From Clostridia bacterium (GTDB lineage Bacteria; Bacillota; Clostridia; Christensenellales; Borkfalkiaceae), in the NCBI GenBank assembly GCA_017471945.1, contig JAFURH010000011.1:1-34099 (forward strand): a DNA stretch of 34,099 bases, read 5' to 3'. Both the position numbers and the translations under genes were made by a program. A model generated the notes under the pieces. That model searched no databases. It saw nothing but the letters and a program-made list of their open reading frames with translations, and was not told where the DNA came from. Shown here in pieces: positions 1 through 34,099 of this stretch (position 1 is the first letter of the stretch; each line of letters opens with the position of its first letter).

Positions 1-804
1 ATCGGGTCGCACGGCGCGATATCGCTCGTATAAGCGGTAATGCGTTCGTTCCAAATCCTCAGGCGTATTGGCGTTATAGTCGTAATCGCACACGAACAGA
101 CTGCTTTCGATCGTAGGCAAATACTCCGCGATCGCCTCTTCACCCCTCGCACAACCGCTGAATCCCAAATTGATATAATCGACATTATTCCATTTGGAAA
201 TGAGCGCCTGATAGCAATTATCAGGTCGGCTCGCGCACCCGCCTTGCGTGATGGAAGAACCGTAATACACGATAGGTTTTACTTCCCGATAGCGTTTCCC
301 CTCGCCCACGGTCGCCTTTTCGTCAAGCCCGATTTCCAGCGAATGGACGGCGTTATACAGCGGAAAATACAAAATATAGTTCCGCATTCCGCCGCTGAGA
401 TCGACGGAAACGGTATAGCCTTTTTGATCGGCGAACGTCGGCGGAAAAATCTTCACGAGCCGAGTCCCCCTCTTCGTTTCCTCCAAGAGAATAAACCCAC
501 CTTGCCCTTCCAAAGTCATATGCGACATCGCTTCCAAACAATCGTACGCCACGCGCAAAACGAACTTTTTCGAATCCGTAGAAAAGCGCAGTCTGCCGCC
601 CGAGGTGTGATCGGCGAGATAGTCCACCCACTTCCCCGTCGCTTTTGCAGCCGCCGATTGCATACGCCGAAATTTCCCGAGCTTTTCGTCGTAAAAAACG
701 CCGTACAGCGCAAACGCCGAATGAGGAATTTTATAATAGCGCACTCCCTCTTCCACACATTCCCGATTAAGGATAAAATTTTTATCGATCTGTTCTATTT
801 TCAT
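1..804 (-). CDS. SGNH/GDSL esterase with N-terminal beta-sandwich domain, 3'-truncated by window edge
   Basis: An open frame of 268 codons starts at ATG 804 and leaves the window at base 1. Residues 1-175 look like the beta-rich N-terminal domain (GxDLY type) that precedes Lipase_GDSL_3 esterases. It ends in the typical segment with LYFPLYNAVHSLEIGL at about 146-161. The SGNH block I motif GSSITQG lies at 182-188, making Ser184 the likely nucleophile. A block II-like NLGFSG lies at 212-217. Block III and the Asp-His block are beyond the edge. No signal peptide is seen, so it is probably cytoplasmic. Its ATG overlaps the TGA of the fucU gene (ATGA at 801-804), which indicates translational coupling and one operon. 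The family removes acyl groups, often acetyl, from carbohydrates; the substrate here is unknown. Confidence 0.88.
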   Translation of the reverse strand, partial: MKIEQIDKNFILNRECVEEGVRYYKIPHSAFALYGVFYDEKLGKFRRMQSAAAKATGKWVDYLADHTSGGRLRFSTDSKKFVLRVAYDCLEAMSHMTLEGQGGFILLEETKRGTRLVKIFPPTFADQKGYTVSVDLSGGMRNYILYFPLYNAVHSLEIGLDEKATVGEGKRYREVKPIVYYGSSITQGGCASRPDNCYQALISKWNNVDYINLGFSGCARGEEAIAEYLPTIESSLFVCDYDYNANTPEDLERTHYRLYERYRAVRPD

Positions 805-1223
805 ACGACGACACCCTTTTTCAAAATAATATTCGCGTACACGGCGCGCTCGCCCGTCGCGATAACCGCATAAGCTTTTTTCGCCCGTTCGTAAAATTCG
901 AAACGTTCTAAATTGCCGACTCGAAGATGATCGTCGGCGGCGTTCGCTATTGCGAAATACTGATCCCAGATCTCAGGCAAGGGATCTCCCTCTACCGTCT
1001 GCATAAGCAAAAAATTTTCCTCTGCGTAGGTATCGAGAGGGATCAATTCCAACAACGTTTTGAGCATAGCCTCTCCGCCGATTCCGTCCGCCCGCACTAC
1101 GCGCCGTCCGTAGTTCTCGCTCGGAAAATTCCCGTCGGCGATCACGATCTCGTCGCCGTGCCCCATTTCGCATAAAATCTTCAACAATTCGGGGGACGCG
1201 ATTTTCGATATTCCTTTTAACAT
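801..1223 (-). CDS. fucU: L-fucose mutarotase (RbsD/FucU family)
   Basis: This 140-residue protein matches FucU in length and sequence. It opens MLKGISKIASPELLK, carries the MGHGDEIVIADGNFP loop with the family's conserved His and Asp near residues 22-24 and 30, and ends with the ERAKKAYAVIATGE and NIILKKGV blocks. FucU interconverts alpha- and beta-anomers of L-fucose and related sugars in the cytoplasm, easing entry into isomerase or dehydrogenase pathways. The ATG at 1223 is preferred over an in-frame TTG at 1226 because the AAGGAGAT site is better spaced and the length then equals the E. coli protein. It lies 16 bases after the EamA transporter gene and overlaps the next esterase by four bases. 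RbsD is the alternative, but the motifs favour FucU. Confidence 0.92.
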   Translation of the reverse strand: MLKGISKIASPELLKILCEMGHGDEIVIADGNFPSENYGRRVVRADGIGGEAMLKTLLELIPLDTYAEENFLLMQTVEGDPLPEIWDQYFAIANAADDHLRVGNLERFEFYERAKKAYAVIATGERAVYANIILKKGVVV

Positions 1224-1239
1224 CAAGTTATCTCCTTTT

Positions 1240-2121
1240 TTAAATATTTAAAAATACCACGGCAATCGCGCCTAACACAACGCCCAAAATTTGCCGCTTT
1301 AAAAATTTTTCTTTAAAGACGAAACAGGAAAGCAAGAACGAAACGACGATTTTCACGCCCGCTTCCGTCGGCGCGGCGATGGAAATGGCGATCATCGTAT
1401 ACGCGATCATATTCAGCATATTGGTCGCGCCGTTTGCCAGCCCTGCGCCGAGCGCGTAAGGCGAGCCGTGCTTAAAGATATATCCGCAATCCTTTTTGTC
1501 TTTCACAAGCCCTACGACGAATAAGATCACCGCCGAAAGCCCGAGCGCGACGACCATAAATTCGTTCGTCACCGCGTCGTTAAAGCGTACCTGCTGCATC
1601 CGTTGCAATACCCCGAACATCCCCGCGCCAAACACGGAAAGCACGATATAAATCAACCACAGCGCGGAAAACTTTTTTTCGCCCGCGCTTTCTTCTTTTC
1701 GTTCGCTTTCTCCGCGAACGAAAAACAAAGATAACGCGATCATAACGAAACCGATATACGTAAACGCCGAAGCCGATTCGCTCAAAAAGACCAGCCCGTA
1801 AACGGTGGAAAACACCAGCGCGTACGACAAGATCAGCATCGTGATCGCAAACGACCCGCAATTCAGCGCAAAATAGGTCATCACCGAAGCGGTGCAATAT
1901 AATACCCCTGCGACAAGCGCGTAAGGGAGCATCGCGAGCGGGAAAGAAAGTCCGCTATCGTCCGTTATGAGATCGGAAAACAGGAAAAACAGCATAGAAC
2001 AGAGTGAAACGATCGCGGTAAAAATAAAACCGCCTTTGGTGTGCTTTTGATTGTATTTCTTGATCAAAAAGCCTTCGGTCAGCCCCGAACATACCGCCAA
2101 TAAGATACATAAGTAACCCAT
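1240..2121 (-). CDS. EamA/DMT-superfamily transporter, possible sugar permease
   Basis: This 293-residue, highly hydrophobic protein has about ten predicted membrane helices in two repeats of five. The repeats are joined by a charged loop near residues 138-150 (ESERKEESAGEKK), as in EamA-type drug/metabolite transporters. The second half holds the usual small-residue helix pattern (GLANGATNMLNMIAYTMIA) and ends with the short conserved helix pair around FKEKFLKRQILGVVLG. This superfamily includes sugar carriers such as RhaT- and GlcU-type proteins. Sitting directly before fucU and two esterase genes, it may import a deoxy-sugar or other monosaccharide; that is inference from context only. Spacing to the genes on either side is 15-16 bases, so it is co-transcribed. 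Its ribosome site is weak (GGAA-like). Confidence 0.85.
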   Translation of the reverse strand: MGYLCILLAVCSGLTEGFLIKKYNQKHTKGGFIFTAIVSLCSMLFFLFSDLITDDSGLSFPLAMLPYALVAGVLYCTASVMTYFALNCGSFAITMLILSYALVFSTVYGLVFLSESASAFTYIGFVMIALSLFFVRGESERKEESAGEKKFSALWLIYIVLSVFGAGMFGVLQRMQQVRFNDAVTNEFMVVALGLSAVILFVVGLVKDKKDCGYIFKHGSPYALGAGLANGATNMLNMIAYTMIAISIAAPTEAGVKIVVSFLLSCFVFKEKFLKRQILGVVLGAIAVVFLNI

Positions 2122-2136
2122 AAATTTCCGTTCCCG

Positions 2137-3414
2137 TTAAAAATTCTTTAATTTTTCCAAAATGTAATTTGCATACAGCCGATGCCCCGCCGAATTGGGG
2201 TGAACGTCGTCGTGCATAAACAACTTCCATTGTTCATCGTTCGCGGGGTCAACGCCCAAGCCTTCCCCTTCGATCACGAACAAACCGTATTCTTTTGCCC
2301 GAAGCCTGATCGCTTGTCGGTAATCGTCCAACGTATAGCCTTTGGCATTTTTGCCTTCGCCTTTTCGGGGGATCGGCGTGATCACGCAGATCTTTCCATA
2401 TTTTTGCTTCGCTTTGGAAAACAGCCTGTCGAGCGCGCCGTAGAAGGTAGTTTCCGTTTTATCCGCAACGCTTCCCAGCTCTACGTTCCTCGTATAATCG
2501 TTCACGCCGCCCGCGATCAAAGCAAATTCCGCGCGGGGCGTTTCGTCTACGTATACCGAAGTGGACACGGTAGGCCGCCAATCTTGTTGCACGGCAACCG
2601 TCGTACCGTTCGAGCCGTAATTATATACGTTCGTATATCCGAGCCCTTTCGCGACTAATCTTACGAAGCTGTTTTCGGGGCGATCCGCTTCCACGCCGTG
2701 GACGATGGAATCGCCGAGCGCGACGAAGCGTTTTTCTTCCCCGCATACGAAGCGTAAGATCGGCGAGACGTCCTCCAACGAATGAGGATGGTGAAATCCC
2801 CCTTCTTTTACGTAGTATTCAAGCTCTATCCCGTGCGCTTTGCAGTATTCGATCATCTTGCCCGAATTTTTCTCAAACGGAACGACCTCGTCCGCCCCGC
2901 CCGCCACGAGCAAAAGAGGAATATTCAACCCGAAAAATTCTTCTAAGTTCTCGCTCGGCATACCGCGAAAGTTAAGCAAGGTTTCTTCCGTGAGATCGTA
3001 GCAATCGAGCATTTCCGCGTATTCTTTGGGATGAGCGGTGGTCGGCCACGAGATCAAATCGAGCACGGGCGCGTCGAGATAGATCTTTTTCACCGTTTCG
3101 GGATAAAACAACGCGTAGTTGAACGCGTAGATCCCGCCGCGACTGAATCCAAACAAAAAGCATTGTTCGGATAAAGCAAACGCCTTGATCACGTGTTTAT
3201 AAAATTTATACATAAGCCTTATCGCCCTATCGCATCCGTATTGGTCGCTTACGTCGTAATATACGCGGGTATACCCTCTTTCGAGGAGTTCAACTTCCGC
3301 TTTGTCGAAAGCGTATAAAAATTCCGTTTTCCAGATCCATTCGCCGTTCGGCTTTTCAGGGCGAATGACCGTCACTTTGTGTCCGTTAAATTCGTATTCA
3401 ATAACCTGTGCCAT
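2137..3414 (-). CDS. Two-domain esterase: alpha/beta-hydrolase fused to SGNH hydrolase
   Basis: The 425-residue protein has two complete hydrolase domains. The N-terminal domain (about 1-225) is an alpha/beta-hydrolase with the nucleophile elbow GFSRGG at 89-94 (Ser91), an acid candidate Asp175 in AGGADEVVPF, and a histidine cluster at 208-211 in GGFHHPH. The C-terminal domain (about 228-425) is an SGNH hydrolase with GDSIVHG at 234-240 (Ser236), a Gly-Asn block NYGSNG, GGVND, and DDVHPN near the end supplying the Asp-His pair. No signal peptide is seen, so both act in the cytoplasm. Two different ester-cleaving folds in one chain suggest a substrate carrying more than one ester type or position. 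It follows a hairpin and a short intergenic repeat, and heads the FucU-containing group. The SD is modest (AAGG). Confidence 0.85.
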   Translation of the reverse strand: MAQVIEYEFNGHKVTVIRPEKPNGEWIWKTEFLYAFDKAEVELLERGYTRVYYDVSDQYGCDRAIRLMYKFYKHVIKAFALSEQCFLFGFSRGGIYAFNYALFYPETVKKIYLDAPVLDLISWPTTAHPKEYAEMLDCYDLTEETLLNFRGMPSENLEEFFGLNIPLLLVAGGADEVVPFEKNSGKMIEYCKAHGIELEYYVKEGGFHHPHSLEDVSPILRFVCGEEKRFVALGDSIVHGVEADRPENSFVRLVAKGLGYTNVYNYGSNGTTVAVQQDWRPTVSTSVYVDETPRAEFALIAGGVNDYTRNVELGSVADKTETTFYGALDRLFSKAKQKYGKICVITPIPRKGEGKNAKGYTLDDYRQAIRLRAKEYGLFVIEGEGLGVDPANDEQWKLFMHDDVHPNSAGHRLYANYILEKLKNF

Positions 3415-3442
3415 TTTTTTACCTTTTTTCTTTTATCGTTCC

Positions 3443-3483
3443 AGTCCTTGAGCTTGCTTCGCCTATCGGCTCGCGATGACCGT
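3443..3483. repeat. Short intergenic repeat, copy 1
   Basis: This stretch begins AGTCCTTG and ends GATGACCGT. It is a near copy of a stretch at 33868-33905, in the same orientation, differing by a few substitutions and a 3-base gap. Read on the minus strand it follows the widespread bacterial intergenic pattern GTCATTGCGA...GAAGC-AATC. It lies between the LRR gene and the fused esterase gene, next to the hairpin at 3494-3520. Confidence 0.7.
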
Positions 3484-3493
3484 GAAATATGCA

Positions 3494-3520
3494 ATACCCA
3501 CCCGCTCGGCGGGTGGGTAT
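3494..3520 (-). terminator. Strong hairpin between operon segments (terminator or attenuator candidate)
   Basis: A perfect 12-bp stem (ATACCCACCCGC paired with its complement at 3509-3520) has a 3-base TCG loop. It lies 44 bases downstream of the LRR gene on the minus strand. A clear T tract is missing in either direction; the minus-strand continuation is only mildly T-rich (TGCATATTTC). It could be a terminator, a 3'-end-stabilising hairpin, or part of the adjoining repeat. It marks the likely boundary between the surface/uptake operon and the esterase-EamA-FucU group. Confidence 0.5.
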
Positions 3521-3563
3521 CTACTTCCCCTAACGGTTCTGCTATTTTGTTCAGTTAAAACGC

Positions 3564-5792
3564 TTACGCATTAGGATTCGTCCAAACGACTACGTCGCCG
3601 TTGTCGTCGAAATGCCACCAGTCGGAAGTCGTCGTCCATTGTTCTTCGGTCGGCTCATTCGCGCTGTACAGATAGTAGTAGCCAGACTCTGCGGGACCGC
3701 CCGAACCGGGATTTACTATCGCGAACATATTCGCATTCGCTATACCATCAGTCGTCACTCTGAACGTACCGCCAAACGCCGCAGTTCCCGACGCATCATA
3801 TCTGTACGCCTTTAATTTCGGCTGATAATCGATATATTCAGCCGTATCCACGTAAAATACTCTTCGACTTACTTGATTCAAGGAGCTCACGACGAGCGTT
3901 TCCAACGAAATACAGTTATAGAATGCGTCTGTACCGATATAAGAACCGCCGCTTCCGGGATTTGCATAACGGTCGATCACGCCGGGCATAATCGCCGCAA
4001 CGAGGGAAGTACAGCCCTCAAAAGCACTACCTTCTATCGCTATTACGTTTTCGGAAAGAACGACTTTTTCGATCGTGGTATTATCCTTAAACGCCTTCGA
4101 CCCAACGGCGATCACGTTTGCCGTGCCGTTCGTTCCGTCGTTATAGGTATCGGGAATTGTCACCGTCGTGCCCGTATGCGAATCCAAAAGCCCTTTTACG
4201 ATATAACCCGTAAGCTCGGAAACATGCGTTCCGTTTACCGTAAGCGTAGCGTTCGAATCACCTGCAAGCGTAGTCAAAGAAACCGTTCCGTATTGATAGG
4301 AAATGCCTTTCGCGTCCCAAGCGCCGCAAGTTACGCAAGCGCCGTTTTCACCCGTATAGGAGTGATCGGGAGTCTGAACGATCTCACTGCCGTACACGCC
4401 GTCCTTCCAAGTCCAATAGCCGCAAGCTTCCGTTCCCGAATAAACGTATACGTTACCCGAAAGCAAATTGTTCTTAGTGTAATCTATCCCTTCGATTATA
4501 CTCGTATCCGTTGACAAACAATAAATATTTACCGTTCCCACGGCACTACTATTAGCGTCCGTCACAAAGACTTGCCAGCCTGACTGCATTCTCAATCTGT
4601 TGACAACGATCTCTCTTAATGCATTACAACGATAGAACGAGTTCTGCGCAAGGTTTGAGATGGTACTTTTGAGACCGGGCATAACCAGCGTTTTTAAATT
4701 ACTCGCCTGTTCAAAAGCGCTACTTCCGATAAGATATACGCTATCGGGAAGAATGACTTTCTTGATTGCCGTATTCTTTTGGAACGCTTTATCCGCAACC
4801 TTGTTCACGGGCAAATTATTAAAGGTTGCGGGTACGGTCAATTCCGTGCCTTCCGCTAACGTATGCCCCGTAGAAACGGCGTACGCGTCGGCGCCGTTCG
4901 CTTCCATTTTCAATACGTTATACGTAACCGTCGCGTTCACGTCGGCGTTGATCGAAGCGGTCGCTTCGGGAAGCCCCGCAACTTCGTGCGCCCACGTATA
5001 CGTTAAATTCGCCGCATCTTCCACGGGCGTTTTCAATTCTTCAATCGCTTCGTTCAATTCGCTTTCGTGCCAAGCAAGTCTTTCGCCTCGCTTCACGGTA
5101 AGCAAAGTAGTATCGCCCGCTTTGATCTCGTAGGTTTGGCAAAGCGCGGATACGTTCGCATATTCGTCAGCCGTTTCTTCAAGCAGGGCTTTTTCGTCTG
5201 CCGCGACCTGCCAAACGCTCGCGGAGTTCTTTCCGAAATCGAACGCGCTGTAATACTTCACCTCGCCGTCGATCGTCAAATAACTTCTTGCGGAAAACGC
5301 ACGGGAAAGGTTTGCTTCCTTTACGTTATAGATCGCCGCGTTATAATAATAGTAGTTGCTCGAATCGTACGCCGCGTCGTTTTCAAGCGCGGCGGACGCT
5401 TTATTTGCCACGTCGATCACGATCGACTCGACCTTATCTTCCGTTAAATCGTCGTTGTCGAACCCGCTTTGAAGGGTCGCGTCCAGATAACGGCTGGGCG
5501 TGATCATCGTGACGATCTGTACGTTTTCGTTATTATCGATCTCGCTCCTTTTCACTCTCGTCGTAAAGCGGATCGCCGCTTTATTTTCGTCGATCGCGTC
5601 GTCGTCGATACGCACGCTTGCGCCGTCCAACATCGAGAAGGTAGCCTCGTCCGCGACCGTGACCGCGTTGACGGTATTTTGCGTTTCGCCCGAACCCGTA
5701 TCGGCGGTATTCGCCAACAAGCCGAAGGAAAACGCGGTTAAAGATAAAGTTCCTACGCAAAGGATAAGTTTGTTTTTAATCGTCTTAGTCAT
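3564..5792 (-). CDS. Secreted BspA-type leucine-rich-repeat surface protein
   Basis: This 742-residue exported protein starts MTKTIKNKLILCVGTL and has a signal peptide over about the first 30 residues. I chose ATG 5792 rather than 5810 because GGAGG sits nine bases before it and the preceding small gene overlaps it. Residues about 45-210 form an N-terminal domain with the patterns GASVRIDDD and IRFTTRV. Two LRR_5 (BspA-like) blocks follow, with units such as IKKVILPDSVYLIGSSAF and IEKVVLSENVIAIEGSAF. They are separated by a linker with a CxxC pair (CVTCGAWD). The C-terminus ends WWHF...VVVWT, a tail shared with the 1048-residue LRR lipoprotein. No LPXTG motif or C-terminal membrane helix is seen. 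BspA-type repeats usually mediate adhesion or glycan/protein binding; the ligand here is unknown. Confidence 0.85.
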   Translation of the reverse strand: MTKTIKNKLILCVGTLSLTAFSFGLLANTADTGSGETQNTVNAVTVADEATFSMLDGASVRIDDDAIDENKAAIRFTTRVKRSEIDNNENVQIVTMITPSRYLDATLQSGFDNDDLTEDKVESIVIDVANKASAALENDAAYDSSNYYYYNAAIYNVKEANLSRAFSARSYLTIDGEVKYYSAFDFGKNSASVWQVAADEKALLEETADEYANVSALCQTYEIKAGDTTLLTVKRGERLAWHESELNEAIEELKTPVEDAANLTYTWAHEVAGLPEATASINADVNATVTYNVLKMEANGADAYAVSTGHTLAEGTELTVPATFNNLPVNKVADKAFQKNTAIKKVILPDSVYLIGSSAFEQASNLKTLVMPGLKSTISNLAQNSFYRCNALREIVVNRLRMQSGWQVFVTDANSSAVGTVNIYCLSTDTSIIEGIDYTKNNLLSGNVYVYSGTEACGYWTWKDGVYGSEIVQTPDHSYTGENGACVTCGAWDAKGISYQYGTVSLTTLAGDSNATLTVNGTHVSELTGYIVKGLLDSHTGTTVTIPDTYNDGTNGTANVIAVGSKAFKDNTTIEKVVLSENVIAIEGSAFEGCTSLVAAIMPGVIDRYANPGSGGSYIGTDAFYNCISLETLVVSSLNQVSRRVFYVDTAEYIDYQPKLKAYRYDASGTAAFGGTFRVTTDGIANANMFAIVNPGSGGPAESGYYYLYSANEPTEEQWTTTSDWWHFDDNGDVVVWTNPNA

Positions 5793-5916
5793 TCCATTCA
5801 TCCTCCGCATAATGGTCGTTGTAATCCGGGTTATAGGACGCAGGACTTGCGGTTACAACGTCGTTTGCCAAAACCAAGCGGAGCTCGATCTTCGGCTGTT
5901 CATAGTTCCTTTTCAT
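5785..5916 (-). CDS. Small 43-residue protein translationally coupled to LRR protein
   Basis: An ATG at 5916 follows a near-perfect AAGGAGGTCAGAAA ribosome site and opens a 43-residue frame. It begins MKRNYEQPKIELRLVL, continues with NDVVTASP, and ends in an acidic, Tyr-rich tail (DYNDHYAEDEWND). The stop TAA at 5785-5787 lies inside the next gene, and the two frames overlap by eight bases (ATGACTAA), the classic geometry of translational coupling. There is no signal peptide or membrane segment. Similar short proteins (Y-E/K-P near the N-terminus, then an LxxxDVVxTS-like segment) are, from general knowledge, common beside surface-protein genes in Clostridia, but their function is unknown to me. 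It may be a leader controlling LRR expression or a small partner protein. Confidence 0.75.
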   Translation of the reverse strand: MKRNYEQPKIELRLVLANDVVTASPASYNPDYNDHYAEDEWND

Positions 5917-5942
5917 TTTCTGACCTCCTTAAATTTTATTTC

Positions 5943-5978
5943 TCTTTCGCGGCAAGCGGTCTTGCTCACCGCGAAAGA
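5943..5978 (-). promoter_or_regulatory. Long intercistronic hairpin before the small protein gene
   Basis: A perfect 10-bp stem (TCTTTCGCGG at 5943-5952 with its complement at 5969-5978) encloses a second 4-bp stem, CAAG/CTTG. It lies between the stop of the 1048-residue LRR lipoprotein and the SD of the small gene. No T tract follows in either direction, so it looks more like an RNA processing, stabilising or attenuating element than a simple terminator. Confidence 0.55.
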
Positions 5979-6002
5979 ATGATTTCCAATAATTATCAAA
6001 GC

Positions 6003-9000
6003 TTACGCTTTCGTCCAAACGACTACTTCGCCGTCAACGAAGTGCCACCAATACTCGGTCGTTTCCCATTGTTCCGCGGGGGGCGCGACTTCGCTATACA
6101 GATAGTAGCCGCCCTTTGCCAATTCGTCCGCCGTAGGCTTGCCGTCCGTCGGCGTCGAGGTTACGAACATATTCGCTTGAGTGTGATTGGTGAAGCGGCA
6201 GCTCGAGCCGAAATCAGCCGTTCCGTCCGTATTGTATCTGTATACCTTGACTTTCGCCGTATACCCTTCCGTTCTTACCCAGAAATATTGACCCATCGTT
6301 TGATTGAGGGTGCTTACGACGAGCGTTTCGAGCGCCGAGCAATCGAGGAAGGCATTCGCACCGATATTGCTTCCGCCCGTGCCGTCGCCCGCGTATTTAT
6401 CGATCACGCCCGGCATAATCACCGTTTGAAGCGCCGTGCATTCCTGGAACGCGCTACCGCCGATCACGAGCACGTTTTCGGAAAGAATCACTTTGGTGAT
6501 CGTTTTATTTCTCATAAACGCGTTGGCTGCAACGGAAATCACGTTCGCCTCGCCGTTTACCCCGTCGTCGAAGGTATCGGGAACGGTGACGACCGTGCCC
6601 GTATGCGTATCCAAAAGACCTTTCACGATATAGCCCGTGAAGTTCTGGATCTTCTCTTCGCCCACGGTGAGGGTGTTTGCAAGCGTGACCGTTCCGTAGG
6701 TATACTCGATTCCCTTAGGATCCCAAGCGCCGCAAACCGTACATTTGTCGTTCTCGTCGTAGTCGTGCGGGGGCTGTAAAACGATCTCGCCGCCGTAAAC
6801 GCCGCCGTTCCATTTCCAAGTGCCGCAAGCCGCGCTTTGATCGTAGTAATACGTGTTGTTGGTGAACATATTTTGTTTCACGAGGTTAACGGTTTCGGGA
6901 CGGTCGATCCAGTTCTGATAGCGAACGCTCGTTTCCGTTTTTGCTTTGGTCACGTACACGTCGAGTTTTGCCTCGTAGCCCGAGATACGGTCGGTTCTGA
7001 CGAGGAAGATCTGCGTTGCGTTTGCCCACAATTCGCTTACGACGATCGTCGTTAAGCTCGGGCAATCGAGGAATGAGTTATCCGCAAGCTGATTTATGCT
7101 CTTCGAAGCGTTGGAAACCACGCCGGGCATTATCACCGTTTCAAGCGCGGCGCATTGCTGGAAGGCGCTGCTGCCGATCGAATAAACGGTTTCGGGCAGA
7201 ATTACTTTCGTGATCACGGTGTTGTTGAGGAATGCGTTCTTTTCAACGCCTATCACGGGAAGAGTGCCGTGCACGCCGTCGTTATATTCTTTCAGAACGT
7301 TTACCACCGTTCCTTCGAATTCGTCCAAGCCGTTGACGATATAGCCGTTTACTTCCTTACCGTCGCCGTTTTTCGCCGTGCCGTATACGTAGACGATCCC
7401 TTGCCCGTCTACCGTTCCGCAACGGGTACACGCGCCGTCCTCGAACACGTGGTCTTCCACGTAATCGATGCTTCCGTCGGCGTTATACACCCATTCCTTG
7501 CAGGAGAGCTGTTCGGGATTGCGGGGCAGATAGAACTGCGCACCCGTCAGCATATTGTTGTTGCCCTGCACGAATACGTTGCTTTCGTCCGCGCCGCCGA
7601 GCACGAACAGGTTGACCGTTTTCGCGGAATTGTTGTAATCGGTAGCGAACATCTGCACGGATAATCTGAAATCCTTGTTTACGATTACTTCTTTGATATT
7701 ACTGCTACGGTAGCACGCGTTGTTGAAGCCGAGCTTGGTTTCGCCCGTTTCCGCGTCCTTAGAGCTTTCCCACGTTTTCGTTACGCCCGGCATCGCAAGG
7801 AATTCGAGCGACGAGCAATAGGAAAGCGAATCCGAACCGATCAGAGTCACCGAGGTCGGGAGATATAAGCGTTTTATGCTACGCACTTTCGCAAACGCGC
7901 CCTTTCCGAGCGCCGTAACGGGCAATTCCCCGTGTTCGCCGTCGTCGTACGTAGAAGCTACGTAGATCGCGCCGTCGGTTACCGCTTCGAGCGCAACGAG
8001 ATCGATTCCCGAAACGATATAGGAATTGCTCGCTTGGTCGTAGGTATACTGCACCGCAGGGGATTGAGCTTCCCCGCAAACCGTACAAACGCCGTATTTG
8101 CCGTCGGTTACGCCCGCGTAAAGGTCGGCTACTACGTCCGCATAGTTATGATCTTCGTAATGGCCTTCCACCACCTTTTCGCGCTCGCACGTTTCGCATT
8201 GGAATACGACGGTCGCGGGCGTGGTGCAGGTCGCTACCGTTTCCGAAGTGCCTTCGTCCCAATCGTGCTCTACGGTGATCAGCGTAGGCTCGCTGTCATA
8301 ATTATCGAAATTATTATAAGCCGAAACAGCCTTCACTTGTACCTTGAAATCTTCGCCTCCGTCGGCTTCCTCCGCAACGGAATAGGTCGTTTCATTCGTA
8401 AAAAGCCATTGTCCGTCGTTGATTTTCACCTCGTAGCCTTCCGCGCCGTCTATTGCCGTCCAAGCGAGGGTATCGCAATCGGTCACCGTGACTACGGGCG
8501 AGGAAAGCGCGGTCGCCGATGCGTTCAGAACGGTGATCTCACAGCTCGCGCTGACGCTTCCGAGCGTTGCCGTCGCCGTGATCGAACCCACGGCTTTAGC
8601 TTGGATATTCGCCCTGTTGCCCTCAAACGTGCAGTCGGCAATATCCGCCAAAGTACCCTCCGTCGCTTCAAACGACCAAGTTACCTGTTCGTCCTCGTAG
8701 GCAACGCCGTTTTTCGTGAGCGTAGCTTTCAGCTCGTGCCGTGCGCCGACCAAAAGGTTGATATCCGTTTGATTAAGCGTTACGCCGTAGGAATCCTGCA
8801 CGACGGAGATCTTCACCGTCTTTTCCGCTTCGCCCGCGGTGATCAATATAAACGCCGTACCGACCGATTTTGCGGTCACTAAACCCGTTGCGTCTACCGT
8901 CGCGACCGCTTCGTTCAACGAAGTGAACACGATCGCCGTTCCCGAATTCGACTTAGCTTCGATCTTCAAAACGTCGCCTAATTTCATTTCTTCGTTGACT

Positions 9001-9149
9001 ACGTTTACGTCCAGATCTTTCGAGGTTTGTATTTCGGAAGCTCCGTTGGACGTAGACGGGCTTTCCTCCGTATCGCACGCGCTACAACCGGTGAAAGCGA
9101 ACAAGGAAGCCGACAACAAAGCAAGCGCCGTAAATTTTAATTTTTTCAT
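6003..9149 (-). CDS. Large LRR lipoprotein with Ig-like (Big_2) and Fn3-like domains
   Basis: This 1048-residue lipoprotein has the lipobox FAFTGC with Cys22. Two bacterial Ig-like Big_2-type domains follow: one with VATVDATGLVTAKSVGTA at about 45-115, one at about 120-210. Next come an Fn3-like segment (about 215-293, LAWTAIDGAEGYEVKIN) and a cysteine-pair region (CTTPATVVFQCETC). Three LRR_5 blocks follow, each with units like ITKVILPETVYSIGSSAF and each linked by an H...CxxCG element (CTVCGEAQ, CTRCGTVD, CTVCGAWD). The last roughly 265 residues parallel the C-terminal part of the downstream 742-residue LRR protein, including the WWHF...VVVWT tail. It should be lipid-anchored outside the membrane. 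A role in glycan or host-surface binding is inferred from family and from its place in a sugar-importer operon. SD AAGGAG; 15 bases from the DUF4838 gene. Confidence 0.87.
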   Translation of the reverse strand: MKKLKFTALALLSASLFAFTGCSACDTEESPSTSNGASEIQTSKDLDVNVVNEEMKLGDVLKIEAKSNSGTAIVFTSLNEAVATVDATGLVTAKSVGTAFILITAGEAEKTVKISVVQDSYGVTLNQTDINLLVGARHELKATLTKNGVAYEDEQVTWSFEATEGTLADIADCTFEGNRANIQAKAVGSITATATLGSVSASCEITVLNASATALSSPVVTVTDCDTLAWTAIDGAEGYEVKINDGQWLFTNETTYSVAEEADGGEDFKVQVKAVSAYNNFDNYDSEPTLITVEHDWDEGTSETVATCTTPATVVFQCETCEREKVVEGHYEDHNYADVVADLYAGVTDGKYGVCTVCGEAQSPAVQYTYDQASNSYIVSGIDLVALEAVTDGAIYVASTYDDGEHGELPVTALGKGAFAKVRSIKRLYLPTSVTLIGSDSLSYCSSLEFLAMPGVTKTWESSKDAETGETKLGFNNACYRSSNIKEVIVNKDFRLSVQMFATDYNNSAKTVNLFVLGGADESNVFVQGNNNMLTGAQFYLPRNPEQLSCKEWVYNADGSIDYVEDHVFEDGACTRCGTVDGQGIVYVYGTAKNGDGKEVNGYIVNGLDEFEGTVVNVLKEYNDGVHGTLPVIGVEKNAFLNNTVITKVILPETVYSIGSSAFQQCAALETVIMPGVVSNASKSINQLADNSFLDCPSLTTIVVSELWANATQIFLVRTDRISGYEAKLDVYVTKAKTETSVRYQNWIDRPETVNLVKQNMFTNNTYYYDQSAACGTWKWNGGVYGGEIVLQPPHDYDENDKCTVCGAWDPKGIEYTYGTVTLANTLTVGEEKIQNFTGYIVKGLLDTHTGTVVTVPDTFDDGVNGEANVISVAANAFMRNKTITKVILSENVLVIGGSAFQECTALQTVIMPGVIDKYAGDGTGGSNIGANAFLDCSALETLVVSTLNQTMGQYFWVRTEGYTAKVKVYRYNTDGTADFGSSCRFTNHTQANMFVTSTPTDGKPTADELAKGGYYLYSEVAPPAEQWETTEYWWHFVDGEVVVWTKA

Positions 9150-9164
9150 AATTTTCTCTCCTTT

Positions 9165-11045
9165 TTATGCACTCTCTTTACTCATAATGCCGTATTTTGC
9201 AAATTTTTCTTCTATTTCCGACATAATTTTCGAATATTCTTCGTCCGAATAATATTGTTTATAATCGGATACTTCCTGATAACGCATAATCACGTATTCT
9301 TTATCTACCCGTTCTTGAAGAATCGCCTTTTCCGTAGCCGTTTTACTGCTGCGTTCGATGGCGTTGAAGGCGTTTTCAAGGACGTTTAGCATACGCAAAT
9401 ACGTTGCGCGCGACCAGTTCGAGGCGTTCATCGTTTTGTCGTAAACGCCGACGCATTCCGTTTGCTGCACCGTCGCGGTGATATTCGCCTGCTGACGGAT
9501 GATTTCGTAAAACTCTTTCATATACGAAGCCGCGTCTTTATAATAATAGGTCATAAAGCGATTGACCAGCTCTTCCGTTTCGTAAGAAGAGTTCCAAAGC
9601 GCTTTCGAATGGAGATAGTATCTTAACGCGCCGAAAGGATTGGTAACGTTTTTACCGCCCGTCGAGATATAATAATCCAAGCCGACTTCGTCCAACAGCG
9701 GAACGGAATTCACCATCGAATCCCAGTTATTGAAATACGCAAGCACGTCCGAATAGTCCTGATTATAAAGGTAGGTGGACAAGTGATCGGTACAAGCCGC
9801 CCAGCCCTTAAAGCGTTCGGTGTAGACCTCGTTTGTCTCGCAAGCGTCCTCGCCGAAGGGGTGGGAATAGCAAGCGTCGATCGTGGCGTAGCACATTCCG
9901 ACGTTGGGACGGCAAACCACCGTTTCGTCGATCGGCGAATAGCTTCCGTCTTCGTTTTGCTTTACGGGCGGCTGCTCGTAGGCGTAATAAGCGAGTCCGT
10001 AGATCGTGATATCTCTGTCCGGATTCCATTGCTTGATCCCGTCCGCTACTTTATTGACGAACTGCACGAAGATACCGCCGCCACCGCCGTACTTGCTGTA
10101 CGAAGCCGAACAATCGGCGCAATCGCAGCTCGAACGGAGATCCGAACCGCCGATCATTGCGTAGATCGCGTTCGGCGAGCTTTCCAACTTCGTGATCATT
10201 CGCTTGATGTATTCTTGCGTCATTTCCTCGTTGGAATAGCAAAGCTGGTCGTTGCCGTACCAATCTGGATGCTCCGCTTGATAGGTCGCAGGAGGCAAGA
10301 TAACGAACGTGGTATGCGTCCACGAGCTGATCGCGTACAAGCTCCCGTTGAAGCCGATACCGCCCGTACCGCTCGCATACATATACATACGCGCCGCTTC
10401 CTGTATGGCGTTGGGATTATACTTTAAGCCCAACGTTTCCGTCGCCAAGACCACGGGGCCTTTTACGGCGGGGACGTACTCGTACTCAAAATCGTATAAA
10501 GGCAAGCTGGCGTGCGGCTCGTAGTAAACGTAGTCGTTCGCGAACGCTTCGAAGGCGATCTCGTATTCGAGGAATTTATACACCGAGAAAAGCGTACCGT
10601 AATCGCGCGCGCCCGCCATATACACCGTGCGGTCTTTGGTGTGGATACTGGGTCCCGTTTCGCCCATCGTATCGTAATCGATCGTAATATCCGTCTGTGC
10701 TTTTAAAAGCGTGGTGTTGCCAACAGAAAGATAGGATTTGGAATTATCGTGTACGAGTCCCGCGTCCGTAATGATATTCAATCGGCAATTGGTGGATTCT
10801 TCCAAAAAATCGCGAAGCTCTTCCGCCGCGTAGCCTTCCACGTAGGTCGCCTGCGCGGGAATGACGATTTTGTAATCGCTTTTCCCGTTTTCGACGAGGC
10901 TGATCTCCTCGCCTCCGCTTTGCGCTACGGCAAAAGAAGCGGGTTCGACGTTGGTCTTTGCTCTACCGCTCTGATTATCCGAGGAATCGCACCCGACGGC
11001 AAACAACAGCGTCGTTGCCAAAATAACTGAAAATATTTTTTTCAT
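9165..11045 (-). CDS. DUF4838-domain lipoprotein, putative cell-surface glycan-active protein
   Basis: The 626-residue protein is a lipoprotein with Cys19 in LLFAVGC. Residues about 45-150 resemble the non-catalytic N-terminal domain seen before alpha-glucuronidases and hexosaminidases (IVIPAQATYVEGYAAEELRDFLEE). The central part (about 210-480) is of DUF4838 type. It carries a HPDWYGNDQLCYSN segment, an IGGSDLRSSCDCADCSA cysteine cluster and ITIYGLAYYAYEQPP, in what looks like a TIM-barrel fold. A helical C-terminal region follows. DUF4838 proteins occur in polysaccharide-use loci and are suspected glycosidases, but I know of no firm reaction to assign. It is the only enzyme-like extracellular protein in the window, so it could trim polymers or hold oligosaccharides before import. 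SD GGAGGAG; spacing of 13-15 bases on both sides. Confidence 0.82.
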   Translation of the reverse strand: MKKIFSVILATTLLFAVGCDSSDNQSGRAKTNVEPASFAVAQSGGEEISLVENGKSDYKIVIPAQATYVEGYAAEELRDFLEESTNCRLNIITDAGLVHDNSKSYLSVGNTTLLKAQTDITIDYDTMGETGPSIHTKDRTVYMAGARDYGTLFSVYKFLEYEIAFEAFANDYVYYEPHASLPLYDFEYEYVPAVKGPVVLATETLGLKYNPNAIQEAARMYMYASGTGGIGFNGSLYAISSWTHTTFVILPPATYQAEHPDWYGNDQLCYSNEEMTQEYIKRMITKLESSPNAIYAMIGGSDLRSSCDCADCSASYSKYGGGGGIFVQFVNKVADGIKQWNPDRDITIYGLAYYAYEQPPVKQNEDGSYSPIDETVVCRPNVGMCYATIDACYSHPFGEDACETNEVYTERFKGWAACTDHLSTYLYNQDYSDVLAYFNNWDSMVNSVPLLDEVGLDYYISTGGKNVTNPFGALRYYLHSKALWNSSYETEELVNRFMTYYYKDAASYMKEFYEIIRQQANITATVQQTECVGVYDKTMNASNWSRATYLRMLNVLENAFNAIERSSKTATEKAILQERVDKEYVIMRYQEVSDYKQYYSDEEYSKIMSEIEEKFAKYGIMSKESA

Positions 11046-11058
11046 ATCTCGCTCCTCC

Positions 11059-14000
11059 TTATTTTGCTACGATCGTAAATTCTTTCACCGCTTCGTTGCC
11101 CGAATCGTCCATCGCCACGTAACGCAACACGTACGTTCCCGCTTTGGTAAAGGTATATTTATATTCGTCTTTGCCGCTGATCAATTTGCGAACGCCGCTG
11201 GGATTGGTGATATACGCGTAAACCGTAATTTTCTCCAGCGCAGACGAATCGTCCGTTGCCGTTGCTTTGGGAAGGGTGACAGTTTTTCCGACCCCGACTC
11301 TCGTCGGTACTTTTCCGACTTGCAGCACGGGATTCACGAAATCTTTGGCGACTATGTTGACTTGTCTTCTGACCGACGTGCCGCCAGCGTCCTTCGCCGT
11401 ATAATATAACGTATACGAACCCGCTTCCTCGAAAACGAACGACGAATTTTTTTCCAACTTTTGCGAAACGAGAATATAATTGCCGCCCTTCTGAATGGAA
11501 ACGAAGACGTCGCAATATTCTCCGTCGAGCACGTCGAACGCGCGCAGTTTTGCAAATTCATACTTCTCGTTTACGTAAACGTTGGCAGAACCGCTGATCG
11601 AATCGTTTGCGCCGATCAGCACGGGACCCGTCGTATCCTTCGCCGTCTGCATCATCACTTGACCGCCGATCGAATCGATTTCCAGCTCGCTGCTGCCCGT
11701 AATGCCCGCGCACTCGAAGGTAACGTAGACGCGACCGCTCGTGAAGCCTGTGAACGCCTCGCCTTGGCTGTTGCCCGTCAATTTGACGAGAACGTTGCCG
11801 TCCGCATCTAAAAGATCCAACGTTTCGGGATCGTACGAATACCCGAAGTTAAAACGCTTCGTTCCGCCGAATTCGGTATCGTAACGAGCGACGAATTTAC
11901 CGTTCACGTATAACCCGACGTTTTCTTTCCCGCCCCACGTATACCGTTCCAACGTAAGCTCTATCTCCTCGTTTGCGCTTTCGCTATCGGAGAGCCGCAC
12001 GCGGACTTGCTCGAAGTTATTGTACGAAGAAAGCGTTTCGCCGTTCTCCCCTACTTTTTTCATCGTGATGGAGAAGGTCAGATTCAGCATATCCTGCGGA
12101 AGCGCCGTGAGGAATTGCGCCGAAGCCGTTTCCTGCGACCCGTCCGCCGTCAAACGGTACGCCTTATTGGAATAGCCCTTTGCAAAGCCGTCTACCCAGA
12201 AATAATTATCCACTAAGGGCAACGGCGTTTCGCTATTGCTTTCCGCCGCGGGATCGTTGACTTGGATCTCCACTTCGTAAACGGCGTCGTATGCTTCTCC
12301 CGCCAAGCTCTTTGCGACGTATTTCACGGTATGCGTGCCCGCCGTTTGCGGCGTATACGTAAGGGTATCCGTGACGTCGAGCTCGTCGAAATATACTTCT
12401 ACGGGTACGAAAATAGTCATCTCGTCTTTATGCGCCGTCGCGCTCACTCTCGGCAAGCTTACCTCTCTCCCCACGAGATTGACCTTGGAGAAATTGGGGA
12501 GCTCCATAACGGGGATAAACCCGTCGGAAACCGAGATCACCTTTTCGAACGTTCCGACGTTTCCGATTTGGTCGGTCGCCGTGTACGTCACGACGTAGTC
12601 GCCGCTTTGCGTAGGATAAAAATAATCTTCTTTCCCGAAATTATATACGGGGATTTCCGCCTCGCCGAACTTTACCGTTCTGGCGACCGAAATATTTCCG
12701 ATACCGCCTGCGGTGCTCCCTTCGTATAAGCTGATCTTTTGCCCGACCGTCGCTTCGGAAACGATCTCCTCGCTGATCAAATAGATCGGCGCGTCGTATT
12801 CCGTTCCCGCTTCCACGTATACCGTTTTCGAGCCCGTGATATACGCGTTGCTCGCCGTGTATACGATCGCGTAACGACCCGCTTTCGTCGACGTAAATCT
12901 TCCGTTCTTCAACAGCGTGGGCGCTCCGTCCGGATCGTAGATCGCCACGTTTACCGAACTCATTTTAAAGCCGTAATTATCGTAAGCCGTCGCTTCGAAA
13001 ACGGGATATTCTCTGCCTACCGTTGCTTTGGGCAAGGAATTTTCGCTGTAACCGAACGTATCCACGTTGATTTTAACGTCTTTCGAAACGGCGTTCCCGT
13101 CGCCCGAGAGATCCGTCCCGCCGATCGACATAAAGATCAGCGAGGATTCGTTTGCCGATCTGGGTACGACGCTCACTTCCATATATACTTGGTTGGTCGT
13201 GAACCCTTCCCAAACGTATTCCTGCTCGACCATCGTGGGATCGTCGTAGTCCAATATGAGCTTGGGCGCAAGCGCGCGCTCGGGATACGTAATGCCGTAC
13301 AAGCCCTTCTCCTGCGCAACGTAGCTTAATTGAAAGGCGTTGGAGGCGGTGGGCATCCCCGAAGGCTTCCCTGCCAAGGAGGAATAAATTTGCGGTCCGA
13401 AGGCGTTCGGTTCGCCGCTCACCATACCGTACGGCGTATACATATCGTTGACGGAAGTCGTTACGCGCGTCGTGTAAACGTCCTGATCCGCCGCGTTTAT
13501 GTATACGTAGTTGTTTTCGTCGTGGATATCGATGAGCTTGATCTCCACTGCTTGTATCAAACGGGTCGCCGCCGTACCGACGTCGGCTGTCGTCAGCCAT
13601 TCGGGCATATCGGTGATAAAGCTGATAAACTCGTCGTATTTCGTCGTCGTACTGAGATCGATAACGCCGTTATAGCGGAAGCTCCCGCCCGTGCTGTCGA
13701 AATCCACCTTAACGCCGTTAAAATAATCGTAATCGCACCAGCTGCCGACCGTTACGTTTTGCGTAAACGTACAGCCGCCCAGATCGGTAAACAGCGTGGT
13801 ATAGTCGCCCGCGACGACGGAAAAGGTTTTCATTTCCGAATATTCCTGCCCGCCGATCGTCGTGTAGTATTTTAATTTATATTCGCCGTAAACGTCGAGT
13901 TTCGCTTCGTGATAGCTCGTTCGTCTGCCGTCGGGATAGATAAGGACGTGCTCTACCGCTTGTTCCGAGCCGTCTACGATTGCTTTGCCGTAGGGAACGG

Positions 14001-14154
14001 AAAAGTTTTCGTTCAGCAAATACGAATTTTCGAACTGCTCGATCTGAATACTTACGGTTTCGTCCGCGTCGCTCGGAAAGATATCCACCGCCGCCGTAGC
14101 GACGATTGCCGATAATCCGAGCAAGCCGAAAGAAATCCAAGCTTTTTTCTTCAT
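11059..14154 (-). CDS. Secreted multidomain Ig-like / concanavalin-like beta-sandwich protein
   Basis: This 1031-residue protein has an N-terminal signal segment (MKKKAWISFGLLGLSAIVATA) without a lipobox. Rough layout: an Ig-like domain at 35-115; a beta-rich region at 115-345; three Ig-like domains at about 360-640, with repeats of the type GRYAIVYTASN, GDYVVTYTATDQIGNVG and GTHTVKYVAKS; a concanavalin/LamG-like domain at about 660-850 (VRVRLSDSE, LYVNGKFVARYDTEFGG); then two more Ig-like domains ending TYVLRYVAMDDSGNEAVKEF. There is no LPXTG or C-terminal helix, so anchoring is unclear. The Ig modules resemble the DUF5011/Big families used as stalks, and the two beta-sandwich regions are candidate carbohydrate-binding modules. 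It sits between the permease and DUF4838 genes with a good GGAGAT site, so it is probably part of the same glycan-capture system. Confidence 0.8.
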   Translation of the reverse strand: MKKKAWISFGLLGLSAIVATAAVDIFPSDADETVSIQIEQFENSYLLNENFSVPYGKAIVDGSEQAVEHVLIYPDGRRTSYHEAKLDVYGEYKLKYYTTIGGQEYSEMKTFSVVAGDYTTLFTDLGGCTFTQNVTVGSWCDYDYFNGVKVDFDSTGGSFRYNGVIDLSTTTKYDEFISFITDMPEWLTTADVGTAATRLIQAVEIKLIDIHDENNYVYINAADQDVYTTRVTTSVNDMYTPYGMVSGEPNAFGPQIYSSLAGKPSGMPTASNAFQLSYVAQEKGLYGITYPERALAPKLILDYDDPTMVEQEYVWEGFTTNQVYMEVSVVPRSANESSLIFMSIGGTDLSGDGNAVSKDVKINVDTFGYSENSLPKATVGREYPVFEATAYDNYGFKMSSVNVAIYDPDGAPTLLKNGRFTSTKAGRYAIVYTASNAYITGSKTVYVEAGTEYDAPIYLISEEIVSEATVGQKISLYEGSTAGGIGNISVARTVKFGEAEIPVYNFGKEDYFYPTQSGDYVVTYTATDQIGNVGTFEKVISVSDGFIPVMELPNFSKVNLVGREVSLPRVSATAHKDEMTIFVPVEVYFDELDVTDTLTYTPQTAGTHTVKYVAKSLAGEAYDAVYEVEIQVNDPAAESNSETPLPLVDNYFWVDGFAKGYSNKAYRLTADGSQETASAQFLTALPQDMLNLTFSITMKKVGENGETLSSYNNFEQVRVRLSDSESANEEIELTLERYTWGGKENVGLYVNGKFVARYDTEFGGTKRFNFGYSYDPETLDLLDADGNVLVKLTGNSQGEAFTGFTSGRVYVTFECAGITGSSELEIDSIGGQVMMQTAKDTTGPVLIGANDSISGSANVYVNEKYEFAKLRAFDVLDGEYCDVFVSIQKGGNYILVSQKLEKNSSFVFEEAGSYTLYYTAKDAGGTSVRRQVNIVAKDFVNPVLQVGKVPTRVGVGKTVTLPKATATDDSSALEKITVYAYITNPSGVRKLISGKDEYKYTFTKAGTYVLRYVAMDDSGNEAVKEFTIVAK

Positions 14155-14181
14155 AAATATCTCCTTTTTTTATTTTTTGCG

Positions 14182-14193
14182 GGATACGTATCC
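14182..14193 (-). promoter_or_regulatory. Small palindrome between permease and Ig-protein genes
   Basis: The 12-base palindrome GGATACGTATCC is flanked by GC pairs. It lies in the 44-base gap between the permease stop and the ribosome site of the Ig-like protein gene. It may form a short intercistronic hairpin that adjusts relative expression. No T tract is present, so it is unlikely to be a terminator. Confidence 0.3.
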
Positions 14194-14198
14194 GCCGA

Positions 14199-15104
14199 TC
14201 AACCCTTTAAACCGCCCATCGTCAGATTTCCCATAATCTTATTTCTGAAAATAACGAACACGATCAGAACGGGGAGGGTCGCCAAAAAGCTGACTGCCAT
14301 CAGAATAGGCTTTGAAGCTGCGCGGTTGCCTCTCTGGAACCAGTACAACGCATACGCGATCGTCGGATTCTGAGACCAGAAGATCATAGGCGTATAATAA
14401 TCGTTCCAATAGTTGATGAAAAGCAATACGAATACCGCCGAGATCGCTGATTTTCCGAGAGGGAGCATAATCTGGAAAAAGATCTGGAAATGCCCCGCGC
14501 CGTCGAGCTGCGCCGCTTCTGCGTACGTCCACGAGATGCTTTTATACGTGCTGTAAAATACGAGGAAATAGATACCCGTATACTGACACTTCATAATGCA
14601 AAGTTCCAACAGATTGATATCGTTGACGCCGCCGAAAAAGAATTTGGCAAGCTGCATTTCCGAAGGTAAGTTCCCGACGATGGGGATCAGCATTACGATA
14701 ACCGCCGTGGTGTAGATCACTTTATTCAATTTAAAGCGGTATTTCGCGCAAGCGTATCCCGTCATCAAACAGGTCGCCACGTGGAAGAAGGATTGCGATA
14801 ACGCATAGAGAAGCGAATTGAGAAACAGCTCTTCGAGATAATACGTATGCATCATCTTCGACACTTTGAAAATATCGAACGCCGTGATATAATTATCGAA
14901 ACGCCAACCGAAATTGTTGTTTACCGCCGTCGATTGCGGCAAGCCGAAAATATTGTTCTTGAAGTCCATCTGATGCTTTAAGGAGGACAACAGCCCCCAG
15001 CCCAACAAAAAGAGCATTAGGAAACAATATACGCCGATCACGACCAATGAAATAATCGCAAAAACGTCTAACTTAAAAGTTTTTTTCTTTTTTACCTTAG
15101 CCAT
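14199..15104 (-). CDS. Carbohydrate ABC transporter permease, LplC/YtcP type
   Basis: A 301-residue inner-membrane permease of the MalG/LplC group with six predicted helices. The cytoplasmic EAA loop is intact: WTYAEAAQLDGAGHFQIFFQIMLPL at about residues 185-209, the contact site for the ATPase. The C-terminus (FRNKIMGNLTMGGLKG) is typical of YtcP/LplC proteins. ATG 15104 is preferred over an in-frame GTG at 15119 because GAGGAGT sits seven bases before it. It begins four bases after the stop of the partner permease. With that permease and the solute-binding lipoprotein it would form an importer for oligosaccharides. LplC-type systems in Bacillus handle galacturonides and related sugars, which fits the nearby CHEV-type GH4 gene. 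Confidence 0.92.
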   Translation of the reverse strand: MAKVKKKKTFKLDVFAIISLVVIGVYCFLMLFLLGWGLLSSLKHQMDFKNNIFGLPQSTAVNNNFGWRFDNYITAFDIFKVSKMMHTYYLEELFLNSLLYALSQSFFHVATCLMTGYACAKYRFKLNKVIYTTAVIVMLIPIVGNLPSEMQLAKFFFGGVNDINLLELCIMKCQYTGIYFLVFYSTYKSISWTYAEAAQLDGAGHFQIFFQIMLPLGKSAISAVFVLLFINYWNDYYTPMIFWSQNPTIAYALYWFQRGNRAASKPILMAVSFLATLPVLIVFVIFRNKIMGNLTMGGLKG

Positions 15105-15108
15105 TTTT

Positions 15109-16131
15109 TTACTCCTCACTCGGTCCGTATTTTTCCATTAAGAATTTGACCAGCAACGTCAACGGCGCAACCACGATGGTGAAGAGGAATCCCCCTGCCG
15201 CCGCTTCGGGGTACGCGCTTTCTCCGCCCGGCGTTTCGCCGTTCCCCGCGACCAAACAGAAGAAGTAATGCCCCAGCGTGATCGTGCAGGGCGCGCTTCC
15301 TCCGTCGCCGAAGAAGGAGAAGAAGTAGCCGTAATTCGTAAAGAACCCTGCGAACGCAACGACCGTATACGTCGTAATCGTCGGGAAAATGGCGGGAATG
15401 ACGATATGAATAAACTCCTGGAAGAAATTCATATTTTCCAATCTGCCGTATTCGACAACATCCTCGGAAATACCGCTCATCGCCCCCAAATATACGACCA
15501 TACCGCCCGCAAATCCCAGCCAACAGCCGAAAATGAGCACCGTTTTAAATCCGTACATCGTTTCGGGGTTTCGCCCGTCGAGCAGATCTAATCCCGGCGA
15601 ATTGAATATCTCGGGTATGCCGTATTGCAGGAAGTAACGCCCCAACAAGACGAATACGATAGACGGAACTACGCTGGGCAAAAACAGGATCACTTTGAAA
15701 AATCCCGCGCCCGGCAAGTTCTTCCAAACGCAATACGCCACGAAAACGTTCAACGGAAGCATCAGGAGCTGAACGAGAAATTGAATTCCCGAACGCCGCA
15801 TTTCGTCCAACAAGCCCGTGCCTTCTATCCATAACTTATCCCAAACTTTACCGATTTCCGTCAAGCCGCTGAAATAGAATTCGCTCTTATTGACGTCGTA
15901 GGATTGAAACGCCAACAATATGGAATTGATGTTTTTGCCTATGTAGAAAATGGCAAATTGAACGAGCGGGAAAACGAGAAACAACGTCAAAAATATAGTT
16001 TCGTTCTTTTTCACCGAGGATAAGCTCTTCTTCTTTTTTGGTTTATCCCCGCCGAAAAGCTTTACCTTTATCCCATATATCCACCATTTAAAACGGCGCA
16101 TTAAACCTTGTTCGTAATCTTTGTTTTTCAT
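15109..16131 (-). CDS. Carbohydrate ABC transporter permease, LplB/YteP type
   Basis: A 340-residue permease with a long positively charged N-terminus (KPKKKKSLSSVKK) followed by six predicted helices. The EAA loop is degenerate (DVVEYGRLENMNFFQEFIHIVIPAIFP, about residues 220-246), keeping the IPAIFP end but not EAAxxDGA. That is common in one subunit of such heterodimers but more extreme here. It lies between the solute-binding protein gene (11 bases upstream) and the second permease gene (4 bases downstream), the LplA-LplB-LplC order of Bacillus. No ATP-binding subunit is present, so the system probably relies on a shared MsmX-type ATPase encoded elsewhere. A loop near 275-315 rich in Gly, Pro and Glu is longer than usual. 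Confidence 0.9.
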   Translation of the reverse strand: MKNKDYEQGLMRRFKWWIYGIKVKLFGGDKPKKKKSLSSVKKNETIFLTLFLVFPLVQFAIFYIGKNINSILLAFQSYDVNKSEFYFSGLTEIGKVWDKLWIEGTGLLDEMRRSGIQFLVQLLMLPLNVFVAYCVWKNLPGAGFFKVILFLPSVVPSIVFVLLGRYFLQYGIPEIFNSPGLDLLDGRNPETMYGFKTVLIFGCWLGFAGGMVVYLGAMSGISEDVVEYGRLENMNFFQEFIHIVIPAIFPTITTYTVVAFAGFFTNYGYFFSFFGDGGSAPCTITLGHYFFCLVAGNGETPGGESAYPEAAAGGFLFTIVVAPLTLLVKFLMEKYGPSEE

Positions 16132-16142
16132 CGCTTAGCCTC

Positions 16143-17852
16143 TTAATAATCCTGATAGCCCCACTTATCCGCCGGCCAAGACTTTTGCATTGCGGCAAAA
16201 GCTTCGTTCACCGTCGTGCCGGGAGCGCCTTTAAACAAGTCGATCGCTTCTTTATAATTTACGCCGTTTACCGTAGCTTCGAAGATCCAAGTGTCAAACG
16301 AGGTGGGATTGGAAATTCTTGCAGGGGCGGTAGGTTGCGTAACGACGATCTCTGCGCCCGAACAGCCTTCTACTTTCGCGTCTTCGTAAACGTATTCGTA
16401 GATAGATTTCGTGAATTTAGTGAAGGTCGCGTATTCTTCTTGCGTAGGCGCGAAATCGTAAGGTCGCAAGCAACCCGTATTTTTGGTAAATTCCACGAGC
16501 TGAGAACGGCTATGCGAGAATTGAATAAACATCTTCGCGATCTCCGTATTTTCCCCGAACGCGCTGATCCATTCGAATTGCTGACTCGTCGAAGCCGACA
16601 ACACTCTGGTGGTGTTTTTCTGATCGGCAATCCCCTCTACGCCCTCGAATCTGGGAATGGGCATCAAACGGAAATCTCTTTGACCGTACGCGTCGGCGGG
16701 GTTATCGGACATCGAGTCGAATACCTCGCGGGCTTCTTCTTCCCACCAACCGCCTTCCATAAGCATCGCAACGCGCTTATCCGTGTTTTTCGACCAAACA
16801 AATTCTTGCTCTGCTTCCAAGTGGTCGTTCTTGAACGCGTCCGAAGAATAATATTTCGAGTCGCTCATAATATCGTACATCGCTTTGATCGCCGCTTTCT
16901 TACCCTCTTGCTGTTGAAGAAGGTACGCGTTCGATTGATTGATCGGACCGAGCTCGTCGTCCACGCCCTTAAACGAGAAATTCAATCCGTAATCGTTTTT
17001 GCCTTCGTAGTTCGCCCAAATGGAATTGAACGCGATCCTTCTTTGATAGTTCATCTGTCCCGACCACGTGAACGGCACGACCGAGCCGCCCGAGGACTGC
17101 ACCATATAATCCATAAGATCGACGAAATCGTTCCACGTGTTCGCGAAACCGTCGTCGTAAGTTCCCTTCACGCCGTCGGGTCCCGTAGAACAATTCCCGC
17201 TTTCGATATCCGCAAACGTCGCCCCGAAATTGCCTTGCGCGTCCACGAAATATCCGTTTTCGTTGAACAGATCCGCGTCGTATACGATACCGCCGATCGC
17301 AAGCACCATCGGCATACGGTAATACTTCGCCGCTTGATCGGTACCGTAGTTATAATTATAAATCACGTCGATATAGTCCTCGTCGTAGAGGGTGTCCACG
17401 ATGGATTGCGTTGCGGGCTTACCCGTATCTTTCGCAAAATTACCGTCCTCGTCGTAGATCTTTTCCGTGACCGTTTCCGTCATATCCACGACGTACCCTT
17501 GCTTTTCAAACGCCGTACCCGCAAATCCGCTGATATAATAAATATCGTAAGGAAGATCTTTAAACGTATTCGTCAAAACGGTTTCTCCAAATTCGTCGAG
17601 CTGATGCTCCAAATGCACTTGAACGCCGATCTTGCCGTTGCCGAAATCGTAATCTTTATAATACTCTTCGAAGTTCTTGGCGATATTTATAAGCCACGTA
17701 CGCCCGTAGCCAGATTCCTCGTTCGCGATATAGAGCTGCGCTTTCGAGTTATCGACCTTTTTTCCGACGTCGCGACTGCAAGCCGTCAACAGCGAAGAAG
17801 CCGTCAGAGCCGCAAGCACCAAGCTGATCATTTTTCGTGTGTTTTTTCTCAT
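16143..17852 (-). CDS. Extracellular sugar-binding lipoprotein of the ABC importer (LplA-like)
   Basis: The 569-residue lipoprotein has the lipobox LLTAC with Cys25. It belongs to the family 1 extracellular solute-binding proteins, in the long (over 500 residues) subgroup typical of LplA and other pectin- or xylan-oligosaccharide binders. Visible hallmarks are the hinge strand VQVHLEHQLDEFGETVLTN, the DIYYISGFAGTAFEKQGYVVDMT lobe segment, YRMPMVLAIGGIVYDADLF, and the C-terminal aromatic AMQKSWPADKWGY. The large number of Trp and Tyr residues (for example GGWWEEEAREVF) suits stacking onto sugar rings. It is the first gene of the transporter trio and follows the small LRR lipoprotein after a 99-base gap with a hairpin. 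Substrate specificity cannot be read from the sequence; galacturonide-containing oligosaccharides are inferred from the neighbours. Confidence 0.92.
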   Translation of the reverse strand: MRKNTRKMISLVLAALTASSLLTACSRDVGKKVDNSKAQLYIANEESGYGRTWLINIAKNFEEYYKDYDFGNGKIGVQVHLEHQLDEFGETVLTNTFKDLPYDIYYISGFAGTAFEKQGYVVDMTETVTEKIYDEDGNFAKDTGKPATQSIVDTLYDEDYIDVIYNYNYGTDQAAKYYRMPMVLAIGGIVYDADLFNENGYFVDAQGNFGATFADIESGNCSTGPDGVKGTYDDGFANTWNDFVDLMDYMVQSSGGSVVPFTWSGQMNYQRRIAFNSIWANYEGKNDYGLNFSFKGVDDELGPINQSNAYLLQQQEGKKAAIKAMYDIMSDSKYYSSDAFKNDHLEAEQEFVWSKNTDKRVAMLMEGGWWEEEAREVFDSMSDNPADAYGQRDFRLMPIPRFEGVEGIADQKNTTRVLSASTSQQFEWISAFGENTEIAKMFIQFSHSRSQLVEFTKNTGCLRPYDFAPTQEEYATFTKFTKSIYEYVYEDAKVEGCSGAEIVVTQPTAPARISNPTSFDTWIFEATVNGVNYKEAIDLFKGAPGTTVNEAFAAMQKSWPADKWGYQDY

Positions 17853-17892
17853 TTTCTTTACCTCTACTTTTTATTATTTTTTTATTATCTAC

Positions 17893-17909
17893 ATACGGGA
17901 AGCCCGTAT
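17893..17909 (-). promoter_or_regulatory. Hairpin between LRR lipoprotein and solute-binding protein genes
   Basis: A 7-bp perfect stem (ATACGGG with CCCGTAT) and 3-base loop lies in the 99-base gap upstream of the solute-binding protein gene. No T tract follows on the minus strand (GTAGATAAT). Binding-protein genes often need higher expression than neighbours, and an RNA hairpin here could serve as a processing or stability element. Function is inferred only. Confidence 0.4.
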
Positions 17910-17951
17910 CATATTCTTATATCGTTCGTCTTATAAAGCGTTTTTTGGAAT

Positions 17952-18995
17952 TCAGTTTCGGAAGAAATGCATCGTGCCGTTCGTCCGCAAAAATTCGAGC
18001 GCCGACGCGGAATCGGACAAAACGCTCTCCGCTACGTCCGTTCCTTCCGTCGCCGTGCGGCTATTGGCGTAGAACCAGCCCTGCGCGTTTTCGAATACGA
18101 CGCTTTCTAAGCGTAAGCTGTCCGTGATCGCGTTCGAGCCGAAGTAGGTTACCGCCGCGGGGATCGTTAAAGTTTCCAGATTGTTGCATTTACTGAACGC
18201 ACGCGTTTCGATACGCGTCACCGACGACGGAAGCCCGACCGAAACGAGGTTTACGTTGTTATAAAAAGCGTAATTTTTGATTCTCGTAATCCCTTCGGGA
18301 AGATTCAACGTCGTTTCCTCCCCCAAATACCCCACGAAATATTTGTCCGCGCCTTTCGTAAAGGTGACGTATCCGTTCTCGGCAATATCCAAGCCGCTCG
18401 GCTCGGTTAAAGATTTATGTTCCGTTAAACAATAGGATCTTGCGCCGCTGTCGTCGTTGCCGCTGTAAATATTGAAGGAGGATTCGTTATAGATCTCGAC
18501 CAGACGGTAGGTATAGAAGAACACCATTTTTCCCATCGTTTTCAAGCTTTTGGGCAATTTCACGCACAACAGATAATTGCAGTCCTGAAAAGCGTTCTGA
18601 TCGATCTGCTCCACGGAATCCCCTATATTCGCCCACAGAAGCTTTCGACAGGCTTTAAACGCGCCCTCGCCTATTTTTTCCACGCCGTCGGAAACGACCA
18701 AGCTCGTGATCGCTTTGCCCGTAAACGCGTCGTAGCGGATCTCTTTAACGGGTAAGCCCTTATATTCGGCGGGAATCACTAACGCCTCGTCCGTACAAGT
18801 TCCCATACCCGTTACCACGTAATAGCTTTTGTCTTTGCTTAAAACGTAGGACAGACCTTGACTGCCTTCGACCGTTTCGTCGACTTTCGGAGGAGCGGAT
18901 TCCGAAACGTTCCCGCACGAGGTCAAGCTCGGCGAAACGCAAACGAAACAAACGCATAACAAGATGAGCGCAAACAGTCGTTTGAGTTTTTTCAT
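17952..18995 (-). CDS. BspA-type LRR lipoprotein heading the importer operon
   Basis: This 347-residue lipoprotein has Cys27 in the lipobox SLTSC. After a short linker it consists of LRR_5 (BspA-like) repeats: ITSLVVSDGVEKIGEGAF, VEQIDQNAFQDCNYL, ITRIKNYAFYNNVNL and VTRIETRAFSKCNNL. An interruption sits at about residues 165-225. It is much shorter than the two LRR proteins further down the operon and lacks their WWHF tail and CxxCG linkers. The start is supported by AAGGAGG six bases upstream, and a strong promoter lies 39-66 bases before the ATG. As first gene of the importer operon it may be a surface receptor presenting glycans to the binding protein, though that is inference. Confidence 0.86.
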   Translation of the reverse strand: MKKLKRLFALILLCVCFVCVSPSLTSCGNVSESAPPKVDETVEGSQGLSYVLSKDKSYYVVTGMGTCTDEALVIPAEYKGLPVKEIRYDAFTGKAITSLVVSDGVEKIGEGAFKACRKLLWANIGDSVEQIDQNAFQDCNYLLCVKLPKSLKTMGKMVFFYTYRLVEIYNESSFNIYSGNDDSGARSYCLTEHKSLTEPSGLDIAENGYVTFTKGADKYFVGYLGEETTLNLPEGITRIKNYAFYNNVNLVSVGLPSSVTRIETRAFSKCNNLETLTIPAAVTYFGSNAITDSLRLESVVFENAQGWFYANSRTATEGTDVAESVLSDSASALEFLRTNGTMHFFRN

Positions 18996-19033
18996 TTTTA
19001 CCTCCTTACCTTTTTACTAAATACTTCCTTTTA

Positions 19034-19061
19034 ATTATCTCATAAAATTTTTATTTGTCAA
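19034..19061 (-). promoter_or_regulatory. Sigma-A promoter of the importer/LRR operon
   Basis: On the minus strand a perfect -35 TTGACA (19056-19061) is followed after 16 bases by an extended -10, TGAGATAAT (hexamer at 19034-19039). The LRR lipoprotein ATG is 39 bases further on. It lacks the direct-repeat operator seen at the GH4 and DUF6067 promoters, so this operon may have basal or different control, with read-through from GH4 possible because no clear terminator lies between. Confidence 0.7.
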
Positions 19062-19117
19062 GAACGTCTTTTGATTTTTCGCTCTAACATTTTTTGGCAA
19101 GCTTTTGCGGCTTAGAC

Positions 19118-20509
19118 TTAATGAAAATATTCGGTGAGGTATTCTTTGGTATTTCCCACCATTTTATCGAACAGTTCTCTCGCCTGACAAAGAGGCAACC
19201 GCATTTGCGGATCGTTCGCGAACACCGCAAACGCCTTTTCGAGATCGCGTGCCGCCGCCGCTTGATCGAGCGCCTCCTGTTCCCCTACGATACGCGCTAT
19301 CAACGAATAAATTTCCGTGGGGATATTCCCCGCAACCAAAGGTTTTACCTCGTTGGCTCTGAACGAAGCGTTCGTTTCCACGACCGCGCCGAGCGGAAGA
19401 TTGGGAATTTGTCCTACGTTGGGCAAATTTACGTTCGTCGTCATATCGTGCAAGCCGAGCAAAGCGCGGATCTGGTTTACGCCGTCCTCGCCCGTTTCGC
19501 GGAGCGTGACGGTTTCTTCGCCGCTTCTGAATTTCTCGCTACATTCCAAACGCTCTTTTAAATCTTTTTTTCTCCAATCGACCGTGGTGAGCGCGAACTT
19601 CCAAAACTCCACGCATTCCCTGTCGTTTAAATACCAGTTGGCGGGGCAGAATTCGGCAAGGTGACGATCCCCCGCCGCCGCAATATAGCCGTAACGCTTA
19701 AAAAGATCCATTTTAACGCGTTCCGCTTTGCGCCAACAGCTGTTGAGCCAATTTTCGTCGAAGCGTTCCTCGTAACCCGTCTGGTAATATTTATCGACGA
19801 ATTGCCCGTAAACCTCAAACAAATCGATATTGCGGTAATAGGCGGAAGTCAGCCACGTGAAATGATTGACACCTACCACGTTTACTTTGATATCCTCGCG
19901 CTTTACGCCTTCGACTCCGTACAGCTTATCTAAAATCTTGATCAACAAAGATTGCGTGCCGAACACCTCGTGACAGCAACCGAACGCTTTGATCTGCGGG
20001 AACACGCGATACAGCGTTTTTACGCACATCGTCATAGGATTCGTATAATTGATCACCCACGCGTCGGGACAAACCTCTTTTACGGCAAGTCCGATCTTTT
20101 CGATCATAGGGATCGTGCGAAGCGCGCGAATGATCCCGCCGACGCCGACGGTATCGCCTACCGCCTGATAAATGCCGTATTGCTCGGGCAAATGCACGTC
20201 GGAAGCCATCTCGTCGAACGTGCCCGGCAAAATGGAGATCACGACGAAATTCGCGCCTTTGAGCGCGCTTTCCAACGTTTCGGCGACCTCGTATTCCCAA
20301 TGGGATTTCGCGCCCTCGGCGAGGTTATATTTTTCGCCGATGATCTTGTTATGCTCCGCCGCTTCCCGATCGATATCGTATAAACTTACGACGCCGCTCA
20401 CGTCCTCGCAAGCGACCAGATCGCTCATAAGTCCCCAAGCCCAACCTCTCGAACCGCCGCCTATGTATGCAATTTTTACGTCCTTTACCTTATTTCCGAT
20501 ATACTTCAC
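19118..20509 (-). CDS. lplD: GH4 glycosidase with CHEV motif, probable alpha-galacturonidase (LplD-like)
   Basis: The 463-residue cytoplasmic protein belongs to glycoside hydrolase family 4, which cleaves sugars by an NAD+- and metal-dependent redox mechanism. The dinucleotide-binding GGGS is at 17-20, NYTNP at 154-158, the metal-binding cysteine in CHEV at 179-182, and the partner histidine in NHF (His216). In this family the residues after the Cys track specificity. As I recall the literature, CHEV defines a clade whose characterised members, including Bacillus LplD, are alpha-galacturonidases, whereas CHSV marks alpha-galactosidases. An LplABC-like importer next door strengthens this. I chose GTG 20509 because GGAGG lies eight bases upstream; an upstream in-frame GTG at 20524 overlaps that SD. 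It is divergent from the AraC regulator gene and has the shared operator-promoter. Confidence 0.88.
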   Translation of the reverse strand: MKYIGNKVKDVKIAYIGGGSRGWAWGLMSDLVACEDVSGVVSLYDIDREAAEHNKIIGEKYNLAEGAKSHWEYEVAETLESALKGANFVVISILPGTFDEMASDVHLPEQYGIYQAVGDTVGVGGIIRALRTIPMIEKIGLAVKEVCPDAWVINYTNPMTMCVKTLYRVFPQIKAFGCCHEVFGTQSLLIKILDKLYGVEGVKREDIKVNVVGVNHFTWLTSAYYRNIDLFEVYGQFVDKYYQTGYEERFDENWLNSCWRKAERVKMDLFKRYGYIAAAGDRHLAEFCPANWYLNDRECVEFWKFALTTVDWRKKDLKERLECSEKFRSGEETVTLRETGEDGVNQIRALLGLHDMTTNVNLPNVGQIPNLPLGAVVETNASFRANEVKPLVAGNIPTEIYSLIARIVGEQEALDQAAAARDLEKAFAVFANDPQMRLPLCQARELFDKMVGNTKEYLTEYFH

Positions 20510-20546
20510 AAAAAAATCCTCCACGTATATGAAATTCTTTTTCTAT

Positions 20547-20618
20547 ATTATAACACACCTTTTTCACGATTTCTATAAATAGATTGTCAATCCTCGATTT
20601 TTTTATCGAAATCTTGCG
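20547..20618 (-). promoter_or_regulatory. GH4 promoter with AraC-type direct-repeat operator
   Basis: On the minus strand a perfect -10 TATAAT (20547-20552) lies 17 bases after a poor -35 TAGAAA (20570-20575). Just upstream are GATTGACAA (within 20584-20592) and CGCAAGATTT (20609-20618). Their GATT cores are 21 bp apart, two helical turns, as in AraC-family tandem sites. The whole 72-bp region matches the promoter at 31776-31847 at 52 positions without gaps. A weak -35 with an adjacent activator site suggests inducible control. Confidence 0.72.
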
Positions 20619-20685
20619 GTGTTTTCCCGCACCCTGAGCCTACGAATATTTTATCACGTTTTGCTTCAATTTTTCTATAAAATAC

Positions 20686-20714
20686 TTGCTTTCTTTCAAA
20701 AATTATGTTAAAAT
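20686..20714 (+). promoter_or_regulatory. Promoter of the AraC regulator, possibly giving a leaderless mRNA
   Basis: TTGCTT (20686-20691) and TAAAAT (20709-20714) are spaced by 17 bases. Transcription would start at about 20720-20722, at or within a few bases of the ATG at 20724. No Shine-Dalgarno sequence is visible before that ATG, unlike almost every other gene here. Confidence 0.5.
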
Positions 20715-20723
20715 ATTGCTACT

Positions 20724-21554
20724 ATGAAAAATGAACTTATCAATACGGTCAACGCTTCGAAGGTTTATATTTTCGACAGGAATATCTATTTTGAAAAAAG
20801 ATCCTCCGTGTCGAATATGACGGAGCTACATTATCATCACCATTATGAAATTTATTATTTGCTTTCGGGACAACAAAATTATTTCATCGAGGATTCCTAT
20901 TACGCAATGAAAAAAGGAGATTGCGCGTTGATCCCGAAAGGCACTATTCATAAAACGACGAACGGTATGGGCGGGCTACGAATCCTTTTAAACTTCAACG
21001 ATAAATTCTTGAATCAATACCTTTCCCATCGCGCCGTTAAAATGCTTCTGAAAACGTTTGAAACGCGGATCGTCAGACCGACGGCGGAAAAGGCGAAGGT
21101 TCTTATCCCCTATTTCGAAAAGATCAACGAAGCCTCTAACAATCAAGACAACGACGGCTTGTTTTTATATCTTTTGAAACTGCTCGTCACGTTGCAGGAT
21201 TGTCCTACCGTCGAATATAAATCCGATCAAGCGCATCCGCCGCTCATTCACAAGATCACCGAATACACGCAAAAAAACTACGATAAAATAACAAATCTGG
21301 ACGACGTGGCAAACGCGCTGTACGTATCCAAATATCATATTTGCCACTTATTTACCAAGCATTTCGATCTGCCGTTCAACAAATATTTAACGAAAGTACG
21401 CTTAAAAAACGCGGAAGAAAAATTATTGACCACGAATTTGAACGTTTCGGAGATCGCGGAAAGCTGCGGATTCGATACAACGACGTATTTTTGCTACGTA
21501 TTCAAAAAAGAATTCGGTATCTCCCCTTTAAAATATAGAAATCTATTTAAATAA
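20724..21554 (+). CDS. AraC-family transcriptional regulator with cupin sensor domain
   Basis: This 276-residue protein is the only clear plus-strand gene. Residues about 1-150 form a cupin-like sugar-sensing domain with the His-rich strand ELHYHHHYEIYYLLSGQ and GDCALIPKGTIHKT. Residues about 172-276 form the double helix-turn-helix of AraC/XylS proteins: first helix pair around LDDVANALYVSKYHICHLFTKHF, second around VSEIAESCGFDTTTYFCYVFKKEFGISPLKYR, both well conserved. It sits divergently between two minus-strand sugar-cleaving operons whose promoters share a 21-bp-spaced direct repeat, so it is the likely activator of both. The inducer is probably an imported sugar or breakdown product. 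No SD precedes the ATG. A 14-bp bidirectional terminator follows. Confidence 0.92.
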   Translation: MKNELINTVNASKVYIFDRNIYFEKRSSVSNMTELHYHHHYEIYYLLSGQQNYFIEDSYYAMKKGDCALIPKGTIHKTTNGMGGLRILLNFNDKFLNQYLSHRAVKMLLKTFETRIVRPTAEKAKVLIPYFEKINEASNNQDNDGLFLYLLKLLVTLQDCPTVEYKSDQAHPPLIHKITEYTQKNYDKITNLDDVANALYVSKYHICHLFTKHFDLPFNKYLTKVRLKNAEEKLLTTNLNVSEIAESCGFDTTTYFCYVFKKEFGISPLKYRNLFK

Positions 21555-21562
21555 ATCAAAGA

Positions 21563-21598
21563 AAAATCACGATTGCCGCGTGTTGCAATCGTGATTTT
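21563..21598. terminator. Bidirectional rho-independent terminator
   Basis: A perfect 14-bp stem (AAAATCACGATTGC at 21563-21576, complement at 21585-21598) has an 8-base loop. It is T-rich on both exits: TTTTCTTTATCTTT on plus, TTTTTCTTTGATTT on minus. It lies between the convergent AraC and GH2 genes and can end both transcripts. Confidence 0.88.
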
Positions 21599-21606
21599 CT
21601 TTATCT

Positions 21607-24033
21607 TTATTCTTCGGTTAAATACGCCTTAGCTCCCAGCCAATATTCGAGGCTTTCCACCGGGGCGTTATCCAACTCCCAAAACTGCGTCATCATTCTT
21701 TCTTTGACGGGTTTTTCCGCTTTCTTTTTAAGGTAGGCAACAAACGCTTCTTCGGAAAGTCCGTTTACGGGGCGGAATTTTTGCGAATGAAGATAGCCTT
21801 TTATAAACCGTGCCATCGCCACCGTGGACGGTTCGTTTTCGTCAAGTCCCGTCAAGTTCAAGCCGCAAACGAGTAAACTTCCCTCTCCTATCTTCAATTC
21901 AAACAAATAGGAAAAATCGCGCAGCGTATACTCGTATTGCAATTCGGATAAATTGAAATATTCTTTGTCGGGATCGAAGCGGTCGCGCGCGCATTTATCG
22001 CTTCCCGAAATCAAGGATCGCACTTTCGCGGGGAAATCGTCCAGATTGATCTTGTCGCAATCTTCGGTAATCTTGGCGTAGTTGAAATCGTAGTACGCGT
22101 CGGTAGTAAAGCCGAATTCGTTTAAAAGCACTTCGTCGCAAAGTCCGCCGCAATTCGTACCTCTGTCCCAGATGACGGGTTTGAAACGGTTCCACGTGGC
22201 GTTAAACGCATACTTCGGATTGGGCATTTTTTTATCGAGCAGATGCCGCGTCCAAGCGCTTCGATATACAAGACAGACCTTTTTCCCCTCTTTCAGAAGG
22301 CGCAACGCCGCGTCGATATCGTCCGTGATCGCCACGTCGCCTTTGCGATAATTGCAAAAATCCGAATACGAACCTTCTTCACGTTTGGGATACAGCCACA
22401 CCTTCCATTGATTTTCCGCAAACACGCCGTTTTCGTTTTTCAGCGAAGCGGTCAAAACGCACTTTTCGGGAATTTCAAGCTTCGGCAAGAAAATCTTTAT
22501 CTTACAAATCGCATAGCTACCCTTTTTCTTCACAGGGATTGCGTGAAGTTTCCCCGAAGCGTATACTTTTCCGCTCGTTCCCGCAAAGGCATATTCGAAA
22601 TCGGCGAATTCGTCCTTCTTTTGCCCGTAGTTGGAAAGCAGAAAAGGCACGGTCCACACGCCTTCGGATACGTAGATCCTTTCGTTGATATCCGCAAGCA
22701 GAACTTCGTCGCCGTTGAATTTTTGAAAGGCTTCCGCCGTAACGTAATTTTCCTCGTCGAAGCAATCCACGATCCCATTGGAATTTTCATATAAATGCGT
22801 ATCCGCGAATTGCAAACAATGGAAGCCGCCGATCAACCTGCTCATACGCATTTTTTCAAACGCAGTCTTCCAACATTCGTATTGAAAAAGCTTGCTCGCC
22901 TTGTACATATCTTCATAACGGTCGGTCATTCCCTTCGCTTCGATGAGTTTGAGCTCCTCGTCTATCCACCAAGGCTCTGCCGTTTTGTAGTTTTTAAATT
23001 TTTCTTTGAGCTTTTTGAAATCGCTGAGCGCCACGTAGTGGCAAACCTCGTGCGCAAGCAACGGAACGTCGAACGTGAACGACTTCGTCGCTACGGAATT
23101 AACGCCTTCCCTTTCCGTTTCCGAACCGTCCGCACAGCCGCAAACGAGCAGATTGTCCGTATTTTCGTACATATCCGAGTGTTTGCCAAAAGGGAAATAA
23201 TAGCTCATATGCTGTACGTCGATATCCACGTTATCTCTGCCGTGCGCGCCCCAAGCCGCCGTATCGATAAACAATCTCGTATCGTCTATCGATTTGATCA
23301 GCCGCCCGATCTCTTTTACACGCTCGTTATCTTCCAGCCATTTTATCTCGTTGCCGATACAATAGACCGCAAGAGAAGGATGATTATACAGCGAATCGAC
23401 GAGCCGTTTAAGAAATTCGTCGCTGACGAACTCGTTTCTCGCTTTGAGCATTTCTTCCTGATTGTTATACGCCGCGTTCGGATCGCGCATTTCCATATGG
23501 ATCAATATCCCCTCCTCGTCTGCGACCTGAAAGAACAACTCGGAAGGAATAGTGGAATGAAAACGGATAAAATTGAATCCGTACCGCTTCGCCTGCCTGA
23601 TATTTTTCCGATAAAATTCCGCTTCGGGAAGGTTACAGGTATTGATATGGTCGTGGCATTTCTCCCCTCGTATGTAGCCGCGAATAAAAATAGGCTCGCC
23701 GTTCAAGCATACGTTCTTTCCTTGGGTGGAAATCGAACGGATACCGAACGTGCCGTTCGCGGTTTCCACTCCGTCCGCATTTTCCGTTTCAAGAGTATAC
23801 GCATACAACGACGGCGCGTATACGCTCCACAATTTGGGATTTTCCAGTTTCATATCCGCCGTGAATTCGCCGCCGCCGACCGCGTACGAAAAATCCCATT
23901 TCCGTTCCGTGCCTTGTTCTTCCACGTGAAAGCGCAAGCTTTTTATCGTTTTCGCCGAGGAAACCGTAAGCCGTACGTTTCCTGCGCAATCGTTACTGTT
24001 GATTTTTATAACCGTTCCTTGTTCCGTAATCAT
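21607..24033 (-). CDS. Glycoside hydrolase family 2 enzyme lacking the N-terminal jelly-roll domain
   Basis: The 808-residue protein starts directly in a GH2 Ig-like domain (about 10-100, ending GTFGIRSIS). The TIM barrel follows from about 105 (VCLNGEPIFIRGY). The acid/base is Glu229 in YCIGNE and the likely nucleophile Glu329 in PLLAHEV. A further roughly 400 residues hold beta-sandwich segments and, near 730-760, the strand ELKIGEGSLLVCGLNL seen in C-terminal domains of large GH2 proteins. Most GH2 enzymes begin with a sugar-binding domain of about 170-200 residues; here AAGGAG eight bases before ATG 24033 and the esterase stop only 18 bases upstream leave no room for one. No signal peptide, so cytoplasmic. 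Beta-galactosidase, beta-glucuronidase and others are all possible. It is the last gene of the operon, before the bidirectional terminator. Confidence 0.85.
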   Translation of the reverse strand: MITEQGTVIKINSNDCAGNVRLTVSSAKTIKSLRFHVEEQGTERKWDFSYAVGGGEFTADMKLENPKLWSVYAPSLYAYTLETENADGVETANGTFGIRSISTQGKNVCLNGEPIFIRGYIRGEKCHDHINTCNLPEAEFYRKNIRQAKRYGFNFIRFHSTIPSELFFQVADEEGILIHMEMRDPNAAYNNQEEMLKARNEFVSDEFLKRLVDSLYNHPSLAVYCIGNEIKWLEDNERVKEIGRLIKSIDDTRLFIDTAAWGAHGRDNVDIDVQHMSYYFPFGKHSDMYENTDNLLVCGCADGSETEREGVNSVATKSFTFDVPLLAHEVCHYVALSDFKKLKEKFKNYKTAEPWWIDEELKLIEAKGMTDRYEDMYKASKLFQYECWKTAFEKMRMSRLIGGFHCLQFADTHLYENSNGIVDCFDEENYVTAEAFQKFNGDEVLLADINERIYVSEGVWTVPFLLSNYGQKKDEFADFEYAFAGTSGKVYASGKLHAIPVKKKGSYAICKIKIFLPKLEIPEKCVLTASLKNENGVFAENQWKVWLYPKREEGSYSDFCNYRKGDVAITDDIDAALRLLKEGKKVCLVYRSAWTRHLLDKKMPNPKYAFNATWNRFKPVIWDRGTNCGGLCDEVLLNEFGFTTDAYYDFNYAKITEDCDKINLDDFPAKVRSLISGSDKCARDRFDPDKEYFNLSELQYEYTLRDFSYLFELKIGEGSLLVCGLNLTGLDENEPSTVAMARFIKGYLHSQKFRPVNGLSEEAFVAYLKKKAEKPVKERMMTQFWELDNAPVESLEYWLGAKAYLTEE

Positions 24034-24051
24034 AAAAACTCTCCTTTTTTC

Positions 24052-25074
24052 CTAAATAAACTCTTTTCGTATCCTTTCCCAAACGATATCCTCGCACCAA
24101 TAATGCCCTTTCGGCGATACCGTTAATCGGCAATTAGCTTCCGCGCCGACCCGCTTATAAATTTCTTTGACCGTTTCAAAGCTTTTCTTTACGCCGTCTA
24201 TGGGAAAGATGGGGTCTTCTTTTCCCGCGATCGGGAGCAATTTTCTCGGCGCGATCAAGCAAGCGAGGTCTTCCATTTCAAAATACTCGTAAGCGCCGGG
24301 AATAAAATTGCAGGCGCAATGGACTACGTTCATAATCGAATCTTTATAGTTGCAAAAGGCGTATCCCGGGGCGACTGCTTTGATTCGTTCGTCAAAGCAA
24401 CCCGCATAAAACGACGTAGTACCACCTCCCGAACCGCCCGTGATCGCAATTTTTTCCGTATCGCATTCGGGGAATGTTGACAAACAGTCTATCGCACGTT
24501 TTATATCCCAAACGCGTTCGCCCACGAGCGTTCTGCCGAGCTCCATTGCGCGGAGCGCCGTAAATAAACAGATTTGATTGGGATAGGTACGATTGCTTTG
24601 CTTGGATTTTCGTTCCCCCATTCCTCTTTGTTCGATCGCCAACGCGATATAGCCGCACTGCACCGCTTGCAAGGCGAGCGAGTTTCTGGGCTGGGAATTT
24701 TTATCCCGCTCGAACTTTATCTCCCCGATACAGAGATGAAATCCCGTTGAATGACCTTGCAAAACGATCGCGACGGGATATTTTTTCTTGCCCGTATTCG
24801 GAATTAAAAGATAGCACGGTACGGTCGCGCCCGACTCGCTTTCGAACGTAAAACGGATCTGCGTATAGCCGTCCTTTTCTTCTTTTCCCTCGATATCGAT
24901 ATTGAGAGGGCAACCTTTCGCGTTTTCTTGAATCTGATCGAGCCCCGTCAGTTCGATAAATTTGGCTTTGACAGAACGCTTCCAGTCCTCGTAGTCGCAA
25001 TCGCTTCGATACGCGAGCTTTTGCCGCGTTTTTTGCACCAGCAAATCGTGACATAAATCGCCGTTTACTTTCAT
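24052..25074 (-). CDS. Alpha/beta-hydrolase esterase, tandem paralogue 1
   Basis: A 340-residue cytoplasmic alpha/beta-hydrolase, the 3'-most of three tandem copies. An upstream extension to 25167 is open, but the start at 25074 is preferred: it gives the same N-terminus as its paralogues (MKVNGDLCHDLL) and follows AAGGGA. The oxyanion-loop motif LQGH is at 105-108, the nucleophile elbow GGSGGG at 213-218 (Ser215), the acid candidate Asp287 in GKEDPIFP, and the base His324 in PKGHYW. The fold and motifs resemble the acetyl-xylan-esterase/dienelactone-hydrolase-like group, so deacylation of imported sugars is likely, but the ester and sugar are unknown. It lies 11 bases after paralogue 2 and 18 bases before the GH2 gene. 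Confidence 0.85.
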   Translation of the reverse strand: MKVNGDLCHDLLVQKTRQKLAYRSDCDYEDWKRSVKAKFIELTGLDQIQENAKGCPLNIDIEGKEEKDGYTQIRFTFESESGATVPCYLLIPNTGKKKYPVAIVLQGHSTGFHLCIGEIKFERDKNSQPRNSLALQAVQCGYIALAIEQRGMGERKSKQSNRTYPNQICLFTALRAMELGRTLVGERVWDIKRAIDCLSTFPECDTEKIAITGGSGGGTTSFYAGCFDERIKAVAPGYAFCNYKDSIMNVVHCACNFIPGAYEYFEMEDLACLIAPRKLLPIAGKEDPIFPIDGVKKSFETVKEIYKRVGAEANCRLTVSPKGHYWCEDIVWERIRKEFI

Positions 25075-25085
25075 AAGTCCCTTCC

Positions 25086-26105
25086 TCACGACAGCTCTTT
25101 GCCTATTTCCGACCAAACGATCTCCTCGCACCACCAATGCCCTTTGGGCGTTACTGCCAGACGACAATTTTCTTCCGCGCCGACGCGTTTATAAATTGCC
25201 TTCACCGTTTCAAAGCTTTTCTTCACGCCTTCGATCGGGAAGAGCTTATCTTCTTTCCCTGCGATTACAAGGAATTTTCTCGGTGCGAGTAAACAAGCAA
25301 GATCGTGCATTTCAAAATATTCGTAAGCGCGCGGAATATAATTGCAATTACAATGATAAACGTCCATAATGGAGCTTTTATAACTGCAAAAAGCGCAACT
25401 GGGCGCAACGAGCTTTATTCGCTCGTCTATGCAACCTGCGTAAAAAGCCGTCGTACCTCCCCCCGAATTACCTGTGAGCAAAATTTTATCGGTATCGCAT
25501 TCGGGGAACACGGACAAGCAGTCTATTGCACGCGTTATATCCCAAACTCGTTCCCCTACGAGCGTTCTGCCGAGCCCGATCGCGCGGAGCGCCGTGAAGA
25601 AACAGAGTTGCCCGTCGTCGAGCCGCATTTTCTCTTGAGAAGAGCGCTCGCCCAACGCCCTTTGTTCGAGCGCCAACGCGATATAACCGTTTTTGACCGC
25701 TTGCCGAGCAAGGGCGCTGCAAGCCGCGAAAGTTTGGTCGTTTTCTTTTAAATCGTCGATAGATTTCTGGAAAAACGCCGTGTGCCGCTCCAAAGTGATC
25801 GCGACGGGATATTTTTTCTTGCCCGTATTTGGAATCAGAAGATAGCACGGGACAACCGCGCCCGGCTCGCTTTCGAAAGTAAAACGGATCTGCGTATAAC
25901 CGTCCTTTTCTTCTTTTTCCTCGATATCGATATTGAGAGGACAACCTTTCGCATTTTCTTGGATTTGGTCGAGTCCCGTCAATTGGATAAATTTCGCTTT
26001 GACCGAAGCTTTCCATTCCTCGTAGTCGCAACCGCTTCGATACGCGAGCTTTTGCCTCGTTTTTTGCACCAACAAATCGTGGCATAAATCGCCGTGTACT
26101 TTCAT
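25086..26105 (-). CDS. Alpha/beta-hydrolase esterase, tandem paralogue 2 (divergent active-site loop)
   Basis: This 339-residue middle copy shares the N-terminus, the GNSGGG nucleophile elbow, the GKEDKLFP acid region and the PKGHWW histidine motif with its neighbours. The segment at about 105-165 is strikingly different: LQGH has become LERH, and the following loop (TAFFQKSIDDLKENDQTF) cannot be matched to the other copies. Further on the conserved YPNQIC is LDDGQLC. The catalytic triad looks intact, so the change most likely alters substrate choice or oxyanion geometry rather than destroying activity. SD GAGGAGG eight bases before the ATG is excellent. Spacing is 11 bases on each side. It probably acts on a different ester position or sugar than copies 1 and 3. 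Confidence 0.85.
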   Translation of the reverse strand: MKVHGDLCHDLLVQKTRQKLAYRSGCDYEEWKASVKAKFIQLTGLDQIQENAKGCPLNIDIEEKEEKDGYTQIRFTFESEPGAVVPCYLLIPNTGKKKYPVAITLERHTAFFQKSIDDLKENDQTFAACSALARQAVKNGYIALALEQRALGERSSQEKMRLDDGQLCFFTALRAIGLGRTLVGERVWDITRAIDCLSVFPECDTDKILLTGNSGGGTTAFYAGCIDERIKLVAPSCAFCSYKSSIMDVYHCNCNYIPRAYEYFEMHDLACLLAPRKFLVIAGKEDKLFPIEGVKKSFETVKAIYKRVGAEENCRLAVTPKGHWWCEEIVWSEIGKELS

Positions 26106-26116
26106 AGTTTACCTCC

Positions 26117-27142
26117 TCAAGATAACTCTTTGCCGATTTCCGACCAAACGATATCCTCGCACCACCAATGCCCTTTGGGCGTTTGCACCAGACGACAATT
26201 TTCTTCCGCCCCGACCCGTTTATAAATTTCCTTCACCGTTTCAAAGCTTTTCTTCACGCCTTCGATGGGGAAGATAGGGTCTTCTTTGCCCGCGATCGGA
26301 AGAAATTTTCTCGGCGCAATCATACAAGCGAGATCTTCCATTTCAAAATATCCGTAAGCGCCGGGAATATAGTTACACGTACAATGCACGACGTCCATAA
26401 TCGAAGTCGCGTAGCCGCAAAAAGCGCAACTGGGCGCAACGAGCTTTATCCGCTCGTCTATACAGCCCGCGTAAAACGAAGTCGTCCCCCCGCCCGAATT
26501 GCCCGTGATTAAAATTTTATCGGTATCGCATTCGGGAAATTCCGACAAGCAATCTATTGCACGCATTACGTCCAAAATACGTTCGCCGATAAGCGTTCTA
26601 CCAAGTCCGAGTGCGCGGAGCGCCGTAAAAAAGCAAATTTGATTGGGATACTTACGCATTTTTGCCGTCGAAGTACGTTCTCCCATCGCTCTTTGTTCGA
26701 TCGCCAACGCAACGTAACCGTTTCTTGCCGCTTGCACCGCAAACGCGCCTCGGGGCTGATAAGCTTCGTCGCGTTTCAAACGAATCTCCCCGATAGAGCC
26801 GTACATACCGCCTAAATAATGTCCTTGCAAGGTAATCGCGACGGGGTATTTTTTCTTGCCCGTATTTGGGATCAGAAGATAGCACGGCACGGTCGCGCCC
26901 GGCTCGCTTTCGAAAGTAAAACGGATCTGCATATAGCCGTTCTTTTCTTCTTTTCGCTCGATATCGATATTGAGAGGACAGTCTTTTGCGCTTTCCAGAA
27001 TTTTATCAACCCCCGTCAATTCGATAAATTTCTCTTTAATCGAACGCTTCCAGTCCTCGTAGTTGCAATCGTTTCGATAAGCGAGCTTTCGTCGCGTTTT
27101 TTGCACCAGCAAATCGTGACATAAATCGCCGTTTACTTTCAT
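26117..27142 (-). CDS. Alpha/beta-hydrolase esterase, tandem paralogue 3
   Basis: This 341-residue copy is the first transcribed of the three. It keeps LQGHYLGG in the oxyanion loop, GNSGGGTTSFYAG at the nucleophile, GKEDPIFP at the acid and PKGHWWCED at the base. It is close to copy 1 over the loop and to copy 2 in the segment GCIDERIKLVAPSCAFC and the C-terminus (IVWSEIGKELS), so similarity among the three is mosaic. No signal peptide is seen. SD AAGGAG precedes ATG 27142, with 10 bases to the GH95-like gene. Function is inferred as for paralogue 1: removal of acyl groups from imported oligosaccharides. Confidence 0.85.
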   Translation of the reverse strand: MKVNGDLCHDLLVQKTRRKLAYRNDCNYEDWKRSIKEKFIELTGVDKILESAKDCPLNIDIERKEEKNGYMQIRFTFESEPGATVPCYLLIPNTGKKKYPVAITLQGHYLGGMYGSIGEIRLKRDEAYQPRGAFAVQAARNGYVALAIEQRAMGERTSTAKMRKYPNQICFFTALRALGLGRTLIGERILDVMRAIDCLSEFPECDTDKILITGNSGGGTTSFYAGCIDERIKLVAPSCAFCGYATSIMDVVHCTCNYIPGAYGYFEMEDLACMIAPRKFLPIAGKEDPIFPIEGVKKSFETVKEIYKRVGAEENCRLVQTPKGHWWCEDIVWSEIGKELS

Positions 27143-27152
27143 AGTTTTCTCC

Positions 27153-29360
27153 TTATTGCTTTAAAATTTCCACTCGACCTTTCGGCAACGTTATTTCAAA
27201 AATTTCCCCTTTTTTCGCTTTGATTGCGCTCGTTTTTCCCTTTTCGATCGCGTACAAAATATCCGAATCGAAATTATTCAAAATTTTTACGTTCGTGGTC
27301 TTTCTGCTTTCCAAAACGATTTTCCGCACCGCGCCTTGCGCCAACTCCGCGCTCACAAGCACGCCGTTATAGCTCCGAAGCCGACGGAAGGAGGCTTTCT
27401 CTTTCCATTCCTCCGCGATCGCGGGAAATACTTCGATATATCCGTTATGTTCTTGCAGGAGCATTTCTTGCAAGGCGTCGCAAAAACCGAACGAGCTTTC
27501 GAGCGTGAAGGGTCGATAATGCCATTGCGAAAAACCGTAGTTTTTAAAATCGCCGTTTAAATGGAAACCGTTATCGGCAACGAAGCCTTTTGCAAAAGCG
27601 CGTAATTTTTCATACGCCGCGTTGCCGTTATGCGCCATTGCGTATAGCTGTGCGCACATTGCAAAAGAAAATCCTACCCACCAACCCGTGCCGAGCTGTT
27701 CTATATGTAACAGCGTATTTTCATAGATCCTTTTGTGCGCCGCCGTGTCGTAATTGAGAAGATGGAGAGGATACATACACATCAAATGCGAAAAATGACG
27801 ATGGGATTCGGGCAACCGCTGCGTTTTGTCAAGCAACACCACTCCCTCGCCGTCAACGGCGATATCGTCGAGTTTTTCGAGAATGATCGCGTACCTGCCC
27901 CCCGCTTTTCCTAAAATTTCCGAATAATTTTTCAAGGTTTTATACAGATAAATAAGGAGCGAAAGATCAAAGTTCGAATTGGGTTTCAAGTATGCCCGCA
28001 GGGTATCGTCGAAAATTTCGGGCGAAGAAGAAAGCGGTAAATAAAGCTTCCCTTCTTTTTCTTCCAACAATCCGAAAACAGCTTCCCCAACTTCTTTAAA
28101 AAAGGGATAGGCTCTCGTCCGCAAAAATTTCTCGTCGCCCGTATACAGCCAATATTCGTCGAAGCTTTGCGCCGCCCAGATCGTCATCGTGGGCGAGCAA
28201 GAATACTGCGTCCAACCGCTTATAGGGTTGCCGCCGAGCGTAGACGTTGCGGGAAGCAACAAGCCGTCAACGCCGTAAAATTCCTTAGCGTACCGTTTAA
28301 AGCGGTCGCGTAAATTCCAAAGATATTCGATAAAACAACTCCCCTCTTCCAAGCGGTTTGCTTTTAAAAAGGACTGGTAGGAAAGCTGCGTGTTCGTATC
28401 GTGGTGATAATCCCCTCGCCAAGGAGGAGGGCAATCGTCGTCCGCCGTCCAGACTCCTTGTAGCGGCATCGGATAAAAGCCTTTACGCGAACAGGAAGCA
28501 AAGAGATAATAAGAGCGGTAATAGGTCTTTTCCAGCAACTCTTCGCCTATGGAAATTTCCGATTTCGACCAATACCGTCTCCACCACGCAATATGCTCTT
28601 GTTTGAGGAACTCGTAGCCGAGAGCCGCCGCGCTTTCCAGCTCCTTTTTCGCCGCGTCGATGAAATCTCCGTCGTCTTTGTTCGTCGCGATCGTATAATA
28701 AAGCTCGCTATATTCCTCTCGTTCCTTTCGTAATACGACGATACCGAAGGAAAAATCTTCCAACGTCGATTGGATATAATACGTAAAATCTTTCTCCTTT
28801 ACGATCTTCGCCGACGGATATTGCAAACAATCCCCCGCACCGTCCAGCTCTTGATCGGAAAAGTAGTTCGGGATATGCAGATCGAGCGTATATTCGCCCC
28901 ATACCCTCGCCACGCCGATAAACTTCGTCGCACTTAAAAACAGTTCCGCTTTCCCCGCTTTTCCGCGTTCGATCTCCACGGACGCTACTGCGTTCCGAAG
29001 AGAAAGGCGACTGATAAGCTCCTGCGTTTTTACGACGAAATTGAGTTCTATCCGCCCCGCCGTCAATTTGGTAGGGTACGCTTTTTTCGGCCGCATACGG
29101 AAAGGAAGAGAGTTTTCTTGCCAATTTTCTTCGTTTGACTTCTTTACGGTTTCCGTAAGCGCTTTAAAAGTAAAATTATCGTTAGCGGTACACGGATGCG
29201 GGCGCTCGTCCCATAAATCCACGCGATCCACAGAAAGTTTTAAAGGTCCGCCGTCGCCGTAAACGAGCGAACCGAGCTTACCGTTTCCAAGCGGGATCGC
29301 CTCGTCCCAGTTCGTAATACTTTGAGCTGAAAATAGGTCGTATTTCTTCAAACTTTTCAT
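27153..29360 (-). CDS. GH95-like glycosidase with altered catalytic residues
   Basis: The 735-residue protein has the GH95 layout. The N-terminal beta-sandwich opens NWDEAIPLGNGKLGSLVYG (residues 17-35), an alpha/alpha-barrel spans about 250-640, and a C-terminal beta domain follows. The barrel carries the family motif ESHRHFSHLMCMYPLHLL near 518-535 and the acid Glu448 in SSSPEIF. Two GH95 hallmarks are changed: the Asn-x-Asn pair is Asp321-Thr-Asn323 in YHHDTNTQLSY, and the Asp of PFQIDGNFG is Glu621 in RPFTLESSFG. GH95 enzymes remove alpha-L-fucose or alpha-L-galactose by inversion; this one may have another specificity. A DUF5703-type assignment for the N-terminal domain is an alternative. 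ATG 29360 is chosen over TTG 29387 because GAGGAG sits six bases before it. No signal peptide. Confidence 0.78.
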   Translation of the reverse strand: MKSLKKYDLFSAQSITNWDEAIPLGNGKLGSLVYGDGGPLKLSVDRVDLWDERPHPCTANDNFTFKALTETVKKSNEENWQENSLPFRMRPKKAYPTKLTAGRIELNFVVKTQELISRLSLRNAVASVEIERGKAGKAELFLSATKFIGVARVWGEYTLDLHIPNYFSDQELDGAGDCLQYPSAKIVKEKDFTYYIQSTLEDFSFGIVVLRKEREEYSELYYTIATNKDDGDFIDAAKKELESAAALGYEFLKQEHIAWWRRYWSKSEISIGEELLEKTYYRSYYLFASCSRKGFYPMPLQGVWTADDDCPPPWRGDYHHDTNTQLSYQSFLKANRLEEGSCFIEYLWNLRDRFKRYAKEFYGVDGLLLPATSTLGGNPISGWTQYSCSPTMTIWAAQSFDEYWLYTGDEKFLRTRAYPFFKEVGEAVFGLLEEKEGKLYLPLSSSPEIFDDTLRAYLKPNSNFDLSLLIYLYKTLKNYSEILGKAGGRYAIILEKLDDIAVDGEGVVLLDKTQRLPESHRHFSHLMCMYPLHLLNYDTAAHKRIYENTLLHIEQLGTGWWVGFSFAMCAQLYAMAHNGNAAYEKLRAFAKGFVADNGFHLNGDFKNYGFSQWHYRPFTLESSFGFCDALQEMLLQEHNGYIEVFPAIAEEWKEKASFRRLRSYNGVLVSAELAQGAVRKIVLESRKTTNVKILNNFDSDILYAIEKGKTSAIKAKKGEIFEITLPKGRVEILKQ

Positions 29361-29405
29361 TGATTTCTCCTCGCAAAACGCGTTCAACTCATACCTGTCC
29401 CGCCG

Positions 29406-31745
29406 TTATTTTTCTTGAACGACGATAAACAACCCTTGATTTTTAGGAATTGCGGTTTCGTTCCCGAGCGTTTGTTCTTTCTGGAAACGATCGATAAAAG
29501 GACAATAGAGGGAATATTTCTCCGATCCCTTTATCGAAATCTTTACCCGAACGTCTTTTTCCGAGAAATTCGCAAGCGCAATATACCTTTTACGCCCGAG
29601 TTTATAAAGCGTTGCTTTTATTTCGGGCTGATCGCATTCCACTTCGTTTCTCTCGTTCCAAAATCCGAGCATTTCACATTCGCCGAGGTTATATTCGTCA
29701 AAGATCCGCCACAAATTCGAAGGATCGGCGCGATTTTCCACGTCCGTCCAACCAAGCCGCGTAGTCATTCCGAAGACGAGCCCCTTCCATTGATTTGCCT
29801 TTTGCCAATTTGCCTCCAACATTTCACTCATCAAACCAAACGGAATCCCGCTCATCTCCACGAGCCAAAAATCGGGAGAGGAATCGTAATCGAAGCCCTC
29901 ACCAATCCAAAGCTTATCTATATACGGGAATAATTCCGCATACAAATACGCACAGCTCGTATTTCCCGCAAGATCGTCGAAATTATGATTCCAAGTATGA
30001 AAATCGATATAACGCCCCTCTCGCTCGTCCAAAACCTTTCTGACCCGTTTCATCGTATCCCGATCGTAGGCGACGTCGTCGATATATAATCCGTCGAGAT
30101 CGGCATAAGAAAGCAAATTCCGCAGCCCTTCGATATAAAAATTGCAAAGTCTGGAACAGCCGTTTGTGATCACGGAAGAATCGTATTCGTCCTTATATTT
30201 TTTTCCGCGCAAAACCTGCCGCCACGCAGGGATGACGTCCTCGCCGATATGGTTACGGATCCAGTCTTTTGCCTCGCTTTGCCAAAACTCGCCGTCAACG
30301 TTTTCCTTCGGCTTTTCAAAAATTTCGTAGCCTAAATCCCGAAATGCGGAAAATTCGGGCGTATTGATCGTCAATTCACGAATCGTATAATAGATTTTTA
30401 CTTTTATCCCCTCCGCGTGAGCGGTTTCCACGAACTTCGCCAATTCCGCGCTTTCAAAAAACGGATAATTGATGTAAGGGTTTAAATCGTTCCCGTGATG
30501 CACGTTAATCATATTTGCGCCCTTTTCTTTGGCGATTTGAAACCATTCTTCGGGTTGTCCGTCAAGTTTATGATACAGCCGCATTTGCAATTGTTTTTTT
30601 AAATCGATTTCTTTGATAGGGGTAATCAGCATACTAAAAGAAAAACAAGCCTGTTCTCCCGCCGCAAACGTTTTTTCGCCCGTATAAGCGATAAATTCGT
30701 CGTCTTCAAACCGAATCCCACCTTTTCCATCGTTCGCCCAACTATCAGGCAAACGAAGCGGTTTATGCGCGTAATAGATATTGACGAGCGGTTTGCGGTA
30801 ATTTTCGGCTTTAAATTGTATTTTCAAGCCCGCGTTTACGTTGCCCGTCCAAAAACCGTCCTGCTGTTTTTTCTCATTCCATTTCCAATCCAACTTGCCG
30901 TCAAACAAGCCGCCGTTCCTACCTAACCCCATAAAATATTTACGGCAATATCCGCTCACGGGAAGCGTTAAGCGAATATCGTCCGCCGTAACCGCGCGTT
31001 TCGCCGTAAGCGTCATTTTATAAGAAACGAAACCGTCGAATTCCGCTTCCGCTTGCATAGTCCAGAAAAAATCCTTACTGTCGTTTTCAGAAAAAATAAC
31101 GGCTTTGTCGTTTTTACTTTCTATGCGCAAGCGACGATTTTCAAAAGCTTGCCCGCTTACTTCAAAACGCATAGCGTCGGATAAAATTTCCGTTGCCTTA
31201 CTTTCGACTTTTATTCCTTGCGTAAAATAGCTGTTTATCGAAGACGGCAAGCCAAGACTTCCGATCGCAAGTTCACGCCCGAACAAACCGATCGTTTTAT
31301 CGCTTGCTGAAACGGGCAAGAACGGGGCGGGAATTTCGTCGTCGATCGCATAATCGGAATTCAACCACACTAAGCGGCGAAGACTGTAAATATCGTTAAA
31401 TTGCGCGTCGTCCGCAACGGCGTCCGTCGTAATGAGCGCAATATTTCGCGTAGAAATACGCTCGCCGTTTTCCTTATAAAATGCAACGACGACCGATGTT
31501 TCCCCTGCTTTTTCGGGAGCTTTGACGTAAAACCAAAGCTTCTTTTCCTCCGTCGCTTTTAATTCAATCGCGCGTTTGAACTCATTCCCCAAATAATCTC
31601 TTCCTTCCGAAGATAAACAACCGCCTTCCGCTCCGGATAATTCCGCATAAAGAGCTATATCCTCTTCGCTTTTTACGGTTAAGGAAAAAGCTTTTATTTC
31701 GCCTTGCGCCAACACAAATTTTTCGTCCGTCCAATCGATTTGCAT
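29406..31745 (-). CDS. DUF6067 / GH123-like glycoside hydrolase-type protein
   Basis: This 779-residue protein is the first gene of the operon. The region of about 125-170 (SLRRLVWLNSDYAIDDE, then FGRELAIGSLGLPSSI) matches the N-terminal GH123-like domain of DUF6067 proteins. A TIM-barrel-like part covers about 400-700, with strands such as MINVHHGNDLNPYINYP, GIKVKIYYTIRELTINTPEF, DLDGLYIDDVAYDRDTMKR and KLWIGEGFDYDSSPDFWL, rich in Asp and Glu suited to catalysis. A small C-terminal beta domain ends the chain. Members are called glycoside-hydrolase-like from structure prediction; I know of no settled reaction. There is no signal peptide, so it acts in the cytoplasm on imported material. The shared AraC-type operator-promoter lies 30-100 bases upstream and 45 bases separate it from the GH95-like gene. 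Confidence 0.78.
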   Translation of the reverse strand: MQIDWTDEKFVLAQGEIKAFSLTVKSEEDIALYAELSGAEGGCLSSEGRDYLGNEFKRAIELKATEEKKLWFYVKAPEKAGETSVVVAFYKENGERISTRNIALITTDAVADDAQFNDIYSLRRLVWLNSDYAIDDEIPAPFLPVSASDKTIGLFGRELAIGSLGLPSSINSYFTQGIKVESKATEILSDAMRFEVSGQAFENRRLRIESKNDKAVIFSENDSKDFFWTMQAEAEFDGFVSYKMTLTAKRAVTADDIRLTLPVSGYCRKYFMGLGRNGGLFDGKLDWKWNEKKQQDGFWTGNVNAGLKIQFKAENYRKPLVNIYYAHKPLRLPDSWANDGKGGIRFEDDEFIAYTGEKTFAAGEQACFSFSMLITPIKEIDLKKQLQMRLYHKLDGQPEEWFQIAKEKGANMINVHHGNDLNPYINYPFFESAELAKFVETAHAEGIKVKIYYTIRELTINTPEFSAFRDLGYEIFEKPKENVDGEFWQSEAKDWIRNHIGEDVIPAWRQVLRGKKYKDEYDSSVITNGCSRLCNFYIEGLRNLLSYADLDGLYIDDVAYDRDTMKRVRKVLDEREGRYIDFHTWNHNFDDLAGNTSCAYLYAELFPYIDKLWIGEGFDYDSSPDFWLVEMSGIPFGLMSEMLEANWQKANQWKGLVFGMTTRLGWTDVENRADPSNLWRIFDEYNLGECEMLGFWNERNEVECDQPEIKATLYKLGRKRYIALANFSEKDVRVKISIKGSEKYSLYCPFIDRFQKEQTLGNETAIPKNQGLFIVVQEK

Positions 31746-31775
31746 ATTTCACCTATACTTGTTGAAATTAAATAT

Positions 31776-31847
31776 ATTATAGCATATTCGATTAACATTT
31801 TCTATAAATAAGTTGCCAATCTTTTATATTTATATAAAAATCTTGCG
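31776..31847 (-). promoter_or_regulatory. DUF6067-operon promoter with AraC-type direct-repeat operator
   Basis: On the minus strand -10 TATAAT (31776-31781) and weak -35 TAGAAA (31799-31804) are 17 bases apart. GATTGGCAA (within 31813-31821) and CGCAAGATTT (31838-31847) lie upstream; the sequence AAGATT occurs twice at 21-bp spacing. Geometry is identical to the GH4 promoter at 20547-20618. The start codon is about 30 bases downstream of the -10. Confidence 0.72.
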
Positions 31848-31954
31848 CTCGAATCACAGCTCAATAACTTAGCCAAAATCTATCAAAAGAGCGGATATTC
31901 TCGATATTTCGATTGTAAATTTTTTTCGTCCGAAAACCAATTATTTTTATGTCA

Positions 31955-31985
31955 CAAAAAAAGACAAGTCGTTTTCCGACTTGCC
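31955..31985 (-). terminator. Rho-independent terminator after the AlbA-type pseudogene
   Basis: A 7-bp stem CAAGTCG/CGACTTG (31965-31971 and 31977-31983) with a 5-base loop is followed on the minus strand by TCTTTTTTT. It lies 15 bases beyond the pseudogene stop and insulates it from the DUF6067 promoter. Confidence 0.85.
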
Positions 31986-31999
31986 TTTTCGCTCTTATT

Positions 32000-33280
32000 T
32001 TAATATTTTCCAATAGCCTGTTTTTTTGAACTAACACGTTCTACATAACCTAAATCTTTTAAGATTTTTTCATTTTTCTTAATACATTGTTGACTTAAAG
32101 ATAATTTTTCGGATAATTGTATAACCGTAAGGCTCGAATCCTGTTTTAACAATGCAAGTATTTTTATTTGCGTTGTATTCAATTTATGGTCTACTTTTTC
32201 GGGATTCAACTCATAATTATATGGAATAGAAACCCGTAAAAAATTATCCATAAAAGTAAATACTTCTTTGTTATATTTGTCCACGACCAGTAAAACCCCG
32301 TTCCCGTTTGTTCAATTAAACCGAGCTGTATAAAAATCCTCGTCAATATGTCGTGTACGGGACGACTTATTCCGCTGAAAAAGTCTGTTTTACTTAAATT
32401 GTGCGGCAATCCGTCCGTCGAAATAATTTCCAAGTGATCGGAAAACAAATAAACAGCAGGGGGAGTTCCGTCTTTCCAATCATTATGCAGACAAGCATTA
32501 AACCATACCTCACGGAAAGCGTCCGTATCAAATAAGCGTATGTCTTTTCTTATTCCATTTTCAAAAAGCGTTTTTGTTTCATTGATAACGTCCACGCAAT
32601 AATCAAAGGCTTCCTGCATTGCCACTATCAAGCATTTGTAGCCGTATTCATTCCGTCGAACGATATTGCTTGCTTTCGTTGTGCCGTCAAATCTAACGAC
32701 CTTTATAGAATAATCGTTTTTATCTGCCAATAACTCTGCTTGCAAATTATATAAGCCATTTTGATTTTTTAACTTTAAGTTTTCTTCAAAACTTTCTTCG
32801 TTGAGTGTCAGCCCTCGACTTTTATATAACATTCTCAAATAGTCAAAAGTCCGACTTTGTGTTCTTGCATCCATATCAATTATGCGAACTTTTGCTTTTG
32901 ATAATTTCCAATGATAATTTTCAATTTGTTCTTCGGTCATACTACGGCTACTTGTTCCCATACGAACATAACAGCCGTTTGTGCTTCTACCGTATTTTTT
33001 GATATAGTAAAGGGCGTTGCCCTTCTTTACTTTTACTTCGACAACGTGTTTTCCGTCCACGAATTTCGTTCCGATTTCTACAAATTCCTGTGGATTAGGT
33101 AAAATCTGCGTGGTTACTATATCGGCAATCTTTTTCAATGTATCGTCAAGATTATTAATGCCGATAACACTTCCGTCATCTTCCACGCCTATATAAATTC
33201 AAAAACGCAACGAGTGTCTTTTCAAAGGTATCGTTGAGTATTCTTTTCAATTCGACGGTTTCCGTTTCTTGAAATTTCAT
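32000..33280 (-). pseudogene. AlbA_2/ATPase-type (COG2865-like) transcriptional regulator, two frame-breaking lesions
   Basis: The original start is ATG 33280 after AAGGGA. It opens with an AlbA_2 (Schlafen-like) domain (ETETVELKRILNDTFEKTLVAFLN), but the frame then runs into TGA. The continuation YIGVEDDGSVIGINNLDD lies in another frame, and the usual hinge (about five residues, with GG) is absent, so a deletion of roughly 16 bases is likely. A second break near 32296 falls in a GGGG run at LIEQTGTG; restoring one G joins it to VLLVVDKYNKEVF and the C-terminal winged-helix (residues like TTQIKILALLKQDSSLTVIQLSEKLSLSQQ). The middle keeps the ATPase-like AVYLFSDHLEIISTDGLPHNLS. The region is more AT-rich than its neighbours and its genes look foreign. 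An assembly error could explain the G loss but not the deletion so easily. Confidence 0.82.
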
Positions 33281-33308
33281 TGTCTGTATCCCTTAATCTC
33301 TTTTTTAT

Positions 33309-33337
33309 ATTATACCCTTAAACTATAAATTTTTCAA
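33309..33337 (-). promoter_or_regulatory. Promoter of the AlbA-type pseudogene
   Basis: On the minus strand TTGAAA (33332-33337) and TATAAT (33309-33314) are separated by 17 bases, and the ATG at 33280 follows 28 bases later. The promoter is intact although the gene is broken. Confidence 0.65.
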
Positions 33338-33386
33338 GGCGTTTCGTAAGGGATTATAAATTATTTTGTTATTTTTACATTGATTT

Positions 33387-33752
33387 TTAGGCTACTTTGA
33401 TATGAGTATTTTTTGTTTGCAGTCTATTTGTCAAGTTTACACTGGTTAAATTACACTTTTCGAACGCACTATCCCCAATGCTCGTGATTTTCTCTCCGTT
33501 GATTTCAGACGGGATTTCCAAAACGGATAACGTTTTCCCGTATTCCGTTCAGCCCGTAATCACGCCGTTTACCCCACAAAAAATCGGGTAATCGTAAGCT
33601 TCTCCCGAATAACCGCCGCCTTGTTCGGTATTCGTTTCCCCGCCGTTTGCGGACTTTTTGCTTTCTTCCTCGCACGCCCCCAAGCCAAAAGTCGCGAATC
33701 AGACCGTCAAGCACGCAAGTAAACCTACTAATACTTTTTTGATTTTTTTCAT
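33387..33752 (-). pseudogene. Decayed LRR (BspA-type) lipoprotein gene
   Basis: From ATG 33752 the frame reads a typical lipoprotein signal, MKKIKKVLVGLLACLTV, then TGA (33699-33701), then FATFGLGACEEE with an intact lipobox Cys. The linker is Gly- and Ser-rich. After a second in-frame TGA near 33542-33544, LRR_5 sequence appears (LEIPSEINGEKITSIGDSAFEKCNLTSVNL) before the frame ends at TAA 33387-33389. At 121 codons it is far shorter than any working LRR protein here. Elsewhere in the window TGA is a normal stop, so recoding is not supported. No good SD is seen. It is a remnant paralogue of the LRR lipoproteins at 18.0-19.0 and 6.0-9.1 kb. Confidence 0.78.
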
Positions 33753-33867
33753 TTTTTTAACGCCGCCTACGAATAATTTTAGCCCCCTAAAAAGTCAAGT
33801 ATTTGGCAGTATACAAATAGAAATTTGATAATAATTTTTTATTTGCTTGGCATTATGATATTCGTAA

Positions 33868-33905
33868 AGTCCTTGGGATTGCTTCACTTCGTTCGCAATG
33901 ACCGT
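33868..33905. repeat. Short intergenic repeat, copy 2
   Basis: This copy begins AGTCCTTGGGATTGCTTC and ends GCAATGACCGT, aligning with 3443-3483 in the same orientation. Its minus-strand form is close to the GTCATTGCGA...GAAGCAATCC sequence that recurs between genes in many bacterial genomes. It lies in the 238-base gene-free stretch 33753-33990, where I otherwise see only the terminator. Confidence 0.7.
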
Positions 33906-33926
33906 AGGCTCTCCCAAAAGAGGTTT

Positions 33927-33972
33927 AAAAAATAAGCAAAAGGAGCTATCGCATTAAACAACAGCTCCTTTT
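33927..33972 (-). terminator. Rho-independent terminator of the right-edge gene
   Basis: A 10-bp stem (AAAAGGAGCT at 33938-33947, complement at 33963-33972) with a 15-base loop is followed on the minus strand by GCTTATTTTTT. It lies 18 bases past the stop codon of the gene entering from the right edge. Confidence 0.8.
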
Positions 33973-33990
33973 TCTTATCTTTATTTTAGT

Positions 33991-34098
33991 TTACAAGTCT
34001 ATATCGGGACTTATTTCCCTGATGACTTTCTTTTTTTGTTCGTTAAACAAATTTTGGAAAAACTCCCGCACGACTCTCTCTACCATTTCGTTGCGTAT
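33991..34098 (-). CDS. C-terminal fragment of an unidentified protein, 5'-truncated by window edge
   Basis: A 35-codon open frame runs in from the right edge and stops at TAA 33991-33993. It reads NEMVERVVREFFQNLF, then a basic stretch NEQKKKVIREI, then SPDIDL. The piece is charged and probably helical. It is followed at once by a good terminator, which supports a genuine gene end. I do not recognise the family from so short a piece. Codon use is AT-rich like the neighbouring pseudogene, so it may belong to the same acquired or decaying margin. Confidence 0.55.
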   Translation of the reverse strand: MRNEMVERVVREFFQNLFNEQKKKVIREISPDIDL

Positions 34099-34099
34099 C

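Follow-up and report, generated by a model that had tools for sequence, protein, structure and literature searches.

Organization of the locus

The window analyzed here, the whole 34,099-nucleotide stretch of a Clostridia bacterium contig, carries a gene for an AraC-family regulator flanked by two operons whose promoter regions resemble each other, raising the question of whether this regulator has its operator at both operons and what form that operator takes. The genes concerned are as follows:

20724..21554, plus strand: AraC-family regulator, N-terminal cupin/AraC_binding and C-terminal HTH_18 (Pfam)
19118..20524, minus strand: GH4 enzyme, first gene of the left operon (Pfam GH4, 1.2e-55)
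9165..18995, minus strand: remainder of the left operon, extent taken from ORF order
29406..31745, minus strand: GH123_N-domain protein (DUF6067 in the preliminary description), first gene of the right operon (Pfam, 1e-215)
21607..29387, minus strand: remainder of the right operon, extent taken from ORF order

Pfam identified both domains of the AraC family in the regulator, with HTH_18 at 1.7e-20 (residues 196 to 273), AraC_binding at 3.9e-8, and Cupin_2 at 3.3e-8. The GH4 protein carries GH4 domains, and its closest relative among solved structures is the alpha-galacturonidase LplD (PDB 3fef, 475 bits; next, 108 bits), making it a putative LplD-like enzyme. Downstream of it, the left operon encodes an LRR_5 surface protein, an ABC substrate-binding protein, two permeases, a 1,031-amino-acid protein with a weak Ig-like match, and a DUF4838 protein; the remainder of the right operon encodes GH95, three esterase-like paralogues, and a GH2-like protein.

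Two operon promoters share a 72-bp sequence

The preliminary description had aligned the regions upstream of the GH4 gene (20547 to 20618) and the GH123_N gene (31776 to 31847), both on the minus strand, over 72 bp without gaps, and its 52 identities were reproduced on recounting. Both copies also contain the elements reported there, namely CGCAAGATTT, GATTGRCAA, the 12-base TATTTATAGAAA, and TAGAAA-17-TATAAT, and their GATT cores are exactly 21 bp apart (GATT-N17-GATT). When both intergenic regions were dinucleotide-shuffled 1,000 times, the highest number of identities in any ungapped 72-bp alignment averaged 36.0 (standard deviation, 1.6; maximum, 44) and never reached 52; the reverse-complement control gave 36. 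A BLAST search of the whole genome with the GH4 copy returned the GH123_N operon copy at an E value of 1.9e-6, while the remaining 10 matches listed all had E values of 0.28 or more. The genome search that had been proposed for GCAAGATT-N17-GATTGRCAA found 2 sites in 2,038,028 bases, these being the two claimed copies. With up to three mismatches, 16 matches were found in this genome versus 8 with a reversed control, and all 14 beyond the claimed copies were at three mismatches. No Rfam family matched the window at gathering thresholds.

A third copy covers the araC promoter

A further copy of the operator, overlooked in the preliminary description, lies at 20649 to 20720 on the minus strand and covers the promoter of araC itself. 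It shares 42 of 72 positions with the copy at 31.8 kb and 35 of 72 with the GH4-proximal copy, the latter being no more than the shuffled mean for a best match; it was thus recognized through relatives of the locus and not through the GH4-proximal copy. A profile built from 10 copies, all outside the window, located it at 20648 to 20719 in a genome-wide search (E value, 1.7e-9). Each of the three copies contains two boxes:

20705..20719, minus strand: distal operator box 1, GCAATATTTTAACAT, overlapping the araC -10
20675..20689, minus strand: distal operator box 2, GCAAGTATTTTATAG, 30 bp from box 1, overlapping the araC -35
20686..20714, plus strand: araC core promoter within the distal operator, TTGCTT (20686 to 20691), 17 bp, TAAAAT (20709 to 20714)
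20603..20617, minus strand: GH4-proximal operator box 1, GCAAGATTTCGATAA
20573..20587, minus strand: GH4-proximal operator box 2, ACAATCTATTTATAG, 30 bp from box 1
20547..20575, minus strand: GH4 core promoter, TAGAAA-17-TATAAT, TG before the -10
31832..31846, minus strand: GH123_N operon operator box 1, GCAAGATTTTTATAT
31802..31816, minus strand: GH123_N operon operator box 2, GCAACTTATTTATAG, 30 bp from box 1
31776..31804, minus strand: GH123_N operon core promoter, TAGAAA-17-TATAAT

The distal and GH4-proximal copies, both in the araC-GH4 intergenic region, are 102 bp apart. The conserved unit reads GCAAtATTTtA, 30 bp on GCAA-N4-TTTATAGA, and, approximately 17 bp further, TATAAT. Box 2 lies over the -35 of both target promoters (20573 to 20587 over 20570 to 20575 for GH4; 31802 to 31816 over 31799 to 31804 for GH123_N), the arrangement predicted for a class-II activator site, and both the -35 and the -10 of araC fall inside the distal copy, as would be expected for autoregulation.

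The operator is conserved beside related regulators

A tree was built from 32 relatives of the regulator with loci, out of the 58 matches listed, the other 26 being left out. One branch with 100/100 support holds 13 rows, including that of the window (hereafter the clade); the other 19 are referred to as sister loci. The profile scored at least 20 bits over its full length upstream of 12 of the 13 clade regulators, 9 of these 12 being training loci, and no more than 7.5 bits at the sister loci (operator in 0 of 19). Assignment of the operator to the regulator at 20724 to 21554, as the preliminary description had predicted, is therefore backed by comparison among relatives. Scores at the untrained clade loci were 39.1 bits in the window, 23.0 at L189, and 20.1 at L186, while at L194 the operator was absent by profile (8.9 bits). 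At L189 it was present both by profile and on rereading with the araC start placed further downstream. A profile-free rule ([GT]CA[AT]nAT, with [AGT]CAA 30 bp on) was satisfied in 10 of 13 clade regions and in none of the 19 sister regions; at spacings of 21, 28, 29, 31, and 32 bp it was satisfied in at most 1 of 13 clade regions. By mismatches to the re-defined pattern, clade loci L180, L186, L187, L188, and L189 (4 to 7) overlap the sister loci (4 to 8). Most sister-group regulators adjoin genes that, judged from their sequence, are presumably UxaB-like, with an intergenic sequence unlike that of the clade.

When the comparison was widened to 77 upstream regions of AraC genes from the sister group and beyond, a 30-bp repeat was found in 6 versus 1.9 expected, and was not specially enriched, as a similar excess occurred at 9, 20, 29, and 32 bp; the 30-bp claim is therefore confined to the clade of the window.

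Specificity and background matches

In 301 genomes of the family, the re-defined pattern had five matches without mismatch, all in two clade-carrying genomes (two in the window and one each at G000:C33, G499:C37, and G499:C38). The four such matches in 57 genomes of the genus are three araC-GH4 loci and the second operon of the window. The perfect copy at G499:C38:10538 is on a different contig from that of the regulator and is placed between two divergent genes; tblastn of the window regulator and 17 window proteins against this 3-kb locus found nothing.

With one mismatch, 4 matches fell outside the clade genomes in the family (versus 3 with the reversed pattern), and no homologue of the regulator or of the 17 window proteins was found in the 2- to 3-kb loci around one-mismatch matches in the nonclade genomes G570, G627, G644, and G620. 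In 396 genomes of the order there were 11 one-mismatch matches outside G000, versus 2 with the reversed pattern. At two mismatches, the 57 genus genomes yielded 15 matches, versus 14 control matches with up to two mismatches. Relatives of the regulator were also sought in viral contigs, where none of five pattern stretches was a relative.

In a profile scan of the window alone the three copies rank first to third (39.1, 17.9, and 17.8 bits), the next match scoring 6.8. Genome-wide, the outside profile scores the GH4-proximal copy at 17.3 and the GH123_N copy at 17.9 bits, which is no better than background, a probable chance match in the same scan reaching 20.6 bits. A profile match at C17:95925 of the same genome, preceding an ATPase-like frame (read by eye), was taken as a chance AT-rich match and rejected.

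Alternative explanations

The preliminary description had read the GATT pairs as AraC half-sites in the usual two-turn geometry of 21 bp. The pair is exact in both claimed copies, and AraC-family motifs with 21-bp periodicity have been reported (PMC3870299). However, it is private to those two, being missing from the 12 other copies (the third window copy and 11 outside copies) as aligned on hand-placed anchors. Self-correlation of the profile was 20.9 at an offset of 30 and at most 4.9 elsewhere, with 2.0 at 21 (the anchors were hand placed, favoring 30), and the box rule, satisfied in 10 of 13 clade regions at 30 bp, was satisfied at 21 bp in just one of the 13 and in none of the 19 sister regions. 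The conserved tandem repeat is thus one of 30 bp and not the 21 bp typical of AraC-type operators, and we consider the GATT reading very unlikely.

A slightly less likely reading still is that the conserved block is just two overlapping back-to-back core promoters, of araC and GH4, without a specific operator. An araC-ward TTGnnn-17-TAnnAT is present in all 11 araC-adjacent copies (-10 of TAAAAT in 8 of 11), several weak profile matches in the family resemble plain TTGC...TATAAT promoters, and, as the araC core promoter is part of the footprint, that part would be conserved even without any operator. Yet the GC of box 1 and the box-2 TATAG fall outside the araC -35 and -10, and the best-conserved columns include both bases of that GC (1.8 and 2.9 bits) and the final G of TATAG (1.6 bits). 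The 30-bp box pair is also missing from the 19 sister loci, where the araC promoter is likewise a divergent one. In the two window copies away from araC, the araC-ward -10 is lost (CGAAAT and AAAAAT versus TAAAAT) while both boxes are kept, which argues that the boxes are not merely the araC promoter; a detached copy at C84 retains the reverse -10. Least probable of all, in our judgment, is that the adjoining araC is incidental and that the copies serve chiefly as sites for a second AraC paralogue (C33 or C84) or for a different regulator. Three AraC paralogues with similar operators (C32, C33, and C84) do occur in this genome, each at an AraC-GH4 locus, but a distinct operator variant adjoins each of them, with TCAATATTTT at C33 and, at C84, GCAATATATTAC and TATATAG, offset by one base.

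Proposed mechanism and comparison with known systems

We therefore return to the 30-bp operator and regard as highly probable the model in which the regulator at 20724 to 21554 uses it to activate both operons and limit araC. As read from the sequence, there are three copies with 30-bp geometry, conserved near related regulators and overlapping both promoters; binding, dimer formation, activation, autorepression, and the ligand are what we infer. The proposed site for a dimer consists of two direct boxes, GCAAkATTT followed by RCAA-N4-TTTATAG, with exactly 30 bp, or about three helical turns, from one start to the next. As the downstream box overlaps the weak -35 TAGAAA, class-II-type activation by the regulator would be expected both at the GH4 operon and, 11 kb away, at the GH123_N operon. 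At the third copy, where the araC -10 lies in box 1 and the -35 in box 2, a bound regulator would silence araC or hold down its expression. The probable inducer is a pectic oligosaccharide containing galacturonate, on which the LplD-like GH4 enzyme and the ABC transporter would act. Of the two-operon regulon first proposed, the shared operator-promoter of both operons stands, while the count was incomplete; as the third copy covers the promoter of araC, at least three transcription units, araC included, are concerned.

A broader reading, to which we give an even chance, is that in this clade of AraC regulators from uncultured gut Clostridia a single 48-bp sequence with a 30-bp, three-turn tandem repeat serves as operator, autorepression switch, and bidirectional promoter, with detached copies shedding the regulator-ward -10 and then recruiting distant operons. 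On this reading, the boxes would double as the araC -35 and -10 and as the site through which the divergent target is activated.

At araBAD/araC of Escherichia coli, AraC half-sites are 21 bp apart and looping is known. Direct half-sites by the target -35 and several sites in one intergenic region are common to that system and the window, as is autoregulation over the regulator's own promoter, predicted here from sequence; in contrast, the window half-sites are 30 bp apart. CdhR and GbdR of Pseudomonas aeruginosa use class I sites that lie upstream of the promoter and consist of GGTCGC half-sites separated by 15 bp, for a 21-bp period (PMC5806209). Shared with these are an AraC-family activator, here a predicted one, divergent from its catabolic operon, two direct half-sites, and proposed repression of its own gene, whereas in the window the spacing is 30 bp and box 2 overlaps the -35. 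In Caldicellulosiruptor, AraC-type tandem-repeat motifs were searched with 21- or 32-bp periodicity, and large-spacer tandem repeats upstream of promoters were taken as activator sites (PMC8579813). Likened by spacing and context, both cases involve polysaccharide-use loci of Gram-positive anaerobes with large-spacer tandem repeats, although the three-turn class given in the methods there is 32 bp (PMC8579813) versus 30 bp in the window clade. No description of lplD regulation was found in the portions of the literature consulted, and a search by title found no report of this operator.

Apart from its three-turn repeat, the window system is ordinary for AraC regulation; it resembles a typical bacterial sugar switch whose boxes are 30 bp apart instead of the usual 21. 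For a pectin-type utilization locus in an uncultured gut lineage, it supplies a regulon and a binding motif that can be tested, and it corrects the half-site geometry suggested by hand reading. Operator copies with and without an araC promoter offer a natural comparison separating regulator-binding from promoter bases. At three related loci (L060, L063, and L214), an esterase gene comes after GH4 in the locus of the regulator; the window esterases lie in the second operon, which carries its own operator copy.

Operator copies in the window

The minus-strand promoters of the GH4 operon and of the second operon (GH123_N, named DUF6067 in the preliminary description) match at 52 of 72 positions, as had been counted by hand, and all the features named for them are present. 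In 1,000 trials with dinucleotide shuffles of both intergenic regions, the best 72-bp match averaged 36.0 identities with a maximum of 44, and the second copy gave an E value of 1.9e-6 by BLAST against the whole genome. Exact matches to the double motif occur at these two sites only in the 2.04-Mb assembly. Similarity falls off immediately beyond the 72-bp block, which argues for constraint on the block rather than a recent segmental copy. A third operator copy, recognized by side-by-side reading of the intergenic regions of relatives, had been missed.

Features of the window
20547 to 20618, minus strand: GH4-proximal operator copy
20649 to 20720, minus strand: third (distal) copy, over the promoter of the regulator gene; GCAATATTTTAACAT, 30 bp on GCAAGTATTTTATAG, then TAGAAA, 18 bp, TAAAAT
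20724 to 21554, plus strand: araC, the AraC-family regulator gene
31776 to 31847, minus strand: operator copy of the second operon
32206 to 33186: gene of AlbA_2 (Schlafen)/RecG C-terminal-like type, lying upstream of the second operon
3564 to 5810, 6003 to 9149, and 17952 to 18995, strand of the GH4 operon: three BspA-type LRR_5 proteins, possible surface binders of substrate

The third copy is nearer to the copies outside the window than the two reported copies are, with L187 the sole exception, and shares 39, 36, and 37 of 47 positions with those of genomes G009, G499, and G632, respectively. A bidirectional terminator-like hairpin (21562 to 21599) lies between the convergent araC and GH2-like genes.

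A predicted operator with a 30-bp period in one regulator clade

Alignment of 14 copies, three from the window and 11 from outside, gave a consensus unit of GCAAtATTTtA, approximately 19 bp, GCAA-N4-TTTATAGA, approximately 17 bp, and TATAAT. The 21-bp-spaced GATT half-sites put forward as the binding motif are present in the two reported copies alone and were not borne out. Self-correlation of the profile (15-column stretches, offsets 11 to 41) was 20.9 at 30 bp, at most 4.9 elsewhere, and 2.0 at 21 bp, a contrast somewhat inflated because the anchors were placed by the analyst; the eight nontandem outside copies alone gave 20.6 at 30 bp, at most 6.6 at other offsets, and 2.0 at 21 bp. An anchor-free rule, requiring paired CA(A/T)-type boxes 30 bp apart, was satisfied by 10 of 13 clade regions and none of 19 sister regions, and by at most one of the 13 at 21, 28, 29, 31, or 32 bp. 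The copies from G499, G632, G497, G534, G623, and G543 came from protein similarity rather than the motif, providing a check free of anchors.

A profile built from four regulators (cutoff, E ≤ 1e-45) found matches in 48 of 301 family genomes. Among the 58 matches listed, a tree of 32 regulators placed 13, including that of the window, on a single 100/100 branch. An operator profile trained on 10 outside copies had full-length matches of at least 20 bits at 12 of these 13 loci, nine of which are training copies; the independent positives were the distal copy in the window (39.1 bits), L189 (23.0), and L186 (20.1). The thirteenth locus, L194, scored 8.9 bits, and the 19 sister loci scored at most 7.5.

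A regulator promoter within the operator

On the opposite strand, all 11 araC-adjacent copies contain a promoter directed toward araC (TTGnnn, 17 bp, TAnnAT), with its -35 from box 2 and its -10 from box 1, the two boxes of the operator; part of the conservation is therefore due to this promoter. Three facts favor the operator being a putative protein site as well. First, the detached copies in the window retain the boxes but carry a decayed reverse -10 (CGAAAT and AAAAAT). Second, two features outside the araC hexamers, the box 1 GC and the final G of TATAG, rank among the best-conserved columns. Third, the box pair is absent from all 19 sister loci. Counter to a protein site, the proximal copy at C84, an AraC paralogue locus in the genome of the window (G000), still has the reverse -10, and the copy at G499:C38 also lies between divergent genes.

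In the 20709 to 20724 region, the annotated ATG comes 9 bases after the end of the araC -10 (TAAAAT), with no recognizable ribosome-binding site ahead of it. The araC message may thus lack a leader or begin at a later codon.

Specificity of the pattern

Searched without mismatches in the 301 family genomes, the redefined pattern had five matches, all in G000 and G499, both clade carriers. Allowing up to one mismatch gave 14 (10 in clade genomes and four elsewhere), against three for the reversed pattern. The 57 genus genomes yielded six matches at this level, namely, five araC-GH4 loci and the second operon of the window; the 15 two-mismatch matches, against 14 control matches of up to two mismatches, were read as background. 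Across 396 order genomes, the three zero-mismatch matches were all in G000, while one-mismatch matches in other genomes numbered 11 versus two for the reversed pattern; thus, the looser pattern is not specific.

A remote perfect copy, G499:C38:10538, is on a different contig from its regulator, flanked on one side by a short-chain dehydrogenase gene and on the other by a 546-amino-acid gene without a Pfam match and then an EamA transporter. Nine genomes of sister genus g28 (L245 to L248, L250, L254, L255, L260, and L263) each have a TTGC...TATAAT promoter of very similar sequence, upstream of which a CATAAAATNGTTGC-like block half-matches the operator profile; these may be one orthologous promoter.

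Gene neighborhoods and proposed regulation

Neighborhoods were compared for ten relatives. GH4 is the immediate divergent neighbor of araC in six (L060, L061, L212, L213, L214, and L216) and lies farther along the divergent genes in L063 and L217, with none within the stretch examined in L215 and L218. L061, L215, L217, and L218 carry binding-protein or permease homologues. An esterase directly follows GH4 in L060, L063, and L214. In the window, three esterases belong to the second operon, which has an operator copy to itself; this arrangement would fit a division of the regulon accompanied by duplication of the operator.

In the model proposed, the regulator, which combines cupin and HTH_18 domains, would bind to the tandem boxes and exert its effect on RNA polymerase at the weak -35. 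It would switch on both the GH4 operon and the GH123_N operon, and at the distal copy it would cover its own promoter. The closest solved relative of the GH4 protein is the alpha-galacturonidase LplD (475 bits versus 108 for the next), making a galacturonate oligosaccharide the likely signal.

In its direct half-sites, divergent layout, activation, and autorepression, the proposed system follows the standard of the AraC family. Less usual are the 30-bp period and the full superposition of the operator on the core promoter of the regulator gene. Periodicities of 21 and 32 bp are used in motif searches for AraC-type regulators (PMC8579813), and a 21-bp periodicity is reported for several AraC-type rhamnose regulators (PMC3870299). 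CdhR (PMC5806209) is a close functional parallel.

L061 (G000:C33) and L062 (G016:C58), from the same genus, have in common an AraC-GH4-transporter locus in which gene lengths match and the operator stretch is identical, which suggests recent transfer or assembly sharing. The three tandem esterase-like genes of the window (24052 to 27142; Abhydrolase_7/AXE1) are 75 to 77% identical to one another, a recent-looking triplication; the open reading frame at 24052 to 25167, with a TTG start and overlapping its neighbor, has probably been called too long. A further tandem pair of operator copies, spaced 128 bp from each other, occupies the interval from araC to its target at L063:10600-10960 (G000:C84); TATATAG there is displaced by one base.
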